From positions 276,393 through 340,392 of the IMG/VR virus record IMGVR_UViG_3300012931_000759: a stretch of 64,000 bases of DNA, one strand, 5' to 3'. How positions within the stretch are numbered: position 1 is the first letter of the stretch; the number at the start of each line of letters is the position of its first letter. Shown here piece after piece: positions 1 to 64,000 of the stretch. This DNA comes from a virus. A program made the translations under genes and the position numbers. The notes below the pieces were generated by a model. That model did not search any database. It was given only the letters and a program-made list of their open reading frames with translations, and was not told the origin of the DNA.

Positions 1-12
1 CGCAGAATCTTC

Positions 13-945
13 ATGGATTTTGTGGTAATGTTCGACAAGAAATTTATGGTCGAGGGTCTTGTCTGCGTGTCTTCGATACTTGAGTATGGGCCGGACGCAA
101 AGGTGTTCGTCCTATGCTTAGACCAGGAAGTGGACAAAATTGTCCAGCGGCATCTGTCGTCCGATCGCGTCGTTTGCATCCAACTCCTGGAGCTGGAGTA
201 CAAATACCCGGCCATAGCGGCCACCAAACCGTCAAGGCCGTGGGCTCCTTACACCCAGTCGCTGAAGCCCTTCCTGCCCGAGTACATCTTCAATACCCAC
301 GGAACCAAGGCGTTAACATACGTCGATTCGGACATGCTGTTCTGGGGCGATTGTAGTGAAATCGATCGCGAGATGGGTGACTGCTCCTTCATGGTGACCT
401 CTAGGGGGCAGGACCCCCCTCCGGACTACGGGTATTTCAACGGGGGTTGCTTCTCTTGCCGCGACGACCGGAACTGCCGCTTGTTCCTAACCTGGTGGCA
501 GGATCGGTGTGTGGAATGGTGCCTGTGGCAGACTGGCCCTAACGGAGCGTTTGGCGAGGAGGGGTACTTGAACATCATTGTTACTGAGCCGAATAGGTTT
601 GGTGGCATACACGTGTCGAGGCATCCCGGCATTAATCTTGCTCCTTGGAACGTAAAAATGCATAAGCTTGAGAGTTGGAACGGAGGTTTTGTGGTAGATG
701 GCCATTTCCCGCTAGTATGCTACCATTATCAGGGATTCGGCGGTATCAAATTTCCTTCCGCGATGCCGGTGGATATGATGTTCAAGAAACTCACTGCCCT
801 ATATGCCCCGTACCGCGACAAGCTGTCCGCTACAACCAAGGTGACGGCAGCCGTCCTGCCTCCGGAAAACATGGCACTCGATGGGCGGAAGATTTACCAG
901 GAAGGCGGTGTTTACAGGAAAAGGATGAGGGCCAACCTCCTGTAA
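13..945 (+). CDS. Glycosyltransferase, GT8-like (GT-A fold), paralog 1
   Basis: The protein has 310 residues and resembles GT-A enzymes that move a sugar from a nucleotide donor, in the manner of GT8. The metal-binding DxD is seen as YVDSDMLFW near residue 105. It is followed by a Gly-rich acceptor segment (YFNGGCF), an EEGYLN motif near residue 180, and HPGINLAPWN, the last two also present in the two paralogs at 7549 and 8391. Those paralogs share the same order of motifs (opening MDF, LCLD near residue 35, DxD, GINL.PWN, VCYHY). The ATG at 13 opens directly on the family N-terminus, so the protein appears complete. It ends before a terminator-like hairpin. The donor sugar and acceptor cannot be read from the sequence. 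Confidence 0.85.
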   Translation: MDFVVMFDKKFMVEGLVCVSSILEYGPDAKVFVLCLDQEVDKIVQRHLSSDRVVCIQLLELEYKYPAIAATKPSRPWAPYTQSLKPFLPEYIFNTHGTKALTYVDSDMLFWGDCSEIDREMGDCSFMVTSRGQDPPPDYGYFNGGCFSCRDDRNCRLFLTWWQDRCVEWCLWQTGPNGAFGEEGYLNIIVTEPNRFGGIHVSRHPGINLAPWNVKMHKLESWNGGFVVDGHFPLVCYHYQGFGGIKFPSAMPVDMMFKKLTALYAPYRDKLSATTKVTAAVLPPENMALDGRKIYQEGGVYRKRMRANLL

Positions 946-990
946 AAATAGGGAAAACACAAAGACTTCCAAATACACAACCGACCGTTT

Positions 991-1025
991 AAAAAGGAGT
1001 AATCTTCCCTTTTTTCTTTGTTTCT
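991..1025 (+). terminator. Weak Rho-independent terminator-like element
   Basis: An A-rich arm (AAAAAGGAG at 991-999) can pair, with two bulges, with CTTCCCTTTTTT at 1004-1015, and T-rich sequence continues to about 1025. It lies 45 bases after the stop of the first glycosyltransferase and just before a promoter-like motif. The stem is AT-rich and imperfect, so strength is doubtful. Confidence 0.35.
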
Positions 1026-1030
1026 GCTGT

Positions 1031-1055
1031 CAAAAATCTATCAATAGATTGGCAT
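1031..1055 (+). promoter_or_regulatory. Conserved promoter-like motif, copy A
   Basis: CAAAAATCT, one base, then TCAATA (1041-1046) and, six bases later, CAT (1053-1055). The copy at 46461-46485 matches at 20 of 25 aligned positions without a gap, and the copy at 45096-45110 keeps TCAATA-N6-CAT. All three sit directly after a gene-block end and before a new start. This copy also contains a perfect inverted repeat, AATCTAT-CA-ATAGATT (1035-1050). A role as a promoter read by the phage sigma factor at 37531 is inferred. Confidence 0.45.
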
Positions 1056-1065
1056 TAAGGGCAAG

Positions 1066-1251
1066 ATGCGACCTAGGATCAAACCACAGCTTGTAAACAA
1101 ATGTATCCATTGTACTTGCAAGGTTATCTCTTCGCGATGTGATGAATGCCTTAGATACCAGCAGTGCTGTAGTTTTTTTTTTGAGCGTTTGGGAGCGCAA
1201 CGGGACGTTACAAAGGGAACGTGGAGCAGGCAGTTGCCCTGTCCAAATTGA
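1066..1251 (+). CDS. Small Cys-rich hypothetical protein (61 aa)
   Basis: The ATG at 1066 has an AAGGG-type ribosome site five bases upstream and lies just after promoter-like motif A. The product has two closely spaced Cys pairs (CIHC at residues 13-16 and CDEC at 25-28), as in small zinc-binding modules, followed by CC. Codons after the T9 run at 1173-1182 look random, so the real product may differ if that run slips or was misread. It resembles the zinc knuckles of HNH endonucleases only vaguely. The reading frame ends inside the possible N-terminal extension of the next gene. It is a weak call, but the only coding signal in 946-1391. Confidence 0.35.
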   Translation: MRPRIKPQLVNKCIHCTCKVISSRCDECLRYQQCCSFFFERLGAQRDVTKGTWSRQLPCPN

Positions 1252-1391
1252 ATGATGTCTCGATTCCAAAGGCGATACAGTGGTGTCGAGAAAACCGTTT
1301 CAGGATCTACATTCCTAGGGAATCCTTGGAGATTTGGTATTTCATGGGTTTTCTTGTCTGTGAAATGCTATTGCTACAAATGGGGCCCACA

Positions 1392-1577
1392 ATGAGCGAA
1401 TTGTCTAAGTATGCGGAACGAAAGCAGATTAACATCCGGTTGGAATTAGAACTCCACGATTTTCTAGTAGAGTACGCCAGGCAGAACTACAAAACCGTCA
1501 CGGCCGTCGTGCGTGAGATGATAGCCGCCCTCTACCGACAGCACCAGGCGGCACAGAAGACTGCGGACGATGAATAG
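1392..1577 (+). CDS. Ribbon-helix-helix (Arc/MetJ-type) small protein
   Basis: The 61-residue protein reads as one complete ribbon-helix-helix domain: a short basic beta strand (QINIRLELE) that would contact DNA or a partner, then two helices (LHDFLVEYARQNY and TVTAVVREMIAALYRQH). Proteins of this size act as dimeric repressors or as antitoxins. A longer frame from GTG 1221 (118 residues, AAGGGA-type ribosome site) uses the same stop, but its first 57 residues are hydrophobic and unlike this family, so the ATG at 1392 is preferred; GGGG lies about 7 bases upstream. No toxin partner is adjacent. It stands alone between two hairpin regions and may regulate the glycan operon downstream. Confidence 0.65.
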   Translation: MSELSKYAERKQINIRLELELHDFLVEYARQNYKTVTAVVREMIAALYRQHQAAQKTADDE

Positions 1578-1811
1578 GCGCATGGACGCGATGGCTATGC
1601 TGATGGGATTTCATTGACGGTGCTTGCCGCCATGTACAATTGCGATGCGGTTGCGGAGCAACCGTGGATCGAAATTTAAATGACGCGCGGAGAATTTATC
1701 TCCGTGCCTTGATGGCTATATCTGTTCCTGCGGATAGCAGGAATACAACCGTCTATCAGCTTTGCTCAACTATGGATAAATCCAGATAGGCGGAAAGGTA
1801 GCAGAAAGCAA
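1578..1811. other. Intergenic leader with three tandem perfect hairpins
   Basis: No gene is visible here. Three perfect stem-loops follow one another: CGGTTGC-GGA-GCAACCG (1648-1664), CGGAGA-ATTTA-TCTCCG (1688-1704) and TTCCTGC-GGATA-GCAGGAA (1725-1743). None has a U-tract, so they are not standard terminators. They sit 70-160 bases before the start of the tandem glycosyltransferase at 1812 and could be RNA-processing or leader structures for the long glycan transcript. Downstream AACTATGGATAAATCC may hold a -10-like element, but no convincing -35 was found. Confidence 0.4.
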
Positions 1812-4082
1812 ATGAAAGTAAGATGGCACACAATGGCCGGCACCAACCATTCGTGGGCGTTTGTAGCCCAGGCCTTGGCACGGGCGATGAAACAGAGTGG
1901 TCATTCTGTGTTCATCAAATCGACAAACGGTCTAGAGCATTTTCCCGAAGACCTGAAGCCTCTTCTTCTGCCGGGCTATCACAGCCACCCCTCGTTACCA
2001 GAGGTTGCCTTCCTTGGCGAAAAGGGCATCACCAACTCCTTGTCTGATATTCCCAGTTGTGACATAAGAGAGTCTCCAGACCAGAACAGGCCATACGACC
2101 TGGAACTCGCCTACACCATCCTCTACCAGATACCGCGTCGGTTCTATGCCGAATCGGCATGTAGAATGGTTATTTGGAACTTCGAGAGTTCAATCATGCC
2201 CCCTGGATGGCAGATGTATCATCGCGGCGTGGATTACATCCTACCATCCAGCCAGTACTCCTCAGATATTTTCCTCCAGAATGGTGTACCGGCCTCGAAA
2301 CTTGTAGTTGTGCCGCATGGCGTGTACCGTGAGATGTTCCACCCCGGCATTCCGCCGTTCAAACTTCACACACAGAAGCGGATCAAGTTCCTACACAACG
2401 CAATCCCACACCACCGCAAGCTCCATGAACGCGTCATCGGGGCGTATCTTGACGCATTCACCGGGGACGACGACGTGTGCCTGGTGCTGAAGACCAAGTT
2501 CCTCCAGCCTTCCAAGGACAAGCCCTTCGAGGTCGACGTGCGCGAAATCCTGGAACGGAAACTGAAAGGCTGCCCGAATCCGCCCGAGATCGAGGTGATC
2601 ACATCCTTCGTCCCCGATATCGGATCGCTCTACACTGCCTGCGATGCGGTCGTCAGTATGAGCTCGTGTGAGGGCTATTGTCTTCCTTTGCTTGAGGCCT
2701 TGGCTTGCGGAAGTGTAGTTATCGCGCCCCGGCATGGCGGCCAACTTGATTTCCTGGATGACAGGAATGCGCTACTCGTGGACACTGGCGAGATGAAGGC
2801 TCCCTTGAGTATGCAGTACTGGACGCATGCCCCGGAGGCCGTCGTGGGCGACCCTAGCGAGAGGCATTGCGCCGAACTCATGCGGCGCGTATACGCCGAT
2901 CCGGCGGGGGAAAAGGCGCGCGTCGCCGAGGCAGCTCGCGTGACAACCGAGCGGTTCACGTGGGAGGCGGCAGCCAAACAGATCGTCGACCTGGCCGAGA
3001 CTCGCATGACCGAAAAGGCAATTTCTCCGTCGCCCCGCAAGAGAAGCGTCCTGTACGTGGTGCCCTACGACATGGCCGGTGGCGGCGAAATGTGGGTACG
3101 CGAGACCATCAAACGCCTCGACAAGAGCCGGTACGAGCCGAGCGTTGTGTTTCCGCTGGGAGCGAGGCCCGAGCTGGTCGCCCTGTTCAGCGACCTCGGG
3201 GTGCCATGCGACGACCTGAGGAACCAAGGGACAGGCAATGCGCTGAAGTGTATGATCGAGTCCGGCAAACCTGACATCGTCCATTTCTACAACAGCCTAC
3301 AGGTCTACAGCCTCCTTATGCGCACGATCCAGGAGGGTGCGTGGGGAGGCAAGCTGGTCGAGACCGTACACAGCGAACTGATGTGGCCGGACTCGATGAT
3401 GAAGGTCGCCGCACGACGCGGCGTCTCCATGATCGTCGGCGTCTCCGAGACCATCTGCGCGCGACTTGCGCGCCTCGGCAATCCGAATGTCAGGCACCTT
3501 CCGCAGCAGGTCGCATGGGACCGCTTCTCCGTCCCGAGGGGCAAGGAGGTTCTCGGAGAGATGGGGTTACCCACCGACAGGTTTACTGTGGGTACGGTGG
3601 CGCGCCTCTCGCCCGAGAAGAACATCCCGATGGTCCTGGCCTGCGCCAGGGCGATGCCCGACGCGCTGTTCGTGGTCGTGGGTGAGGGCCCGCAGGCCAC
3701 AGTCCTGAATGGAATGGCTTCCGGCCTCGCAAACGTGGTGTTCGCCGGACGGCGATCCGACGTCGAACGGTTCTATGCCGCCTTCGACGTCCTGCTTCTA
3801 CCATCCACCATGGAGGGTCTGCCGCTCACGATACTCGAGGCGATGGCGGCCGGGACACCGGTCGTTGCCTCCAAGGTCGGTGCCATTCCCGAGGTGGTGT
3901 CCGACGGAACGAACGGTTTCCTGGCCTCCAAGGCGCAGGAGTACGTGGCGGCCTTGGAGAAGCTGCGCGACCCGGCATCCAGGGATAGCATGGGCAAAAA
4001 TGCCATGGCGCTGGCTGACATCCTGAGAATGCGCGGCAACACCCAGAACATTAATACATTGTACGACTCGCTATTCAGGTAA
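1812..4082 (+). CDS. Tandem GT4-family glycosyltransferase (two GT-B modules)
   Basis: The 756-residue protein contains two GT-B glycosyltransferases in a row. Module 1 (about 1-400) carries the GT4 nucleotide-sugar motif EGYCLPLLEALACG near residues 286-299. Module 2 (about 410-756) opens with SVLYVVPYDMAGGGE, the usual N-lobe glycine loop, and has EGLPLTILEAMAAGTPVV near residue 667. Both spacings are typical of retaining GT4 enzymes that build lipopolysaccharide or capsule. The linker near residue 400 suggests a gene fusion, letting one protein add two sugars in sequence. It is the first gene of a long, tightly coupled glycan operon; the next gene starts 15 bases later. Confidence 0.9.
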   Translation: MKVRWHTMAGTNHSWAFVAQALARAMKQSGHSVFIKSTNGLEHFPEDLKPLLLPGYHSHPSLPEVAFLGEKGITNSLSDIPSCDIRESPDQNRPYDLELAYTILYQIPRRFYAESACRMVIWNFESSIMPPGWQMYHRGVDYILPSSQYSSDIFLQNGVPASKLVVVPHGVYREMFHPGIPPFKLHTQKRIKFLHNAIPHHRKLHERVIGAYLDAFTGDDDVCLVLKTKFLQPSKDKPFEVDVREILERKLKGCPNPPEIEVITSFVPDIGSLYTACDAVVSMSSCEGYCLPLLEALACGSVVIAPRHGGQLDFLDDRNALLVDTGEMKAPLSMQYWTHAPEAVVGDPSERHCAELMRRVYADPAGEKARVAEAARVTTERFTWEAAAKQIVDLAETRMTEKAISPSPRKRSVLYVVPYDMAGGGEMWVRETIKRLDKSRYEPSVVFPLGARPELVALFSDLGVPCDDLRNQGTGNALKCMIESGKPDIVHFYNSLQVYSLLMRTIQEGAWGGKLVETVHSELMWPDSMMKVAARRGVSMIVGVSETICARLARLGNPNVRHLPQQVAWDRFSVPRGKEVLGEMGLPTDRFTVGTVARLSPEKNIPMVLACARAMPDALFVVVGEGPQATVLNGMASGLANVVFAGRRSDVERFYAAFDVLLLPSTMEGLPLTILEAMAAGTPVVASKVGAIPEVVSDGTNGFLASKAQEYVAALEKLRDPASRDSMGKNAMALADILRMRGNTQNINTLYDSLFR

Positions 4083-4096
4083 GGTGGCGCAGGGAC

Positions 4097-7000
4097 ATGG
4101 ATGAGATTAACCCTAAGTTGTGGGACGGCGACTTCGGGGAATTGCGCGAAGGTGAGGGCGAGGGCCGTCAAGGTTGCCGCTTGGAGGGGTCGAGCGCTTC
4201 CGCGAACGTGCCACTTATCGGCATTGAGCCCTGGTCGGTGTACCGCTTCCAAGTAACCTTAAGGAACGCGGGTGGAAGCGGTCGGCTGTGCTTTAATCTG
4301 CGCGTCAATGGCCAGGATTTTCCGCCCGCCATGCTCGACTGTCCAGCCGACCCGCTTTGGCGCGTGTTCGAGGTCGATGTGGCGACAGCCCGGTGCGTCA
4401 AGGGTACACCGGGCATCTTTAGGATCCATCGTCTTCCCGTGGATTCGGGAACGATGCTCGTAGGGCGTATCGCCGCAGAAAAGTTGCCGCATGGCGTCGG
4501 GCCCACACCTGAACCTAGGTTAGTGGCCACGGAAGGCAACATCGGCATCTGTGCGCCCGTCGCAAAATACGCTGTGTTGATGGAGGAAGGTATGGATGAG
4601 TTCGACCAGCAATTTTGGCGCGGTAAGAACCTTGTCGCCAAGAAGGACGATCGGGGCGCAAAATGTCTCTCCATGGAAGGCGACAGATCCATCATATTCG
4701 TGCCCGTCAAGGTAGAGCCGAACTCGGTGTACAGGTGCCAACTCGACCTAAGGCGCGAGACCGGGAATGGCAAAATCTACTGTAACCTCTACGCCAACCG
4801 AAGTTTTGATTTCCCACACATCTCCCTCGCGTGCGAGCTGGGCAGCTGGGGAACCTACGACATCCAGGTCAGGACCGGGACTTTTCCGCCCAACCTCCCC
4901 ATTGTGCTGAGGTTGTGGCGGTCGCCTGCGGGAACCGGATCCCTGCTCGTGAAGCGCATAGCGCTCGAGAAGCTGCCGCCGGACGCGCCTGCCGAGGAGC
5001 CGAAACTGGTGGTGTCCTCGTCTGTCGAACGGCTTATGGTGGTCCTTCCGCCGACGGTGGAAAAGACGATCCCTGCGCCCAAGGGGATACGCGTGCCGCG
5101 CGCAAACAAGCCGCCCCCGATCGAAGTACTTCCACACCGCAAAAGAGTGCCCGACCTGCCCAACAGGCTGTCCTACTCGCGTTTTGAGCGGGAACCCACA
5201 AAAGTCCTCGTTGTGTCAGAGATGGGGGACGAGACGGCTATGCGGGAGGCCTTCGAGGCCATAGGTATCTCATGCGAGGGCGCAGCCATGGCCGGAAATG
5301 TATCGCGGTTCCCCGACATGGCGCAGAGCGCCGCCGCGAACTGGATCCACTTTCACATCCGCAGAGGAACACTCTTAACTCCGGAGATTGTCGATGGGAT
5401 CAGAAACGCCAGGCCGGGCATCGCAGTCACTATGTGGGCGCAACCCGGATGGCCGCTTTTCGACGCGGCATTGCTCCGGGTTCTCCGCGCCGCCGATCTT
5501 GCGCTGGTTGGTGGTGACATCGAGCTAGCCACCTGGCGCGCTGCTGGATGCTTTAACGTCGAACTGTGGGATCCGGGTGCTACAAACTTGTCCCCTTCCG
5601 GCGAGGATTCTGGATACGATGTGGTAGCGGTGTCAGACGATCCGTCCGATCCACATTCAGATCTTGCTGCGGCGCTGGCCGGGAAGTTTGGCGCGCGTGC
5701 CGTCTTCGCGCCTAGGGAGGATGTTGGCAGGCGTGTTGCCCTGGGCGGAGTCGGTGTAGCAGTGTTCGCAGACCAATGGCCATCACGCAGCCTGTTCGGC
5801 CTCATGGCCACCGGAATCCCAGTGGTTGCTAGGCGGTCCCTTGGCACCATGGAGTGGTGTCGGAACGGAATCGACCTTCGCCTTTTCGACACCCCTGAGG
5901 AATGCGTAGCTATCGTTTCCCAGCTGCTAGACTGTCCCGAGGTCGCGCAGACTATTGGCGCGGAAGGGGCAGCCCTGGCTGCCACCCATTCGCGGATCGC
6001 ACGCGCCAAGGAGCTAGCCACACGGCTCGGGTGCTTTGAGACAACCATGACCTGCTTTCCCAAGGACCGGACATCCTACACGTTCGGACATGTGCTCTGT
6101 GCCATGAAAGCGGCACCCCCGGAGCTGATGGGCCGCAGTGGCAACGGGGAGGTGGATGTTTCAACCGCTTCGTTCGCCGAATGCCGCGATCTTGAAGCCA
6201 AGATCATCAGATCCAACCCGGATCTATTACATATCCATCTGGAGGACGAGGACGACGGTCTGCCTTGGCGCGACCTGCTGATAGATCTCCGCAGGCGCAT
6301 GCCGCATATGCTGGTTACAGTGTGGCATCATGGTGGCCAGGGGGTCGACAGGAGGATGATGGATCTGCGTTTCCTGGTTGACCACATGTTTGTCGGGGAT
6401 ACAGAATCGCTGGCACGCTACCGCGCGGAGTCTATCGTAGGCGTCGCGGAATGGAGTGCCGGGGTAGCCCCTTCGGAAAATCCTATAGCTTTCCGCGAGG
6501 CCTTGTACACCCTTGCCAAGAGTATGGGGACGAGAAGGGACACTTTCCTCAGGGGCGCAGACGGACAAATGGTTGACCTAACAGTGTTTATCGGCACCTG
6601 TAACCGGTACGACCAGCTACGGAGAGCGGTCGAGACAGCGCTTGCCTCGGCAGGCAATCGAACAATAGAAATCATCGTGAACGATGCCGGATCCACCGAT
6701 GGAACACAGGATTGGATGCGCAAGATGGCAGTCACCGACAAACGGATTGTTCCAATCTTCTCCGGTAAACGCACAAGTTTCACACAGGCCTTCAACGAGG
6801 CTCTACAGATTACAAAAGGTAAGTACATCTGCTGGCTCAGCGACGATATAGTATCAGAGGGTCAGTCCCTATCCGACATGTGCTCAATTATGGACGAGAT
6901 CGAACCCATGGACATGGGCGGGTTCTGCGTACGCAACTCCTGGGGCTACGAGTACACAGTCAGGAAGGACACCGGATTCTATTTCCCGCCAGTTGGGTGT

Positions 7001-7546
7001 GTATACACGGAAACCATGCGCAAACTCAACGGTTTCAACATGGACTATCCGTACTACTCCCAGGACACCGACCTCGCCATGAGGATGTTAAGGCTTGGCG
7101 GGAGGATCGTGGCTTGCGTAGGCTGCCGCCTCCTACACAACTGCCAGAACGACGAGCTGCGTCGGAGCAATTCGGCAAACCACACAAACGCGATGACGGA
7201 TGTCAAGTATAACCTCGCGGCCTGGCGGCCTGGGGAATACGCCAAACTTCCCTATCCCAGCGTGCTTTTGGTTCCGACCGGCGGCTGCGGGCCAGAGGAT
7301 ATCCTCCGGATGGCAAGGGCTATCAGGGCCCAGTATTCACATTCGCACATGTCCGTAGGCGGCGAAGCCTCGGAACGTCTGGATACGCGCGGATCGAACT
7401 CCTTCCTGCGTAAAATCCCGACAGCCAATTGTCGGACGCCCTTCCTGTTCGACCTTGTGGTCGAGGTTGTGCCGGGCGGCGGCAATCTTGTGCGCCCATC
7501 CGACAGGTTAGATATACCTTTTGTGCGCAAACTCTTACAGGGATAA
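4097..7546 (+). CDS. Multidomain protein: two beta-sandwich repeats, degenerate GT-B, C-terminal GT2
   Basis: The protein has 1,149 residues. Two repeats at about 1-135 and 166-300 each begin with an acidic-aromatic stretch (MDEINPKLW, MDEFDQQFW) and end with RIAxEKLP; they look like carbohydrate-binding-type beta sandwiches. Residues about 375-650 resemble a GT-B C-lobe (MATGIPVVARRSLG), but the GT4 EX7E pair is not obvious. Residues about 827-1030 form a GT2 domain (FIGTCNRYDQLRRAV, NDAGSTDGT, and SDD near 915 as the metal site). Only the GT2 domain is clearly catalytic. The gene is followed without a gap by a GT8-like paralog. The middle domain may be a second transferase or a scaffold. 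Confidence 0.8.
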   Translation: MDEINPKLWDGDFGELREGEGEGRQGCRLEGSSASANVPLIGIEPWSVYRFQVTLRNAGGSGRLCFNLRVNGQDFPPAMLDCPADPLWRVFEVDVATARCVKGTPGIFRIHRLPVDSGTMLVGRIAAEKLPHGVGPTPEPRLVATEGNIGICAPVAKYAVLMEEGMDEFDQQFWRGKNLVAKKDDRGAKCLSMEGDRSIIFVPVKVEPNSVYRCQLDLRRETGNGKIYCNLYANRSFDFPHISLACELGSWGTYDIQVRTGTFPPNLPIVLRLWRSPAGTGSLLVKRIALEKLPPDAPAEEPKLVVSSSVERLMVVLPPTVEKTIPAPKGIRVPRANKPPPIEVLPHRKRVPDLPNRLSYSRFEREPTKVLVVSEMGDETAMREAFEAIGISCEGAAMAGNVSRFPDMAQSAAANWIHFHIRRGTLLTPEIVDGIRNARPGIAVTMWAQPGWPLFDAALLRVLRAADLALVGGDIELATWRAAGCFNVELWDPGATNLSPSGEDSGYDVVAVSDDPSDPHSDLAAALAGKFGARAVFAPREDVGRRVALGGVGVAVFADQWPSRSLFGLMATGIPVVARRSLGTMEWCRNGIDLRLFDTPEECVAIVSQLLDCPEVAQTIGAEGAALAATHSRIARAKELATRLGCFETTMTCFPKDRTSYTFGHVLCAMKAAPPELMGRSGNGEVDVSTASFAECRDLEAKIIRSNPDLLHIHLEDEDDGLPWRDLLIDLRRRMPHMLVTVWHHGGQGVDRRMMDLRFLVDHMFVGDTESLARYRAESIVGVAEWSAGVAPSENPIAFREALYTLAKSMGTRRDTFLRGADGQMVDLTVFIGTCNRYDQLRRAVETALASAGNRTIEIIVNDAGSTDGTQDWMRKMAVTDKRIVPIFSGKRTSFTQAFNEALQITKGKYICWLSDDIVSEGQSLSDMCSIMDEIEPMDMGGFCVRNSWGYEYTVRKDTGFYFPPVGCVYTETMRKLNGFNMDYPYYSQDTDLAMRMLRLGGRIVACVGCRLLHNCQNDELRRSNSANHTNAMTDVKYNLAAWRPGEYAKLPYPSVLLVPTGGCGPEDILRMARAIRAQYSHSHMSVGGEASERLDTRGSNSFLRKIPTANCRTPFLFDLVVEVVPGGGNLVRPSDRLDIPFVRKLLQG

Positions 7547-7548
7547 AT

Positions 7549-8388
7549 ATGGACTTCTGTACATACTTCGACTCCGCGTATCTGATCAAGGCCAAGGTGT
7601 GCCGACATACGCTGATATCTAGGACTCCAGTCAGACTTTTCGTGCTATGCCTCGACGACAAGGTGGCAGAGGTCGTGTCACATTGGCCGGAGACCGTGGC
7701 CATATCACTGTCTGATATCGAAACCTACCGCCCTGCCCTCTTAGGGGTAAAGAGCCGGAGGCAGTCCAAGGAATATTACGCAACGATTACGCCAATCCTG
7801 CCACAGTTCATCTTCGACCAGTTTGGCGTCCGAACACTGTTCTACACGGATGCAGACATGGCCTTCTGGTCACCAGCCGAGGAGATCGCCGAGGTCATGG
7901 GCGACAGGTCCCTGCTAGTGACGCCGCACGAAAACCCGATTGCTGTGGCTGGAGGGGCCGGCTTTTTTAATGTGGGCATCCTTGGATACCGAAACGACCA
8001 CAACTGTCGGGTATTCTTGGAATGGTGGGAAGCTAAGTGCCTGGAGTGGTGCGAGTGGCGCGCCCTGCCTGACGGAAGATGTGCTGATCAGGGATATTTA
8101 TCGATTCTCCATGCTCAACCGGACTGCTTCGCGGGTGTGGTAACCAATCCTTCTCCCGGAATCAACCTTGGTCCATGGAATCTAGCCCTCCACGGCACGG
8201 AAAAGAGGGATAGCATGATCATACTGGATTGTCGACATAACCTAGTATGTTACCATTACCATGGATATAAGAATATGGGGGGCACATGTGTAAATGACAC
8301 GGGGTGGGAAGTGTCCTCCTGGAATATGAATCACATCTACCTCCCATACCATGACCTAATCTTAAGGGCACAGGCGGGGACATTATAG
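7549..8388 (+). CDS. Glycosyltransferase, GT8-like, paralog 2
   Basis: The 279-residue protein starts at ATG 7549, two bases after the previous stop; an in-frame extension to 7429 would overlap the GT2 domain and is not family sequence. The DxD motif reads FYTDADMAFW at residues 98-107. GFFNVGILGYRND and CLEWCEWRALPDGRCADQGYL follow, both nearly identical in the next gene. The two genes share almost the same first 24 bases, so they look like a tandem duplication. The enzyme should transfer a sugar from a nucleotide donor; the linkage is unknown. Confidence 0.85.
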   Translation: MDFCTYFDSAYLIKAKVCRHTLISRTPVRLFVLCLDDKVAEVVSHWPETVAISLSDIETYRPALLGVKSRRQSKEYYATITPILPQFIFDQFGVRTLFYTDADMAFWSPAEEIAEVMGDRSLLVTPHENPIAVAGGAGFFNVGILGYRNDHNCRVFLEWWEAKCLEWCEWRALPDGRCADQGYLSILHAQPDCFAGVVTNPSPGINLGPWNLALHGTEKRDSMIILDCRHNLVCYHYHGYKNMGGTCVNDTGWEVSSWNMNHIYLPYHDLILRAQAGTL

Positions 8389-8390
8389 AC

Positions 8391-9245
8391 ATGGACTTCT
8401 GTACATATTTCGACAGCGCATATGCGACAAAGGGATGGGTCTGCCACAGGACACTGATCGACCGCAGCCCAGGATCCCGATTGTTTGTGCTCGCCTTGGA
8501 CGATAAGACTCTGGCGCAGGCCGAGGATCTTGTGGGCAGGAGGATTGTGCCGGTCAGGCTGGCGGACATCGAATCATACTGCCCAGCGCTATTGGCTATA
8601 AAGGAAACTAGGCAGCTCAAGGAGTACTACGCGACGATCTCTCCGGTGCTGCCCTTGTTCCTGTTCGACCGGTTCGGGATGGAGACCGTATTCTACACCG
8701 ATGCGGACATGGCCTTCTGGTCGGAACCGGAGGAGATCGCGGACGTGATGGGCGATAGTTCACTGATGGTCACCGACCACGGGTTCGAGCCGCCTAGGAC
8801 AGGAGTGCGCTTTAATGTGGGAATCCTCGGCTACAGGAACGACGCGTACTGCCGAGAGTTCCTGGAATGGTGGCGCGACCGCTGCCTGGAGTGGTGCGAG
8901 TGGCGAACCCTTCCGGATGGGAGGTGTGCAGATCAAGGATATCTAAACATCCTCCACGACCAGCCCGGAAGGTTCAAGGGCGTGCTGTCGTGCCCACAGC
9001 CAGGCATCAACCTTGGGCCATGGGGGATAGGCAGGCATACGATTGCGGCCGAGAGCGGGCACCTGAGAATCGACGGCAGGCACAATCTGGTCTGCTACCA
9101 CTACCACGAGTTCAGGATGACTGGACCAGACTCGTATTACCCGACTGGCTGGAAACACACGGCAAGCGACAGACGACTTGTGTATGAACCGTATTTCGCG
9201 CTGACTCGCCAAGCTATGTTCGGCACCATATGGAGCAGCAAATGA
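8391..9245 (+). CDS. Glycosyltransferase, GT8-like, paralog 3
   Basis: The 284-residue protein is the closest relative of the preceding gene: it opens MDFCTYFDSAY in the same way, has TDADMAFW near residue 104, RFNVGILGYRND, the Cys/Trp-rich CLEWCEWRTLPDGRCADQGYL and GINLGPW. It starts two bases after its paralog ends and overlaps the methyltransferase gene by ATGA, which suggests translational coupling. Three GT8-like copies in one island suggest repeated addition of related sugars or recognition of different acceptors. No membrane segments are visible, so it should act in the cytosol. Confidence 0.85.
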   Translation: MDFCTYFDSAYATKGWVCHRTLIDRSPGSRLFVLALDDKTLAQAEDLVGRRIVPVRLADIESYCPALLAIKETRQLKEYYATISPVLPLFLFDRFGMETVFYTDADMAFWSEPEEIADVMGDSSLMVTDHGFEPPRTGVRFNVGILGYRNDAYCREFLEWWRDRCLEWCEWRTLPDGRCADQGYLNILHDQPGRFKGVLSCPQPGINLGPWGIGRHTIAAESGHLRIDGRHNLVCYHYHEFRMTGPDSYYPTGWKHTASDRRLVYEPYFALTRQAMFGTIWSSK

Positions 9246-9901
9246 GTAAAGAGAAAGATTATCTCTGGTGGACTCTGCCTGAAGTTGCCGTCGAGCACGA
9301 TAACATGAACCGGGCCTATTTCGAGAAGGGGGAAGCGGGCAAGTATCCGTATTTCGATATCCTACAGCAGGCAATGCGACTTGTTGACCAGCAGGATGCG
9401 AGAACGCATCCGCTGGCGTGCCTGGATGTCGGATGCGGCGCCGGGTGGCAGGCCGTATACCTGGCCAGCCTTGGCCTGGATGGTAGGTTTTTCTATGAGG
9501 GGATGGACATCTCGCAGCACATGTGCGAACGGGCGAAGCGGAACTATCCAGCTGGGACCTTCCACACGGCCGACATCATGGAGTTCGAGCCAAAACGCCA
9601 ATGGGATGTTGTGATGGCCTGCGGCTCCATCGAGCACTTCTCGGACTGGAGGGCGTTCCTCGGACGCCTGGCCGGACTGTCGTCCGAATGGATCATCGTC
9701 CACAAGGTGTTTTTCCAGGACGGGGCCGACAAACCCACGGAGAGGATCACCTGCCCGACATATGCCGGCAGGACGCAGACCAGGATGGTGATAGACTACA
9801 GCGAGTTTGCGTGCGCCCTTGATGCGCTTGGCTACGCGGTTGCGCACCGGTTCGACTGGGACATGAGGGCCGTGAGCTGCGTGGTAGCGAGGAGGAAGTA
9901 A
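9242..9901 (+). CDS. Class I SAM-dependent methyltransferase
   Basis: The 219-residue protein has the Rossmann motif I CLDVGCGAGWQAVYL near residue 60, an acidic end of strand 2 (EGMDIS), motif II-like TADIMEF and motif III-like WDVVMACGSIEHFSDW. The last fits Methyltransf_11/25-type small-molecule or sugar methyltransferases. ATG 9242 overlaps the preceding TGA and has GGAG 6 bases upstream, so it is preferred over ATG 9230. Its place between glycosyltransferases suggests that it methylates a sugar or glycan. The substrate cannot be read from the sequence. Confidence 0.85.
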   Translation: MSKEKDYLWWTLPEVAVEHDNMNRAYFEKGEAGKYPYFDILQQAMRLVDQQDARTHPLACLDVGCGAGWQAVYLASLGLDGRFFYEGMDISQHMCERAKRNYPAGTFHTADIMEFEPKRQWDVVMACGSIEHFSDWRAFLGRLAGLSSEWIIVHKVFFQDGADKPTERITCPTYAGRTQTRMVIDYSEFACALDALGYAVAHRFDWDMRAVSCVVARRK

Positions 9902-9906
9902 CCATC

Positions 9907-10329
9907 ATGGGCAGAAGTAGTCCCAAAAACAGGAGAGAATACAACAGGAAATACTGCCTTGAACACGGCGATGTGATCAGAGCGCAGAAAAAAGAGCATT
10001 ATCTGCTCAACAAAGACAAAATCAAACAAAGCAGAAAAACCGTGCAAGGTCGATACAGCAGTTACAAAGAGAACGCCAAACGGCGCAAAGTGAAGATGGA
10101 GCTTACGTTTGAGCAGTTCGACTGTTTGACCAGCCAGCCCTGTGTGTACTGTGGTGGATGGTCGGAACTTGAACCCGCGCCATACACAGGCCTGGATCGT
10201 ATCGCGAATGATCAAGGATACACCGTGGATAACTGTGTTCCATGTTGCGAGACCCATAATATGATGCGCAAACGGCTGCCCATCATGGCATTCCTGGATG
10301 CTGTCGTTGCCGTATCTGACCGAATGTAG
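9907..10329 (+). CDS. HNH homing endonuclease (free-standing)
   Basis: The 140-residue protein has a very basic N-terminus and a C-terminal HNH core: CVYCG (79-83) and NCVPCC..HN as zinc-binding ends, with GLDRIANDQGY between. This matches phage HNH endonucleases, in which GLDRIDN..GY is typical; here the usual second D of the RIDN block is A. Such genes spread by cutting alleles that lack them and have no role in glycan synthesis. It sits between the methyltransferase and a GT2-like gene, so it has invaded the island. It is AT-richer than its neighbours, which fits transfer. Confidence 0.9.
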   Translation: MGRSSPKNRREYNRKYCLEHGDVIRAQKKEHYLLNKDKIKQSRKTVQGRYSSYKENAKRRKVKMELTFEQFDCLTSQPCVYCGGWSELEPAPYTGLDRIANDQGYTVDNCVPCCETHNMMRKRLPIMAFLDAVVAVSDRM

Positions 10330-10340
10330 GAGTAGAGCCA

Positions 10341-11228
10341 ATGCCCAAAGTGGATTTTGCGATGATTGTTTTCAACAGTGATTATGTTCTGCGCGAAAAC
10401 CTTGAGACCATTTATCCATGGGCTAACAGGATCATCATCACCGAGGGTCCGGTCATCCACTACCAGCGGATGGGCTTCACGGGCTCCACGGACGGCACCA
10501 TCGCGACCATCCAGTCGTTCCCGGATCCCGAGAAGAAGATCGTCCTCATCCGAGGCCAATGGCCGGAGAAGGACGAGATGGTTAGCGCGCAGGATGCGCA
10601 CTACACGGGGGACTTCGTCTGGCACGTGGACTGCGACGAGATCTACTGCCCCGAGGACATCGCCAAGGTCTTCGCGTATTTGGATTCGCATCCCGAGTGC
10701 TACTCGATGGGATTCCGACTGCGCTCGTTTTTCGGCGGTTTCGACCGTTACATCAGCGGCTTTGAGGAAAGGTGGGATACCGTCAGGATCCAGCGCATCG
10801 TCCCGGGCGTGTCGCGGTGGAAGAACCACCGCCCGCCCACGATGGTCTGGCCGCCAACCGGCAGAACCTGTAAGGAGATGGGCCACGTCGACTTCATGGC
10901 CACGGATTCGTGGGGTATCCGAATCTACCACTACTGCTCGGTGTTCCCGAAGCAGGTCAAGGCGAAGTCGGACTACTACCGCGCCTGGGGTGGCGACGGC
11001 ATCATCGACCTCTGGGGCCTCTATGTGAATTGGATGCGCGCGCCGGATGACGCTGGTAGGATTGCCGCCGAGCAGCCAACCAAAGGGGTACAGGAGTGGA
11101 TTCCGTCCCGCCGAGGTCCGGCGTTCACCGCGCCGTTCGTCGGCAAACATCCGGAAGCGATCCGGAAGGCCATGGACGCACTGAAGATGCGCATCCGCAG
11201 GGAAGGGGAAGAACTCGGCATCTGGTAA
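10341..11228 (+). CDS. GT-A glycosyltransferase, GT2-like
   Basis: The 295-residue protein begins with a GT2-type strand (FAMIVFNSDYVLRENLETI). It has GSTDGTIATIQSF, the usual loop after the nucleotide site, and WHVDCDEIY near residue 94-102, a DxD metal site. The C-terminal half (RSFFGGFDRY, HYCSVFPKQVKAKSDYY) is typical of this phage and bacterial group of GT2-like proteins. An AGGAG site lies 8 bases before ATG. It is followed by a small frameshifted gene. It probably adds one sugar of the glycan; donor and acceptor are unknown. Confidence 0.8.
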   Translation: MPKVDFAMIVFNSDYVLRENLETIYPWANRIIITEGPVIHYQRMGFTGSTDGTIATIQSFPDPEKKIVLIRGQWPEKDEMVSAQDAHYTGDFVWHVDCDEIYCPEDIAKVFAYLDSHPECYSMGFRLRSFFGGFDRYISGFEERWDTVRIQRIVPGVSRWKNHRPPTMVWPPTGRTCKEMGHVDFMATDSWGIRIYHYCSVFPKQVKAKSDYYRAWGGDGIIDLWGLYVNWMRAPDDAGRIAAEQPTKGVQEWIPSRRGPAFTAPFVGKHPEAIRKAMDALKMRIRREGEELGIW

Positions 11229-11238
11229 AGAGGAAAAA

Positions 11239-11466
11239 ATGGACTACAATGACCTGAGAAGCAAGGTGATCTCCAAAGTGGGCAAGGGGAACGCGCAAGA
11301 CATTCTAGAGCAACTACAGCAGTTCGAGCAGCGTGGGCTGCTGGCAAATGGCGTTGACCAGTGTATCGACTCGGTCAAGTTGGCGCCCCCCGTGGCCGGA
11401 GGACGCCGACAAACTCGATCTCTGGGGCAAGGCCGCCTTGGCAGCCGAGATCCGAAAGAATCTTAA
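11239..11466 (+). CDS. Small hypothetical protein with apparent frameshift at a C6 run
   Basis: As read, the product has 75 residues, but the tail after residue 50 (VAGGRRQTRSLGQGRL) is low-complexity shadow sequence. If one C of the run at 11386-11391 is removed, the frame continues as WPEDADKLDLWGKAALAAEI and ends LNRVLGVTG with TGA at 11489-11491, overlapping the next ATG as ATGA, as neighbouring genes do. So the native protein is probably about 83 residues. The front half (LRSKVISKVGKGNAQDILEQLQQF) looks like a helical small protein. I do not recognise a family. The cause could be a sequencing error, a mutation or programmed slippage. Confidence 0.6.
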   Translation: MDYNDLRSKVISKVGKGNAQDILEQLQQFEQRGLLANGVDQCIDSVKLAPPVAGGRRQTRSLGQGRLGSRDPKES

Positions 11467-11487
11467 TCGCGTGCTGGGGGTAACGGG

Positions 11488-12429
11488 ATGATCAGAGTCT
11501 TCTCCGACAAGCGGTTCCTGCCGCCGGGCTTCTGTTGCCATATTCTTCTGCCCTTCTGGGACCAACAGAAGGAGGTAGGCGATCCCGACGCCGACAGGTT
11601 CGACCAGTACATCTTGAAGGGCCAAGAGATTTTCCGGATGGAGTCACTGTTCGGGGCGGATCTTGCCGTCTACCCGGCTCCGCCCACGCGGGACCCGAGG
11701 GCCTTCCGGGAGTTCCAGGAGATGACATTCCCGAAACCGCTGGCCGTGTTTTTCAACGACGACTCCGACGAGATCCTGGAGTACCGCGAGGGGACGACAG
11801 TGTTCCGCACCTCGTTCTACCGCTCGACGCGGCGGCCTACGGAGTTCGCAGTGCCCGGCTGGAGCATGGACCATGGAAAATTCATCGAGCGCCCTTGGGC
11901 GCCGATCCCGACCGTCGGCTTCTGCGGCCAAGTGTACCCGCTCGATGTCCGTAAGGTGGCCCTTGATGTCCTGGAGGGTGACCAGAGGATTGCGAAGCGT
12001 TTCATTAGGCGCGGCCAATTCTGGGGTGGCTGGATAGCCAGTGGGCGGCGCAGCGAGGTCGGGAAGCAAGTGAGGAACGAATTCCGGGTAAACATGATGG
12101 ACAGCGACTACATCCTGTGCGCAAGGGGTGGAGGCAACTTCTCCTACAGGATTTACGAGACCATGATGAGCGGGCGGATTCCCCTTCTGGTGGACACGGA
12201 TTGCGTCCTGCCGTACGAGGCCGAGGTGGAGTGGCGCAAGCTATTCCCGACCGTGGACAAGGCGGACATCCCGCAGATCGGGGACGCGCTGCTTGATTAC
12301 CACAACGGCATTGGCCCAAGGCATTTCGAGGAGCGCCAGCGGGAAATGCGACGGCTCTGGGAGGAGTGGATTTCCCCGGTGGGGTTCTTCTCCAACTTCC
12401 ACAAGCACTTCAAAGGAGTATTGGTATGA
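11488..12429 (+). CDS. Exostosin-like (GT47-type) glycosyltransferase
   Basis: The 313-residue protein carries the exostosin signature near residues 210-235: ILCARGGGNFSYRIYETMM followed by SGRIPLLVDTD, equivalent to the CPRG...R.YE....G.IPV pattern of GT47 proteins. An upstream PTVGFCG strand fits the first lobe of a GT-B fold. It overlaps the neighbouring genes by ATGA at the downstream side. Bacterial and phage exostosin-like proteins transfer diverse sugars, so no donor is assigned. The family call is fairly sure from the RxYE/GxIPV block. Confidence 0.8.
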   Translation: MIRVFSDKRFLPPGFCCHILLPFWDQQKEVGDPDADRFDQYILKGQEIFRMESLFGADLAVYPAPPTRDPRAFREFQEMTFPKPLAVFFNDDSDEILEYREGTTVFRTSFYRSTRRPTEFAVPGWSMDHGKFIERPWAPIPTVGFCGQVYPLDVRKVALDVLEGDQRIAKRFIRRGQFWGGWIASGRRSEVGKQVRNEFRVNMMDSDYILCARGGGNFSYRIYETMMSGRIPLLVDTDCVLPYEAEVEWRKLFPTVDKADIPQIGDALLDYHNGIGPRHFEERQREMRRLWEEWISPVGFFSNFHKHFKGVLV

Positions 12430-13094
12430 CTGGCTTCCATGGCAACAAGGTCCTCCAGTGCCTGGTGGACACGGTGATCGTACAGGGCGGCGTCACATCT
12501 TTCGTCGAGACGGGCACGCACTACGCCGCCACGGCGCTACATATGGCTAAACGGCACCCTTCGCTGCCGATCTTCACCTGCGAGATCGACGAAAACTACC
12601 ACGCCGCCAGCCTGGCGACGCTACGGCCGCACGTGAACGCGCACCTTTCGAAAGAATCGTCGGAGAAGTTCATCGCGCGCCTGATCTCCGAGAAGGCGCT
12701 CGGGGACCTGCCGATGTTTTTCCTGGACGCGCACTGGTACGACTACTGGCCGCTGCCGGACGAGGTGGCCGCCATCGCGGCGCTGCCTCGCTTTGTCCTC
12801 CTGGTGGACGACTTCGCGGTGCCGGGGCAGTCGCACTTCGAGACATCCGCCGGCGGCGGCGGAACCATCGGCGAACACAGGACAAAACCGGACACCCGTC
12901 CCTGCGGGATGCCGCTGATCGAGTCGCTGCTTCCGCCGGATTGCGAGGTCGCCTATCCCGCATACGGGAAGCTAGAAGCCTACGGGACATCGAACACGCC
13001 GCACCTTGTGGGATACGTCGTAGTCGCAAGGGGGGTTTCCGGAATCGAAGCCGCCAAGGGCGACAAACTGCACACCTGGGGAGGCATCAGATGA
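12426..13094 (+). CDS. Rossmann-fold, class I methyltransferase-like protein
   Basis: The 222-residue protein has FVETGTHYAATALHMA near residue 25, which resembles the SAM loop ExGxxxG, then FTCEIDENYHAA as an acidic strand-2 end, and FFLDAHWYDYWPLPDEVAAI near residue 100, where D could bind metal or substrate. This layout fits the Methyltransf_24 or cephalosporin-hydroxylase-like group often found in polysaccharide clusters. The ATG at 12426 overlaps the previous stop as ATGA with GGAG upstream; an earlier in-frame start would overlap the exostosin gene by 60 bases. It may O-methylate a sugar, but the substrate is unknown. Confidence 0.7.
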   Translation: MTGFHGNKVLQCLVDTVIVQGGVTSFVETGTHYAATALHMAKRHPSLPIFTCEIDENYHAASLATLRPHVNAHLSKESSEKFIARLISEKALGDLPMFFLDAHWYDYWPLPDEVAAIAALPRFVLLVDDFAVPGQSHFETSAGGGGTIGEHRTKPDTRPCGMPLIESLLPPDCEVAYPAYGKLEAYGTSNTPHLVGYVVVARGVSGIEAAKGDKLHTWGGIR

Positions 13095-13828
13095 TGATCC
13101 CGGAGCACCTGCCGACCGACGAGGGCGATGAACGCCGCACAGCCGTGGTCGTGGCCAGCTGCTCGCGTTTCGCCCAAGTCTGGATGCCATTTTTCGCGCT
13201 GTTCAAGCGGTACTGGCCGGACTGCCCGTACCGCGTCCTCTTCGTGTCGGACGAAGAGAAGGCGGCGATGCCGGTGATAGAGGGTGTCGAGAACATCTCC
13301 TTTCCGAAGGACTGCGGATGGTGTACCAACATGATCCTCGCGCTTTCGCGGATACAGGACGTGGACCGGATCATCCTGTTCCAGGAGGATTTCCTGGTGA
13401 ACGCGCGAGTCGACACGCACGCTGTGCGCCAATTCGTAAGGTATGCGCACGACAGGGATGTGGGGTGCCTGCGCCTGTGCCCATGCCCAGGACCGAACAG
13501 TAGATGGGAGGTCCCATGGCTCGGTGAACTTGGCCGCGATGTCGAATACCGCGTCTCGCTCCAGCTCGCCATCTGGAAACGCCAGGTCTTCATCGGCCTA
13601 ATGAGGCTTGGCGAGATCCCATGGGCCATCGAGGCGAACGGGGCCGCGAGGTCGGCCGCCGTGGCGGAACCGTTCTTGAGCGTGTGGCGCGAGTCGGACG
13701 ACATGCCGGGCGGTCCGGTGCGGTACTTTATCACGGCCGTCACACGCGGCATGTGGGAACGCGGGGCGTTAGACCTCCTGGAGCGCGAGGGCATTCCCAT
13801 GGACGGAATAACGAGGGTGATTCCATGA
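13091..13828 (+). CDS. Putative GT-A-like glycosyltransferase
   Basis: The 245-residue protein starts at ATG 13091, overlapping the previous TGA. TAVVVASCSRFAQVWMPFFALF looks like a first nucleotide-binding strand, and RIILFQEDFLVN near residue 95 resembles a DxD-like metal site with sequence ED. WEVPWLG and LQLAIWKRQVF follow, as in small polysaccharide-cluster transferases of uncertain class. No membrane segment is seen. It overlaps the ketoisomerase gene by ATGA. The call rests on fold-like pattern and context rather than a family signature. Confidence 0.6.
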   Translation: MMIPEHLPTDEGDERRTAVVVASCSRFAQVWMPFFALFKRYWPDCPYRVLFVSDEEKAAMPVIEGVENISFPKDCGWCTNMILALSRIQDVDRIILFQEDFLVNARVDTHAVRQFVRYAHDRDVGCLRLCPCPGPNSRWEVPWLGELGRDVEYRVSLQLAIWKRQVFIGLMRLGEIPWAIEANGAARSAAVAEPFLSVWRESDDMPGGPVRYFITAVTRGMWERGALDLLEREGIPMDGITRVIP

Positions 13829-14232
13829 TCGACATCGAAAAGATGGCCTGGAGCCTTCCGGGGATCTCGGACGAGCGCGGCAACCTGCGCTGGATCGAGG
13901 GTGGGGCCACAATCCCGTTCGAAATCAGGAGGGTTTTCTACATGGCCGACGTGCCCTACATGGCAATGCGCGGTGGTCATGCCCACATAGCCGCCCACCA
14001 GTTCATTGTGTCGCTAGTCGGCGGATTCGATGTTGTATTGGACGACGGGAGCAGCCAAAAACAGACGAGGCTTAATCATCTTGGGGTTGGACTCTATGTC
14101 CCACCGATGACCTGGTGCGAGATCACTCGTTTCGACCATGGCAGTATCTGCCTTGTGCTGACATCCGAGCACTATAACGAAGCGGATTACATCAGAGATC
14201 GCACCATGTTCCTGGAAAAGGTGAAGCAATGA
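13825..14232 (+). CDS. fdtA: dTDP-4-keto-6-deoxyhexose 3,4-ketoisomerase (FdtA/WxcM-like cupin)
   Basis: The 135-residue single cupin has RRVFYMADVPYMAMRGGHAHIAAHQFIVSLVGGFDVVLDDG in its core, here noted by its key parts: the RGGHAH histidine motif and QFIVSLVG. It also has LYVPPMTWCEI near residue 92. RGxHAH and PxxxW are typical of FdtA/QdtA-type sugar ketoisomerases, which convert dTDP-4-keto-6-deoxyglucose to the 3-keto isomer. The product is the substrate for a DegT aminotransferase, which is the very next gene (ATGA overlap). RmlB and RmlA lie within 4 kb, completing the route. The exact epimer (FdtA or QdtA type) is not resolved. Confidence 0.8.
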   Translation: MIDIEKMAWSLPGISDERGNLRWIEGGATIPFEIRRVFYMADVPYMAMRGGHAHIAAHQFIVSLVGGFDVVLDDGSSQKQTRLNHLGVGLYVPPMTWCEITRFDHGSICLVLTSEHYNEADYIRDRTMFLEKVKQ

Positions 14233-15317
14233 ACGTTCCGTTCCTGAACCTGGACCGCGAGGCCCAGATGCTCATCGGCCTCGGCCTAATGGCCGACATC
14301 GAGGAGGTCATCCGGTCCGGGCGGTTCCTGTTCGGTCCGAAAGCCGCCGAACTCGAGATCCGGCTGTCCGAGATGTTCGGGCGGGAGGTAGTGCTGGTGG
14401 GCAGTGGCACGGACGCCTTGGCCCTTTCCCTGAAGGCTGTCGGCGTGGGTCCGGGCGATCTGGTGGCCGTGCCGGCTATCTCCGCCATCCCCACGGCTGT
14501 CGCCATTCATATGGTCGGGGCCGAGCCGCTCTACATCGACGTGGATGGCGGATTCACCATGGATCCGCGCAAGCTGGAGAAGATGGCGAACCACCCGCGC
14601 CTGAAAGCCGTCGTTCCGGTCCACCTGTACGGGAATCCCGCCGACATCGGCAGGATCCGTGTAATCTGCTGTGCCAACCGCCTGATCCTGGTCGAAGATT
14701 GCGCCCAGAGCCTTGGGGCCTACAGCCATGATCTGCCCTTGGGGACGCTGGGTTCGGCCGGAGCGTTGAGTTTCTACCCGACCAAGAACCTCGGCTGCAT
14801 GGGTGACGGCGGCGCGGTGGTCGCGTGCGACGCCAACATGGCCAAGGCGATCCGGGAGCTGCGCTTCTACGGCCAGGAGACGAGCCACAAAATGGGGCGC
14901 TTCATCGGCATGAACAGCCGCATGGATGAGATCCAGTGCGCCATCCTGCTGAGGAAGCTCCAGCTTCTGCTGGCCCAGTTCGGCCGCAGGCGGGAGATGA
15001 AGGTAATGTACGACGCCGCCATGGCTGAGACCCGGTTCTGGACACCGGCATGGCGCGAGGGGGCGATGCCCCACCTGTACCCGATCATGGCCGAGGATCG
15101 CGCGAAAACGATCGCGGCCTTGGCCGAGAGGGGCGTCGGGACGGCGATCCACTACCCGTTCCACCTGATGGAGGCCGTGGAGGGGGCGCCCGGCGCGGGC
15201 GAGCTTTCGCAGGCCAAGATGTACGTGGGCAAGGTGATCTCGCTGCCATTCAACCCATGGATGACGGACGACGAGATAAAGCATGTCCTACAGTCGGTCA
15301 AGGAGGTGGGGGAGTGA
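14229..15317 (+). CDS. DegT/DnrJ/EryC1 family sugar aminotransferase
   Basis: The 362-residue PLP enzyme has GSGTDALALSL near residue 57, HLYGNPADI near 135, VEDCAQSLGA near 155, and the PLP-binding lysine in SFYPTKNLG (K186). All are standard for sugar 3- or 4-aminotransferases. Next to an FdtA-like isomerase it most likely makes dTDP-3-amino-3,6-dideoxyhexose, as FdtB or QdtB do. The start overlaps the cupin gene by four bases, and its stop overlaps an inserted GIY-YIG gene. Its length is normal. No N-acetyltransferase (FdtC/QdtC) is seen nearby, so the sugar may stay unacetylated or use a host enzyme. Confidence 0.9.
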   Translation: MNVPFLNLDREAQMLIGLGLMADIEEVIRSGRFLFGPKAAELEIRLSEMFGREVVLVGSGTDALALSLKAVGVGPGDLVAVPAISAIPTAVAIHMVGAEPLYIDVDGGFTMDPRKLEKMANHPRLKAVVPVHLYGNPADIGRIRVICCANRLILVEDCAQSLGAYSHDLPLGTLGSAGALSFYPTKNLGCMGDGGAVVACDANMAKAIRELRFYGQETSHKMGRFIGMNSRMDEIQCAILLRKLQLLLAQFGRRREMKVMYDAAMAETRFWTPAWREGAMPHLYPIMAEDRAKTIAALAERGVGTAIHYPFHLMEAVEGAPGAGELSQAKMYVGKVISLPFNPWMTDDEIKHVLQSVKEVGE

Positions 15318-16030
15318 TGTACTATGTGTACGAACTTGTGGATCCCAGAAACGGCAAAGTGTTCTATGTAGGGAAAGGAAGCAAGAGTAGAGCAACTGAT
15401 CACCAGCGCTATGTGGTAACGGAGAACAAGGAATACAAAGAACAAAACCCAAAAAGATTCAATAAGATAGCAAGCATACTCCGCTGTGGCCTTTCCGTTG
15501 AAGTAAGAATAGTACAGCGCTTTGATAACGAGGATGAAGCATATACCTTTGAAGAACAAAGGGTAGAGCACTACGGTCTAGCGAACCTTTGTAATCTTAT
15601 GAAAGGTGGAAAAGCCGGTCCGGTCCTATTTGGCGAGAAAAATCCGATGTTTGGAAAGCAAAGACCGGATTACAGCAACATCCTAAAACAACGAAACTCG
15701 GAGAACAATCCAGCCAAACGACCGGAAGTGCGCGAGAAAATGAGAAATAGTTGGAACGCTGATAGACGAAAAAGATTCGGACACGAAGTCAGTGAAAGGA
15801 TGCGGGGGCAAAGTAACCCTGCTCATCAGTCTGGCGTGAGACAGAAGATGAGTGAGCGCATGCGTACGCATCATCCCAGTGCCAAAATCACGGCTGATCA
15901 GGTACGGGAAATTCGGCGCAAGCATCTGGAGGAAAATATCTCGCAGCAGGATTTGGCCGTTGAATATGGCCTAAGTAAATCGGCTGTTTGTAACATCATC
16001 AATCGCAAACGATGGGGACATGTCCAATGA
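15317..16030 (+). CDS. GIY-YIG homing endonuclease with NUMOD3 and HTH tail
   Basis: The 237-residue protein begins YYVYELVDPRNGKVFYVGKG, the GIY-YIG nuclease start in its Y-VYEL...YVGKG form, with an acidic E in the YTFEEQRVE region. GEKNPMFGK near residue 103 is a NUMOD3-type DNA-binding motif, and SQQDLAVEYGLSKSAVCNII near the C-terminus is a helix-turn-helix. The start overlaps the aminotransferase stop, so the in-frame stretch upstream is shadow sequence. The gene is AT-rich compared with its neighbours. It is a selfish element inserted between two sugar-nucleotide genes, paired with a relative on the other side of rmlB. Confidence 0.9.
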   Translation: MYYVYELVDPRNGKVFYVGKGSKSRATDHQRYVVTENKEYKEQNPKRFNKIASILRCGLSVEVRIVQRFDNEDEAYTFEEQRVEHYGLANLCNLMKGGKAGPVLFGEKNPMFGKQRPDYSNILKQRNSENNPAKRPEVREKMRNSWNADRRKRFGHEVSERMRGQSNPAHQSGVRQKMSERMRTHHPSAKITADQVREIRRKHLEENISQQDLAVEYGLSKSAVCNIINRKRWGHVQ

Positions 16031-16965
16031 GACTCCTAGTGACTGGAAATTGTGGTTTCATCGGACAGAGTTTTGTCCGGATGTACAAGGACAAACACGA
16101 AATCGTGGGCATCGATGCGAAACTCTATGCCCACGATTGGCGGGCAGCTTTGCTTTGTCCAACTATGTTTGGGGATATAGCGGATCCTACCCATCTTGAT
16201 GATCTTTTTAAGTATTATGGCCATTTTGACGCCATTGTGAATTTTGGTGCTGAGAGCCATGTGGACAACAGCATCAAGTCACCAGAACCATTCATACATA
16301 GCAACTTCATGGGTGTGTTTCGCTTGCTTGAGTTTTCCAGGAAATACCGAGTTGGAAGGCTGGTACAGATATCTACGGACGAGGTGTACGGGGATCTGAT
16401 GCCAGGCGATCCGCCGTTCTCCAACCTCCATGAACTGAAACCTAGTTCTCCGTATTCGGCCTCCAAGGCGGCTGCCGACATGCTGGTTTTGTCGTATGGC
16501 AGGACTTACGGAATGGATGTAGTTATAACCCGTTCATCAAATTGTTTTGGTCCATACCAATACAAAGAAAAGTTTCTCCCAGTTGTGATTCTGAACGCCC
16601 TAAGGAACCACACAATACCAGTGTATGGAACTGGTACAAACCAACGAGAGTGGACCTATACGGATGACAACTGCCGCGGGATCATGGCCGCGCTGGAGCG
16701 CGGCAAGCCGATGGGCATCTACAACCTCGGCAGCGGGACGGAAGCCAGAAACATCGATATGGTTGGCAAGATCCTGGACATGATGGGTAAACCGCAGTCG
16801 CTTATCAAATTCATCGAGGATAGGAAAGGTCATGACTTCAGGTACTTCCTCGACTCATCATTGGCGGCAGCTGAACTTGGATGGCAAGCCTCGACACCGC
16901 TGGACTACGGTCTACAGCAAACGATCGACTGGTTCGCCGCGAATCCGACATATTGGGATGCCTAA
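16027..16965 (+). CDS. rmlB: dTDP-glucose 4,6-dehydratase
   Basis: The 312-residue short-chain dehydrogenase has the NAD loop TGNCGFIGQ near residue 6, STDEVYG near 117 (the DE pair specific to RmlB), and the YxxxK catalytic pair in YSASK (Y143, K147). RSSNCFGPYQ and REWTYTDDNCRG follow as in RmlB. It turns dTDP-glucose into dTDP-4-keto-6-deoxyglucose, which feeds the FdtA-like isomerase. It is flanked on both sides by GIY-YIG homing endonucleases, each overlapping it by one to four bases. The start overlaps the preceding TGA as ATGA. Confidence 0.93.
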   Translation: MRLLVTGNCGFIGQSFVRMYKDKHEIVGIDAKLYAHDWRAALLCPTMFGDIADPTHLDDLFKYYGHFDAIVNFGAESHVDNSIKSPEPFIHSNFMGVFRLLEFSRKYRVGRLVQISTDEVYGDLMPGDPPFSNLHELKPSSPYSASKAAADMLVLSYGRTYGMDVVITRSSNCFGPYQYKEKFLPVVILNALRNHTIPVYGTGTNQREWTYTDDNCRGIMAALERGKPMGIYNLGSGTEARNIDMVGKILDMMGKPQSLIKFIEDRKGHDFRYFLDSSLAAAELGWQASTPLDYGLQQTIDWFAANPTYWDA

Positions 16966-18089
16966 TGGAAAATACAGGCGCAAGATACTATGTGTACGAG
17001 CTTACCGATCCAAGGGATGGATCCATATTCTATGTCGGTAAAGGCAGCGGCAGGAGGATTCACATACATGCGCTCTCCGTGAAAAGACAGGACAGTAGGT
17101 ACAAAAGGCATAATCCAAAGCTATTCAATAAGATATCGTCGATACTCTCCGATGGGGAAACTGTTGTAGAGATGATTGTTAGACGCTTTCATGACGAGGA
17201 TGAAGCCTATGTCTTCGAGACTAGAAGGATATTAGATATTGGTCTCAACAATCTCTGTAATATCCTTCCTGGAGGCAAAGGTGGTCCTTCTGGAGATGAC
17301 AATCCCTCAAAAAGACCAGAATTTAGGGAATTTATGCGTTCACTATGGAAGAACGAAGCATATAGATGCCAAATTACCGAGGCTTTGAGCAGGTTTTGGA
17401 ATGATCCGGACAATAAAAAAATGATGTCCGAAAGGCTCAAAGCGATATGGACAGAGGAAATGAGATTGGCGTGGAGTGCGGCAATGTCAGCTATGTGGGA
17501 TCGTCTCCCGGAGAGAAGAGCTGAATTAGCCATCCGAATGAGAGAAAACAATCCCTCACAGACCGATGAGGTCCGGCGCAAATTAAGCATAGCATGGACG
17601 GACGACAGGCGTGAAAAGTTCAGGGCAAAGATATCCGGTCTACACCATCGCTCAAAGACGCCGGAGACCAGGGCAAAAATAAAAGCTTCCTGGACAGAGC
17701 AGAAGAGGCGCAACTTGTCGGAGAGGATCAGGGCAACATGGACAGAGGAGAGGCGGGCTGCGCTCGGTAACAGGTTTCGCGGAACAACTGGTCCTAAAAG
17801 GAAAATCTCTGTCAATGATTCCTTAAGAATAAAGGATATGTATGCCTCTGGTATAAGCAGGAAAATCCTAGCATCCACATTTGACGTTAGCGTAACCACA
17901 ATACATAAAGTCATACATGGCAATTTCACAGACAAACCCTCGCGGATTTCAATAGATGCGTCAAATATCGGCGCCATACAAGAGATGAGAGAAAATGGAG
18001 CCTCGTATAGGGAAATAGCCTTGGAATTCGGCACAAGTGTAGGAGCGGTAAGAAATTTCCTCAAACGTCATTTTGGAGGCATAATATGA
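16965..18089 (+). CDS. GIY-YIG homing endonuclease with repeated WTEE motifs
   Basis: The 374-residue protein starts like its relative at 15317 (YYVYELTDPRDGSIFYVGKG) and has the ETRRILDIGLNNLCN region. The middle holds about seven repeats of a tryptophan-centred helix (LKAIWTEEMR, LSIAWTDDRR, IKASWTEQKR, IRATWTEERR and weaker copies), likely NUMOD-type DNA-reading units. Two helix-turn-helix segments close it (SRKILASTFDVSVTTIHKVI and SYREIALEFGTSVGAVRNFL). The ATG overlaps the rmlB TAA by one base. It is AT-rich and clearly a mobile insertion. The long repeat array should give it a long recognition site. Confidence 0.88.
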   Translation: MENTGARYYVYELTDPRDGSIFYVGKGSGRRIHIHALSVKRQDSRYKRHNPKLFNKISSILSDGETVVEMIVRRFHDEDEAYVFETRRILDIGLNNLCNILPGGKGGPSGDDNPSKRPEFREFMRSLWKNEAYRCQITEALSRFWNDPDNKKMMSERLKAIWTEEMRLAWSAAMSAMWDRLPERRAELAIRMRENNPSQTDEVRRKLSIAWTDDRREKFRAKISGLHHRSKTPETRAKIKASWTEQKRRNLSERIRATWTEERRAALGNRFRGTTGPKRKISVNDSLRIKDMYASGISRKILASTFDVSVTTIHKVIHGNFTDKPSRISIDASNIGAIQEMRENGASYREIALEFGTSVGAVRNFLKRHFGGII

Positions 18090-18847
18090 AGGGAATAGTT
18101 CTTGCTGGGGGCACAGGTTTGCGTTTGGGACCCTTGTCAAAGGTGACAAATAAGCACCTCCTTCCTGTCGGACCGGTTCCAATGCTATTTCATCCAATCA
18201 GCCAATTCCTCGAAAATGGTATCGAGGAAATCTGTGTAGTTTCAGGACTGTTTCACCTAGGATCTGTTGTGGAACTTCTTGGAAGTGGCAGCCGATACAG
18301 ATGCCAATTCACATACAAGGTCCAGGACGAGGCTGGAGGCATTGCTGAAGCCTTGCTACTTTGCCAAGATTTTGCGGGCGACAGCGATATTGCGGTTATT
18401 CTCGGTGACAATATTTTCGGGGAATTGTTGGATTTCAATAGATCAGTTAAAGGAGGCGTCCTATACCTGAAAGAGGTTCCTGATCCTCACAGATTCGGCG
18501 TAGCGGAAGTCGACCACCTAAAGCGCCTGGTTGATATAGAGGAAAAGCCAGAGAATCCCAAAAGCAATCTTGCTATTACTGGAGCTTACCTATATTCGCC
18601 AGCTGTCTGGGAATTAGCTGGGCAAATTAGTAGGTCGGCGCGGGGCGAACTTGAAATTACGGATATCAATAAGGCATTGATTTGTAAAGGTATTGTCGAC
18701 ACATTTGAAATGGGAGGATGGTGGTCGGATGCTGGAACGCAAGAGTCGTTTCGCAAGGCCAACCAGGAGGTGTGGGACAACCTATGCCCACGGCTCATGG
18801 ACAGGATTTTGGGCATGTCGAAGGCATGTCGGGAGGAAAAGCGATGA
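18086..18847 (+). CDS. rmlA: Glucose-1-phosphate thymidylyltransferase-like enzyme
   Basis: The 253-residue nucleotidyltransferase begins GIVLAGGTGLRLGPLSK with T-N-KHLLPVG, the RmlA signature loop and lysine. ILGDNIFG near residue 110 is the metal-binding Asp segment, and VDIEEKPENPKSNLAITG is the conserved sugar-binding region. It joins dTTP and glucose-1-phosphate to make dTDP-glucose for RmlB. A GGAGG site precedes the ATG, which overlaps the previous stop as ATGA. It is slightly shorter than cellular RmlA (about 290), with the C-terminal helix reduced. A different NTP or sugar-1-phosphate cannot be excluded. Confidence 0.9.
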   Translation: MKGIVLAGGTGLRLGPLSKVTNKHLLPVGPVPMLFHPISQFLENGIEEICVVSGLFHLGSVVELLGSGSRYRCQFTYKVQDEAGGIAEALLLCQDFAGDSDIAVILGDNIFGELLDFNRSVKGGVLYLKEVPDPHRFGVAEVDHLKRLVDIEEKPENPKSNLAITGAYLYSPAVWELAGQISRSARGELEITDINKALICKGIVDTFEMGGWWSDAGTQESFRKANQEVWDNLCPRLMDRILGMSKACREEKR

Positions 18848-19719
18848 AAGTATCGGTGGTTATATCCGCATGCGACAACAGGGTCCACCTGTTTGAACGG
18901 GCTCTAGACACCTGGGCGTCCCAGACAATGCCCAAGGATGAGTTCGAACTGTTGGTTGTAGACGACGCAGAACGCGAAAGCCTCCGCCAGCTGTGCCAAA
19001 CTAAGGGTCCTGCCTGTGGGCTAAATATACGGTTCATTAGGATCGACAAGTCCAGGAGTGTGATCCCGGTAAAAAGCTTCATTCCGGTGCTGACGAACAA
19101 CGTGGGTTTCCGCAAGGCGGCTGGGGAAGTTGTAGTCGTGACCGGCCCGGAGACGCTACAAGCATCCACCAACATGGAGATGGCCTGGACTATGCGCGAT
19201 AGAACCGAATGTGCCTATGGCCTCGTTTTCCGGGCGAACGCGTCCGCGACAGACTATATCGCTAAGGGATGGGACCGACTGAGGCGCCTTCCGATAGAGC
19301 ACCTTCTCCAGATCCCCGGGGCGAAGGACAACTGCGTCACGATGTCACCTCACCCACCGGCCTATTGGTACTTTATGAGCGTTGCTAAAAAATATGTCGA
19401 GCAGATAGGTGGAGTTGATGAACGATTTCTTGGTGGCCTCTGTGCAGAGGACGACGACTTCTCCAATCGCATGAGGATGGCCGGAGTTGAGCCTGTGTTC
19501 GAGCACAGAATTGTGGGGATCCACCAGGATCACTCAAGAGAAGACCACAACGACGGCGTCCACATCAACCGGCGCGAAGGTCTAGGGTACAACCTCTGGG
19601 TTCATAATTTCAGTCTAATGCAGGACAACTTGGTCAAAGGGGATCCAGTTGCGAACCAAGGGTATGATTGGGGAAGCTCTGACTTGACCATCATCGACGA
19701 GACGTACGGAGGCCGATGA
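18844..19719 (+). CDS. GT2-family glycosyltransferase
   Basis: The 291-residue protein opens SVVISACDNRVHLFERALDTW, the GT2 first strand and helix, then LLVVDDAE as the nucleotide-binding Asp block. LGGLCAEDDDFSNRMRMAGV near residue 205 is the classic GT2 acidic ED segment before the base helix, followed by the acceptor-side GIHQDHS. GGAGG lies before ATG 18844, which overlaps the rmlA stop. GT2 enzymes invert the anomeric centre and act in the cytosol at the membrane face or on soluble acceptors. No transmembrane tail is present. Confidence 0.85.
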   Translation: MKVSVVISACDNRVHLFERALDTWASQTMPKDEFELLVVDDAERESLRQLCQTKGPACGLNIRFIRIDKSRSVIPVKSFIPVLTNNVGFRKAAGEVVVVTGPETLQASTNMEMAWTMRDRTECAYGLVFRANASATDYIAKGWDRLRRLPIEHLLQIPGAKDNCVTMSPHPPAYWYFMSVAKKYVEQIGGVDERFLGGLCAEDDDFSNRMRMAGVEPVFEHRIVGIHQDHSREDHNDGVHINRREGLGYNLWVHNFSLMQDNLVKGDPVANQGYDWGSSDLTIIDETYGGR

Positions 19720-20294
19720 TGAAGCTACACATGGGATGTGGGACAGTGTACCTCAAGGGGTACATAAATATAGACGGCGCCCCTGACTATCTTTCCGACG
19801 AGTGCCCTACGGAACTTCTGACCCAGAATGCAACTGAGTTCGACCGGTACTATAAACAAGAGTTCTGTACACTTCCAGGGCATGTGGTTGCCGACCTGAA
19901 GCACAACCTGATGGAGCCACTGCCATTCCCCAATGGGTTCGTGGACGAGATCGTAATGTACCAGGTCTTGGAGCATATCCCAGTTTACGAGGTTGGGAAA
20001 CTCGTGGCTGACATCGCGCGTGTGCTCAGGATCGGGGGCGCATTTATCGTGAGCGTTCCGGACATCAAAGAAACCGCGAAGTTGTTGGCGGCTGCCCAAA
20101 CCGAGCAGGAAGAGGATTGGGCTATCAGACTCCTACACGGAACACAGAGAAACCAGTGGTCCCACCATTTCTGCGGATATGTAACTCGCACTCTCAAATC
20201 GCTCCTTGCGCAGCATGGCTTCTCGACCTTTGAGGATATGCCGAGCATCAACTTTTACCCAGTCATACACCTAAAGGCAATCAAGGGGGGATAA
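19716..20294 (+). CDS. Class I SAM-dependent methyltransferase (Methyltransf_11-like)
   Basis: The 192-residue protein begins LHMGCGTVYLKGYINIDGAP, the usual start of polysaccharide-cluster methyltransferases that read GCG..YLPGWINVD. It has DEIVMYQVLEHIPVYEV near residue 76 and VLRIGGAFIVSVPDI near 106, the motifs around strands 4 and 5. It should methylate a sugar of the glycan, or act as a Rossmann partner. It overlaps the GT2 gene by ATGATG and is followed directly by the GDP-fucose synthase gene. The substrate is unknown. Confidence 0.85.
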   Translation: MMKLHMGCGTVYLKGYINIDGAPDYLSDECPTELLTQNATEFDRYYKQEFCTLPGHVVADLKHNLMEPLPFPNGFVDEIVMYQVLEHIPVYEVGKLVADIARVLRIGGAFIVSVPDIKETAKLLAAAQTEQEEDWAIRLLHGTQRNQWSHHFCGYVTRTLKSLLAQHGFSTFEDMPSINFYPVIHLKAIKGG

Positions 20295-21263
20295 ATGAGA
20301 GTCATGGTAACAGGTGGAACAGGCTTTCTCGGCACGCATGTCGTCGCCGAACTTGAAAATCGTGGACATATAGTTGATGCTTTGCCAACTCCTAGTGAAA
20401 ATTCCGGGTACGACCTTACAAATATGTGCGATGTCGTAGCTGCATTCTCGCTCCCGATACCGCCCGATGCCGTCATCCACCTGGCCGCCAAGTGCGGAGG
20501 CATTGGGGCAAACATGCGTCGGCCGGGGGAGTTCTTTAGGGACAACATCTTAATGGGTGTTAATACAATAGATGTTGCGAAAACCTGTGGCATCAGGAAG
20601 TTCGTGTGCGTGGGTACTATATGCGCTTATCCGGAGCACACACCGGTGCCGTTCAAGGAGACTGATCTTTGGAAAGGATATCCGGAGCCCACAAATGGAG
20701 CATACGGTATCGCCAAGAAGGCACTTATGGTCATGCTACAGTCATACCGGCAGCAGTATGGCTTTAACGGGATCTACCTCCTACCGGTCAATCTCTATGG
20801 GCCTGGAGATCATTTCTCCCTGGAGGACTCGCATGTCATCCCAGCAATGATCCGTAAATTCGACACGGCTAAGGACGAGGGAAGGCCCACCGTCTCCTTG
20901 TGGGGCACTGGCAGTGCCTCCAGGGAATTCCTGTACGTCAAGGACGCAGCTAAAGGGATCGTTGACGCACTGGAACGCTACGATGGGCCGGAGCCGGTAA
21001 ATCTCGGGAATGGGCACGAAATCTCGATCCGTAAACTGGCGGAGAAGATACAGGACACGGTCGGCTACAATGGGATCATCGAGTGGGATATCTCCAAGCC
21101 CGACGGCCAGCCGCGCCGGTGTCTCGACACGAGTCGCGCCAAGGAGCTGTTTGGTTTTGAGGCCAAGACGCCATTCCTGCTCGGGTTGATCGAGACATAC
21201 GAATGGTGGCTGGCCAATAAGGCCGTCATCCTGGCGCAAGAAAATATGTCGCATAAGGAATAA
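20295..21263 (+). CDS. fcl: GDP-L-fucose synthase (GDP-4-keto-6-deoxymannose epimerase/reductase)
   Basis: The 322-residue SDR enzyme has VTGGTGFLGTHV at the NAD(P) loop, HLAAKCGGIGANMRRPGEFF and the CVGTICAYPE serine-region equivalent, and YGIAKK with Y137 and K141 as catalytic pair. LPVNLYGPGDHF and REFLYVKDAAKGIV match fucose synthase. It carries out epimerisation and NADPH reduction of GDP-4-keto-6-deoxymannose to GDP-L-fucose. The enzyme for the preceding step is the next gene, two bases downstream, so the pair is a complete two-step pathway from GDP-mannose. Confidence 0.92.
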   Translation: MRVMVTGGTGFLGTHVVAELENRGHIVDALPTPSENSGYDLTNMCDVVAAFSLPIPPDAVIHLAAKCGGIGANMRRPGEFFRDNILMGVNTIDVAKTCGIRKFVCVGTICAYPEHTPVPFKETDLWKGYPEPTNGAYGIAKKALMVMLQSYRQQYGFNGIYLLPVNLYGPGDHFSLEDSHVIPAMIRKFDTAKDEGRPTVSLWGTGSASREFLYVKDAAKGIVDALERYDGPEPVNLGNGHEISIRKLAEKIQDTVGYNGIIEWDISKPDGQPRRCLDTSRAKELFGFEAKTPFLLGLIETYEWWLANKAVILAQENMSHKE

Positions 21264-21265
21264 TT

Positions 21266-22258
21266 ATGAAACATACAGCACTCATTACTGGAATAGGTGG
21301 ACAAGATGCTAGTTTTATGGCCGAATTCCTTTTGGAAAAAGGGTATCGCGTCATTGGTTTGATTCGCCGTAACGCCATGCGCAGTCTGGGAAACGCGGCT
21401 CATCTTGAGAACGACATCGACATCGAGGAGGGAGACATCACGGATGCCACCTCGATGATGCGTATCATTCAGCGCTCTAGACCGCATGAGATCTATAATC
21501 TGGCGGCCCAGTCCCATGTAGGGACCAGTTTTGAGCAACCGGTGGCCACGGTGAACATCGACACCCTCGGGGTGGTTAATATCCTTGAGGCGATTAAGAC
21601 CCTCGGGTTCTCAACCCGGATCTTCCAGGCCTCGACAAGCGAGTTGTGGGGTGACTCTCTTCCACCACAGAACGAAGAAACCGTCATGCGTCCGCGCAGT
21701 CCATATGCCATAGCAAAACTTGCGTCGCATTGGTTCATCAGGATGTATCGCGAGGCGTATAGGATGTACTGCTGCGCCGGTATTACCCATAACCATGAAT
21801 CTGAGCGGCGCGGTCCGCTTTTCGTGACCAGGAAGATTTCGCTTGGGGTGGCCAACGTTCTGAAAGATCCATCGTACAGGATCAAACTGGGCAACATTGA
21901 CGCCGCTAGGGACTGGGGCTACGCCCCGGATTTTGTAGAGGGGTTCTGGCTATCTCTACAGCAGCCAAAACCCGACGATTTTGTCTTCGCCACTGGCGAG
22001 ATGCACACAGTTGGGGAGTTTGTAGAGAAAGCCTTCGCTAGGGCTGGAATAGAGGACTGGGGCACGTACGTCGAGGTCGACCGTTTCATGATGCGCCCAT
22101 TGGAGGTTGAGAGCTTGTGCGGGGATCCATCCAAGGCCAAAGCGACACTTGGGTGGGAGCCGAAAGTCAAGTTCGAGCAGCTCGTCAAGATCATGGTTGA
22201 GTACGACTGTAAGCTGCTCGGTGTCGAAGATAAATTGCCGAAAATAGAGGGAAAGTAA
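21266..22258 (+). CDS. gmd: GDP-mannose 4,6-dehydratase
   Basis: The 330-residue SDR enzyme has TGIGGQDASFMAEFLLEKGY (GGQD is specific to Gmd), NLAAQSHVGTSFEQP, STSELWGD and YAIAKL (Y147, K151). THNHESERRGPLFVTRKIS is the diagnostic NHES.RRG..FVTRK block. It converts GDP-mannose to GDP-4-keto-6-deoxymannose, the substrate of the preceding fcl product. GDP-mannose itself must come from the host, since no mannose-1-phosphate guanylyltransferase is in the window. Length is normal. It overlaps the next GT2 gene by the final base. Confidence 0.95.
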   Translation: MKHTALITGIGGQDASFMAEFLLEKGYRVIGLIRRNAMRSLGNAAHLENDIDIEEGDITDATSMMRIIQRSRPHEIYNLAAQSHVGTSFEQPVATVNIDTLGVVNILEAIKTLGFSTRIFQASTSELWGDSLPPQNEETVMRPRSPYAIAKLASHWFIRMYREAYRMYCCAGITHNHESERRGPLFVTRKISLGVANVLKDPSYRIKLGNIDAARDWGYAPDFVEGFWLSLQQPKPDDFVFATGEMHTVGEFVEKAFARAGIEDWGTYVEVDRFMMRPLEVESLCGDPSKAKATLGWEPKVKFEQLVKIMVEYDCKLLGVEDKLPKIEGK

Positions 22259-23055
22259 TGAGCCAACGACACCATTCGACCGTCGGAGTGTATATGCCAG
22301 CGCACAACGTTGTAGCATACATAGGCGACGCCATCAAGAGCATTATCGCCCAAGATTTCAAGGACTGGGAACTTGTGGTGCTGGATGACGCCTCGGATGA
22401 CGGCACTTTCGAGGCGGCCATGAAGGTGGCAAACGACCATTGTTGTGTTCTGCGCAACGACACCCGTTGCGGCCTGATCGGAAAGCTGAAGAACGAGAGC
22501 ATTGACCGCCTTTACAAACCTGAGTTTATCTGTCACGTGGGAGCGGACGATACGATCCCACCCGACTGCCTGTCATCGTTTGTGTCATTTATGCGTGTTA
22601 ATCTAGACCTGGTGGCGGCCTGTGGTACATTCGACTGTTTCGATGACGCAGGGAATAAGTGGATGATGCCGCACGTCCTGGCAGACAAGGGCTTCAGCAG
22701 AGAGAGACTTTTGCGATACATGAATTTCTACCCACAAAGATTTTATAGGAAGGAAGCTGTTGAAATAGTTGGAGGATACTCTAACACCCTGTCGTCAGCG
22801 GTTGACTACGATTTAGCTCTTAGGCTCGACGAAAAGTTCCCGGGCAGACTGGGACGACTTGAGGGAAAAATCACCTATCACTACCGGCAGCACCCCTTAC
22901 AGATTTCGAGGGCAGCTAGGTTGGAGCAAGATCTGAATGCCAAGGTAGCGCTCCAAACGGCTCTTGATCGTCGCAAAACCGGACAGGAGGTAGTGAACGA
23001 CAAGCCGCCTTTCCAGCTTAGGGAGCAAGAGGGGCACTTCATATGGGGAAAGTGA
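22258..23055 (+). CDS. GT2-family glycosyltransferase
   Basis: The 265-residue protein has VGVYMPAHNVVAYIGDAIKSI, WELVVLDDASDDGT and ICHVGADDTIPP, the three hallmark GT2 blocks, the last with the ADD metal site near residue 99. SSAVDYDLALRLDEKF near residue 182 supplies the acidic acceptor-side motif. It starts on the last base of gmd and shares its stop region with the next gene. Placed after gmd and fcl, it is a candidate fucosyl- or mannosyltransferase, but that is only suggested by position. Confidence 0.88.
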   Translation: MSQRHHSTVGVYMPAHNVVAYIGDAIKSIIAQDFKDWELVVLDDASDDGTFEAAMKVANDHCCVLRNDTRCGLIGKLKNESIDRLYKPEFICHVGADDTIPPDCLSSFVSFMRVNLDLVAACGTFDCFDDAGNKWMMPHVLADKGFSRERLLRYMNFYPQRFYRKEAVEIVGGYSNTLSSAVDYDLALRLDEKFPGRLGRLEGKITYHYRQHPLQISRAARLEQDLNAKVALQTALDRRKTGQEVVNDKPPFQLREQEGHFIWGK

Positions 23056-23951
23056 TGAGGAAAATCCTTGTTTGCGGTTCAGCTGGATTTCTGATGTCGA
23101 ACATGATGCGGTACATGTTATATCGCACAAAGGATTACGAGTTCGCCAGCATCGACCCATTGCGGAACAAGGAGGACCAGCGCAATATCTACATGCACAA
23201 GAGGCATTCATTCCATGTGGGTGATGTCGGCAATCCCGAACTTCTGGATAGGGTAGTACGCATCGAGAATCCGGACATTGTGGTTATAGGTACCGGAACG
23301 CCGCAACCTATTTACTCTAATGGTGCGGCTGTCGAGGATATTGTTCTCCCGACAGCCTCTGTATGCGACCTTTCCAAGATCTACGGCTTCCGTGTTGTGC
23401 GGCTAGTACCAGATGTGGATATTACAGATATGGGTAGCAGATCCCTGTGGAATCATGTCGAGACCATGGTGTTTGATGTGAGGGGCACAGTTTTACGTAT
23501 GCCAGTATGTTTTGGAAGGAGGGGTCGTGGCTTGTTCGAACAGGCGTTGTGTACAATCCTCTCAGGGCATGCTTGTTCAGGATGGAAACTAGATACTAGG
23601 AAAAGATGGTACGCCTATGCAGAGGATGTGGCTTCTATGCTCTGGTTTATTATGGAGAATCCAACTGTGCGCATTCCTGGACCACCTCCGATCCCAAACA
23701 TAGTCAGGATGCCAGCCCTTGGATGCGCCAATACAGCGGATATGATTGCTATGGCGCATCCTGTGTTGGGGTGGGGACAACCCTTTACATATAATATATA
23801 TATGGGAAAGGAAGAGCCAATATTACCAGGCTGGATGCCAGACTCTAAAGATCTTATTGATGCTGTTTTAAAAACAGCAAAATGGTATACAATGAATAAG
23901 TGGATTTTTGATACAGAAGGCTACATATCCCCTCTATCCGGAGGACGTTAA
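23055..23951 (+). CDS. Degenerate NAD-dependent epimerase/dehydratase-like protein
   Basis: The 298-residue protein begins KILVCGSAGFLMSNMMRYM, an SDR start in which the third glycine of GxxGxxG is replaced by M. No YxxxK catalytic pair is found in the expected region (LVPDVDITDMGSRSLWNHV), though RMPVCFGRRGRGLFEQAL and KRWYAYAEDVASML resemble the RmlB/epimerase pattern YGP......R.W.YV.D. It probably keeps the fold but has lost the usual chemistry, or binds a sugar nucleotide as a regulator. ATG 23055 follows GGGGAA and overlaps the TGA; ATG 23043 is an alternative. Confidence 0.7.
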   Translation: MRKILVCGSAGFLMSNMMRYMLYRTKDYEFASIDPLRNKEDQRNIYMHKRHSFHVGDVGNPELLDRVVRIENPDIVVIGTGTPQPIYSNGAAVEDIVLPTASVCDLSKIYGFRVVRLVPDVDITDMGSRSLWNHVETMVFDVRGTVLRMPVCFGRRGRGLFEQALCTILSGHACSGWKLDTRKRWYAYAEDVASMLWFIMENPTVRIPGPPPIPNIVRMPALGCANTADMIAMAHPVLGWGQPFTYNIYMGKEEPILPGWMPDSKDLIDAVLKTAKWYTMNKWIFDTEGYISPLSGGR

Positions 23952-24003
23952 AGAAATATCCGCGTGCGCGAGCACTGTCAAGCGGAAAATGGAGAATACC
24001 AAG

Positions 24004-25398
24004 ATGACCGAGGAAAAAACGAATCACGTCGTTGTGGAGGAAAGCACACGACCCGGCGCCCAGGCCGATGATGAATTGGAGCGCCACCTTGCGGAGCCCC
24101 CGCTGGATCCGGCAGTCCTGGAGCGTCTTCGCGCCAAGCAAAACACAGCAAAGGAGGCTACTGTACCGGCACCTGTGGTGCCGACGAAAACGGACCGTAG
24201 CCTGAACTTTGGAGTCGTCGGCCTAGGACAGGCCGGCTCCAGGATTGCTGAGGCTTTCCATGATCTCGGATACGATGCCTGCGTTATCAACACAGCAACG
24301 CAGGACCTGGAATTCATCGGTATGCCCGAGAACAGGAAACTATTTCTGCCCTTCGCTCTTGGAGGTGCGGGTAAGGAACTCGACAACGGGCGGCAGGCCG
24401 TCGAGCAGAATGCCGAGGCTATCATGACCAAACTACACGCGATGTTTGGTGACAAGAATCAGATGATGCTGCTTGCCGTCAGTGGCGGCGGCGGCACTGG
24501 GAGCGGCGGTGCTGAGGCCATCATTGGGCTCATGAGTACGCTTGGTAAACCAGTTGGTGTGATCTACGTTCTACCCATGGACACCGAAGATTCACTAACA
24601 AAGCATAATGCCGTCACGACATTGGGTAGGCTGGCCAAAATGACTAGCGCCGACACAATCTCTACTTTGATCGTGGTCGACAATGCGAAGATCGAACTAC
24701 TGTACCCAGGATTGAGCAAGGCGGCCTTCTGGCCAGCAGCTAATCGGGCGATCGTTGAGCCACTTCATCTGTTCAACAGTCTGTCGGCTATGGCTACGCC
24801 GTACGATAGTCTAGATTCGATGGACTTCGGACGTATCTTCACGGCTGGCGACTGTCTGATCTACGGGATGATGGAGGTTCCAAACTACAGGGAGACAACC
24901 GCCATCGCCGAGGCTGTCATGAGCCAACTTGAAGGAAGTCTCTTGGCGGGGGATTTCAATTTGAAAGAGGCTAGATTCGGCGGACTTCTTGTAGTAGGAA
25001 GCCCGCAGTCAATGGCAAGTTTGCCAGCGGAAAACATCCATTACGCGGCCCATATGGTGAGTGAGGCCTGCGATTATGCGCAACTGACTCGTGGAGTGTA
25101 TGAAATCCCAGACATTGGGGATGATGTTGTGCGCGTCTACACAATGTTTAGTGGTCTCGGACTTCCGGCGGCCAGGATCGACATCCTCAAGCAGGAGGCT
25201 GAGGACCAAATGCGGCAGATCCACGAGAAGGAGAAGACACGCGCCTCGCGGATGGAGGTTGATTACGGGGCTGGGGGCGGAACTGTTGCGAAGGCTCAGG
25301 AAATCCGCCGACTTATACAGAAGGACAAGAGTAGTTTCGGCAAGCTGACATCGAACGCCAACAGGCGTCCCGACATCATTGATCGCCGGAGGCGCTAA
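24004..25398 (+). CDS. Tubulin/FtsZ-like GTPase
   Basis: The 464-residue protein has a charged N-terminal tail of about 60 residues, then FGVVGLGQAGSRIAEAF (loop T1), ALGGAGKELDNGR (T3-like), and SGGGGTGSGG near residue 163, the tubulin/FtsZ signature that binds GTP phosphates. DSLDSMDFGRIFTAGD near residue 265 looks like the T7 synergy loop with the catalytic Asp. A basic tail (RRPDIIDRRRR) ends it. Such phage or plasmid proteins polymerise into filaments that position DNA or particles. ATG 24004 has GGAG 9 bases upstream; ATG 23989 is an alternative. It is not close to FtsZ by motif spacing, so TubZ, PhuZ or CetZ-like membership is open. Confidence 0.88.
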   Translation: MTEEKTNHVVVEESTRPGAQADDELERHLAEPPLDPAVLERLRAKQNTAKEATVPAPVVPTKTDRSLNFGVVGLGQAGSRIAEAFHDLGYDACVINTATQDLEFIGMPENRKLFLPFALGGAGKELDNGRQAVEQNAEAIMTKLHAMFGDKNQMMLLAVSGGGGTGSGGAEAIIGLMSTLGKPVGVIYVLPMDTEDSLTKHNAVTTLGRLAKMTSADTISTLIVVDNAKIELLYPGLSKAAFWPAANRAIVEPLHLFNSLSAMATPYDSLDSMDFGRIFTAGDCLIYGMMEVPNYRETTAIAEAVMSQLEGSLLAGDFNLKEARFGGLLVVGSPQSMASLPAENIHYAAHMVSEACDYAQLTRGVYEIPDIGDDVVRVYTMFSGLGLPAARIDILKQEAEDQMRQIHEKEKTRASRMEVDYGAGGGTVAKAQEIRRLIQKDKSSFGKLTSNANRRPDIIDRRRR

Positions 25399-25410
25399 GC
25401 AGGAGTTCCT

Positions 25411-26949
25411 GTGCCGGTTCGGATCATCATCAATAATATTTGGTCGCGTATTAGCGGTTTGTCCGAGGCTGGCATAGGGCTCGTCGACGATCTTGACCTA
25501 CAGCTGAGTTTCCATATTGAAGGCTATCAGTATATGCGGGCTTTCAAGCAGGGTTGGTATGACAAGGAGAGCGGCCAATGGCGACACTGGGATGGTCGCA
25601 GACATCTGCTCAACCAGAAGATGGTGTTCCCCACCGGGCTTCTGACTAGGGTCACGGCGTTCCTCGATCGGCGTAAGGTCGCGTACGAGTTGAGCGACCA
25701 GCGCGCGCCCGTCGTGGGTGGTGGGCGTTTCGATGTGGCCGGGCGCACCCCTTGGCCGCACCAGAAGGCCGCAGTCGAAGCGGCGCTGAAGGCCGAGCGT
25801 GGAATTATCCGCATTGGGACAGGTGGTGGTAAAACATACATGGCGGCAATGATGATTGCCGAGTACAATATACCGACGATGATATACGTCGTCGGTAAAG
25901 ACCTACTCCACCAGTTTCACCGCGAGATGAGCAAGGCCCTTGGACGCAATAGTGTCGGTATCGTGGGAGATGGATACTGCGATGTGCGCAGATTTACTGT
26001 GTGTTCTGTATGGACTGCCGCCACAGCATTTGGACTGAAGTCTCATGTTTCATTGGATGACGAGGACTGGGCACCAGATATTGTGTCCATAGGCCCCAAA
26101 AGCAAGCGGGCCATTCAGAGTGCTGTGGAGAACGCCAACCTGGCCATTTTCGACGAGGCGCATTTTCTGGCGTGCGAAACAATCCAGGAGATCTTCAAGG
26201 CAAGCAAATGTTGTCGGTACATGTTTGGCATGACCGGCACGGATTGGAGGGATGATGGGGCAGATCTACTCCTAGAGGCCTCGTGCGGCGGGCGCATCTT
26301 CAATATGCCTGCGTCTAAACTTATAGAAATGGGGTACTTGGTCACGCCCAAGATAGCGCTGGTGGAGATGCCGCCGCTCGATGAGCCCTGCCCGAACAGC
26401 TGGAGCGCGGTGTACAGCCGCTACGTGACGCACAACGAAGTCCGGAACCAGGCGATTATTGATGGGGCGCGAAGGCTCATCAACATGGGAAGAAAGGTTC
26501 TGATCCTCGTGCGTTATCTTCCACATGGCCAAAAACTTGTCGACATGCTACAGGATTTGCCCGTATTCTTCGTCAATGGGAGATTGGACGGCGAAACCCG
26601 GCAGGCGGTCAAGGAGCGGTTCGAAAGGGGTGAACTGCGCTGCCTAGTGGCGTCGTCGGTTTTCGACATCGGCGTCGACATTCCGAGCCTAGACGCGCTA
26701 GTACTGGCCGGGGCGGGAAAGTCGACAGTACGCGTCCTACAGCGCATTGGCCGCGTTATACGGGCGGCGGAAGGCAAGAAGGACGCCATTGTGATGGACT
26801 TTATCGACAATGCCAAATATCTCGATAAGCACTCCGCAATCCGTATCGCCGTCTACGAGGCAGAGCCAGGGTTCAGGCTCAAGTTTCCGAAGGGGTTTGA
26901 CCACGACTCGCTCAAACGGATCAAAAAGCTCAAGGCGAAAATCGGCTGA
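25411..26949 (+). CDS. SF2 DNA helicase, UvsW-like
   Basis: The 512-residue protein has Walker A GTGGGKT near residue 137, DEAH in IFDEAHFLA near 247, motif III GMTGTD, and C-lobe motifs FDIGVDIPSLDALVLAG and RVLQRIGRVIRAAEGK. The unusual N-terminal 110 residues with YDKESGQWRHWDGRR match UvsW-type phage helicases, which act at stalled forks and in recombination-dependent replication. It starts with GTG after AGGAG. The next gene overlaps its end. The function is assigned from motifs and phage context. Confidence 0.9.
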   Translation: MPVRIIINNIWSRISGLSEAGIGLVDDLDLQLSFHIEGYQYMRAFKQGWYDKESGQWRHWDGRRHLLNQKMVFPTGLLTRVTAFLDRRKVAYELSDQRAPVVGGGRFDVAGRTPWPHQKAAVEAALKAERGIIRIGTGGGKTYMAAMMIAEYNIPTMIYVVGKDLLHQFHREMSKALGRNSVGIVGDGYCDVRRFTVCSVWTAATAFGLKSHVSLDDEDWAPDIVSIGPKSKRAIQSAVENANLAIFDEAHFLACETIQEIFKASKCCRYMFGMTGTDWRDDGADLLLEASCGGRIFNMPASKLIEMGYLVTPKIALVEMPPLDEPCPNSWSAVYSRYVTHNEVRNQAIIDGARRLINMGRKVLILVRYLPHGQKLVDMLQDLPVFFVNGRLDGETRQAVKERFERGELRCLVASSVFDIGVDIPSLDALVLAGAGKSTVRVLQRIGRVIRAAEGKKDAIVMDFIDNAKYLDKHSAIRIAVYEAEPGFRLKFPKGFDHDSLKRIKKLKAKIG

Positions 26950-27631
26950 GTGTACGTGCGGCGCACGCAAGCAGGTGTCGTATGCCGGAGACGGGGTTGA
27001 ATACCCTGTTTTCTTTTGTCCGTCGTGCGGCCCGGACAAGCGCAACGAGTGGGAGCTTTGGTGGAGTGAGTACAGACTCCTGTGGCAGGATAACAGTAAA
27101 TGGGAAGAACCCAAACATCGCCTTCCGTGTCTGCTTGGGTTCTTCTGCGCAAAATACGCGGATCTGTACGGAAATCCGTTCCGCTTTACCTACGCTAGTC
27201 CAAATCCATACACAAGCAAGGATTTCATCATGGGCCGCCGCCTGCTCGCTATGTTCGATGGCGACGCCAAGGCGGCCAGGACCTATCTCAAGTGGGTTTT
27301 TGCGTTCAAGATCCGGAATACAAACTATGTGGTGAGCAGCCTTGGCTTCTTCGTGTCACAGAAATTTGTGGCTGAGTATATGCACGCCAAGGCGCGGTCG
27401 CGGGTGCTGCGGAGATCGAGCCCGCTTCCGACGGATTTCGTGGAGTGGTGCCTGGCCAACGAGCCGGAAATATTCGACCGCCAGGAGTTGGAGACATGGA
27501 ATGACCTGAACGGCCTGGTAACGCACGTAAAGCACTACGGGAAGGATGACACCGAAAGCAGGGTGGTAACTGAGGCGGTCCGCAGGGGAATGCTGCCGCG
27601 CGGTCCAGATTATGTTAGGCTGGAGGACTGA
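26897..27631 (+). CDS. Zinc-ribbon hypothetical protein in replication block
   Basis: The coding signal begins inside the end of the helicase gene. A zinc ribbon, CTCG with CPSCG 21 residues later, encoded from 26951, must be included, so the start lies upstream; TTG 26897 is a guess and ATG 26810 would add helicase shadow sequence. The remaining 220 residues are rich in Trp, Tyr and basic residues (WELWWSEYRLLW, RTYLKWVFAFKIRNTNYVV) and match no family I know. Between a helicase and a Sm-like gene, and upstream of the DnaC/DnaB pair, it may be a DNA-binding replication accessory protein. Confidence 0.6.
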   Translation: MTTTRSNGSKSSRRKSAECTCGARKQVSYAGDGVEYPVFFCPSCGPDKRNEWELWWSEYRLLWQDNSKWEEPKHRLPCLLGFFCAKYADLYGNPFRFTYASPNPYTSKDFIMGRRLLAMFDGDAKAARTYLKWVFAFKIRNTNYVVSSLGFFVSQKFVAEYMHAKARSRVLRRSSPLPTDFVEWCLANEPEIFDRQELETWNDLNGLVTHVKHYGKDDTESRVVTEAVRRGMLPRGPDYVRLED

Positions 27632-27635
27632 GAAG

Positions 27636-28136
27636 ATGGACATGATCGAAACGATGCGGCGAAGTGAAGCCGTGGAGATTTCGTTGAGGAACGGCCATGT
27701 GGTGTATGGGCGTTTCCTTGGGGTTTCGGGCAAGAATCTCATCTTGTGTGATCCGGACGGGGCGGTATTATTTGTGCCGTTTGCCGAGGAGAACGTGGCC
27801 TATATTAAGGTAGTTTCGGCCGATCCCGAGATCAGCCGGATGCTCGACCGTCTGTACGGAGACCGCCCATCCCACCAGCCGGTCGAGCCGCCAGAGGCCC
27901 AACCTGGTCGGCGGCTCCAGGATGAGCTGTCGCTGCGCCGTGTAGATCCGCCCGATCCTGAGCCGGGGAGAGTTGACGTACAGCCGGTCATCCTTGGCGG
28001 ACTGCCTGCCAACCGGCACGCCGCGATCGAAGAGGTCAAGGAGAGGCATCGCCACTCCAATACATTCGGGTCGAGTCAGACTGCGCCCAGGCCCGCATAT
28101 AGGCCGCGCATCCAGAGGGAAGACAAGGAAGAATGA
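27636..28136 (+). CDS. Small protein with Sm/Hfq-like N-terminal barrel (putative)
   Basis: The 166-residue protein starts at ATG 27636 with GGAGG 9 bases upstream. Residues 10-60 (EAVEISLRNGHVVYGRFLGV, then KNLILCDPDGAVLFVPF, then VAYIKVV) have the strand order and glycine turns of an LSm or Hfq barrel: VxLxNG...GxxxG......NLxL.D..G....P...V..I. The rest is Pro/Arg/Glu-rich and likely disordered. If the resemblance is right it could bind RNA; this is pattern-based and unconfirmed. It overlaps the DnaC-like gene by ATGA. Confidence 0.55.
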   Translation: MDMIETMRRSEAVEISLRNGHVVYGRFLGVSGKNLILCDPDGAVLFVPFAEENVAYIKVVSADPEISRMLDRLYGDRPSHQPVEPPEAQPGRRLQDELSLRRVDPPDPEPGRVDVQPVILGGLPANRHAAIEEVKERHRHSNTFGSSQTAPRPAYRPRIQREDKEE

Positions 28137-28813
28137 TTTCACAACGCAAGACTGAGGCCGAGAAGGCCCGCATAGTGGCGAACTGCGGCAGGTGTGGAGG
28201 GGTCGGCTGCGCGTACTGTCAGAAGTACTGTTCCTTCATAGACCGTATGTCCGAGGCGGGGATCCCGGTTGATTACTGGTTCCGCGACATGGAAAAATGG
28301 TACGGCGACCCCGATTTCGCAGAAGAATTCAAGGTTTCCTACCTATCCAGGATAGAGGCGGCCTACGCAGATGGTCGGGTTCTCTGCCTCCTTGGGCATA
28401 GGGGCGTCGGCAAGACTATGGCGGCGTGCTCGGCACTAAAGAAGGCTATCCTCTCCGGGTATTCGGCGCATTACACGTCGCTTGTCGACGCCGTTGATTT
28501 CCTCGTCTCCGGAGACGCCCACGACTACCGGCAGCTCCTGAAGTCTGTAGATTTCCTGGTGATGGACGAGGTTGACCAGCGGTTCTTTGACCACGTCAAC
28601 AGCCGCGCGCTGTATGGGAACCAGTTCGAGTATATTCTTAGGACCAGGACGCAGAACCGGCTTCCGATGATTATGTGCTCGAACTCTGAACGGGTTGAGG
28701 ACATCTTTTTCAACGACCAGGCGCAGGCGTCTTTTGTGTCCCTTGGGACACAGTTCTTCGCAACAATGCGCGTGGGTGGCCGGGATGCCAGACCCAAGGA
28801 GGGTGGGCAATGA
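28133..28813 (+). CDS. DnaC/IstB-like AAA+ helicase loader
   Basis: The 226-residue protein has an N-terminal zinc knuckle (CGRCGGVGCAYC near residue 18), then the P-loop LLGHRGVGKTMA near 86-97, Walker B FLVMDEVDQRF near 142 and a sensor-like MIMCSNSE near 180. This is the layout of DnaC or gp59-type loaders that place DnaB on DNA. The replicative helicase gene follows with an ATGA overlap, which supports the role. The zinc element is an addition seen in some phage and IstB-like loaders. Confidence 0.88.
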   Translation: MISQRKTEAEKARIVANCGRCGGVGCAYCQKYCSFIDRMSEAGIPVDYWFRDMEKWYGDPDFAEEFKVSYLSRIEAAYADGRVLCLLGHRGVGKTMAACSALKKAILSGYSAHYTSLVDAVDFLVSGDAHDYRQLLKSVDFLVMDEVDQRFFDHVNSRALYGNQFEYILRTRTQNRLPMIMCSNSERVEDIFFNDQAQASFVSLGTQFFATMRVGGRDARPKEGGQ

Positions 28814-30216
28814 GCGAGATTTCGCTGGACCTGAGGATGCTGGCGTACGCTCTTTCTGACAAAAGGATCCTCCTTGCCATGGCGACCACTGTGCGTGGAG
28901 AGCACTTCAATCCGGAATTTCGGGTACTGTGGGAGTTGGTCTCCAGGTGCTTTGCGAAGTACAAGGACATCCCCACGGCCAACGTACTTGAACATGTTGC
29001 CGACCTGGCGTGGGAGCAGCTAGTCGAGACATACCGCCGGGTTCTTGAGGCTATTCCATTGATCGACAGGCGGGAATATCCGGTCGACCTGGAGAAACTC
29101 AAGGCAAGGGCAAACGACAATATTCTCCGTAGGATGGGACAGCACGTCTACCAGAAGAACTGGAATGGACACGGGTTCGATAACCTACATGAGGCGAACA
29201 AGGCGTTACGTGAAACGGTCTCTAAGCTGGATCAGCTGTACAAGACGGAATCCTACAAGGAAGGCTCTTTGGCAGGGACTGCCTCCGAGGCCTGGGGTAA
29301 GTACCAGCGCACGAAACGTGATCCGGCCTCTGCCGCCGGGATTCATCTTGGATTTGCCGAGTTCGATCGCATCACTAACGGGATCAGGGAAGGCGAGCTT
29401 CTGCTCATTGGCGGCGAGTCCGGCACGGGCAAGTCGGCGCTCTCGATGAACATGGCTGTCAACGCGTGGCTTGGGGCCAACAAGGTGCCGACCGATCCGG
29501 ACGCGGATCCTAAAAACTTCGCTCCCGGCCGTGCGGTGGTGTACTTCTCGATCGAGATGCCCTACGAAGCCCTTGAGAGGCGGCTCCACGCGTGCGTTGC
29601 AGGGGTGCCACTTTACGGCATACGTGACGGCACGCTAGATGTAGCAGAGGAGGCCCGCTACCTGGCCGCCCTTCGGTTTATACAAAAGTACCCGCACCAG
29701 TTCCACATCATCGACATACCGCGCGGCGCGACCATGCGGTACATCGAGACCAAGTACCTGGAGCTATGCCAAGACAATACCGATGATCCCATCCATCTGT
29801 CTGTGGTCGATTACCTGAACCTGATGTCCATGGACGGCGAGGATGAGGGCGGCCCTGATTGGCTAAAAATCGGGAAACTGGGCGAGCAAGCGCATGAGTT
29901 CACCCGCGTCCATGGTACGCCCATGATCTCTCCGGTTCAACTAAACCGCCCGCCCAAGGAGGAGGCAGCAAGGGCCGCGAGGCCGGATCAGGATCGGATA
30001 GCGCGCAGCCTGATGCTGGTCCAGAACGCTAATATGGTTCTAAACATCGAGAAGCGCAAGGATGAGCATTTGACAAAAGACATGAGAGTTCACATAGTGA
30101 AGATGCGCGACGGCGAACAGGGCCTTTTCACCCTACAGAAGAGGCTGGATGCCATGCGGCTGTTCGATGACCCCACGGACTGGACACCCGGATCGTATGA
30201 GGCTGGAAACAATTAG
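28810..30216 (+). CDS. dnaB: Replicative DNA helicase, DnaB-like (SF4)
   Basis: The 468-residue protein has an N-terminal helical domain (about 1-150) and a RecA-like core: Walker A GGESGTGKSALSMNM near 200, VVYFSIEMPYEALERRL (motif H2), HLSVVDYLNLM (Walker B, near 339) and PVQLNRPPKEE. These are diagnostic for DnaB hexameric helicases that unwind the replication fork. It is encoded next to its loader. No primase domain is fused and no separate primase is in the window. Length is normal for DnaB. Confidence 0.93.
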   Translation: MSEISLDLRMLAYALSDKRILLAMATTVRGEHFNPEFRVLWELVSRCFAKYKDIPTANVLEHVADLAWEQLVETYRRVLEAIPLIDRREYPVDLEKLKARANDNILRRMGQHVYQKNWNGHGFDNLHEANKALRETVSKLDQLYKTESYKEGSLAGTASEAWGKYQRTKRDPASAAGIHLGFAEFDRITNGIREGELLLIGGESGTGKSALSMNMAVNAWLGANKVPTDPDADPKNFAPGRAVVYFSIEMPYEALERRLHACVAGVPLYGIRDGTLDVAEEARYLAALRFIQKYPHQFHIIDIPRGATMRYIETKYLELCQDNTDDPIHLSVVDYLNLMSMDGEDEGGPDWLKIGKLGEQAHEFTRVHGTPMISPVQLNRPPKEEAARAARPDQDRIARSLMLVQNANMVLNIEKRKDEHLTKDMRVHIVKMRDGEQGLFTLQKRLDAMRLFDDPTDWTPGSYEAGNN

Positions 30217-30231
30217 GCGGGGAAAAAGGCC

Positions 30232-30519
30232 ATGCCGATATATGACTACATTTGCGAGGAATGCGGCCACGTCTTCGAGGAGTTTGCGCGTATCACGGAT
30301 CCTCCGATTAATAAATGTCCGGCCTGCGGCCTAACGGGACGCGTATGTCGCCTAATCTCGAGCGGCACAGTTGGCACAGTAGAGATGAACGGTCGGGAGT
30401 ACTTCAATCGTGTCTTAGAACCGGAGGCCAAGCGGATCGCCGAGAAGATTAAGCACGGGGATGATGCCGCAATCGCTGATGTTTTTGGCGAGGGCCCTCC
30501 TGCAAAAAAAGTCGGTTGA
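30232..30519 (+). CDS. FmdB-type zinc-ribbon protein
   Basis: The 95-residue protein begins MPIYDYICEECGHVFEEF and has CPACG 20 residues after CEECG; this is the FmdB zinc-ribbon family, small presumed regulatory proteins. The tail is acidic and basic without pattern (EAKRIAEKIKHGDDAAI). The start has GGGGAAAAAGGCC upstream. It overlaps the -35 region of the promoter for the PrkA block. Family function is poorly known; some are called formamidase regulators, but that is not supported here. Confidence 0.8.
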   Translation: MPIYDYICEECGHVFEEFARITDPPINKCPACGLTGRVCRLISSGTVGTVEMNGREYFNRVLEPEAKRIAEKIKHGDDAAIADVFGEGPPAKKVG

Positions 30520-30544
30520 ATTCCGGCTGCCCTGTGCGTATAAT
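30516..30544 (+). promoter_or_regulatory. Sigma70-like promoter for the PrkA-YeaH-SpoVR block
   Basis: TTGAAT (30516-30521), a 17-base spacer, then consensus TATAAT (30539-30544). It is the best housekeeping-type promoter in the window and would start transcription about 60 bases before PrkA. The transcript leader then carries a hairpin at 30577-30591. It implies that host RNA polymerase reads this block independently of the upstream genes. Confidence 0.65.
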
Positions 30545-30576
30545 CTCTTTAAACAGGGGAAGGATTGCGTCCCGCT

Positions 30577-30591
30577 CCGGCCAAAGGCCGG
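30577..30591 (+). other. Leader hairpin before prkA
   Basis: CCGGCC-AAA-GGCCGG is a perfect GC stem with a 3-base loop, 24 bases before the prkA ATG and just before the AGGATGGAG ribosome site. A short run of A follows, not T, so it is not a terminator. It could stabilise the mRNA or tune translation; that is inferred. Confidence 0.45.
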
Positions 30592-30614
30592 GAAAAACCG
30601 CGAAAGGATGGAGC

Positions 30615-33600
30615 ATGGAAGTGATCAACACCGGCAAAAAGGGCAAGAAGACCAAGGATCAGGAAGAGACGGCGGAGAACGGGGCGCTCGACCTTGTTGC
30701 CCTCATTGAGCAATGTGCGGCCGAAGAGGATCTTGAGCCATGGGAGGGCACGCTTCGCGATTATCTCCCGATGGTACAGGATGATTGTACACTGGCGGAC
30801 ACGGCCCACGCAAGGCTGTGGCGCATGATTGAGACAGTCGGCATCAAGTTCGACGACAAGGATGAGCGGAAAGAGCATCCCGAGTACAGCTTTTTCACCA
30901 ACGAGTTGTTCGGCATCAATGACACGCTGGCCAGCGTCATGGAATATCTCAGGGCTGCCGCAGCTGGATCCGACGTCGCCCGGCGAATCCTGCTCCTATA
31001 CGGGCCCACGAGTTCCGGTAAATCGCAGTTCGCAATCCTCCTTAAGGAGGGTCTGGAGAAGTTCTCGCGCACCAAGGCCGGGCGCATGTTTGCCCTCAAA
31101 GATTGCCCGATGCACGAGAACCCCTTGAACGCGGTGCCCAAGGCTGCGAGGGAGCAATTGAAGGCTAAGTATGGCCTCAATATTGAAGGTGACTTGTGTC
31201 CGCGCTGTGCCTACAGGCTCAAGACCGAGTTCAACGGCGACTTCATGGCTCTGCCGGTCGAGCGCGTGCTCCTGTCCGAGGCCAACCGAGTGGGTATCGG
31301 CACGTTCCAGCCGGCCGATCCCAAGTCGCAGAACCAGTCCGAGCTGACGGGCTCCGTCAACTTCGCCAAGCTGGCCGAGCTGGGCTCGGAGTCGCACCCG
31401 CTGGCTTTCGACTTCAACGGCGAGCTGAACAAGGCCAACCGCGGCATGATGGAGTTCATCGAGCTCCTGAAGGTGGACCGCAAGTTCAGGCACATCCTCC
31501 TGACGCTGGCGCAGGAGAAGCGCATCAAGGCACAGAATTTTCCGCTCATTTTCGCGGACCTAGTAGTAATCAGCCATAGCGTGTCTGGCGATATGCCTGT
31601 TCCCTATAGAGAGAATGGGTTGGTTCGATTTACCACAATGAGGCAACTGTGTGATGCCAACAACACCAACATCGAGGTTCTTGCTGCCGATGCCAATGGC
31701 AAGCCCGCATGGACGAAAGTGAAAGGATTCTATCGTCACCAGTTCTCTGGCAAAATGGTGAAGACCGTACAGGTTGATGGTGTTGTCAACACTACTTGGC
31801 ATCATTCTTTGATTGGCAAGGCGGACAATGCGCCTTTTCTGCCCGAAACGCTTCAAGATGTCCTGGCATTCAGGAATGTTCCTGAACAAACCGAACTTGG
31901 GACATTCGATGTTCCGGTTCCCGATTCGTTGTCCTATTTACCCGTTAATACCCCAGGTATCTTGTCCACGGATTGCTGTGTTCCCGAGCAATCCTTTGCT
32001 CGTGTTAAACCAACTGGCAACAAGAAAAGTGATGGAGAATACGGCAAATATTGGATCAAAACTCGCTACGATTCTTGTTCCGAGGAAGCGAAAGACATTG
32101 TTGCTCTTCTGTGTTGGTATGCTACAGAGGGTCATGTCTCGAATGAGCATGCGATCATTTCCCAAGCCAACCTGGAAACTCTATTTTCCCTGAAGAAGAG
32201 AGCGGAGAGGGTTTCTTCAGCCATAGGGTCTGTGTTTGATCGATCGGATGAGGAGGATCACACTAGCCGCCTTCACCTTTCGGCAAGGGTGTGGCGGGAA
32301 ATTCTTGAGCACAATTGCGGAAGATATAGCGAAAACAAGCGTTTGCCAGATTTTGTGTTCAATTTGCCTCGTGAGTTGCGTGAATTCGCTTTACGAGAAC
32401 TCATAAAGGGAGATGGTCAGACTATGCCATCGTTCGCATCCTGCGAGGAATATGCCAAAAAGTACTTTGCCTTCAAAACGACAAGCATTATTCTGGCAGC
32501 CCAATTCTGCTATTTGGCAAGTTCGCTTGGGTACGATTTTGGCGTACATCATGGATATACGAAAAAGGGAAAGGATTTCTTTGGCATCAATTATCGGGAA
32601 CGAACGAAGCCCATACTAAGGAAAAACAGGATCGAGACCGTTGAGGTGTCCGACAGCGAAGTATTCGATATCGAATGCGTGGACAATCATTCTTTTGTGG
32701 CTGGCGTTGGCAACCTTGTTTGCCACAATACGAATGAGACCGAGTACCTCAAGTTCCTCGCCCAGAAGGAGGAGGAAGCGCTCCACGACCGCCTGTGGGT
32801 CATCAAGTTCCCCTACAACCTGCGCCTCGAGGACGAGATCAAGATCTACGAGAAGCTCATTTCCAGGGCGGCCGGGTTCCAAGGTATCCACATCGCGCCA
32901 CACACCCTGCGCGTGGCGGCGATGTTCGCCATCCTGAGCAGGCTGGAGGAGTCCAAGGACCAGAAGTTCACCCTGCTGACCAAGATGCGCCTGTACAACG
33001 GCGAGAAGGTCGACGGGGCCGGCAAGGAGGACGAGAAGAGGCTGCGCGAGGCTGCCGAGCGCGAGGGCATGGACGGCATCAGCCCCCGCTACATCGTGAA
33101 CCGCATCTCGGCCTGCTTCACCAAGCACGGTCGGACCTACATCACCCCGATGGACATCGTCCGCAGCATCAAGGAGGGGTTCTCCACCAACGCCAAGCTG
33201 TCGAAAGAGGACATCTCGCGGTTCGAGAACATTATCACGACGGTGATGGAGGAGTACAACAAGATCGCAACAAACGAGGTTCAGAAGGCTTTCTTCCTGA
33301 ATTTCGAGCACGAGATCAAGGATCTGCTCAATAACTACATCGACAACGTTGGTGCCTATCTGGACGATGACAAGATCCAAAACCACTGGGGCGAAATGGA
33401 GGAGCCGAACCACCGCCTCATGAGGAGTGTCGAGGAGAAAATTGGCATCACCGACGGCGGCAAGGATGCTTTCCGCCAAGAGGTGTACCGCAAGATGATC
33501 AAGAGCAAGAGCGAGACGGGCGACTACGACTACCAGAACCATCCGCGCCTGAAGGAGGCGCTACAGAAGCAGTTGTTCGAGGAGCGCAGCGACATCATCA

Positions 33601-33752
33601 GGCTGACGGTGTCCGTGCGGAATCCTGATGCCGATGCGCTCAAGCGGCTGAACGAGGTCATCAAGACCTTGAGCGAAAAATGCGGTTACACTCCGGAGAG
33701 CGCCAATGATTTGCTGCGTTATGTCAGCAGCATATTGGCGAAAAACAGCTAG
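30615..33752 (+). CDS. prkA: PrkA (YeaG) serine protein kinase family protein with an intein
   Basis: Without its intein the protein has 661 residues, close to E. coli PrkA (about 640). The AAA+ part has LLYGPTSSGKSQFAI near residue 130 (P-loop), a Cys pair CPRCAYRLKTEF, SELTGSVNFAKLAELGS and GMMEFIELLKVDRKF, all PrkA landmarks. The extein junction VVISH/TNETEYLKF is the conserved HTNE site. The C-terminal half (LRVAAMFAILSRLEESK, SPRYIVNRISAC) is the PrkA-specific domain. PrkA is described as a Ser kinase, and more recently as a protease, acting in sporulation and starvation. ATG 30615 follows AGGATGGAG; longer TTG starts are rejected. YeaH and SpoVR follow. Confidence 0.92.
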   Translation: MEVINTGKKGKKTKDQEETAENGALDLVALIEQCAAEEDLEPWEGTLRDYLPMVQDDCTLADTAHARLWRMIETVGIKFDDKDERKEHPEYSFFTNELFGINDTLASVMEYLRAAAAGSDVARRILLLYGPTSSGKSQFAILLKEGLEKFSRTKAGRMFALKDCPMHENPLNAVPKAAREQLKAKYGLNIEGDLCPRCAYRLKTEFNGDFMALPVERVLLSEANRVGIGTFQPADPKSQNQSELTGSVNFAKLAELGSESHPLAFDFNGELNKANRGMMEFIELLKVDRKFRHILLTLAQEKRIKAQNFPLIFADLVVISHSVSGDMPVPYRENGLVRFTTMRQLCDANNTNIEVLAADANGKPAWTKVKGFYRHQFSGKMVKTVQVDGVVNTTWHHSLIGKADNAPFLPETLQDVLAFRNVPEQTELGTFDVPVPDSLSYLPVNTPGILSTDCCVPEQSFARVKPTGNKKSDGEYGKYWIKTRYDSCSEEAKDIVALLCWYATEGHVSNEHAIISQANLETLFSLKKRAERVSSAIGSVFDRSDEEDHTSRLHLSARVWREILEHNCGRYSENKRLPDFVFNLPRELREFALRELIKGDGQTMPSFASCEEYAKKYFAFKTTSIILAAQFCYLASSLGYDFGVHHGYTKKGKDFFGINYRERTKPILRKNRIETVEVSDSEVFDIECVDNHSFVAGVGNLVCHNTNETEYLKFLAQKEEEALHDRLWVIKFPYNLRLEDEIKIYEKLISRAAGFQGIHIAPHTLRVAAMFAILSRLEESKDQKFTLLTKMRLYNGEKVDGAGKEDEKRLREAAEREGMDGISPRYIVNRISACFTKHGRTYITPMDIVRSIKEGFSTNAKLSKEDISRFENIITTVMEEYNKIATNEVQKAFFLNFEHEIKDLLNNYIDNVGAYLDDDKIQNHWGEMEEPNHRLMRSVEEKIGITDGGKDAFRQEVYRKMIKSKSETGDYDYQNHPRLKEALQKQLFEERSDIIRLTVSVRNPDADALKRLNEVIKTLSEKCGYTPESANDLLRYVSSILAKNS
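31578..32729 (+). other. Intein in PrkA (Ser1, LAGLIDADG endonuclease), 384 aa
   Basis: It begins at Ser in SVSGDMPVPYRENG, the usual block A, and ends HN (SFVAGVGNLVCHN) before Thr, so splicing residues S1, penultimate H, terminal N and +1 T are all present. The middle has LLCWYATEGHVS and ALRELIKGDGQTMPS, degenerate LAGLIDADG helices. It lies in the most conserved part of the AAA+ core. The DNA is AT-richer than its flanks, which suggests recent arrival. Confidence 0.88.
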
Positions 33753-34334
33753 ATGGCCAATGAGATTTGTGCCAGATGCGGCAGACCGAGAAAAGTGGCC
33801 GAAAGAACGCCAGATGGTCCAATTTGCCACAACTGCTACAAAAAAGAGCACATTGAGCCATGCCGGTTCTGTGGGAAACAGAAAGCAGTTGCTGCCCGAG
33901 ATGATAACGGCGCGGCCATCTGCGACAACTGTAACAAAGAACACAACAAATGTTCGTGTTACGTGTGCCATGAAGTTAGACAAGTTCGTGCGCGTGCGGA
34001 AAACGGACAGCCACTGTGTCTTGCTTGTCATCGTTTGACTAATCTTGGACAGTTTTTCGCATCGTACAAGAGAGGAGCCAGCCTGCGCGGTCATATATTC
34101 GAACTCACGTTGGATGAGTTTGAACAATTGGTGCGCAGGCCATGCTGGTACTGTGGACGCTACAACCGGGGAGAAATTTTCAGCGGCGTGGACAGAATCG
34201 ACAGTTCATGCGGCTATGTTCGAACCAATGTGCTACCGTGCTGCGGCGAGTGTAACCTGATGAAAGGTTCCTTGTCCAAGGACGCGTTCCTTGCTAGCAT
34301 TGTGCGCATAGCCAGACATTTGGAAAACAAATGA
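33753..34334 (+). CDS. HNH homing endonuclease with zinc ribbons
   Basis: The 193-residue protein starts at the base after the prkA stop. It has several Cys pairs in the first half (CARCGRPRK, CHNCYKKEH, CRFCGK, CDNCNKEH, CYVCHEVR, CLACHR), a zinc-ribbon array that probably helps bind DNA, then an HNH core: CWYCGRYNRGEIFSGVDRID and LPCCGECNLMKGSLS. It interrupts the PrkA-YeaH pair, whose genes are normally neighbours, and overlaps the start of the DUF444 gene by four bases. The gene is likely mobile. Confidence 0.9.
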   Translation: MANEICARCGRPRKVAERTPDGPICHNCYKKEHIEPCRFCGKQKAVAARDDNGAAICDNCNKEHNKCSCYVCHEVRQVRARAENGQPLCLACHRLTNLGQFFASYKRGASLRGHIFELTLDEFEQLVRRPCWYCGRYNRGEIFSGVDRIDSSCGYVRTNVLPCCGECNLMKGSLSKDAFLASIVRIARHLENK

Positions 34335-35500
34335 ACGACTCCTACAAGGACATCTGGGAACTCCGACAGCCCGGTCGACGCGACTCAGAACGCCATAAGG
34401 TGCGTATCAGAAAGGCTATCAAGGAGAACCTACGGGAGCTGATCGCGGAGGAGAATATCATCTCCTCCGACGGCAAACGCAAGGTCAAGGTTCCGGTGCG
34501 CTACCTTGATATGTGGCGATTTAAATTCGGTCCTAATTCTAAGTCCAAGGATGTTGGTCATGGCGAAGGTGATCCTGGCGACATCATTGCCAAGGAAGGC
34601 AAGGGGAAAGGTAATAAGGCAGGTGACCAGCCGGGTGAGGAGTTGTACGACGAGGAGGTCGAACTAGCCGAAATCGTGGACATGATGCTGGAAGACCTCG
34701 GCCTCCCATGGTTAAAGCGGAAAGAGAATCAGGTCGAGATCGAGACAGAAGAGATGGTTTTCCACGACATCGCCGAGAAGGGTCTTCCCCCGAACGTCGA
34801 CCTGAAGCGGACACTCATCGAGAACCTGAAGCGGAACTCTATCGCCGGGAAGCCCTCGTTCGGCAAGATTGTGCCGGACGATCTGCGGTACAGGGTGTGG
34901 GAGAATGTGGTAGAGAAGCACTCTAACGCATCTGTAATCCTAATCATGGACCGCTCCGGGAGCATGACGGACGATAAAAAGTATATCGTGAAGTCTTTCT
35001 TCTTCTGGATGGTTAGTTTCCTGCGCATGAAATACGGGAATGTGGAGGTCGTCTTCATCGCGCACGACACCGAGGCCAGGGAGGTGGGGGAGGAGAACTT
35101 CTTTGCCATCTCTGATGGGGGAGGCACGCGCATCAGTTCCGGGCTGGAGCTGGCCAAGACGATCATCGAGACTAGGTTCCCCACAAACATCTGGAATAAC
35201 TACGTCTTCTCGTTCTCGGACGGCGAGAATTGGGATACGGACAACGAGCGCTGTATAGCCATGTTCAGAGAGTTACTTGGGATGTGCCAGGCGGTTGGAT
35301 ATGGGGAGGTGTCGTATACCGATCAGTTCTACAGCTGGTCCTCGTGGCGCGGCCACTGGTCGACCCTCCACGATGCCATTAAGGAGGCGGACGACCTAGT
35401 TGGGGAACCGAGATTCCTACAGGCGGCAATCGTGAAGCGCGAGGACCTATACGACTGCCTGCGTCAGTTTCTGGATGTCGACGGGAAGGAGAAGCCATGA
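34331..35500 (+). CDS. yeaH: DUF444 / YeaH-YhbH family protein with von Willebrand A domain
   Basis: The 389-residue protein has the conserved DUF444 N-terminus (RDSERHKVRIRKAIKENLRELIAEENIIS), a Gly-Lys-rich linker, and a vWA-type metal-binding site ILIMDRSGSMTDDKK near residue 207 (DxSxS MIDAS), then FSDGENWDTD near 297. YeaH partners PrkA/YeaG in E. coli stress physiology, with SpoVR/YcgB next to them, and this order (PrkA, YeaH, SpoVR) is kept here apart from the HNH gene. It overlaps the HNH gene and the SpoVR gene by four bases. Slightly shorter than E. coli YeaH (about 427). Confidence 0.93.
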   Translation: MNDSYKDIWELRQPGRRDSERHKVRIRKAIKENLRELIAEENIISSDGKRKVKVPVRYLDMWRFKFGPNSKSKDVGHGEGDPGDIIAKEGKGKGNKAGDQPGEELYDEEVELAEIVDMMLEDLGLPWLKRKENQVEIETEEMVFHDIAEKGLPPNVDLKRTLIENLKRNSIAGKPSFGKIVPDDLRYRVWENVVEKHSNASVILIMDRSGSMTDDKKYIVKSFFFWMVSFLRMKYGNVEVVFIAHDTEAREVGEENFFAISDGGGTRISSGLELAKTIIETRFPTNIWNNYVFSFSDGENWDTDNERCIAMFRELLGMCQAVGYGEVSYTDQFYSWSSWRGHWSTLHDAIKEADDLVGEPRFLQAAIVKREDLYDCLRQFLDVDGKEKP

Positions 35501-36966
35501 GGGACAGTCGCATCGTTGACTTGGAGCAGCTGGCGCGCAAGAACGGGCTCGATTTTTTCCCGGTGGTATTCGAGGTCGTAAGCGAGAATACGATGAACAA
35601 CGTGTGCGCCTACGGCCTGCCCACCAGGGCCAGGCACTGGAGTTACGGTCGTTCGTACGACCACCAGCGGATCTATGGGGAGATGGGGTTTTCGAAGGTG
35701 TTCGAGATGATCACCAACAACGATCCCTCGTACGCATTCGTCCTGGATAGCAACACGGAGGCCCAGAACCTCCTGATCGTGGCCCACTGTTTCGGGCACA
35801 GCGACTTCTTCAAAAACAATATAACATTCCAGGGCAGTGACCGCAACATGGCGCGGCATGCCGCGGAGCACGCCAACAGGATCGATGAGTACATCGAACA
35901 ATACGGCCTAGATGCGGTCGAACGCCTGATGGATATCGGTTTCAGCCTCGATTCCCATATCGATGTCCACAAGGGGCTGTATCGTAAAAAGTACCCAAGG
36001 AGGCACATCGAGGAGCGCCGGGTGAAAGCGAACGAGTTCGACGACCTGGATCCAGCCAAGGCTAGGCGGCCCTCCATGATCCGCGAGGTGGTAAACGCCA
36101 CCATGCCTCCTCACCCAGAGAGGGACTTGTTGTGGTTTTTCATCCAATATGCGCCATTGGAGGACTGGGAGCGCGACATTCTCGACATCGTGCGTGAGGA
36201 GTCGTTCTATTTCTATCCACAACGCCTAACCAAAATCATGAATGAAGGCTGGGCCGTTTACTGGCATGCTGAACTTTTACACCAATACAAGAATATCACG
36301 CCCGAGGAGATGATCGATTTTGCGCGTACCCACGAACGGGTTGTTCAGCCGGGAAACCCGTTCGACATTAATCCGTACTATCTCGGTTATAGAATCTACA
36401 AAGACATAGAGAAGCGCTGGGATAGGATGTATGCCGAGGGCGAATCGTCCATCACGGGCCGCCAGAAAATTTTCGAGGTTCGGCGTGACGAGGACGACGT
36501 GTCATTCCTGCGCAACTACCTGACGGCCGACTTGGTCCAAGAGCTGAAGCTATTCACCTTTGGGCGCGAGAACGAGGAGCCGGATCAGGACGAGGATGAG
36601 GAGGTCCTGTACGAGATCAAGAGCCGTATGCGCGAAGAAGTTGTCGAGGCCTTGGTGAAACCCCGGTACAATAACTGGGCACCCAAGATCGTGATCACGG
36701 ACGCAAGCTCCGAGAAGATCTGCCTGCGGCACGAAAGTGAGGAACTGGGCACGCTCAATTTCCGGTACGCCGAGCATATGCTTGAGTACGTTTGGGAGCT
36801 TTGGGCTGCGCCCGTGGAGTTGCGGACCAAGGACGACAATGGCAGGGAGGTTGTGCTCCTGTTCGACGAGGCTGGATTTTCGCAGCGAACACTTGAGGAG
36901 GAGTTTGACCTCGATGATGATGGAGACGAGGAAAAGGACGAGGGTCCGTTCAAGAAGACCCCTTAG
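35497..36966 (+). CDS. spoVR: SpoVR family protein (YcgB-like)
   Basis: The 489-residue protein has GLPTRARHWSYGRSYDHQRI near residue 40, LIVAHCFGHSDFFKNN near 92 and the NEGWAVYWHAELLHQYKN block near 248, which are SpoVR hallmarks, plus FFIQYAPLEDWERDILDIVR. The C-terminus is acidic. SpoVR is needed for spore cortex formation in Bacillus and its relatives are co-expressed with PrkA and YeaH; its biochemical activity is not known. Here it completes the triad and starts by ATGA overlap after YeaH. Length is close to E. coli YcgB (about 510). Confidence 0.95.
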   Translation: MRDSRIVDLEQLARKNGLDFFPVVFEVVSENTMNNVCAYGLPTRARHWSYGRSYDHQRIYGEMGFSKVFEMITNNDPSYAFVLDSNTEAQNLLIVAHCFGHSDFFKNNITFQGSDRNMARHAAEHANRIDEYIEQYGLDAVERLMDIGFSLDSHIDVHKGLYRKKYPRRHIEERRVKANEFDDLDPAKARRPSMIREVVNATMPPHPERDLLWFFIQYAPLEDWERDILDIVREESFYFYPQRLTKIMNEGWAVYWHAELLHQYKNITPEEMIDFARTHERVVQPGNPFDINPYYLGYRIYKDIEKRWDRMYAEGESSITGRQKIFEVRRDEDDVSFLRNYLTADLVQELKLFTFGRENEEPDQDEDEEVLYEIKSRMREEVVEALVKPRYNNWAPKIVITDASSEKICLRHESEELGTLNFRYAEHMLEYVWELWAAPVELRTKDDNGREVVLLFDEAGFSQRTLEEEFDLDDDGDEEKDEGPFKKTP

Positions 36967-36977
36967 CGGAGGAAAGT

Positions 36978-37538
36978 ATGGCAAGGGTTTGTATCACCGG
37001 GCACCGCCCGGATCCTTTTCTGGTGTCGCATTACCAACTTGAGGCTGTGGAACGTCTCGCTGGCAATGTTACCTGCGCGCTCAAGCGCGAGTACGGCGAC
37101 GAGCTGATGTTCAACTTAGGTGGAGCTGTGGGCGCTGACCAATGGATGGGCGCTGCCGCCATTGAACATGGCGTGAAGTACAGCCTATTCCTGCCGTTCT
37201 TGCCACAGATCCAGGCCCGTTACTGGGACGAGCAGCAGCGCGACGAACTTGACCGCCAGATGAAGGGCGCCGCTAAAATCGTGATCGTAGATCCATCGGG
37301 CCAATACGACGTTGCCAAATACTACGAGCGCGACCGCCTGATGGTGGACGAGGCCGATTTTGTCGTGGCGTTCTGGGTCGGCCGTCGACGCGGAGGCACC
37401 TTTGAGACGATGAAGTATGCTCTATCCAAGTCGAAATTTGTACTCAACGCCATGGATCACCTGCGTCCTGTGTTCAAGCAGGACTTGGAGAGCGGATGGA
37501 CTCCGCCACACTTGAGAGGGGAAACCGAAGATGAATAA
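36978..37538 (+). CDS. YpsA/DUF1273-like SLOG protein
   Basis: The 186-residue protein starts VCITGHRPD, the YpsA opening, and has NLGGAVGADQWMGAAAIEHG near residue 46, LFLPFLPQIQARYW near 70, and VVAFWVGRRRGGTFETMKYA near 129. These match the SLOG Rossmann group (DUF1273/YpsA, related to DprA and LOG), which binds nucleotides such as ADP-ribose derivatives. GGAGG precedes the ATG. Phage SLOG proteins may sense or degrade a nucleotide signal. The role here is unknown. It overlaps the sigma factor gene by 8 bases. Confidence 0.82.
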   Translation: MARVCITGHRPDPFLVSHYQLEAVERLAGNVTCALKREYGDELMFNLGGAVGADQWMGAAAIEHGVKYSLFLPFLPQIQARYWDEQQRDELDRQMKGAAKIVIVDPSGQYDVAKYYERDRLMVDEADFVVAFWVGRRRGGTFETMKYALSKSKFVLNAMDHLRPVFKQDLESGWTPPHLRGETEDE

Positions 37539-38175
37539 TGGGGTCAAGACCCGTCGCTACCTTGTGAACAACGAGGAAATCCTTGTGCTGATTGAATCCT
37601 GGCGGAATGCTAACCAGCACGAGAAAACCAAGCTTGCGAACCAGGTAGTTTCTCGTCTCGCCTTCCTTGTTCACTCCAAGATTAGGCTCCACAAGGGGTC
37701 CCCACTGTACGACGATCTCCTCCAGGAGGGGCGGCTAGGTATCATGAAGGCCCTTCAGGATTTCGAGCCTGAACGTGGCCGTAATTTTTTCATGTTCGCC
37801 ACTTGGCATATTCAAACTAGGGTGCGCCGACTACTTCTGCGCGAGGTGCGTCGTTGCGAGTCCCCGGCTGGAGATATGCTGCTGGTGGCCAAAAGTGTCT
37901 CCGAGACCCGCGAGCACCTCCTAGCGCAGGAGACCGGCACTGCCCTTGAGAGTCGGGAGAGCTGCGGTGCTATTATGAAAGTGCTGAGTTTCCTGTCGGA
38001 CAGCGACCGCAAAGTGCTAGTTATGCGTTTCGGCTTCGACGGCGAAGAGCCTCGTACATTCCAGCAAATCGGGAACGAACTTGGAATTTCCAAGCAGCGC
38101 GCACAGCAAATCGAAGCCGGTGTTTTGCGCCGTCTGCGCAGGAATAATGAGCTTATGGACCTAATTGGTGGGTAG
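37531..38175 (+). CDS. RNA polymerase sigma-70 family factor (phage-encoded)
   Basis: The 214-residue protein has region 2 (DDLLQEGRLGIMKALQDFEP, then FFMFATWHIQTRVRRLLL, the -10-reading helix) and region 4 (LSDSDRKVLVMRFGF, FQQIGNELGISKQRAQQIEA), the helix-turn-helix that reads -35. There is no region 1.1 and region 3 is short, so it is close to the sporulation/flagellar sigma size. It would redirect host RNA polymerase to phage promoters; candidate targets are motif copies A, B and C. It starts inside the YpsA-like gene end. Next is the RNR gene. Confidence 0.9.
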   Translation: MNNGVKTRRYLVNNEEILVLIESWRNANQHEKTKLANQVVSRLAFLVHSKIRLHKGSPLYDDLLQEGRLGIMKALQDFEPERGRNFFMFATWHIQTRVRRLLLREVRRCESPAGDMLLVAKSVSETREHLLAQETGTALESRESCGAIMKVLSFLSDSDRKVLVMRFGFDGEEPRTFQQIGNELGISKQRAQQIEAGVLRRLRRNNELMDLIGG

Positions 38176-38184
38176 GAGAGTGGT

Positions 38185-41100
38185 ATGCCGATGATCTACT
38201 TGGTGGATGACATCGAATCCACTATCAAGAGAATGTTATCTGACGAGGAGCTGAGGGGTCTTGGTCTCAACAAGATCAAAGTGCGCCGAACCCTATCCTC
38301 GTTTAGGGGTGACGAGATTGCCGCTTCCGTTTTTCTCAAGAAATACGCCCTGCGTGATGCTGATGACGAGGTAGCCGAGCTGACCTTGGAGGAGGCCAAG
38401 GATCGGTGGGCGGTTGCCATCGCCAAGGGGGAGGAGCTGTTCTCTGGCGAGCGCAAGGAGGCTCCGTACTTCCGTGAACTGTATGAGCATTTCCTACCGG
38501 CTGGCCGCCAGATGTTTGCTTTGGGTAACAGCCAGATGAGAAACGTAACGTTCACGAATTGTCTGTCTGGCAGCACATTTGTGCCAACGGACGCAGGTTT
38601 ACGGAAATTGGATGCGCTGTCCAAGACAAAGGTGCGCCTGAACGGCAAAAGCTATATGGCCAAGGTTTGGCGCACGGGATCCAAGCTCGTTAGACGGTTG
38701 GATACTGTTGAAGGGTATTTTGCCCTGCCGACTGGCGACCATCGGTTCCAATTAGTCGATGGATCTTGGCGTTCTGTGGACAAACTCCAGCCCGGTGACC
38801 GCATTGTGTTGGGACATGATAGTAGGCCTTTTGGTCCTTCTAATGAACATGAAGAATTGAGAGGTTTTGCGGCTGGCCTATTTGTTGGAGTTGGTACATT
38901 TGCCGGTGAAGGTTTCCAGGTCGCAAATGTGCGTCTGTTCGGGAAGAATTCAAGATTCTTGGTGGAAAAGATTGCCAGTTTGTATGGTGGCAGTCCTCTC
39001 TCTCATGCTGAACATATATCCTATAACAGTACAGCATGGGCGCGCGATATGTTCGAAAGTACAGGCATCCAGCACGGCAATAAAACGATCACTGATCGTC
39101 TCATGTCCCAATCATGGTCGTTCCTGCGTGGTTTTTTGCGAGGACTGTTTGATGCCAATGGATGTGTTATTGATAGCCAAAAAAACCACCAGCGGCAGAT
39201 CGTGCTGGTCCAATCGGATCGCGACATGCTATGTCGGGTACAGATCCTCTTGTTGGCGTTTGGTATTCGTTCGGTCATATACAAGGGAGAATTTCCCAAG
39301 GGTGTTTTTCAGTGTCGACAAGGATGGTCTTTACACATTAGTAGACGTTCGTTCGAGACATTTGCCGAGTTCATAGGATTTGCGCATCCAAGCAAGGCGG
39401 CAAAGATGCGCACTGCGTTGAACCGTGCGCCTTTTAAGCCGGACATTTGGTATGCTCGTGTCAAAAGCGTAACGAATTTTCAACGCATGGATGTGTACGA
39501 TATGAGTGTTTTTGGTATACATGCGTTTCCGGCAAACGGTTTGGTTGCCCATAACTGCTATGTTACCCAGATCGAGGATGACAGTATTGAGGGCATCTAT
39601 GGCGCGGCCCAGAAACTGGCCAAAACATACTCGTACGGCGGCGGCATCGGACTGTGCGTGGGTGAATTGCGCCCTGCGGGCGCGCGTGTGTCGAACAGTG
39701 CGCGCCAGTCGACCGGCTCCGTCAGCTTCATGGAGCTGTTCTCGCTGACGACGGGCCTGATTGGCCAAGCGGGGCGCCGTGGCGCCCTAATGATTACCAT
39801 GCCAGTATCCCATCCAGACGCAGAAGAGTTCATCGAGGTCAAACACGGGAACACTGACAAGGTTAAGTACGCGAACATTAGTCTGAAACTGACCGACGAG
39901 TTCATGCAGGCCGTCGTCGAGGACAGGATGTTCCGGCAGACCTACACCACGAAGCATGAGACGGTGTGGCGCGAAGTGCGCGCCCGTGACCTATGGCAGA
40001 AAATCATCCAGAGCGCCCGTGACTCGGCAGAGCCCGGCCTGATGTTCTGGGATCGCATGGTGACCATGTCGCCCTCGGAAATTTACCCGAGATTACAAGT
40101 CCATAGTACTAATCCTTGTGTGACGGGAGATACTTTAGTTGCGACGCCTTCTGGCTGGAAAAGGGCCGATTTATTCCAAAAAGGCGATCATATTTCTACT
40201 GTGTGTGGTTTCGGTTTGGTCGAAAGAGTAGAAACACATCATAATGTACCGGTCTACAAAGTAGAATTTTCAGACGGAACGATATTGAAAGTAACTGCTG
40301 CCCATCAGTTCCATGTGGCAAAAAAGGATACAAAAACAGAAAAATATCCAAGGAAATATACTCCTACCAGGCTAGATCAAATGGAAGTTGGGGATTTTGT
40401 AAGGGCTTCTGGTTTCGAATGTCCAGATCTGCCAGAAGGCCAATTAAAAGATTTTTGTGACGCTTTTTTGGCTGGTGTGTTGTTGGGAGACGGATGTTAC
40501 ACTCCAAAAATGACAGCTAGTAAAGTGGTAAAGATTGCATCTGATATCAGAGACAATAAATGGAACGAGCTACTAAAGAGCAAATTTGGAGAACGTGGTG
40601 TGATATTATCTTGCTACGGGGCGACAGATGGGTCATGTTCTTGTAGTCTTACCTCGCAGAATGGCGACTTGGTGAGCTTGGTGGACGAATTTGGTCTGGT
40701 TCACACATATTCTTATCATAAGCGTATTCCTGATCATTTGTGTTTTGGAAACAAAGAACAAATGCGAGGTGTTCTAGATGGTCTTTTCTCCACTGATGGA
40801 AATGTGAATCTTAGCGGAGACTCTCCACAGATAAGGTTGAAATCCACATCACGGTTTATGTTGGCCCAAGTTAAGAGAATGCTTCTGATGTTTGGCATAT
40901 TCTCGTCATTGGGGAATGTCGGTAAAACTTCAATAATACTTGGGCGAAAAGTAAAATCACGAGACCGATACGAATTGGTTGTGAGCGGGCAAAGTGTCGA
41001 TTTTTTCATCAGACGTATAGGGATCTCTCATCCAGCAAAGAAGGCGTTATGCCAAGATTTGCTTTTGAATTGGGCTTTGACTGGTAACACTTGGAGAGTA

Positions 41101-42591
41101 AAACTGAAATCGGTTGAGTTCATGGGATGCGAAACGGTCTATGATATCTATGAACCATCCACCGATACATGGATTACGGATGGAATTGTTTCGCGCGGTT
41201 GTGGAGAGCAGATCCTGGAGAAAGGCGGCGCCTGCGTGCTGGGCTCGCTGTTGCTCCACACCTTCGTGGTCGACCCGTTCACGCCACAGGCGCGATTTGA
41301 CTTCGACTGCTTCAAGCAGATGACCAGGCGAGCCGTCAGGCACCTGGATAACGTGGTCGAGCTGAACTTTGGTCGGCATGCCCTCGAAGAGCAGGAGGAG
41401 GCGGCCCAGCTCGGACGCCGAATTGGCCTTGGAGTGACTGGCCTCGCCGATACACTTGCGGCCCTTGGCATCAAGTACGACTCTGAAGAGGCACTTAAGG
41501 CGGTCGACCAGGTTATGTCGGCCAAAAAAGACGCCGAATACCGTGCTTCAATCGACCTGGCTATGGTACGCGGGCCTTTCAGGATGTTTGATCCCAAGGC
41601 ACACTATGAGCAGGGTTTCTGCGCCACGTTGCCGGAGGAGATCAAGGCGTTGGGACGCGAGCGTGGCCAGAGGAACGTTGCCATCTCGACCGTCGCTCCG
41701 GCCGGTAGTCTGAGTGTGATAGCCCAATGCTCAAGCGGTATCGAGCCCGTTTTCGCGCTTCGCTACAAACGATATGTCGAACTGGGCTCGGAACGAAAGG
41801 AGTTCTCCATCCGCCACCAAGGTTTGTCGCGCATGGCTGCAGTTCTGGGTAGCGAGACGGCACCGTGGTGCTGGGTCACGGCCCATAGTATCGACCACCG
41901 ATTCAGGGTGGCTATGCAGGGCGTCATCCAGAGGCATACTGATGCCTCGATCTCGAGTACCATCAACCTACCTAAGGATGCCATGGCCGAGACCGTCGGC
42001 GAAATCTACATGGACGCCTGGAAGGCGGGACTGAAGGGAATTACGGTGTACCGTGAGGGCGCGCGAGAGGGTATACTTGTAACAGAGGAGTTTGCCCGGC
42101 AGGCTGGATCCCCGATGGACACCATTATCTACGAGGCGAGAGCGGAGGCGGGGGACAAGTTCTATATTCCGATCTCCTACACTGGAGGTGATGTAAGGAA
42201 GCCTTACCAGGTGTTCCTGATCAACTACAAAACCTCTGAGAATGACCGGTTTGCCAAAATGGGCAACGATTTGGTGCGTATGCTGCGCGAGAAAGGCGTA
42301 GAGGACGCTGACCCGAAGCGTTTCCAGAAGTACCTGGATCGGAGCACGACACAGCTGGGGAAGATTACAAGATTCCTGTCCCTCTCCATGAAAACGGGCC
42401 ATTTTGAGGAGGCAGTCGAGATTCTTGGCGAGCATGGCACGGTTGGAACGCTAGCTGCCGAGCTATACAAGATTCTTCGCATAAGTCTCGCAAACGCGAA
42501 GGTTTTGTGCCCCAACTGCGGTAGCTCGAACGTCAGGATGGAGGAGGGATGTCGGCATTGCCTGGATTGTAGTTGGTCGGGTTGCGGATAG
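38185..42591 (+). CDS. nrdJ: Class II (adenosylcobalamin-dependent) ribonucleotide reductase with two inteins
   Basis: The precursor has 1,468 residues; removal of inteins of 332 and 361 residues leaves 775. Extein landmarks are GRQMFALGN, NVTFTN/CYVTQI, YGGGIGLCVGELRP, STNP/CGEQILEKGGACVLGS (the NPCGE Cys block), and a C-terminal Cys ribbon (CPNCG...CRHCLDCSWSGCG) as in NrdJ. NPCGEQ and the zinc tail favour class II, which uses cobalamin instead of a separate radical subunit, and no NrdB is nearby. It makes deoxynucleotides for phage DNA. AGGAGAG precedes the ATG. The second intein lacks its normal end residues, so splicing is in doubt. Confidence 0.88.
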   Translation: MPMIYLVDDIESTIKRMLSDEELRGLGLNKIKVRRTLSSFRGDEIAASVFLKKYALRDADDEVAELTLEEAKDRWAVAIAKGEELFSGERKEAPYFRELYEHFLPAGRQMFALGNSQMRNVTFTNCLSGSTFVPTDAGLRKLDALSKTKVRLNGKSYMAKVWRTGSKLVRRLDTVEGYFALPTGDHRFQLVDGSWRSVDKLQPGDRIVLGHDSRPFGPSNEHEELRGFAAGLFVGVGTFAGEGFQVANVRLFGKNSRFLVEKIASLYGGSPLSHAEHISYNSTAWARDMFESTGIQHGNKTITDRLMSQSWSFLRGFLRGLFDANGCVIDSQKNHQRQIVLVQSDRDMLCRVQILLLAFGIRSVIYKGEFPKGVFQCRQGWSLHISRRSFETFAEFIGFAHPSKAAKMRTALNRAPFKPDIWYARVKSVTNFQRMDVYDMSVFGIHAFPANGLVAHNCYVTQIEDDSIEGIYGAAQKLAKTYSYGGGIGLCVGELRPAGARVSNSARQSTGSVSFMELFSLTTGLIGQAGRRGALMITMPVSHPDAEEFIEVKHGNTDKVKYANISLKLTDEFMQAVVEDRMFRQTYTTKHETVWREVRARDLWQKIIQSARDSAEPGLMFWDRMVTMSPSEIYPRLQVHSTNPCVTGDTLVATPSGWKRADLFQKGDHISTVCGFGLVERVETHHNVPVYKVEFSDGTILKVTAAHQFHVAKKDTKTEKYPRKYTPTRLDQMEVGDFVRASGFECPDLPEGQLKDFCDAFLAGVLLGDGCYTPKMTASKVVKIASDIRDNKWNELLKSKFGERGVILSCYGATDGSCSCSLTSQNGDLVSLVDEFGLVHTYSYHKRIPDHLCFGNKEQMRGVLDGLFSTDGNVNLSGDSPQIRLKSTSRFMLAQVKRMLLMFGIFSSLGNVGKTSIILGRKVKSRDRYELVVSGQSVDFFIRRIGISHPAKKALCQDLLLNWALTGNTWRVKLKSVEFMGCETVYDIYEPSTDTWITDGIVSRGCGEQILEKGGACVLGSLLLHTFVVDPFTPQARFDFDCFKQMTRRAVRHLDNVVELNFGRHALEEQEEAAQLGRRIGLGVTGLADTLAALGIKYDSEEALKAVDQVMSAKKDAEYRASIDLAMVRGPFRMFDPKAHYEQGFCATLPEEIKALGRERGQRNVAISTVAPAGSLSVIAQCSSGIEPVFALRYKRYVELGSERKEFSIRHQGLSRMAAVLGSETAPWCWVTAHSIDHRFRVAMQGVIQRHTDASISSTINLPKDAMAETVGEIYMDAWKAGLKGITVYREGAREGILVTEEFARQAGSPMDTIIYEARAEAGDKFYIPISYTGGDVRKPYQVFLINYKTSENDRFAKMGNDLVRMLREKGVEDADPKRFQKYLDRSTTQLGKITRFLSLSMKTGHFEEAVEILGEHGTVGTLAAELYKILRISLANAKVLCPNCGSSNVRMEEGCRHCLDCSWSGCG
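38560..39555 (+). other. Intein 1 in RNR (Cys1, LAGLIDADG), 332 aa
   Basis: It starts at Cys in CLSGSTFVPTDAG after FTN and ends FPANGLVAHN before Cys of CYVTQI. C1, penultimate H, terminal N and +1 C are all present, so splicing is expected. The endonuclease helices are seen as AAGLFVGVGTFAGE and LRGLFDANGCVI. It is inserted in a conserved active-site block. Confidence 0.9.
40117..41199 (+). other. Intein 2 in RNR with non-canonical C-terminus (RG instead of HN), 361 aa
   Basis: It starts at Cys in CVTGDTLVATPSGW after STNP and stops at IVSRG before the extein CGEQ. Block A, VYKVEFSDGTILKVTAAHQF (block B with H) and LAGLIDADG helices (FLAGVLLGDGCY, LDGLFSTDGNVN) are intact, but the last residues read Arg-Gly where His-Asn is expected. 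The codons are TCG CGC GGT before TGT. It is markedly AT-rich. Asn cyclisation is not possible as read, so it may be inactive, splice by another route or cleave. Confidence 0.85.
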
Positions 42592-42602
42592 CAGGTTCTC
42601 TC

Positions 42603-42869
42603 ATGAATATTCCCGTGATCGAACTCTTGGCACACATCTGTCTCAACAGGGAGGAAGCGGACTCCGAGCTTCCGCGCGCCTTCCGGAAAGTGGTGAAGCA
42701 GGGCCTCCGCAGGATGTTTGAGCCTATCCTTGGTTCGCAGGTCGGATATGCCATCGAGCATCTAATTGTGGCCGCAAAGGCCTTTGATCTGGTCAGAGAG
42801 GACGGCGAATATCTGATTGCCGTCATCAAACCGAAAGAGAGCCACATATGTCCGACGGAGCGAAACTGA
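42603..42869 (+). CDS. Hypothetical protein (88 aa)
   Basis: The product has 88 residues, is basic and helical in its middle (LPRAFRKVVKQGLRRMFEPI), and has two strands near its end (GEYLIAVIKP). ATG 42603 lies 11 bases after the RNR stop; an earlier in-frame TTG would start inside RNR. It overlaps nothing and ends two bases before the next ATG. I do not recognise a family; neighbours are nucleotide metabolism genes. Confidence 0.65.
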   Translation: MNIPVIELLAHICLNREEADSELPRAFRKVVKQGLRRMFEPILGSQVGYAIEHLIVAAKAFDLVREDGEYLIAVIKPKESHICPTERN

Positions 42870-42870
42870 A

Positions 42871-43239
42871 ATGACCACCATCCTGGCGGATGTCGGCGAC
42901 GAGCGGCAGGCCATCGACGAGGAGCGGCAGGCCTGGTTGCGGCGCGTGCTGGTTGCCCTCGGAGCCGACGAGGCGACCATTTCCGAGAACACGCTGGAGG
43001 CCAAGCGCCACGTCTCCAGCCTTGGCCTGGATGTAGAGGGGCATCCTGACGGATCCATCGATATTGCTCGCCTGGAGATCTCAGTTATTGCCAGCGAGGA
43101 CAAAGAGGTTCCGATCGAGACGGGACGCCAGCTGGTGGCCCAATGGCTGCCGCCGAAGCTGCTGCGCGTCAAGGACAGGCCGAGGGATTATTACCGGATC
43201 ACACTGTGTGAATGGGCTCTGCCTTTCCAGATGAAATAG
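42871..43239 (+). CDS. Hypothetical protein (122 aa)
   Basis: The 122-residue product has an acidic N-terminus (ILADVGDERQAIDEERQAW), a central helix (LGADEATISENTLEAKRHV) and ends with a strand-rich WLPPKLLRVKDRPRDYYRIT segment. ATG 42871 has GGAG 10 bases upstream. It sits in a run of three short unknown genes between RNR and PhoH that look translationally linked. No domain is recognised. Confidence 0.65.
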   Translation: MTTILADVGDERQAIDEERQAWLRRVLVALGADEATISENTLEAKRHVSSLGLDVEGHPDGSIDIARLEISVIASEDKEVPIETGRQLVAQWLPPKLLRVKDRPRDYYRITLCEWALPFQMK

Positions 43240-43249
43240 GAGGAGAAAG

Positions 43250-43708
43250 GTGTCTTTTTACGTCAAGAACAAGAAAGGTGATTTTGTTCCCGTAAAGGTT
43301 GAGCAGGTCCTGTCAAAAGATTGGGCTGGCAAGTTGATCATGGTCCGGATCGGCAGCGACGAGCACCCAGCGGATGAGCAGGAGCTGATCGATGTGAATG
43401 ACAGCCTCGACACGGCCACCGTGATCGAAATGCTGCCGGATACCAGCTTCCTCATCACTTCATTCGCCATTCAGTTCGACGTCGTCGGCAGTCTGGAGGA
43501 GCTGAGAAAACAGTACGTGGCCGTGCGGGTTACTGGTGATGACGATCTGTCCAAACTTGGGGGTCTCCAAAAGCACGCTAGGGAGAAACTGAAGGGAAAG
43601 GCCAAGAAAGTCGCCGTACTTCCGACGCCCTTGACCGTGGATGACTATCATGAAGTGATGAAAATCAAAGAACGATGCGATTTGCGCAGATCGCGCCGGG
43701 GGAGATGA
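43250..43708 (+). CDS. Hypothetical protein (152 aa)
   Basis: The product starts with GTG after AGGAGAAAG. Residues 1-70 are strand-rich (YVKNKKGDFVPVKVEQVL, GKLIMVRIGSDEHPADEQEL) and may form a small barrel; VTGDDDLSKLG and a Lys-rich helix (KHAREKLKGKAKKVAVLP) follow, and the tail is Arg-rich. No family is recognised. An 85-base gap to the PhoH gene contains a ribosome site and no clear promoter. Confidence 0.65.
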   Translation: MSFYVKNKKGDFVPVKVEQVLSKDWAGKLIMVRIGSDEHPADEQELIDVNDSLDTATVIEMLPDTSFLITSFAIQFDVVGSLEELRKQYVAVRVTGDDDLSKLGGLQKHAREKLKGKAKKVAVLPTPLTVDDYHEVMKIKERCDLRRSRRGR

Positions 43709-43793
43709 TCGGCAAAACCTACCAATATCGAAGCATTACATTGAAAGCAACCGCACCAGCGCTCGGCATCGGCCGAAGGAGGGTTTCGCCACC

Positions 43794-45080
43794 TTGACGA
43801 AACGATTCCTGATAGACACCAATGTTATTCTACATGACCCGAAAAGTATTGAAGTTTTCGCAGACAATGAAGTAATCATCCCCATTCCGGTGTTGGATGA
43901 ACTCGACCAGATCAAGGTCCGCCCTGATGAAAAGGGGCGGAATGCCCGGTCGGTCATCCGTCGTCTGGACGAGCTGCGCTCCCTCGGCTCCTTGAATGCC
44001 GGAGTGCGGCTCCCGTCCGGTTCCCTTATTCGCGTGGAGTTAAACCACCGCGCGCTTCCGCAGCCCCTCATCGACAGTGTTGACAACCGCCTGATTGGTA
44101 CAGCTCTAGGCCTGATACAAGAGAAGCCCGACGTGCCCCTTATCGTGGTGACCAAGGATATCAACCTGCGGGTAAAATGCGACGCTCTCGGCATCATTGC
44201 CCAGGACTATGAGCGCGACAAACTCGCCAAGATGCCGGATGCCCTTTACACCGGGTTCCGGACCCTCGATGTCCCCTCGTCTATCATCGACGAGCTGTAT
44301 GTCAAGAAAGTTGTGAATATCGAACTGCCCGACGCGCACATCAACGAGTTTGTGCTTCTACAGTCCGTTGACCGCGAGAAACACAGCGGCATTGGGCGCG
44401 TGGTCGTCCCCAACTGCCTGGTTCTCGTCACGCCGCCCAACGAGGCGTGGGGCATTAAGCCCCGCAACCTTGAGCAGAAGCTGGCGCTCTCGCTTCTCAT
44501 GGATCCCGAGATAAAGCTGGTAACCCTCGTGGGCCGCGCGGGATCAGGAAAGACCCTCATGGCTGTCGCTGCTGCGCTCCACCAGACCGTGGAGCGGAAG
44601 CTATTCCAGCGGGCGCTGCTGTCCCGACCAGTTCAGCCGCTTGGACGCGATATTGGATTCCTGCCCGGTACGGTCGAGGAAAAGCTCGCCCCCTGGCTGG
44701 CCGCCCTAAACGACAGCCTCGAACTCCTGTTTGCCAAGGATATGGAGATGCTGGAAATATACAAGCGACAGGGTATCCTACAGGTTGAGCCTCTCACATA
44801 CATCAGGGGACGCAGCATCCCCAACTCCTTTATGATCGTGGATGAAGCCCAGAATCTCACCCTCCATGAACTCAAGACTATCGTTACCCGCATCGGTGAG
44901 GGAAGCAAAATCATCCTGACGGGGGACCTTGAACAAATCGATAATCCTTTCGTGGACTTCGCCAGCAACGGACTCACCAACGCCATCGAGCGTCTCAAGG
45001 ACAAGGCCATCACAGGTCATGTCACTCTCCGCAAGTGTGAACGTTCCGAACTCGCCGAACTCGCCGCCGAAGTGCTCTGA
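43794..45080 (+). CDS. phoH: PhoH-family ATPase with N-terminal PIN domain
   Basis: The 428-residue protein begins FLIDTNVILHDPKSIEVF, the acidic PIN ribonuclease site, and has VVTKDINLRVKCDALGI, the second PIN acidic block. The PhoH ATPase has LVGRAGSGKTLMAVAAALHQ near residue 246 and FMIVDEAQNLTLHELKTIVTRIG near 345. PIN-PhoH proteins (as in PhoH2) act as RNA helicase/RNase pairs, and PhoH is common in phages. The start is TTG at 43794 with AAGGAGG about 10 bases upstream. It is the last gene before the structural block; motif B follows. Confidence 0.9.
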   Translation: MTKRFLIDTNVILHDPKSIEVFADNEVIIPIPVLDELDQIKVRPDEKGRNARSVIRRLDELRSLGSLNAGVRLPSGSLIRVELNHRALPQPLIDSVDNRLIGTALGLIQEKPDVPLIVVTKDINLRVKCDALGIIAQDYERDKLAKMPDALYTGFRTLDVPSSIIDELYVKKVVNIELPDAHINEFVLLQSVDREKHSGIGRVVVPNCLVLVTPPNEAWGIKPRNLEQKLALSLLMDPEIKLVTLVGRAGSGKTLMAVAAALHQTVERKLFQRALLSRPVQPLGRDIGFLPGTVEEKLAPWLAALNDSLELLFAKDMEMLEIYKRQGILQVEPLTYIRGRSIPNSFMIVDEAQNLTLHELKTIVTRIGEGSKIILTGDLEQIDNPFVDFASNGLTNAIERLKDKAITGHVTLRKCERSELAELAAEVL

Positions 45081-45095
45081 TTTCATTCTGATATA

Positions 45096-45110
45096 TCAAT
45101 AATCTCACAT
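45096..45110 (+). promoter_or_regulatory. Conserved promoter-like motif, copy B
   Basis: TCAATA (45096-45101) with CAT at 45108-45110, the same 12-base step as copies A and C. It lies between phoH and the first virion gene and is followed by a long hairpin (45117-45153). The upstream half (CAAAAATCT) is not kept here. Confidence 0.4.
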
Positions 45111-45116
45111 TTGTAT

Positions 45117-45153
45117 GGGTTGTGCGGAAGTCTTCTAGGCCTCCGCGTAACCC
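45117..45153 (+). other. Large hairpin leader before the first virion gene
   Basis: GGGTTGTGCGGA (45117-45128) pairs with TCCGCGTAACCC (45142-45153), twelve pairs including two G-U wobbles, around a 13-base loop. No U-tract follows, so it is not a clean terminator. It lies between motif B and the ribosome site of 45188, where it could be a leader hairpin or processing site. Confidence 0.5.
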
Positions 45154-45187
45154 GTCGCCATATGGCACGATTGGAATCGGAGACGCG

Positions 45188-46456
45188 ATGGCTACCCCCC
45201 CTTTCCTACGGAATGCGTATCCAGCCGATCTTGCAGCAGGCGTGGACACGTCCACATTGGTTTCTGCCGATGTGCTAGACGTAGACCAGGATCTTGTTCC
45301 CTCGAGCATCCTCGTTTACATCGATGGCGCGTTGGCATATGATGGTGCCTCCGGATTTGTCGCGCCGTTTTCCGGGACGGTATCCACAACAACCGTGGAT
45401 GGGTACGATGGCTACCATCTCTCTGTGGCCCGGTCAGTATCCTATTCCAATTCTTCGTGGATCATGGTGCGCGTGGTTGCCAGGGACACGGATGATCTTG
45501 TCCTGGATGAAATCTGGCAATTCTACACAGTTACGGTTCTTGCGGCCTTGCGACAAGGTCCGTACGAGATCTCGTTGGATGCGGAGTTCAGCGGTCCGAT
45601 GATGTTGTCGACCCTACAGGACGCATCGTACTTCTCCCTTGACAGGGCTTATGTACGGGCCTTGGATCCCTTGCCGCCCGGTAGCGCCGCACCCATGGGC
45701 GTGCGGCTTTGGGTGGAGGGTTTTCGTGGCGAACAGCCTTTTACGCTCACCATATCTCCTCTGGTTCGGGATGTTGCGGGCAATGTTCTTCCACCAAGTG
45801 GTCGCGTAGCCACCATTCTTCCGTTTCAGTCCTCGGCTTTCCTCTCCAACACGGATGGGTTTGTGCGTTCTTGGCACGAAAGCCGCCTTATCCTGAAGGA
45901 CGGCCTCCGGGCCTATCTTGCCGACACCCGTGGGATGGATGTGTTCGATATCGAGCACGGCCTCGGCAGGTCGGTGAAGTGGGCGCAGATATTGGACTCG
46001 TACGGGACAAGGGCGGCCTGTATCCTCGGGACGGCCAACTATGCTTTCGAAGATATGGAGCCCCCCTTCCTGGCCAACCGTTCTCCTACTCCAGGGGCCA
46101 CGGGCGTTCCACTAGGGACGAACATTCTGCTTTCAGTGGCCGATCTTGTGACGGCGGTCGAGGTGACGGCTGTGGCTGTCTATGTGAACGGACGGTTGGC
46201 ATTCGGTGGTGCGAGTGACGGTGGATGGGCGAACGGCTACGGCGGGCAGGTTTCAGTCGGCCACCAGATCATCGACATTCGGCTGTATCCTCCTGCGGGA
46301 GGGATTGTGGTTGGCACAAATACAGTGTCGGTCCTGGCCGCCGACCTTGTTGGGAATCTGCTGGATACCAGTTATACATTCACAGTGGGCGCCCCTCCGC
46401 CGACGGCTGGTGGATTCGGCACTGGCGGCTTTGGCACTGCGCCGTTCGGTGAGTAG
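45188..46456 (+). CDS. Virion-associated protein with Big-type Ig repeats (paralog of the 54505 C-terminal half)
   Basis: The 422-residue protein starts at ATG 45188, with GGAG 6 bases upstream; a GTG start at 45122 would include the hairpin. It begins PPFLRNAYPADLAAGVDTST and has a DGYDGYH element, IDAEFSG-like and WVEGFRGEQPFTLTISPLV blocks, and NTDGFVRSWHESRLILKDG. These segments repeat, often near-identically, in residues 250-650 of the protein at 54505. The last 110 residues (PTPGATGVPLGTNILLSV...) look like a Big_5/SbsA Ig domain. It is inferred to be a tail or baseplate component because of its repeats and place. Confidence 0.7.
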   Translation: MATPPFLRNAYPADLAAGVDTSTLVSADVLDVDQDLVPSSILVYIDGALAYDGASGFVAPFSGTVSTTTVDGYDGYHLSVARSVSYSNSSWIMVRVVARDTDDLVLDEIWQFYTVTVLAALRQGPYEISLDAEFSGPMMLSTLQDASYFSLDRAYVRALDPLPPGSAAPMGVRLWVEGFRGEQPFTLTISPLVRDVAGNVLPPSGRVATILPFQSSAFLSNTDGFVRSWHESRLILKDGLRAYLADTRGMDVFDIEHGLGRSVKWAQILDSYGTRAACILGTANYAFEDMEPPFLANRSPTPGATGVPLGTNILLSVADLVTAVEVTAVAVYVNGRLAFGGASDGGWANGYGGQVSVGHQIIDIRLYPPAGGIVVGTNTVSVLAADLVGNLLDTSYTFTVGAPPPTAGGFGTGGFGTAPFGE

Positions 46457-46460
46457 GTAG

Positions 46461-46485
46461 CAAAAATCTGTCAATAATTCCGCAT
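46461..46485 (+). promoter_or_regulatory. Conserved promoter-like motif, copy C
   Basis: CAAAAATCT, one base, TCAATA (46471-46476) and CAT at 46483-46485; agreement with copy A is 20 of 25 positions. Downstream GATATAC about 17 bases after TCAATA could be a -10. It sits 4 bases after a stop and 57 bases before the next start. Confidence 0.5.
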
Positions 46486-46502
46486 CAGATGGGGATATAC
46501 GG

Positions 46503-46519
46503 TTCCGGATCGACCGGAA
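46503..46519 (+). other. Perfect hairpin before 46542 gene
   Basis: TTCCGG-ATCGA-CCGGAA is a perfect 6-base stem between motif C and the AGGAGG ribosome site. It parallels the leader hairpin after motif B, so motif plus hairpin may be a repeated leader design. Confidence 0.4.
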
Positions 46520-46541
46520 ACGATTCCGTCAGGAGGCATAG

Positions 46542-48734
46542 ATGAGGGATAAGGGTTCCATGGGATTGACCCAAAGTTTCCGCCTGATCCGGTTCAAGGA
46601 CGTAGAGGGACTAGATGCGGAGGATCTTCTGGAGTATACTCCGGACGGCATTCAAGTCCGTTCAGAGATGCTCGGAAAAGTGGTCGAGGATGCTGTCCAT
46701 CGTAACAAATGGACCAGGCGGGGGCTGACCAGGATCCTTTATGAGTGTTTCAAAGGCCACAGCGGTAGTACCAGTCTATATCCGGCCGAGGTGACGTACG
46801 GGCAGCAGAATAACTGCTTCGCCGCGCTTTTTGTGGCGGCAGACGACGCTGGCACGGCGGCTAGCCGCTCCATATCTGGAAACGCCTTGGACACGATCAC
46901 GAAATCCAGCAACCAGATTTACCTAGTCAATGGAAATTTTACGGGTGCCGATGTAGGCAAACTGATCCAGATCACTGGTGGCACCCGGGAAGGCAATAAG
47001 GGTTTTCGGCTCATCACCCAGGTGCTGGGCGCAACCACTGTTGTGGTTACGGGATACGGCTCCTCCGGAGGTTTTGCCTCCAACGCCACGGAGAATTTTG
47101 GTGGCGTCGCCCTGTGGACCATTGTTCGTCCGGCGGATGCGCGTGTTGAATGGAATGAGTCGGACGGTCAGTTCAATACCAAGATTCCGCAGGGAAACGC
47201 TTCCGGCGCGGCTCTTTCTGAACGTGGAAGTAGGGCTTGTCTTATTTCTGATACGGCCGCAAGTACCTTTAGGCGAATGTCGATCGGATATGTTACAACT
47301 AATCCTTTCCGTGAAATTGAGTATGTTTTCTATGCCTTGGGTTCTTCTATCAGTAGGAACGTCACAGGCTCGCCCCTTGATAGTATTTTTGCTCAAACCA
47401 ATACAATTACATTGACCAATGCGAATTTTTCGCCGAGCGATGTTGGTAAGATTTTAAAAATTTCTGGCGCATCAAACTCTATAAATAATGGGCAGAGGCG
47501 TATTACTGTCTATGTAGATAATACACATGTTAAGACAGATGGACAGTATGCTATAGATGCCTATGAGAATTTTATGAGCGCGCAAGCGCAAGATGGTTTG
47601 TATTCTGCCTCGGCAGAAACCGGATATAAGGGTCTTGATTATTTGCCACTAAAGACCATAGGTCTTTCCGAGGGCATAGCCTGTGGATCAAGTGAGACCT
47701 CGAATCGCACTGGAATTCACTCTGTGCTCGGAATACAGCCAACATTACAAGGTGTGTGTGACCGCATCTATGTTCATGAGGGTACAGGCCTCCATAAATA
47801 TACTGGAGCTGAGACTCTTGGAACATTTGGTGATGGATACGTTCAGGACTCTTCTGTAGGTAATTTCACTGGTGATAAAATCTGTGATGGCTATGTACAG
47901 GGTGAAGGTTTAGATGGTTATGTAAACCTTGGAAGTAGGTGGATGTCTACGGCCGGTAGTAACCATATAATTGGACGTGTTTGGTCAACTACGACTGCGA
48001 AAAAACTCACAGGTATCCGCATAATTTTTCCGCTAGGTGAGAATAAGAATAATTGTCCGGATAGTTTCTTTATTCAGTATTTAGATGCCTCAACGGTTGG
48101 AGATATTCCTGGTAATTTACAGCCAGCAAATAATAGTTGCTGGACTACTATAGGAAGTCTTTATAGTAACCAGGGTGACACCATATTTTCCAATAGAGAG
48201 TATGGTGTAGAGTATACGTTTACCATTCCTGGCGGGGCCGATGCATATGGCATTAGATTATATAATCTGAATGCCTATTCCAATACTGCGGCTGTAGAAG
48301 TTGCGGAATTATATGCTTTTACAGCCGTACCTACTATTTTGATGACAGCGGATACGACGGACCAACTGCGCCTTGCGATTAAGGCTTCACCGTTGTCTGC
48401 TGATTTTCGGAACTTCTATCTTGGGTCATTATCTACAACTAGTGTCGCAACTTTGGTGAACACATTAAATGCACAACTTCGCGGCTATCAGATTGAGGCT
48501 GTGCGGTCCAATTTTGGATATTTATGGATTCGCGGTACTGTACAAGGCAATAATAGCTATTTGACATTAGATTCCATAGATAATGGATCTTCTGCAAACA
48601 CATTATTAGGTATGCCAGTATCAACTATCCGTCGGGCCAAGCAGGGTGCGACGCAGGTTATCATGAAATTGCCTTGTGACGCATTAGCTATCATCTACAG
48701 ATTTGCTATTTCGGGCGATTTACCCATGCCCTGA
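46542..48734 (+). CDS. Large virion (tail-type) structural protein
   Basis: The 730-residue protein starts at ATG 46542 after AGGAGG. Two repeats share LDxI...N.I.L.N.NF...DVGK..I.G....N.G.R.IT..V (near residues 110-175 and 268-330), a module common in phage tail and receptor-binding proteins. It has three DGY tripeptides (GDGYVQ, CDGYVQ, LDGYVN). The N-terminal 100 residues (TRRGLTRILYECFKGHSGS) are different and may attach it to the particle. The middle is clearly AT-richer than the glycan and replication blocks. The fold is inferred as beta-rich. Confidence 0.7.
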   Translation: MRDKGSMGLTQSFRLIRFKDVEGLDAEDLLEYTPDGIQVRSEMLGKVVEDAVHRNKWTRRGLTRILYECFKGHSGSTSLYPAEVTYGQQNNCFAALFVAADDAGTAASRSISGNALDTITKSSNQIYLVNGNFTGADVGKLIQITGGTREGNKGFRLITQVLGATTVVVTGYGSSGGFASNATENFGGVALWTIVRPADARVEWNESDGQFNTKIPQGNASGAALSERGSRACLISDTAASTFRRMSIGYVTTNPFREIEYVFYALGSSISRNVTGSPLDSIFAQTNTITLTNANFSPSDVGKILKISGASNSINNGQRRITVYVDNTHVKTDGQYAIDAYENFMSAQAQDGLYSASAETGYKGLDYLPLKTIGLSEGIACGSSETSNRTGIHSVLGIQPTLQGVCDRIYVHEGTGLHKYTGAETLGTFGDGYVQDSSVGNFTGDKICDGYVQGEGLDGYVNLGSRWMSTAGSNHIIGRVWSTTTAKKLTGIRIIFPLGENKNNCPDSFFIQYLDASTVGDIPGNLQPANNSCWTTIGSLYSNQGDTIFSNREYGVEYTFTIPGGADAYGIRLYNLNAYSNTAAVEVAELYAFTAVPTILMTADTTDQLRLAIKASPLSADFRNFYLGSLSTTSVATLVNTLNAQLRGYQIEAVRSNFGYLWIRGTVQGNNSYLTLDSIDNGSSANTLLGMPVSTIRRAKQGATQVIMKLPCDALAIIYRFAISGDLPMP

Positions 48735-48743
48735 GGTGAAATT

Positions 48744-49409
48744 ATGATAACCGGACATTTCGACCTTGTGCTTAAAAATGCCAAGGGACTCGTAGACGAG
48801 GATTTCCATGAAGCACATCAATATGGGCGACTACCTTATATGTTGGATAGTTTAAATACAGAACTTGAAGCCCATACCGACAATCTAGTAATGGACGGTG
48901 TTGTGCTATATCTGGGATATAATTTATTCCAGGTAACTGATACTGCAGGATCACAAATAAGTGTTTTGGCTACTAGTACTTCAGCATGGTTTAGTTGTAT
49001 TTGTTTGCTGACAACTGATAGTGAGCCGAATTACACATCTGAATGGAATAGAACCTCATTTACTTTTCAGACTCCAAGTAATGTTCCGGAATCAGCTAAC
49101 ACCTCGAGTGGCGGTAAGCGTTTTAAAGAAGATGCCTCAGAGGTACCGGATGTAAGGTCGGATCAAGGCGGCAGGGAGGCGATTTTTTACCGTGACCGGT
49201 GGTTATACCTTCCATCGCAGGGAATATCATCCAACATCCGAAGTATACAGGCACATATGGCAAACAATCAGGATGGTGGCAATAACTATTATTTTGGACG
49301 TTCTGCTAGGATTCGCATTAAAGATGCCGGCGGAAATCCTATCATCATCAGTAAGACTTCAAGCCAAGTATTGCTTGTTGAGTATCGACTGTCGTTTGTA
49401 AGTATCTGA
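48744..49409 (+). CDS. Hypothetical virion-associated protein (221 aa)
   Basis: The protein starts at ATG 48744 after GAGGTG. It has strand-rich segments (LYLGYNLFQVTD, SVLATSTSAWFSCICLL), a polar loop region (PESANTSSGGKRF), and ends LVEYRLSFVSI. It may be a small tail, fiber-tip or collar protein. No family is recognised; context between virion proteins is the main argument. Confidence 0.6.
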   Translation: MITGHFDLVLKNAKGLVDEDFHEAHQYGRLPYMLDSLNTELEAHTDNLVMDGVVLYLGYNLFQVTDTAGSQISVLATSTSAWFSCICLLTTDSEPNYTSEWNRTSFTFQTPSNVPESANTSSGGKRFKEDASEVPDVRSDQGGREAIFYRDRWLYLPSQGISSNIRSIQAHMANNQDGGNNYYFGRSARIRIKDAGGNPIIISKTSSQVLLVEYRLSFVSI

Positions 49410-49454
49410 TCACGTAGATTTGTACGGAATCGTTTTGACGCGAAGGTACCCTAG

Positions 49455-51596
49455 ATGACAAGTCGCATTTCGATTTTTGTGAATGATTTCAATGACGATA
49501 TACAGGATCTTCCGGTTATGTCGGGGAATGGAGTTGTGTCTGAAACCGGTGGGGCGTTGGTTGTATCTTCGGATGGCAACCATAACATGAACTGGAATTC
49601 ATCAGGGCGCAACGGAAAATTACCTTATGTAACTGTCCCAATTATCTCAGAATTTACCAAGGTTTATTATGAGTTTACGGTAAAATCATGGACGACGACC
49701 AATCCAACTTATAGCCATTTTGTGGCAGCCTTGTTTCAGAGTGATGCCATTCTTTGGATTCTTGGATCCTCGGATGGTCTGAATTTTTGGGTGATGAAAA
49801 ATTGGGGAACCGCAAGCGCAAGTATTGCGACCACATTACCCCGAAAATTTCGTTTTGTGTGGGATAGATCTAATCCAATCTCGAGTACGTTGACTGTTCA
49901 ATACCAAGTTAGTGCCGACCCTTACATCTGGGCGGATATCGTCTCCAACCAGGCCATAAGTATGACGCCGATCGGGCTCGGTTTTGGTATCAAGAATACG
50001 AATACGTTTCCTGACTGTACAGTTCAATATGAGAATACCGAGATTTATGCCGAGAATGATCAATTCTCACTCTTGGATCAATGCGGTATTGAGGACTCTG
50101 TAGGAACTGGTACCGAAATTATTGGTACTGGCATTTTGTCGGTCGATAAACTACGCAATATTGACAATACTAATAGTGTTGAAGATGAGGGTTTTGCTCG
50201 TCTCGGCTTTGTACCAGCATACTGCCCATCAACCAATGATTTAGAGGGTCATCCATTTTTTTTGGATACGTTTGGTGCACCACGTCTACGAAGTGCCTTT
50301 TTATACGATGCGACACATGATCCTTGGAACAATCCATTTATTTACAATTTAGATGGCTATGGACGCGACGGTCACCATTATATTGGTGGTATACAACAAG
50401 TTACGATGGCTCCATGGGCCACGGAGGTCGTAAGTGCTGATCGCAGTTCGAGGTCTGACTTTCCCGTTCGCTCGCTTATTGTCATTTCTCAGAACGAACT
50501 AGTGATATTCGATCTGGACAATTGGCCGACATCAATTATGATGTGGATGCGTTTTAGGCTGGGCGACGCCTCCAATCAGTATCTGGTCAACAGGATCGTC
50601 GATTCGCTGCGTGCGGTCAGGATGCTCAATGGAACCCTGATGGTTGGATCCCAGGATAATGGTACAGAAAGGGGCGGGCTCTTCTGCGTGGATTTTAAGC
50701 GAACCGGAACGGACTTTTTTCTTCTTGTCCGTTCTGATGGATGGTGGAATGGAACCCTCGGGCGTAACATTACGCACCGCAACCAGACAGGTAACTGGGT
50801 CAGCCAAGGTACAGGCTTCAAGCTGGATAGCGAATACGTCCATTACATCGGTGCTGCCATCGACAACAGTCTGGCTAATCGCGAAAGGACGTGGGTAGTC
50901 GCTGGCTCAGAGGGTCTTATCAGGATTGTAGAAATCCTGGCTAATCAGCCGCAGTTTGACTACAAACCGGTTGGTACTTTGACTGGGCCTCTCAACGATC
51001 TCATCACAGGTTTGAAGTGTTCATTCTTCGACAGTGCCGGTTGGCTATGGCTTGGATGGGGATCCTATGTGTTTCGCGCGATAGCCGATTTCCGGGGAGG
51101 CGTAATAGTGATGGGCGACAATCTCGGCGGCTCCCCGGAGGGACGGCACCGTTATGTTCAACTCCTCCACCCATCGGAATTAGTTGTAGTCAAGTCTTTA
51201 ACGCAAGTTAACGAGAGCATTTACGCGGCCACAAATGTAGGTGTGTACAGAATCAACAGGTTTACCATGGAGGCCTATCTCTGCTATACGATTTCCGGAG
51301 GTTTAGGGGGTGGAATGCTGAATCGGCCACCTGCCGGTGAGTTGCTCGGCGGAGAAGCTAAATACACAGAATGGGCTAAGGGCTTTGTGGTCAACCATTC
51401 TGGAAAACCCATCGGATATCTTGCAGTGGCCTCGGCGCAGACTACATTCTCCTCATCCTTACCTACGCATGGTAGCGGTGCTGTGACCCTAATCCGAACA
51501 TATGACGATAGTGTGATAGACCGGCGGATACACACCGGGGTATCCTCTGGATTGACCGAAGACGGTGCCTGGTTCTTTATGCCTTTTGGCACATAA
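49455..51596 (+). CDS. Virion protein with lectin-like N-terminus and propeller-like repeats
   Basis: The 713-residue protein shares its first 190 residues with the next gene: IFVNDFNDDIQDLPVMSGNG, VSETGGALVV, RNGKLPYVTVP, FTVKSWTTTN, RKFRFVWD, YENTEIYAEN. This domain looks like a concanavalin-type beta-sandwich. After residue 330, SLIVISQNELVIFDLDNW, TWVVAGSEGLIRIVEIL and INESIYAATNVGVYRIN-like segments suggest a propeller. A DGY occurs once (NLDGYGRDG). A glycan-binding or cell-contact role is inferred. Confidence 0.7.
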   Translation: MTSRISIFVNDFNDDIQDLPVMSGNGVVSETGGALVVSSDGNHNMNWNSSGRNGKLPYVTVPIISEFTKVYYEFTVKSWTTTNPTYSHFVAALFQSDAILWILGSSDGLNFWVMKNWGTASASIATTLPRKFRFVWDRSNPISSTLTVQYQVSADPYIWADIVSNQAISMTPIGLGFGIKNTNTFPDCTVQYENTEIYAENDQFSLLDQCGIEDSVGTGTEIIGTGILSVDKLRNIDNTNSVEDEGFARLGFVPAYCPSTNDLEGHPFFLDTFGAPRLRSAFLYDATHDPWNNPFIYNLDGYGRDGHHYIGGIQQVTMAPWATEVVSADRSSRSDFPVRSLIVISQNELVIFDLDNWPTSIMMWMRFRLGDASNQYLVNRIVDSLRAVRMLNGTLMVGSQDNGTERGGLFCVDFKRTGTDFFLLVRSDGWWNGTLGRNITHRNQTGNWVSQGTGFKLDSEYVHYIGAAIDNSLANRERTWVVAGSEGLIRIVEILANQPQFDYKPVGTLTGPLNDLITGLKCSFFDSAGWLWLGWGSYVFRAIADFRGGVIVMGDNLGGSPEGRHRYVQLLHPSELVVVKSLTQVNESIYAATNVGVYRINRFTMEAYLCYTISGGLGGGMLNRPPAGELLGGEAKYTEWAKGFVVNHSGKPIGYLAVASAQTTFSSSLPTHGSGAVTLIRTYDDSVIDRRIHTGVSSGLTEDGAWFFMPFGT

Positions 51597-51603
51597 GGCA
51601 ACA

Positions 51604-54501
51604 ATGACTGTCCAGCGCATTCCAATCTACATCAATGATTTCAGTGATGGCGTACAGGACCTTCCTGTTCTATCGGGAGCTGGTTCAGTTTCTGAAACGG
51701 GTGGCGCGCTGGTCGTGTCGGCTTCCACTAGTCAGAATCTGGATTGGTGGTCGACATATCGCAACGGGAAATTGCCCTATATACCTATCTCGCTCTCGGA
51801 CAACTACACTAGAATCTACTACGAATTCACCATTAGATCCTGGACGACAGCTAATACATCGGTAAGTGCGCTTGTTGTTGCTCTTTTCCAGAATGACATG
51901 ACCCTTCTCTGGTTCCTCTATAGCCAGGATGGTTTAACATTCAACGTCTATAAGAACTGGAACACCAGTTCCCTTGGCAGCATTGTAACAACGCTGCCCA
52001 GAAAGTTTCGATTTGTGTGGGATCCGTACGATTTTAAAGTGACCGTACAATGTCTGACCACCGAAAGCCCGCCTACATGGACAACTGTCATGGCAGCGCA
52101 GACCATAGGCATGACACCTATTGGCCTCGGATTCAGCATTAAGAACTGGAATACTTTTCCGGCGTGTACAGCCCAGTACGAGGACACCGAGATCTACGCC
52201 GAAAATTTCCAGATGCTCGACACTGATCCCTTTGGCGGTATTGAGGACTCGCTTGTGTTTCCATCCCCCGGACCATCCGTTGGTAGCGGAGGCGGTGGTA
52301 TCGGCCTAAATGGAGCGGGGCCAACCCAGGATGGATGGCAGAATAACGAGCCACTCCTTGGTTTCGAGGATGCTGGGAGGTTACTATCCGCAGGAGGCTC
52401 TCCGGATCCAATGTCGGGAATTCCGGACGGGGTGTTTATTCCGGAGCCAAGCGGGCTTGAGGACACGGTGTTCCTACCGAATGTCGGCGGGACGCCGGAT
52501 TGGGTGACGGGGATACCCGAGGGTTCGATTCCGTCGAATCCGAAAGGCGGCGCGGAGGATAGTAGTTATATCGAGGCAACGGCGCCAACATATGCGAAGG
52601 AAGTTAATGACGTAGATGGGCGTGAGACACTTAGTGGGAGTAGCGTCCGCCAGGTTTATTTGTACGACGCCTCGCAGGACCCATGGTATACGCATGGAGC
52701 AGACTACTACGGGGCCGCACAGAATGGGAAGTGTTATTACAACGGGGTAGAGTGCGGTCCCGGCGCGTTCAGTGTGTCCGGCATTTTCAACGATACGGCC
52801 TGGTCAAGGCCGGGAGGCTATCTGGATGCGATCTCGACTGCGAAGGATAGCGAAATCAGCGTCCCATTATCTGGCACGGTACGTTTCACCAGTTCGGCAG
52901 CAGGTGGGTTTTCGTATACGCAGATCCGGAGCACTCTACGATGGTTCTTGACCGGCGATTTCGATATCCAGCTCGACTATAACATCGTATCGGTCGGCTT
53001 TGGCCCCGGCGACGGCGGCATCATCTTCGAGGCTTACATCGATCCAAATAACTACTTCTACGTCCGCAGGAAAATATTCGGAGGTGGCCGGTACGATAAG
53101 GATGTGAGGAATAATGGTGGTTGGACCTCATATGCTTTTGTATCTACTAGCGACACAAGTGGCAGTATGCGGCTCACCCGTACCGGCTCTGTCGTGAGGT
53201 CATATTACTGGAACGGCGCATCGTGGACACAGATTGGCAGTGACTTCACCATGACCTACAACAGGCCAATGTGGGTGAATGTTGGATACTCATTCAACCT
53301 GATCCCGACAGTGACGGTGCTTGAGGTGAGCAGATTCATAATCAATTCCGGAGCCACTACAAATCTGATCGGCTGGGCACGGGAGGTGGCCGGAACCTAC
53401 CGGGGCACCTTGGCCGCTTTTCCCCCGCGTGCCCTTCTAGCCTCGTCCGGAAACGGGTTCGACATTCTTGACGCGGACACACAGAAGCTCTGGATGAGCT
53501 TTCGCAGTGCGACAAGTAATCTTGTGGGCGGAGATGCCAACTTCTACATCCGGCAGATTGTGGCCAAGGACGGTGTGCTGTTTGTGGCCTACCGCAACTT
53601 TGACTCACTGGGAACGGCCAATGGATGGGTGGCCTGGATCGATTTTACGGTGGACTCGGTACGCCTTGTGCGCGGACCGACCCAAGGTGACGGCGGGTTG
53701 ATCTACAATGTCGAATTGTCAACGGGCATTTGGCCGAAAGACGCCTCCAACGGATGTATCGCTTTCAGGAATTCTGCGCGGGGTTATATGGCCTCGTTCA
53801 ACGCCGACTGGGCTATGCAGCATTCGCGCGGCAATTGGTGCGACCTATTACACGATTCTGGGTTTCAGTACCGCGCGCTGGCGAACAACGGCGGCGCGAT
53901 GATACAGAAATGGAAGAGATGGCGATTCGAGGGATTTGGTAATCAGAACTGGAGCACTCCGGACAAGGGTATCTCGACCAAGACCACTGCGATGAAATGG
54001 TTACTGTTTAATCCGACTACCAAGGCTCTCTATTACCATGATCGGAGCCAGCTCCATGTTGCCAATTTCGCGACTTGGAGCGCTGTTCTAAGCGGTGCTG
54101 GTGGTACTTGGATCGAAGACAATAGCTATAATCTGTCAGGAAGCGTCGATTCCAACACTGCAGTTGGCGAGGCCCAGGATAAAATGATGCTATACGATGG
54201 ATATCTATGGTATCCGCGCGTAAATGGGGTATACAGGATTGATCCAGGAATCGGCATCTCCATGCTGTATTATGGCATGGTCGGATCAGGCGCCGTACAG
54301 GAAATCCTACCTGACTATACTACGGTGGCTTCGATCCACCAGTCAAGTGACGGGACAACAGCTTTTCTAGCTATAGGGATCCAGTTCATCCGTGACAAGC
54401 AATCGTGTGACCAGGTTGTGCTTGTGGATATTTCGACAGACACAATATATGGTGTAGGGGCCATTACTAAGGGCCGTACAACCTATGCGATGGCGGTGTG
54501 A
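51604..54501 (+). CDS. Large virion protein, lectin-like domains (paralog of 49455)
   Basis: The 965-residue protein starts at ATG 51604, 8 bases after the previous stop; a longer start at 51565 overlaps it. The first 190 residues are a paralog of the 49455 N-terminus. A Pro/Gly/Glu-rich stretch with repeated GIPDG-like turns follows (near residues 220-330). Residues about 430-590 (WFLTGDFDIQLDYNIVSVGF, GGIIFEAYIDPNNYFYVRR, MRLTRTGSVVRSYYWNGASW) look like a laminin-G/lectin-type sandwich. The rest is propeller-like. It is probably a tail fiber or baseplate cell-wall-contact protein. Confidence 0.7.
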   Translation: MTVQRIPIYINDFSDGVQDLPVLSGAGSVSETGGALVVSASTSQNLDWWSTYRNGKLPYIPISLSDNYTRIYYEFTIRSWTTANTSVSALVVALFQNDMTLLWFLYSQDGLTFNVYKNWNTSSLGSIVTTLPRKFRFVWDPYDFKVTVQCLTTESPPTWTTVMAAQTIGMTPIGLGFSIKNWNTFPACTAQYEDTEIYAENFQMLDTDPFGGIEDSLVFPSPGPSVGSGGGGIGLNGAGPTQDGWQNNEPLLGFEDAGRLLSAGGSPDPMSGIPDGVFIPEPSGLEDTVFLPNVGGTPDWVTGIPEGSIPSNPKGGAEDSSYIEATAPTYAKEVNDVDGRETLSGSSVRQVYLYDASQDPWYTHGADYYGAAQNGKCYYNGVECGPGAFSVSGIFNDTAWSRPGGYLDAISTAKDSEISVPLSGTVRFTSSAAGGFSYTQIRSTLRWFLTGDFDIQLDYNIVSVGFGPGDGGIIFEAYIDPNNYFYVRRKIFGGGRYDKDVRNNGGWTSYAFVSTSDTSGSMRLTRTGSVVRSYYWNGASWTQIGSDFTMTYNRPMWVNVGYSFNLIPTVTVLEVSRFIINSGATTNLIGWAREVAGTYRGTLAAFPPRALLASSGNGFDILDADTQKLWMSFRSATSNLVGGDANFYIRQIVAKDGVLFVAYRNFDSLGTANGWVAWIDFTVDSVRLVRGPTQGDGGLIYNVELSTGIWPKDASNGCIAFRNSARGYMASFNADWAMQHSRGNWCDLLHDSGFQYRALANNGGAMIQKWKRWRFEGFGNQNWSTPDKGISTKTTAMKWLLFNPTTKALYYHDRSQLHVANFATWSAVLSGAGGTWIEDNSYNLSGSVDSNTAVGEAQDKMMLYDGYLWYPRVNGVYRIDPGIGISMLYYGMVGSGAVQEILPDYTTVASIHQSSDGTTAFLAIGIQFIRDKQSCDQVVLVDISTDTIYGVGAITKGRTTYAMAV

Positions 54502-54504
54502 TAT

Positions 54505-56520
54505 ATGGGACGGGCGACCATCGCGGCATCATATTTCTGGGGCATCGTCAATCATACCATCATACAAGGAGATGGGATGGTTAGTCCCTCTCTGTCCTCT
54601 GTGACGGTGGGGGATCCTAATACGGTTCGTGTGGTATTTGATCGCACTATGTTACAGGACGGATATCTGTTACGCCTTGACAACTACGCCATCACAAAGA
54701 CGGCCGATCCGACAATCGCCTTGGCGGTTTTCCGCGTGCTGTCCGTCGCCAACCGACCGGACGCAGTCGATTTGATTACACAGGACCAGGAGGCGGTCGC
54801 CTACAACTTAGTTGTGGGAATGGCTCCAGTCAGCGAACCTATCAGGGACGCTTACGGAAACCCCTTTACGCCTAGTTACATGGGTTTTACTGGCCAGGCG
54901 CCCCCGGCGACATCCTACAGTAGCCTCTATATGTTCTCAGGGTTTGAGGCCGGAATGGATGCCAAGACGGAAGAGAGTTGGGACCCCGATCTGGATCCCC
55001 CGTATCTTGCACACCTAGATCCAGCCGACGGATATATCAATGTCGACGCGAATCCGCAGATACATCTGGATATCCTGGATGCGATTAGCGGGGTTAACGA
55101 ACTGTCGGTGTGGATCAAGATAAATGGGATCTATGCTTGGCTGCTCGGCATGGAGCAGCCCGGATTCACCGTGATGCGATCCACAGTCCCCATGGGCTAC
55201 CGATACGAGATCAAACGCTCGCTTACGTTCGGCCCACATCAGTTGGTGTTGATCGAGGTGTATGCCGAAGATCTGGTCGGCATCCCCAACATTCTTTCGA
55301 CAAGTTACTCATTTACCACAATTGGGAGCAGCCATACCCCATTCCTACGTAATTTCGATCCCACTCCTGAAATCGGCGGTGTGCCACCGTCGTACAGCTA
55401 TTCGTTCGATCTGCTCGACGACTACGACGATGTAAACCCTGCCACGATCCTATTCTATGTCAATGGTGCCCAGGTTTACAGCGGAGCCACGGGACTTTGG
55501 ACGGCGCCATATGACGGATACATAGGGCGCGTGGAGAATATCGATGGATATGACGGATACCATGTGCGGATCGACCATCCATCCTTCCCCAATTCTTCAA
55601 GAGTCAACATCCGAGTTGTAGCTTTCGATTTCCATGCCACAATGTTAGACCAGACCTACGGGATCTGGATTGCGCCGATGGCTTTTGCGCCGACCATTGA
55701 TCCGTACGAGATTACCCTTCGCCTGTCTTTCAGTGGTGCGATGGATTCCACAGTTGTTCTTGATGCTTCGCTGTTCCGCCTTTCGGGCGGCGCTTATGTG
55801 CGGAAGGTGGATGCTCTTTCGCAATCGGAGCTACAACTTTGGGTTGAGCGCATGCTGGGACCTGGACCGTTCACCCTGACGGTGTCCAGCCTTGTTGCTG
55901 ATAGTCATGGGGGACATCCAGTTGGGGACATTGTTCTGGCGGTTCCCGTATTCCATTCGGATGCCCTGTTCTCCAACAACGACGGGTTGCTGCGGTCGTG
56001 GCATGAGAATCGGCTTGTTCTAAGGGATGGACAGCGGGTGTATTTTGCTGGCCTGCGTGGAATTGATGTTCTGGACATTAGACTCGGAATGACGGCCGCC
56101 AACCGTTGGGCTCAGGTACTCGATGCGTACGGCGTGAATGCGATGTGCCTATTGGGCTCAATGGACGGATATGATTTTGCTACTGGGGCGCCCCCTGCTC
56201 TAGTAAACCCCGATCCTGCCCCGGACGTTGTCGGTGTTCCGACGGACACGGATATCCTATTCTCGGTCACCGAGACGATTATCGCAGTCGAGACGACATC
56301 GTTGGCGATCTATGTCGGAACCGCCCTCGTGTTCAGTGGCATAGGTGGCTGGGCCGGACACTGGGGTGGGCAGATCACAGTTCGCTCACGGGCGCTCGAT
56401 GTCGAATTGTTCCCGCCAGAGCCGTTCGAGCCGGATTCGAGGATTCAAGTGAGGGTCATCGCCAGCGACCTGCTCGGCAACTTGTTAGACAGATCCTACA
56501 CTTTTACGACAGCTGTATAG
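54505..56520 (+). CDS. Virion protein with Ig-type repeats, DGY-rich
   Basis: The 671-residue protein opens a few bases after the previous stop. Residues about 160-280 and 285-400 are Big-type Ig repeats (PPYLAHLDPADGYINVD, PFLRNFDPTPEIGGVPPSYS). From residue about 285 it is a paralog of the 45188 protein, including DGYDGYH, YEITLRLSFSG, PGPFTLTVSSLVAD and GIDVLDIRLGM. It has six DGY tripeptides. The last domain (PDPAPDVVGVPTDTDILFSV) repeats the Ig pattern. It is probably a tail fiber or spike subunit. Confidence 0.7.
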   Translation: MGRATIAASYFWGIVNHTIIQGDGMVSPSLSSVTVGDPNTVRVVFDRTMLQDGYLLRLDNYAITKTADPTIALAVFRVLSVANRPDAVDLITQDQEAVAYNLVVGMAPVSEPIRDAYGNPFTPSYMGFTGQAPPATSYSSLYMFSGFEAGMDAKTEESWDPDLDPPYLAHLDPADGYINVDANPQIHLDILDAISGVNELSVWIKINGIYAWLLGMEQPGFTVMRSTVPMGYRYEIKRSLTFGPHQLVLIEVYAEDLVGIPNILSTSYSFTTIGSSHTPFLRNFDPTPEIGGVPPSYSYSFDLLDDYDDVNPATILFYVNGAQVYSGATGLWTAPYDGYIGRVENIDGYDGYHVRIDHPSFPNSSRVNIRVVAFDFHATMLDQTYGIWIAPMAFAPTIDPYEITLRLSFSGAMDSTVVLDASLFRLSGGAYVRKVDALSQSELQLWVERMLGPGPFTLTVSSLVADSHGGHPVGDIVLAVPVFHSDALFSNNDGLLRSWHENRLVLRDGQRVYFAGLRGIDVLDIRLGMTAANRWAQVLDAYGVNAMCLLGSMDGYDFATGAPPALVNPDPAPDVVGVPTDTDILFSVTETIIAVETTSLAIYVGTALVFSGIGGWAGHWGGQITVRSRALDVELFPPEPFEPDSRIQVRVIASDLLGNLLDRSYTFTTAV

Positions 56521-56530
56521 GGGACCAATA

Positions 56531-57727
56531 ATGCCGATCACGATTCAGAACCAGAGCCCAGCCAGCGGCGCCTCGGGCGTTTCCACGACCGTCGATGTCC
56601 AGATCGACGTCGTGAGGGCGGCGCCCGTATTACTTTTGGCCGAGATCCAGATATACATCGAGGGCGATTGGGCTTTCGATGGCGGGAGCGCGACGCCTTT
56701 TCATGGTCAATACGCCGGGCCCGGCTCATTAGTGTCCCCTGTGGCGGACGGATACCGCATCATCCTGGATCGTCTTACCCCGTATCGCGAGGAGTTCGTC
56801 AACGTACAGGTGAGGCAGACCGGACAGGGTCCAGTCGGCGGCTGGTCATTTCGCGTGGGCAACAGCCCGGTTAGCGATTTCTACTTCTCCGACGGCTACG
56901 GAATCCGCAGGCTACACATGAGGCAGCTGGTGGGCGAATGGAAACCGTACGAGAACGCAAACACCGACGGCTACGCTATGCCGATCATCCTATCTGCGGC
57001 GGTCACTCCGGGCTGGCCGAGCGACAATGTGCGCACAATGACCGGGGCTCGCCCCGACGGATACCTTTTTCTCGTGTCCAGCACGGAAGATGGCGTGGCT
57101 GTCACGCAGAACGAGACGGGCGGTCTGCGAATTTATTCAGATGGCTATGACACGCTGTCTGCGCACATGACCGCGCAGGGAACTTTGTACCTGATCAACA
57201 GGACATTGAATAGGCTGGAGGTGTACTATGGAGCCGATTACAGGACACCAAACCGCCCGCCTGATTTCTTCTACGACACATCTTCCACGCCAACGCTGCT
57301 CGATGGAAATTTGTCGGCCCTCCATATTGCTGAGGGAAGGTCGACCGTTCTCGTGGGAGGGACGCGATTGTACGTCGGCTGCTCGCGATATCCCGACGGA
57401 AGCGGGGGCGGCATCACGAAGATCGAGACGTACGACGCCCAGATCGACGGCTATTCGGAAGGCCATGACGGCTACGGTCGTTCGTATACATATGGTATCG
57501 CTGGCAGCCCGACGGATTTTCCGATCCTCGGGGGCAGTGTGCCGGATGTAGTGGCGGTCGATTCCAACGAAACTGAGGGAATCCTGTTTGTTGCGACCAA
57601 CGACGGCACAGAGGTCGGCGGAGGTCTTTCGCAGATGTCGATCTCCCGAAATGTCCTGCTCCTGTTCATGACCAAGGAAACCGGCCAACTACCCTCCAAT
57701 GTGATCAAGGATATTGCAGCTCCATAA
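56531..57727 (+). CDS. Virion protein with one Ig domain and DGY-rich propeller-like region
   Basis: The 398-residue protein starts with PITIQNQSPASGASGVSTTV, an Ig domain start like its neighbours', then VADGYRI, FSDGYGI, NTDGYAM, RPDGYLF, YSDGYDT, IDGYSEG and HDGYGRS: seven DGY in about 250 residues. GTLYLINRTLNRLEVYYGA and EGILFVATNDGTEVGGGL look like propeller blades. It is the last of the structural block. Function is inferred from context. Confidence 0.65.
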   Translation: MPITIQNQSPASGASGVSTTVDVQIDVVRAAPVLLLAEIQIYIEGDWAFDGGSATPFHGQYAGPGSLVSPVADGYRIILDRLTPYREEFVNVQVRQTGQGPVGGWSFRVGNSPVSDFYFSDGYGIRRLHMRQLVGEWKPYENANTDGYAMPIILSAAVTPGWPSDNVRTMTGARPDGYLFLVSSTEDGVAVTQNETGGLRIYSDGYDTLSAHMTAQGTLYLINRTLNRLEVYYGADYRTPNRPPDFFYDTSSTPTLLDGNLSALHIAEGRSTVLVGGTRLYVGCSRYPDGSGGGITKIETYDAQIDGYSEGHDGYGRSYTYGIAGSPTDFPILGGSVPDVVAVDSNETEGILFVATNDGTEVGGGLSQMSISRNVLLLFMTKETGQLPSNVIKDIAAP

Positions 57728-57824
57728 AAACAAATGGATGCGCCGGTGTGCGGGATGCCAGCCATGGCAATGTCGACCATTTCCGCCCCGGATGATTATC
57801 CGAGGATAGCAGAGGGGAAAACAG

Positions 57825-58112
57825 ATGGACAATGGCGAGGCGGCCAAGCTGGCCGAGTCGGTGCTGACTCGGAAGATGGAACTAGAAAGGCAGGGGCTCA
57901 AACCGCGCCTCGTCCTGCTTGGCAACAAGGCCTTCAAACTCCTGGAGGCGGATTGGCTGGAGGCTGCCGAGGCGCTCCCTTGGGGCGATTCACTCGCCTA
58001 CGAGCTGCGCATGCGCCGCGCTCAGCGTGGTACGATTTTTCTCGGCGACGGCAGCATATTCGGCCTGTGGGTGGTGAAAGTCGAAACGATCGAAGGGTTC
58101 CAGGTGTTCTGA
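57825..58112 (+). CDS. Hypothetical protein (95 aa)
   Basis: The 95-residue protein follows GAGGGGAAAACAG. It has a long N-terminal helix (EAAKLAESVLTRKMELERQG) and a strand-rich end (RAQRGTIFLGDGSIFGLWVV). No family is recognised. Its stop overlaps the map start by one base. The 97-base gap before it shows only a small CGGAT-ATCCG hairpin. Confidence 0.6.
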   Translation: MDNGEAAKLAESVLTRKMELERQGLKPRLVLLGNKAFKLLEADWLEAAEALPWGDSLAYELRMRRAQRGTIFLGDGSIFGLWVVKVETIEGFQVF

Positions 58113-58870
58113 TGCTGATTCGTCTGAAAACACAGGAGGAGATCGAGGGATTCGCGAAAGCGGGTCGATTGGCGGCCAGAATTCTCGGCCAGCTGGCCGA
58201 GGAGGCCAAGCCTGGCGTTACGACAGGGTGGCTCGATAGGCTGGCCAGAGAGGCCTGCGTTGTGAGCGAGGCGGTGCCGGTGTTCCTCGGTTACCACGGT
58301 TTTCCTGCAGCCATATGCACCTCTATTGGAGAGGAACTGGTACACGGCATTCCGGGCGACCGGATCCTCCAGGAGGGCGATCTGCTGAAGATCGACATTG
58401 GCGTGGATCTGGACGGCTTCATCGGTGATACCGCTAATACTATCAGGGTCGGAAGGGCGCAGTCAGACGATCTGGACAGGATGTGCCTCGACTGCCACAC
58501 GGCGCTGCTGCGTGGTATTGCGGCCGCTAGATCGGGGTGCGATTTAGGCGATATTGGCGAGGAGATCAGTTGTGTCGCACGGCAAGGAGGCTGGAAGGTT
58601 GTTGTCAACTACGGCGGCCACGGCTTGGATCGCGGGGTGCTCCACGCGGATCCATTCGTGGACAACGTCAGGGCACGCACACTCCGGCTTCGTCCTGGCA
58701 TGGTGCTTGCTATCGAGCCAATGTTCGTTGCGGGACTCAATGCTGATACCAAGTTGGCTGCGGACGGGTGGACGGTGCTTGCAAGTGGTCCAACGGCACA
58801 TTTTGAATACAGTATTGTGGTCTCCGAATTTGGGGAACCACGTATCCTTACGAAGATGGGGGAAGAATGA
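58112..58870 (+). CDS. map: Methionine aminopeptidase, type I
   Basis: The 252-residue protein has the MetAP metal ligands: Asp in LLKIDIGVDLDG, Asp in FIGDTANTI, His in NYGGHGLD, Glu in VLAIEPMF and Glu in AHFEYSIVV, plus GYHGFPAAICTSIGEELVHG. It removes initiator methionine from new proteins. ATG 58112 overlaps the previous TGA; an in-frame extension to 57734 is shadow sequence. A phage MetAP may speed maturation of abundant virion proteins. The short GHGIG...H.EP loop is altered to GGHGLDRGVLHADP. Confidence 0.93.
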   Translation: MLIRLKTQEEIEGFAKAGRLAARILGQLAEEAKPGVTTGWLDRLAREACVVSEAVPVFLGYHGFPAAICTSIGEELVHGIPGDRILQEGDLLKIDIGVDLDGFIGDTANTIRVGRAQSDDLDRMCLDCHTALLRGIAAARSGCDLGDIGEEISCVARQGGWKVVVNYGGHGLDRGVLHADPFVDNVRARTLRLRPGMVLAIEPMFVAGLNADTKLAADGWTVLASGPTAHFEYSIVVSEFGEPRILTKMGEE

Positions 58871-59547
58871 GTAGACCATTGTTTGTCACGTTCGAGGGAG
58901 GGGAGGGTTCGGGGAAAACCACACAGTTGGGGCTGCTGTCTGCCTGGATGGCCAAGCTCAATATTCAGCACGTGGCGACGAAGGAACCAGGATCGCCGCA
59001 ATTGGGGGAGTGCGCGAAAATACGACAGTTACTGCTCGATCCTTCGAACGATCTCACGTCGTCGGCGGAGCTCATGCTTTTCCTCGCTGATCGCTCTCAG
59101 CATGTGGAAAAGCTGATCCGTCCCAGCCTGGCCATGGGACTTCATGTGATCTGCGACCGGTATGTCGATTCGACAAGAGTCTACCAAGGAGTCAGTCGGG
59201 GGATCGGCAGAAGTAGGCTCGACCCTATGCTCGAGTTTGTCACCGGTGGCCTGATGCCGGACCTGACATTTGTTTTCGATGTGCCGCCCGAGGTCGGCCT
59301 GGAGCGCGCCAAGGCCAAAGGGGCTGGCGGGGACCGTATAGAGCGAGAGGCGATCGAGTTCCACATGAAAGTCAGACAGGGGTTCCTAAAGCTGGCCGGT
59401 ACCTTGTCCGAACAGGGCAGGATCGTTCTCATCAACGCCGCGCCGCCCAAGACGGTGGAAGCCATTCACGCGGAGGTGGTTGCCCACATGTCCAGGAAAC
59501 TCTGGGTCGACGAGCCGACCGAGCAGGAGACGGACAAGGATGAGTAA
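58867..59547 (+). CDS. tmk: Thymidylate kinase
   Basis: The 226-residue kinase has VTFEGGEGSGKTTQLGLLSA (P-loop near residue 12), EPGSPQ near 40 and ICDRYVDSTRVYQGVSRGIG (DRY motif and TMP site near 97). VFDVPPEVGLERAK is the LID-side strand. It phosphorylates dTMP to dTDP. It overlaps map by ATGA and the endolysin gene by 8 bases. ThyX is nearby, so the pair gives dTMP and dTDP; dTTP also feeds dTDP-sugar synthesis in this genome. Confidence 0.93.
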   Translation: MSRPLFVTFEGGEGSGKTTQLGLLSAWMAKLNIQHVATKEPGSPQLGECAKIRQLLLDPSNDLTSSAELMLFLADRSQHVEKLIRPSLAMGLHVICDRYVDSTRVYQGVSRGIGRSRLDPMLEFVTGGLMPDLTFVFDVPPEVGLERAKAKGAGGDRIEREAIEFHMKVRQGFLKLAGTLSEQGRIVLINAAPPKTVEAIHAEVVAHMSRKLWVDEPTEQETDKDE

Positions 59548-60565
59548 TACCTGTATCGTGGTGTGCGACAAAAAGTACGATATCGGGACGCGTGTCGTCC
59601 TTTGGGGTGAGCCGGGCGGTCTGTGCGCCTACGACACCAAGGCGTACGAAACCCAGGATCGCAAAACTGGGGAGATCGTGGTGGTTAAGGGGAAGCGGTA
59701 CAAGTCGAGGCTCGCGCTCGGCGGAACGCCGAACCTGGAAAAGCTGAAGAAGATCGTGTGGCAGTTTGCTCTTCACCACTCCGGCCTGTACAGGTCGCGG
59801 GACACCTACGACACCCTCCAAGAACGTGGATTGTCCGTCCATTTTATACTGGACGACGATGGTACCCTCTACCAGTGCCTCGATGTGCGCGAGCGCGCCT
59901 ACCACATCGGGGGCAACAACGCCATGTCGATCGGCATCGAGATCGACTCTCGCGCTGCTGCCGGAAAATACCCTGACGCCTATGACGAGGTCCACCAGAA
60001 GAAGTACAAGGTCGGCCCGCGTAGAGTCAAAAGCGACACTATCCACGGCATGAAGATGAAGGGGTTCGAATACACCGACGGCCAGTATGCCACGCTGGCC
60101 AAGCTGGCTAAGAAACTGTTGGAGATCTTCCCTCTCATCCGGCCGGATTTTCCACGCGGCGCCGACGGAAGTGTCATTAAGATGGAGCTGAAGGATCCCA
60201 AGGCGTTCAAAGGTATCATCTGCCATTACCAGGTAACCAGTACCAAGATTGATCCTATCGCGTTCGACTACGACCGGTTCCTGATAGGCATCGGTACCAA
60301 CAAACTTGCCGTATCCGGCGGCGGCGGGGAGGAGCCGGAGGTCGAGACAGAGGAAGCGGTTCTGCCGCCAGCGGACCTGTCCACTTGGCTCGCGAGGCAG
60401 AAGGCTCTTAAGGCACTCGGCTACGATCCCGGAACTGTGGACGGCGTATTTGGGCCACACACGAAGGCCGCACTTCAGGCGTTCCAATCGGATCAAAGTC
60501 TCGATCCTGACGGAATCTGGGGCCCGAAGACCGAAGCCGTCATGCTAGCCACTATGGGGGAATAA
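59540..60565 (+). CDS. N-acetylmuramoyl-L-alanine amidase endolysin with peptidoglycan-binding domain
   Basis: The 341-residue protein has an Amidase_2 domain: FALHHSGLYRSRDTYDTLQ near residue 75 (first zinc His), SVHFILDDDGTLYQCLD, NAMSIGIEIDS and ICHYQVTSTKIDP near 232 (second His). A Gly/Glu-rich linker follows, then a PG_binding_1 domain (LKALGYDPGTVDGVFGPHTK, near 290-335). It cleaves the amide bond between MurNAc and peptide to release the phage. No signal peptide is seen, so export needs a holin not identified here. ATG 59540 overlaps tmk. Confidence 0.9.
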   Translation: MSNTCIVVCDKKYDIGTRVVLWGEPGGLCAYDTKAYETQDRKTGEIVVVKGKRYKSRLALGGTPNLEKLKKIVWQFALHHSGLYRSRDTYDTLQERGLSVHFILDDDGTLYQCLDVRERAYHIGGNNAMSIGIEIDSRAAAGKYPDAYDEVHQKKYKVGPRRVKSDTIHGMKMKGFEYTDGQYATLAKLAKKLLEIFPLIRPDFPRGADGSVIKMELKDPKAFKGIICHYQVTSTKIDPIAFDYDRFLIGIGTNKLAVSGGGGEEPEVETEEAVLPPADLSTWLARQKALKALGYDPGTVDGVFGPHTKAALQAFQSDQSLDPDGIWGPKTEAVMLATMGE

Positions 60566-62031
60566 TGCGGATTAAACTGGCCGGATTCAACATGGACATC
60601 GAGTTGGTCGGCAAGTTGGCTAACCTTACATCCGATGTCCTGACCCCCGAGACCATCTCGGCCGCCTATGCAAGGATCAGCCGTGATCCGAGGCCGGTTG
60701 ATGAGCTGCGCCAGGCGGCCATCGATGATGTTATCAAGGCGCGCGCCTCTAATGAGCAGATCGTTTTTGGCCTTGGCCACGCCTCGGTCGCCGAGCATGC
60801 GGTTTTCAATTTTGACATCATGGGTGTGTCCCGTTTGGCCATAGAGGCTGTTGAGCATGCTAGGTTGGTTAGTTTTACAGAAAAATCACAGCGCTACGTC
60901 AAGCTTGGCGAGGAGTTCGTAATGCCGCAGGAGGTTGTGGAGGCTGGTCTGGCGGAGCGTTTCCGGACCCTCGTAGCCGAACAGCACATGGCCTATATCG
61001 AGATCTTCAAGGCGATCTGCGACTATCTCCTGTCCAAGGCGCCAGGCGCCACAAAAGAGGAACAGAAAGCCATCGAGGGGAGAGCCAAGGAAGACGCGAG
61101 ATATGTCACATCGCTGGCAATCGAGGGACAGCTCGGGATGACCTGTAACGCTCGGAACCTAGAGCATATGATCCGCCGCCTCCTGTGCCATCCGCTCCAC
61201 GAGGCCAAAACTATAGGCGCGCTTCTCTACAGCGAAGCTCACATGGTGGCGCCATCGCTTCTCCGGTACCTGGAACCCACGCGGGAGAATCTTCAGGCGA
61301 TGCTCGATCTTCGCAAATTGGCGCAGGAGGTCTCAGCACCTGTGAAGGAGGCGGGATGGCCGGAGAACGGCGATTCGCCGGTGAGACTGCTGTCCTGGGA
61401 CGATGATGCTGACGTCAGGGTGATGGCGGCGCTAATTCATACCCATACAGGACTGGACATCGACAAGTGCGAACAGTGCGTCTGCTGCCTGGAACCGGAG
61501 CAGGAAGGCCGACTTCTCCAGGCTGTGTTCGGATCACTTCAGTCGTGGGATGCGGTTCCGCGAGCTTTCGAACTCGCGGATTTCCAGTACGAGCTGGCCG
61601 TATCCGCGTCCTGTTTTGCCCAGCTGAAGCGGCACCGGATGGCTACGCTGTTACCACAGGGATACGATCCTTTCCTAGGTTACACGGTTCCCTCCTCTGT
61701 GCTGGATTCCGGTATGGAGGATAGGTTCAAGGAGATTATGGACGCGAGTGCGGCCATGTGTGGCGAGTTGAGACGCCGAGGATTTCCATCTGCCGCTCCC
61801 TACGCACTCACACAGGCGCACAGGCGACGCGTTGTCGTCAAAATGAACGCTAGGGAGCTGTACCATTTCAGCAGGCTGCGCCAGGATCGCCATGCGCAGT
61901 GGGACATCCGCGCGGTGGCTGACTTGATGGTTACCGCAGCCAAGAAGGCCTGCCCGCTGACGATGTCCCTTGCTTGCGGCAAGGACGAGTTCGAATCCCA
62001 GAAGGCGGCGGCCTTGGCAGAGGAAACATGA
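60565..62031 (+). CDS. thyX: Flavin-dependent thymidylate synthase ThyX, double-domain form
   Basis: The 488-residue protein holds two ThyX-like domains. Domain 1 has LGHASVAEHAVFNFDIMGVS and RLVSFTEKSQRYV near residue 75-110, the region equivalent to the ThyX motif RHR..S.NE.SxR, here diverged. Domain 2 has AQLKRHRMATLLPQGYD near 350 and MNARELYHFSRLRQDRHAQW near 425. Two-domain ThyX proteins of about 500 residues are known in bacteria. It makes dTMP using FAD and methylene-tetrahydrofolate. The diverged first motif may mean that one domain is structural. Confidence 0.85.
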   Translation: MRIKLAGFNMDIELVGKLANLTSDVLTPETISAAYARISRDPRPVDELRQAAIDDVIKARASNEQIVFGLGHASVAEHAVFNFDIMGVSRLAIEAVEHARLVSFTEKSQRYVKLGEEFVMPQEVVEAGLAERFRTLVAEQHMAYIEIFKAICDYLLSKAPGATKEEQKAIEGRAKEDARYVTSLAIEGQLGMTCNARNLEHMIRRLLCHPLHEAKTIGALLYSEAHMVAPSLLRYLEPTRENLQAMLDLRKLAQEVSAPVKEAGWPENGDSPVRLLSWDDDADVRVMAALIHTHTGLDIDKCEQCVCCLEPEQEGRLLQAVFGSLQSWDAVPRAFELADFQYELAVSASCFAQLKRHRMATLLPQGYDPFLGYTVPSSVLDSGMEDRFKEIMDASAAMCGELRRRGFPSAAPYALTQAHRRRVVVKMNARELYHFSRLRQDRHAQWDIRAVADLMVTAAKKACPLTMSLACGKDEFESQKAAALAEET

Positions 62032-62150
62032 GTATTTTGGCGAAAATCCTAGAAATGGCGGGGAGATACGAGTCCATAGTGTTGTGGTTGCTTGGGAATT
62101 TTCCGCCAATTGTCGACCAACTCTCTGTTTTGTCGATATTCTTTTCATAG
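62028..62150 (+). CDS. Very small hydrophobic protein (40 aa)
   Basis: ATG 62028 overlaps the thyX stop as ATGA, with GAGG five bases upstream. The product starts MSILAKILEMAGRYE and continues with a hydrophobic stretch (SIVLWLLGNFPPIVDQLSVL) that could be one membrane helix. It lies downstream of the endolysin. It is too short and unusual for a firm call; it could be a small membrane protein. Confidence 0.4.
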   Translation: MSILAKILEMAGRYESIVLWLLGNFPPIVDQLSVLSIFFS

Positions 62151-62164
62151 CGCGGGAGGAAACC

Positions 62165-62362
62165 ATGGGCAAAGTCCTGGAGTTCGAGTTCGATGGCGGG
62201 GGAATGTTGCGCTTCGAGCTTTTGGTGGACGGCAGGCTGATCATCCGTCTTCAGGCCGCGCATCCAGGCGAAGGGTTGAAGATCACCTCCACCTCGGTCG
62301 CGGTGGACCCAGGAAAGGTCGAGGTGATCCAAGCTTGGCTCGCCCGAGGAGGTGCCGAATGA
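62165..62362 (+). CDS. Hypothetical protein (65 aa)
   Basis: The 65-residue product begins at ATG 62165 with GGAGGAAACC directly upstream. It is strand-rich (VLEFEFDGGGMLRFELLVDG, then RLIIRLQAAHPGEGLKITS) and ends in a short helix. It may be a small fold of two or three strands. No family is recognised. Its stop overlaps the next start. Confidence 0.6.
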   Translation: MGKVLEFEFDGGGMLRFELLVDGRLIIRLQAAHPGEGLKITSTSVAVDPGKVEVIQAWLARGGAE

Positions 62363-62931
62363 GCTGGACTGCCGACAGGGAACGGCTCCAAGCTGAGGTG
62401 CGCAAGCTGGACCCGGCCATCCGTCTCACGACGAAGAATTCGTGGTTTTGGAAGGTGTTGGCCTGGATCCTGTTCATCATGAGTTTCGGTAAGTTTAAGT
62501 ACAAGGATTTCCTTACCCGTTTCGCTACCACACTGGGCCATGTCCAGGCCTATCCGAAGGAGTGGAATACGGCATCAGTCGAAAGGGTGATGATCCACGA
62601 GAGTCGCCATAGCTGGCAGGCCAGGATTTGTGGATTTGGCATCCATCCCATAGTCGGTCTGCCAATCATGGCCATCCTTTACGGTTTCCTTCTTTTCCCT
62701 GTGTTGCTGGCGGTCTTCAGGGTCTGGTTTGAACTCGACGCCGACAGGGCGTATTGGCGTTACGGCCTGGCGAACAGAACCATGAGTGCGGACGGGGTGC
62801 GTTGGCGCGCGCAATCGTTCGCTGAGACGATCTCCAGTCCGGCATACATGTGGTCCATTTGGCGCAGATTCGCAGTATGGTGGTTCGGGCGCACAGCAGA
62901 GAAGGTGATCGCGGAGCGATCGAACATATGA
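62359..62931 (+). CDS. Putative membrane metallopeptidase-like protein
   Basis: The 190-residue protein has a hydrophobic segment (WFWKVLAWILFIMSFGKF, near residues 29-46) and two more near 95-120 (IHPIVGLPIMAILYGFLLF). Between them MIHESRHSWQ near 73 is a zinc-protease-like HExxH motif (HESRH), and VWFELDADRAYWRYG near 121 could supply the third ligand (E). This pattern matches M48-like or DUF membrane zinc peptidases. The function is inferred. It overlaps the next gene by ATGA. Confidence 0.6.
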   Translation: MSWTADRERLQAEVRKLDPAIRLTTKNSWFWKVLAWILFIMSFGKFKYKDFLTRFATTLGHVQAYPKEWNTASVERVMIHESRHSWQARICGFGIHPIVGLPIMAILYGFLLFPVLLAVFRVWFELDADRAYWRYGLANRTMSADGVRWRAQSFAETISSPAYMWSIWRRFAVWWFGRTAEKVIAERSNI

Positions 62932-64000
62932 AGACATACGACCTGGCGGTTGTCGGAGCCGGGCTTGCCGGTACCATGGCTGCGGTTGCCGCAGTCGAAG
63001 CCGGTCTGGACACCGTGGTGCTCGAAAAGGGGCATGGTCCGGGTGATCGCCGCAATTTGGTCAACGGATGGCTAGGACGGGCGCTGTACACAATGACCCG
63101 TCTCGATGTCGGAAACATCTGCCTCGAACCAAGAAGTGTGGCTGCGTTCAATACGGTGTTTGAGCTTTGCCGTGACGCCAACGGTGGAAAGCTGGAGAGG
63201 CACTTGGGCGGCAGTCACATCCTATCCGAGGATCTTCCCCTACAGGCGCTTGCGAGGTTGTATTACTCTGCCGACGCCGAGTGTGGCCGAGAACTGGCAC
63301 AGCGCCTCCACAAGCGGCTGCTTGTGCCGGGGAAGACCGATCTCCTGTTTGGAGCCGAGGTAGAACGCGCGGAATGGGATGGGAGCCGTTTTTTGCTCCA
63401 CACTAGGCGCGGCAGGTTGGCGGCCGCGCGATGTATGGTGGCAACAGGTGGACATTCGGCCGAATGGATTCGTCTCCTTTGCGCGTCGGTTGGCATTGAA
63501 CCTGCCGCCGCCCATGCCAGGCTCGGGGTTCGGGTTGAGGTGCCCGAGAGACTGCTCCGCACGTTCCTCAGGGTGGCAGGCGATCTCTGCTTGTCCAACG
63601 GCGACGTTGTGATGGACGACATGAGAGTCGGCTCCATGGTCGGCGATCGCGAGGATGAGGGGCTCTTGTCGGCGTTTGCCCACACGCTGTCGGGTCACCG
63701 AGCTGAGCGGATAAGTTTTATGGTCAGCCTGGATTTCGGGACGGATCTCTCCGAATTGGCTAGGATCGTCAGGATTGTGAACATCCTCTCGAACGACAAG
63801 GTAAAGCGCGAGAGGGCGGCGGATTTCGTGGACGGCCACAGTGCCCTGAAGCATGTAGAGCAGTTCGACCCCGTGCGCGCAGCGCTGCGGGATCTTGATC
63901 GAATGGTGCCCTCCCTCCTTGGATACGCTACTGTCTATATCCCGGAGATGAGGATCGGCGGGGTTCTTCCGGTCGATGAGAAGATGAGAACAGCTTTCTC
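62928..64000 (+). CDS. FAD-dependent oxidoreductase, partial (cut by window end)
   Basis: The frame is open to the end of the window (357 codons). It starts YDLAVVGAGLAGTMAAVAAV, the FAD-binding GxGxxG loop, and has ARCMVATGGHSAEWIRLL near residue 175, as in HI0933/COG2509-type flavoproteins. LGVRVEVPERLLRTF follows. The C-terminus is missing here. It may reduce a small substrate or modify a base; no substrate can be assigned. Confidence 0.75.
   Translation, partial: MKTYDLAVVGAGLAGTMAAVAAVEAGLDTVVLEKGHGPGDRRNLVNGWLGRALYTMTRLDVGNICLEPRSVAAFNTVFELCRDANGGKLERHLGGSHILSEDLPLQALARLYYSADAECGRELAQRLHKRLLVPGKTDLLFGAEVERAEWDGSRFLLHTRRGRLAAARCMVATGGHSAEWIRLLCASVGIEPAAAHARLGVRVEVPERLLRTFLRVAGDLCLSNGDVVMDDMRVGSMVGDREDEGLLSAFAHTLSGHRAERISFMVSLDFGTDLSELARIVRIVNILSNDKVKRERAADFVDGHSALKHVEQFDPVRAALRDLDRMVPSLLGYATVYIPEMRIGGVLPVDEKMRTAF

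Follow-up and report, generated by a model that had tools for sequence, protein, structure and literature searches.

The stretch of DNA analysed here, which we refer to as the window, covers positions 276393-340392, the final 64 kb, of a virus record 340,392 bp in length. Between positions 30516 and 36966 of the window we found four open reading frames in the order PrkA, HNH, YeaH and SpoVR, all on the + strand. The first base of the HNH gene directly follows the PrkA stop codon, and genes overlap by 4 nt at two junctions (HNH-YeaH and YeaH-SpoVR). On the same strand the block is preceded by genes for a DnaB-like helicase (28810-30216) and an FmdB-type zinc-ribbon protein (30232-30519) and followed by genes for a YpsA/SLOG-like protein (36978-37538, match below the Pfam cut-off) and a sigma-70 family factor (37531-38175). 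The record itself encodes a terminase, and the window also codes for DnaB and DnaC-like ATPases, ribonucleotide reductase, a sigma factor, a PhuZ-like tubulin and PhoH. Together with three related phages described below, these genes confirm that the context is that of a real phage, as assumed in the first-pass annotation. Its description of a full triad with intact landmark motifs (GPTSSGKS, DRSGSM and NEGWAVYWHAE) also holds.

The PrkA AAA+ protein (30615-33752, + strand) is split by an intein into exteins at 30615-31577 and 32730-33752. Both Pfam domains of the family (PF08298/PF06798, cut-offs 25 bits each) were detected, the AAA domain with E=4e-101 (339 bits) and the C-terminal domain with E=6e-68 (230 bits). 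The best candidate for the start codon is the ATG at 30615, which follows AAAGGATGGAG; judged from the sequence this is most likely the start of PrkA, and the TTG at 30516 is not preferred. The Walker A Lys-Ser pair is present in the window protein, and wherever an aligned PrkA has residues at these positions, the Walker A Lys and a GxSPR-type Arg are conserved without exception. A strict regular expression for the P-loop had missed Walker A in the marine PrkAs, but the alignment showed the motif to be intact. The position of the 'kinase' Lys, K426 in E. coli YeaG, is occupied by N or D in 20 of the 21 bacterial rows and 11 of the 37 phage rows, and by N in the window protein. For B. anthracis PrkA, kinase and protease activity have been reported to be negligible and the protein has been placed in AAA+ clade III (PMC13001217). 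Solved structures exist for a PrkA relative (9xip, 9xiq, 9xir). The window PrkA does not qualify as a MoxR-type AAA+ protein, its Pfam AAA match being to AAA_PrkA only.

YeaH/YhbH (34331-35500, + strand) matches DUF444 (PF04285) with E=2.5e-91 and contains a VWA domain with the MIDAS pattern DxSxS-T-D, the residues of which (D207/S209/S211/T266/D297) are invariant in 37 sequences. The TIGR02877 score of 399 bits lies under the equivalog cut-off of 468. In the structure model the protein adopts a VWA fold, with Rea1/MDN1 and NorD among the matches; matches to PPR proteins in the PDB were judged to be low-complexity artefacts.

The SpoVR family protein (35497-36966, + strand; PF04293, E=6e-111) possesses the invariant H, H, NEG and N-x-Y-x-x-G residues of the family, and H97, H101, E250 and Y294 are invariant in the alignment. 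H97-x3-H101 together with E250 of the NEGWA motif forms a candidate metal site. The structure model is confident (pLDDT 89, pTM 0.85) and places the invariant H97, H101 and E250 on two helices. When the model was compared with the PDB using Foldseek, nothing was found under E=0.1 (best E=0.16); against BFVD there was one significant match, an unnamed viral protein of 617 residues. In profile alignments (hhalign) the NEGWA region lines up with the part of M1 peptidases that provides the third ligand: NEGWAVY pairs with LNEGFAS and the alignment reaches over the Y-x-K-G motif. It scores 35.3 compared to 13-19 for 11 other families, with a probability of just 9.6%; seven shuffled controls outscored the real alignment, but these were end artefacts of 4-8 columns. 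An apparent likeness to DUF885 (25.8) was dropped, the best non-artefact shuffle reaching 26.6. Gluzincins carry HExxH and, as third ligand, a Glu on a following helix, whereas SpoVR has HxxxH without the Glu at the second position. Because this Glu is absent and the M1 probability is low, we did not file SpoVR as a peptidase, and its apparent likeness to gluzincins is at the motif level only. We infer that SpoVR is a metal-binding, zincin-like protein with H97, H101 and E250 as proposed ligands. B. subtilis SpoVR has been reported to bind RNA (PMC12456014), an activity that the metal-site model leaves unexplained.

Three phages share a common gene order with the window: L167 (134 kb), L309 (316 kb) and L310 (335 kb). 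The block DnaC-DnaB-PrkA-YeaH-SpoVR is kept in all three; in L310 PrkA is flanked by two DUF7487 genes and one further ORF precedes YeaH. Of the neighbouring genes, the DnaB-like helicase is kept in the lineage, and the FmdB-type, YpsA/SLOG-like and sigma factor genes are kept in L167 and L309. The four PrkAs form one clade (SH-aLRT 99). Between the window and L167 the amino acid identity of the triad is 66-67%, dN is about 0.26 and synonymous sites are saturated; by this comparison the triad is under strong purifying selection. Rather than being a stray acquisition, it belongs to the core of this virus lineage and has long been kept there. The same holds for many other large phages (see below), so that it probably has a function for the virus and is not a chance stowaway. 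Scans of IMG/VR with the YpsA-like protein and with YeaH returned no relatives, the exact-peptide seeding of these scans limiting their sensitivity.

The intein in PrkA (384 aa, 31578-32729, + strand, with similarity to homing endonucleases) is inserted in the invariant H-x-N-x-x-E motif (VVISH/TNETEY, the slash marking the junction), with the boundaries VVISH/SVSGD...LVCHN/TNETEY. It scores above the cut-off of TIGR01443 (intein_Cterm) and shows a nucleophile as first residue, a terminal His-Asn and Ser, Thr or Cys at position +1. The ends read S...HN/T in the window and C...HN/S in L167, L309 and L311. Altogether we found six inteins at four sites in the triads of this lineage, all within conserved motifs: besides that of the window, one in PrkA of L309 (GDSK/SQSQSEL), two in SpoVR of L309 (AAHCSAH/SDFFKNN and LNEGWA/SFWHAE) and one each in SpoVR of L167 (NEGWA/SYWHAE) and of L310/L311 (NEGFA/SFFHAE). 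PrkA of L310 is free of inteins. The SpoVR inteins thus interrupt exactly both proposed metal-site motifs, HxxxH and NEGWA. Conserved catalytic motifs are favoured intein sites, and both motifs are therefore independently marked as functional. A free-standing HNH/endonuclease VII-like gene (33753-34334, + strand) lies between PrkA and YeaH. Neither this gene nor the PrkA intein is present in the sister phage L167, which supports the earlier proposal that both invaded the triad and marks them as recent arrivals; the three related phages and the six inteins in the triads of the lineage likewise agree with a long circulation of the triad in phages. The HNH gene and the inteins are presumably selfish passengers, and splicing of the inteins would be needed for function.

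The triad had further been described as having its own promoter and a leader hairpin. A sigma-70-like promoter, TTGAAT-17-TATAAT, is located at 30516-30544 (+ strand), with 70 bp between its end and the PrkA start. Sequences that match at 10 of 12 positions abound (the window's + strand has 8); that at 30516-30544 alone has a perfect TATAAT, and it falls in one of the window's 12 intergenic gaps longer than 40 bp. A similar promoter (TTGAAT-17-TTTAAT) is found in L167, 125 bp before the PrkA start, and a terminator-like hairpin (z about -2.3) comes after it. L309 and L310 contain no such promoter. As there is no room for it between the upstream gene and PrkA, the promoter is limited to the two nearest relatives, the window and L167. 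The inverted repeat CCGGCC-AAA-GGCCGG is present in the leader (30577-30591, + strand), but it folds no better than shuffled sequences (z=-0.32), and its stability is what would be expected by chance.

Among 50,697 phage records SpoVR matched 15, namely 11 Thermus phage records and four uncultured phages of ~600 kb, and PrkA and YeaH matched the same 15. Extra matches were obtained for Enterobacter phage LAU1 (PrkA and YeaH) and Bacillus phage CM1 (YeaH). At least three of the four ~600-kb phages have the triad; in LR756502, one of the four, the genes are apart, as YeaH and PrkA are located around 274-277 kb but SpoVR around 520 kb. All three proteins are encoded in all 11 Thermus phage records (phages phiYS40, TMA, YS40_Isch, phiLo, MN1 and Lalka8/27a/27b). 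Compared to the window these phages belong to a different clade, show the order YeaH-SpoVR-PrkA in the four loci read, and showed no inteins at the sites used in the window's lineage. A scan of IMG/VR with window-specific peptides yielded 168 relatives, and the triad was present in dozens of large marine T4-like contigs, the long ones mostly with terminase and T4-type gp23 capsid genes. Considering the best 80 of the 168 together with the window and the first phage loci, 74 loci showed the order YeaH-SpoVR-PrkA versus 7 with PrkA-YeaH-SpoVR. In the phage contigs examined with flanks SpoVR was nearly always found alongside YeaH and PrkA. L005 and L012 were set aside: in both, SpoVR is missing about 47 N-terminal residues, runs to a contig edge, clusters with Paenibacillaceae and is not accompanied by YeaH or PrkA, as expected for a prophage in a host spoVR. 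A prophage inside the host spoVR is known in Bacillus (PMC6957869).

The same three families occur in the bacterial prkA-yeaH/yhbH-spoVR genes (yeaG-yeaH and ycgB in E. coli), which serve bacteria in starvation and sporulation, and 24 of the 80 bacterial loci that were sampled show the window's gene order. The window proteins are about 25-32% identical to those of E. coli in BLAST alignments and, unlike the bacterial triad, are encoded with intein and HNH inserts in a phage replication block and fall in a separate phage clade. The three protein trees were broadly congruent and recovered the same phage groups: the window with L167; the Thermus phages; the marine T4-like phages with L018; LR745206 with E. 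coli; and L007 with L009, near Myxococcota/Planctomycetota and together with L015 and LR756511. L169 is also close to E. coli sequences. The bacterial neighbour of the window group differs from tree to tree, and the deep placement is unsure because of long branches. The trees force at least three to five changes between phage and bacterial labels, so that the module must have entered phages several times, apparently as a unit. The first-pass annotation had proposed to test whether the trees are congruent and phage-only. Congruence was observed in broad terms, but phage-only trees were not supported, as phage sequences fall in several places among bacterial ones; for the sequences sampled here, the trees exclude an origin in phages alone.

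Outside the window's lineage the triad has other neighbours. In L007 and L009 it lies a few kb from terminase and a T4 portal gene, and in Lalka8 between portal/minor head genes and TerL. In 50 of 61 marine loci PrkA is followed by a GroEL-like gene, which matches the intermediate and apical regions of GroEL (profile against PDB chains, E down to 2.6e-37); a GDGTTT-type motif is missing in 54 of 55 copies. The large relatives of the window phage encode GroEL, and full-length GroEL genes were found in G000 (one copy), G066 (one) and G067 (two). GroEL was present in 10 of 25 other triad records compared to 267 of 50,697 phage records, numbers that derive from lineages that are not independent, and co-carriage with the triad is confined to two lineages. 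There was no GroEL match in the four Thermus phages and two ~600-kb phages searched, all of which carry the triad. Related T4-like contigs, which are fragments, have GroEL with no triad visible on them. The three contexts, replication block, terminase/portal genes and GroEL-like gene, favour phage proteins as the target of the triad.

We give roughly an even chance to the triad being an ATP-driven, three-part protein-remodelling machine that acts mainly on proteins for phage production, with a phage GroEL beside it. PrkA would form an AAA+ ring and hydrolyse ATP, the VWA domain of YeaH may couple the ring to the client, as NorD does for NorQ, and SpoVR could be the effector or the first client. 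In the window phage the machine would be made along with the replication proteins. NorQD provides a worked AAA+/VWA mechanism, and like other MoxR AAA+/VWA chaperones it combines an AAA+ ATPase with a VWA/MIDAS partner remodelling a client (PMC13036017). PrkA has been assigned to another AAA+ clade in the case of B. anthracis (PMC13001217) and SpoVR is added as a partner, making the systems alike in working, not in membership.

Such a machine need not bring on sporulation or dormancy. A host dormancy-like state had been suggested earlier, and the triad might indeed slow host metabolism or prolong host survival and thereby leave resources to a long infection. This suggestion has a basis in the literature, as YeaG and YeaH have been called a metabolic brake in nitrogen-starved E. 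coli (PMC10954441) and in the virome of an oxygen-minimum zone no sporulation-class AMG was more abundant than spoVR (PMC8940887). The presence of PhoH in the window phage likewise speaks for it. We regard it as a serious rival, though less probable than work on phage proteins: the triad is found in replication blocks and, in unrelated phages, beside terminase and portal, has a GroEL-like neighbour gene, and is maintained as a unit, with sequences far from bacterial ones (29% identity between window SpoVR and E. coli YcgB in the alignment). Thermus does not form endospores. As the triad also occurs in phages of this genus, a general role in sporulation is unlikely.

A bolder form of the remodelling machine, to which we give a little less credence still, would see the AAA+/VWA motor and SpoVR, as a new zincin-like metalloprotein, as a widespread, unrecognised phage machine. 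Together with phage chaperonins, including the GroEL-like protein without the usual ATP-binding motif, it might help large phages to mature proteins of the virion, the replisome or a compartment. It is improbable that the triad instead serves in conflict and remodels or cleaves foreign proteins to block superinfecting phages or the defence of the host. Operons of an AAA+ protein and a partner are common in conflict systems, and such a role would fit the wide but patchy occurrence of the triad and its repeated entry into phages; however, YeaH and SpoVR had no match in PADLOC-DB, the PrkA intein matched only homing-endonuclease models, and the genes hold a core position in the replication block, not a place among accessory cargo. 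That the triad is passive cargo from a host and has no function at present is largely refuted and highly improbable, for although phages do acquire host genes and L169 is close to E. coli sequences, the landmark motifs are intact, purifying selection is strong, the triad is kept in four related phages and inteins repeatedly occupy its conserved motifs.

The phage triad is compact, its predicted functional residues are intact and phages offer a fast genetic readout, making the function of the whole module testable by plaques, burst size and virion proteome. Single genes had been annotated before in Thermus phages, oxygen-minimum-zone viromes and RsoM2USA; in the open-access literature we came across no description of the triad as a module that recurs in phages. 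Since SpoVR nearly always occurs with YeaH and PrkA in the phage contigs examined, viral spoVR hits should not be read as sporulation AMGs. Some of the Thermus phage genes are already annotated as SpoVR and serine kinase. In the Ralstonia jumbo phage RsoM2USA, SpoVR (ORF28) and PrkA (ORF30) lie two ORFs apart (PMC8504454); with 56% identity to a Vibrio protein, this SpoVR probably goes back to a separate acquisition.

In the sister phage L167, a terminator-like hairpin with a T run is located between the promoter and the start of PrkA (L167:6090-6150), a possible attenuator. In the related contig L310 the PrkA gene is flanked by two related DUF7487 genes (L310:11175-12815 and L310:15436-17424), which are possibly mobile elements. 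Two inteins appear to be present within the adenosylcobalamin-dependent ribonucleotide reductase of the window (38185-42591).

In marine T4-like phages a GroEL-like gene is usually located immediately downstream of PrkA. The protein from the marine locus L024 (L024:13487-14821) comprises the intermediate and apical regions without the usual ATP-binding motif, and homologues were found at 54 further loci. The window's phage encodes a full-length GroEL with an intact GDGTTT (G000 43186-44694, beyond the window; L223:1100-2740). It also encodes a PhuZ/FtsZ-like tubulin (window 23908-25398). Tubulins of this type occur in the related phages L309 and L310 as well, and at 15 marine triad loci (e.g. 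L052:18105-19274).

Two loci (L005:9992-11242, L012:9983-11284) probably represent prophage junctions inside the host spoVR of Paenibacillus-like hosts, close to codon 47. Elsewhere in the window, glycosyltransferase and aminotransferase genes (1812-4082 and 14229-15317) suggest a phage glycan or surface-modification cluster, and the protein encoded at 60565-62031 is similar to thymidylate synthase over part of its length.

Follow-up and report, generated by a model that had tools for sequence, protein, structure and literature searches.

The window analyzed here, a 64,000-nucleotide stretch of DNA, forms the end of a virus record of 340,392 bases. It carries a class II ribonucleotide reductase gene interrupted by two inteins, and a third intein lies in a serine kinase gene (Table 1). 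Intein 1 of the reductase and the kinase intein both end in the ordinary His-Asn and, as two ordinary inteins of the same genome, serve as controls for intein 2, which occupies residues 645–1005 of a precursor whose frame is open across all 1468 residues.

Table 1. Features of the reductase and kinase genes, in positions of the window; residues of intein 2 are numbered from Cys1, and counts refer to 41 aligned inteins of the same insertion site, 23 of which end in Arg-Gly (RG)
Feature	Position	Strand	Evidence or state
NrdJ precursor, class II (adenosylcobalamin-dependent) ribonucleotide reductase, 1468 aa, two inteins	38185..42591	+	TIGR02504 E 3.9e-132; PF02867 E 3e-90
RNR intein 1, 332 aa, internal control	38560..39555	+	ordinary His-Asn end, ..IHAFPANGLVAHN/C
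RNR intein 2, 361 aa, RG-type, site TNP/CGEQ	40117..41199	+	ends WITDGIVSRG/C
Cys1, N-terminal nucleophile	40117..40119	+	C in 41/41
Glu39, RG-clade-specific	40231..40233	+	E in 23/23 RG, 0/18 others
Block B TAAH, Thr60 (B:7) to His63 (B:10)	40294..40305	+	T and H in 41/41
His66, RG-clade-specific	40312..40314	+	H in 22/23 RG, 0/18 others
Arg96, RG-clade-specific	40402..40404	+	R in 22/23 RG, 0/18 others
Asp343, block F:4	41143..41145	+	D in 41/41
Asp350, block F:13, proposed relocated catalytic carboxylate	41164..41166	+	D in 23/23 RG; 18 others H 8, L 7, I 1, N 1, Q 1
Asp355, acidic versus Asn in others	41179..41181	+	RG: E 20, D 2, N 1; others: N 17, H 1
Arg360-Gly361, blocks G:6 and G:7, normally His-Asn	41194..41199	+	RG in 23/41, one tree branch
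C-extein CGEQ, with Cys+1 as splicing nucleophile, in the conserved reductase loop NPCGEQ	41200..41211	+	
PrkA serine kinase gene	30516-33752		
PrkA intein, third of the window, 384 aa	31578-32729		starts Ser, ends ..NHSFVAGVGNLVCHN (His-Asn) before Thr

The sequence-only reading of this DNA had placed the end of intein 2 at S-R-G directly before CGEQ. Its coordinates are exact, and positions 41191–41202 of the raw sequence read TCG CGC GGT TGT in frame. It had also described the N-terminal splicing block and the endonuclease helices as intact, and inspection bears this out, with block A, block B (TAAH), both LAGLIDADG motifs, and the block F Asp all present. An AF2 model (pLDDT 89.2, pTM 0.88) shows a confident HINT plus LAGLIDADG endonuclease fold with a Z of 29.4 to the TliVMA intein in a structural comparison, and Gly361 (model residue 373) is the last aligned residue against most of the solved inteins listed, e.g. 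gp41-1 and Mtu RecA. By its open frame and this model, intein 2 is an intein in the usual sense: an in-frame insert at a conserved host site with a HINT fold. A splice site elsewhere was considered and rejected; excising 361 residues restores NPCGEQ, whereas an earlier end leaves extra residues in the loop, and Gly is therefore taken as the last residue of the intein. The NPCGEQ loop of the reductase is catalytic and carries the radical cysteine. Because the CGEQ loop is interrupted, the reductase depends on removal of intein 2, as had been argued, and the computed spliced enzyme has 775 residues and a mass of about 86.6 kDa. The claim that the usual cyclization is impossible holds as well, there being no terminal Asn, Gln, Asp, or Glu.

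Relatives at this site were sought by pattern and by profile. The pattern G-phi-V-x-R-G-C-G-E matched 18 loci on viral contigs, 17 by chance and one real, a reductase intein ending His-Arg-Gly (L002). A longer pattern run on one genome per species gave 21 loci; 13 are chance matches and 8 are real Ser-Arg-Gly reductase inteins, from bins labeled Chloroflexota and Patescibacteria. All five loci returned from viral contigs by a wider pattern are RG reductase inteins (L002 and L085 to L088, with the intein DNA of L085 and L088 identical), and one of six matches in a further search (L103) was due to chance. Single-sequence searches of viral contigs with intein 2 and with its C-extein found no relatives, and phage and plasmid collections yielded distant inteins only (62 records, all <60% identity; 1 record; none).

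These patterns require RG, and a profile built from nine RG inteins was used next. At a cut-off of 1e-30, it matched 15/301 genomes from the phylum of L021 and 4/379 from that of L028; at 1e-45, it matched 6/281 from the class of L031 and 13/249 from that of L032, the four samples being overlapping ones. All matches below 1e-150 end in Arg-Gly, values of about 1e-76 to 1e-87 go with Leu-Asp or Phe-Asp, and weaker matches end in HN, HQ, KQ, SN, AQ, or GQ; one further match, L080, has an end that was not read. Because other endings were recovered, the profile does not demand Arg-Gly. Further samples gave matches in 0/201 genomes in the phylum of the L040 genome (Armatimonadetes), where there was no positive control, 1/255 in that of the L026 genome (Phycisphaerales), with the end not read, and 6/256 in that of the L024 genome (Pseudonocardia), with RN ends in four and HQ ends in two. 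The RG inteins that entered the alignment described next come from five viral records, the window's included, and from Chloroflexota and Patescibacteria.

We aligned 41 inteins of the TNP/CGEQ site, of which 23 end in RG, 8 in Leu-Asp or Phe-Asp, and 10 in Asn or Gln. All 41, whether RG or not, have TNP before Cys1 and CGE after the intein; VNP and GNP-like variants before Cys1 lie outside the alignment. Omitted were second copies of the same locus (L022 and L058 to L064), L088 as identical to L085, a member split between two contigs (L065 plus L066, also L038), L080, partial endonuclease matches (L067 and L068), and the His-Asn loci of one scan, which gave 15 loci, 13 of them reductase inteins and two not. 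The matches from the Phycisphaerales and Pseudonocardia samples postdate the alignment and stand outside the 41. Comparison with relatives at the NP/CGEQ site, suggested as a check in the sequence-only reading, shows 22 other aligned inteins that end in Arg-Gly too. This shared ending disposes of a read error or a chance feature peculiar to the contig, and a one-off defect is not supported, given its recurrence across the clade.

In a maximum-likelihood tree calculated with the last residues excluded, the RG inteins form one branch (support 99/97), as do the Asp type (100/98) and the Asn/Gln type (100/100), and the RG and Asp types together are supported at 100/100. Long branches of viral members meet, which drew a warning from the tree program; the order inside the RG clade is therefore unsure, and the branch uniting the clade is starred. 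Branch lengths within the clade total 11.4 changes per column, and Arg360, Gly361, and Asp350 are unchanged in 23/23 members. Five different codons for Arg and four for Gly encode the ending across these members, which indicates that the constraint acts on the protein. Across seven closely related pairs, six from the RG clade, dN/dS is 0.05–0.125 over the intein and 0.04–0.19 in the splicing blocks. A pair sampled from the phylum of L028 and the class of L031 (L082 and L090) is nested in a group otherwise from the L021 and L032 samples, and L021, labeled Chloroflexi, groups with Patescibacteria members; these positions in the intein tree suggest that RG inteins have moved horizontally.

Other endings occur at the same site. 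The sister clade consists of eight inteins (L070–L073, L091, L092, L101, and L102) with Leu-Asp or Phe-Asp ends and Leu or Ile at F:13. Inteins L074–L079, L081, and L083 end in HN, HQ, KQ, SN, AQ, or GQ, so that the C-terminal dipeptide is unusually free, and L106, L108, L109, and L110 of the Pseudonocardia sample end in Arg-Asn with Asn at or beside F:13.

The residues kept and replaced in the RG clade fall along the two halves of the splicing reaction. According to PMC4031507, the N-terminal steps rely on Cys1, Thr B:7, His B:10, and Asp F:4, and cyclization of Asn G:7 is assisted by His F:13 and His G:6. The four residues of thioester and branch formation are kept in 23/23 RG inteins, whereas the trio of Asn cyclization is replaced together in 23/23, with F:13 changed from His to Asp, G:6 from His to Arg, and G:7 from Asn to Gly. 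Residue 355 is Glu or Asp in 22/23 RG inteins versus Asn in 17/18 others; this residue, His66, and Arg96 each have one exception among the 23. In all, 15 columns pass the diagnostic cut for the clade. Several of these lie in the endonuclease part, so a residue that marks the clade need not be catalytic, and residues specific to a clade may reflect common descent and not function.

PF02867 matches no frame besides the RG-intein one in 13/19 cellular genomes; the remaining six have more than one RNR frame. In one of the six (G009), two frames look like a single gene split over two contigs, with the intein match cut at profile position 326 on both, and the other five carry further RNR frames. The NrdD family (class III) was found in 0/21 genomes and records, with 6/14 control genomes positive, and no second reductase was found in the window's virus record, which is possibly a fragment. 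Most cellular carriers apparently depend on the reductase that holds the RG intein, a status that may be an artefact in some, as nearly all carriers are virus contigs or metagenome bins for which no completeness is given. From the lone reductase in most carriers and the purifying selection, we infer that RG inteins very likely have a working means of removal. In one small genome (G924), three consecutive reductase frames lie on contig C29 (L090 and L093); an RG intein interrupts the first and a His-Asn intein the second, and another contig carries a fourth frame.

RG inteins have much in common with class 1 inteins that end in Asn, including the HINT fold, blocks A, B, and F, the nested LAGLIDADG endonuclease, Cys1, Thr B:7, His B:10, Asp F:4, and Cys+1. 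They differ in having Gly as the last residue, Arg at G:6, and Asp at F:13, and thus lack the cyclizable C-terminal residue of the class. Class 3 inteins are without Cys1, use Cys F:4 for the N-terminal junction, and have a WCT motif. There is a likeness to this class if a block F residue in RG inteins does the job that class 1 gives to the terminal residue; unlike class 3, however, RG inteins keep Cys1 and Asp F:4, and it is their C-terminal junction that has changed. Class 1 inteins ending in Asp, Gln, or Glu follow the same order of steps and are represented at this very site by the Asp-ending sister clade, but such terminal residues can still cyclize, as parts of PMC4031507 describe, and Gly cannot. 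B-type bacterial intein-like domains have no C-terminal His-Asn and undergo atypical C-terminal cleavage, as set out in sections of PMC7765530. They resemble RG inteins in being HINT domains without a His-Asn end, but they reside in variable proteins and mainly cleave, whereas RG inteins split a conserved loop in an essential enzyme, are followed by Cys+1, and contain an endonuclease; intein 2, although without His-Asn, sits inside the NPCGEQ loop of NrdJ. We found no Gly-ending intein in the open-licence literature, and earlier notice elsewhere is possible. To our knowledge, cyclization of the last residue is treated as a common step in all three intein classes. RG inteins would be a new class if their mechanism is as unusual as their sequence.

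We somewhat favor the reading that RG inteins are a working, class-1-like clade in which the C-terminal half of splicing has been rebuilt around Asp350. The N–S acyl shift at Pro-Cys1, transfer to Cys+1, and the final S–N shift would proceed as usual, and release of the C-extein would take place without cyclization of the last residue, which is impossible for Gly because it has no side chain. The Gly361–Cys+1 peptide bond would instead be opened by the carboxylate of Asp350 at F:13, which would either activate water as a general base or attack the Gly carbonyl as a nucleophile. Arg360, the replacement of His G:6, could help by taking over its oxyanion role, and His66, Arg96, Glu39, and the acid at 355 might assist, with Gly leaving space for the incoming carboxylate or water. 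Asp as the last residue is paired with Leu or Ile at F:13 in the sister clade, and Gly is paired with Asp in the RG clade, as if one carboxylate had been relocated; in this scheme, the carboxylate of the last step would have moved to F:13. The excised intein would be linear with a free Gly carboxylate. Because all members share one insertion site, residues of the host protein could also help. It is likely that splicing proceeds without cyclization; identification of Asp350 as the agent of Gly–Cys opening makes up the larger part of that judgment and would be its least certain step.

It is possible, if on balance unlikely, that Cys1 rather than Asp350 opens this bond by transpeptidation. Once the N-extein had moved to Cys+1, the freed Cys1 thiol would attack the Gly361 carbonyl; Cys+1 would be released and take the N-extein by an S–N shift, and the Gly thioester would become a Gly–Cys bond that closes the intein into a circle. 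In a variant, an N–S shift at Gly–Cys+1 itself would come first, a shift of the kind that occurs at Gly–Cys bonds of self-processing proteins. Such a route would account for a Cys at each junction (Cys1 and Cys+1, 41/41), for Gly as the least hindered acyl group, and for a –1 residue that is unable to cyclize. It leaves unexplained, however, the Asp at F:13 and the Arg at G:6 (23/23), and a literature search found no circular natural intein. A shade less probable is the wider proposal that RG inteins represent a fourth mechanistic class, in which double acyl transfer by Cys1 and Cys+1 would join the exteins and leave a seamless intein circle with no side-chain cyclization. The Asp350 and Cys1 routes draw only on accepted acyl-transfer chemistry, and their products differ by 18 Da, the computed average mass of intein 2 being about 40,097.5 Da when linear versus 40,079.5 Da as a circle.

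Explanations that look outside the intein, or that give up ligation, are more doubtful. Of the options that the sequence-only reading had named, an alternative route is well supported, as Arg-Gly is conserved throughout the clade. RNA-level removal, another of them, is not supported: purifying selection is at the protein level, and positions 39800–41500 have no Rfam match, to a group I or II intron model or otherwise, at E up to 1, a search that an unknown RNA could escape. It seems improbable overall that the intein is taken out at the RNA level, by the folded reductase, or by a protease or ligase acting in trans. The single insertion site of all members means that the host protein could contribute, but the clade-specific residues lie inside the intein, and self-processing is accordingly favored over trans-processing on sequence grounds. 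We give little weight to cleavage without ligation, after which the reductase would work in the form of two chains held together or of one branched chain. Cleavage is the main activity of bacterial intein-like domains, as PMC7765530 and PMC7664689 report, and the N-terminal machinery of intein 2 is intact; the break, however, would fall within the NPCGEQ loop, and Cys+1, invariant in 23/23, is needed for ligation and not for cleavage, although the reductase needs the same Cys. Decay, with splicing lost and the gene dead or redundant, strikes us as the least credible of these accounts. The virus may use a host reductase, and 6/19 cellular genomes have more than one RNR frame, but RG has been conserved through the 11.4 changes per column of the clade, dN/dS stays low in the splicing blocks of all seven pairs, no matched frame contains a stop, and the reductase is the sole one in the other 13 genomes. 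Intein 2 is therefore probably not a decaying element, and conservation of the same odd ending in bacterial and viral relatives suggests that it probably exits by a route not yet described.

A conserved clade of inteins without a cyclizable end, in an enzyme that many carriers seem to require, implies either a new way of breaking the bond or a reductase that tolerates a broken active-site loop. A Gly-ending intein could also serve protein engineering, as it would form no succinimide and might offer a different control of C-terminal cleavage.

Elsewhere in the window, four long ORFs (730, 713, 978, and 671 aa) at 46542–56520 have no Pfam or PHROG match at E up to 1e-5. At 30516–36966, the PrkA gene adjoins a DUF444 (YeaH-like) gene and then another ORF, which we take to be SpoVR-like; PrkA, DUF444, and SpoVR-like proteins are a bacterial stress and sporulation set that is unusual for a virus. 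A 488-residue protein at 60565–62031 has two stretches that match thymidylate synthase families and is perhaps a fused or duplicated ThyX.
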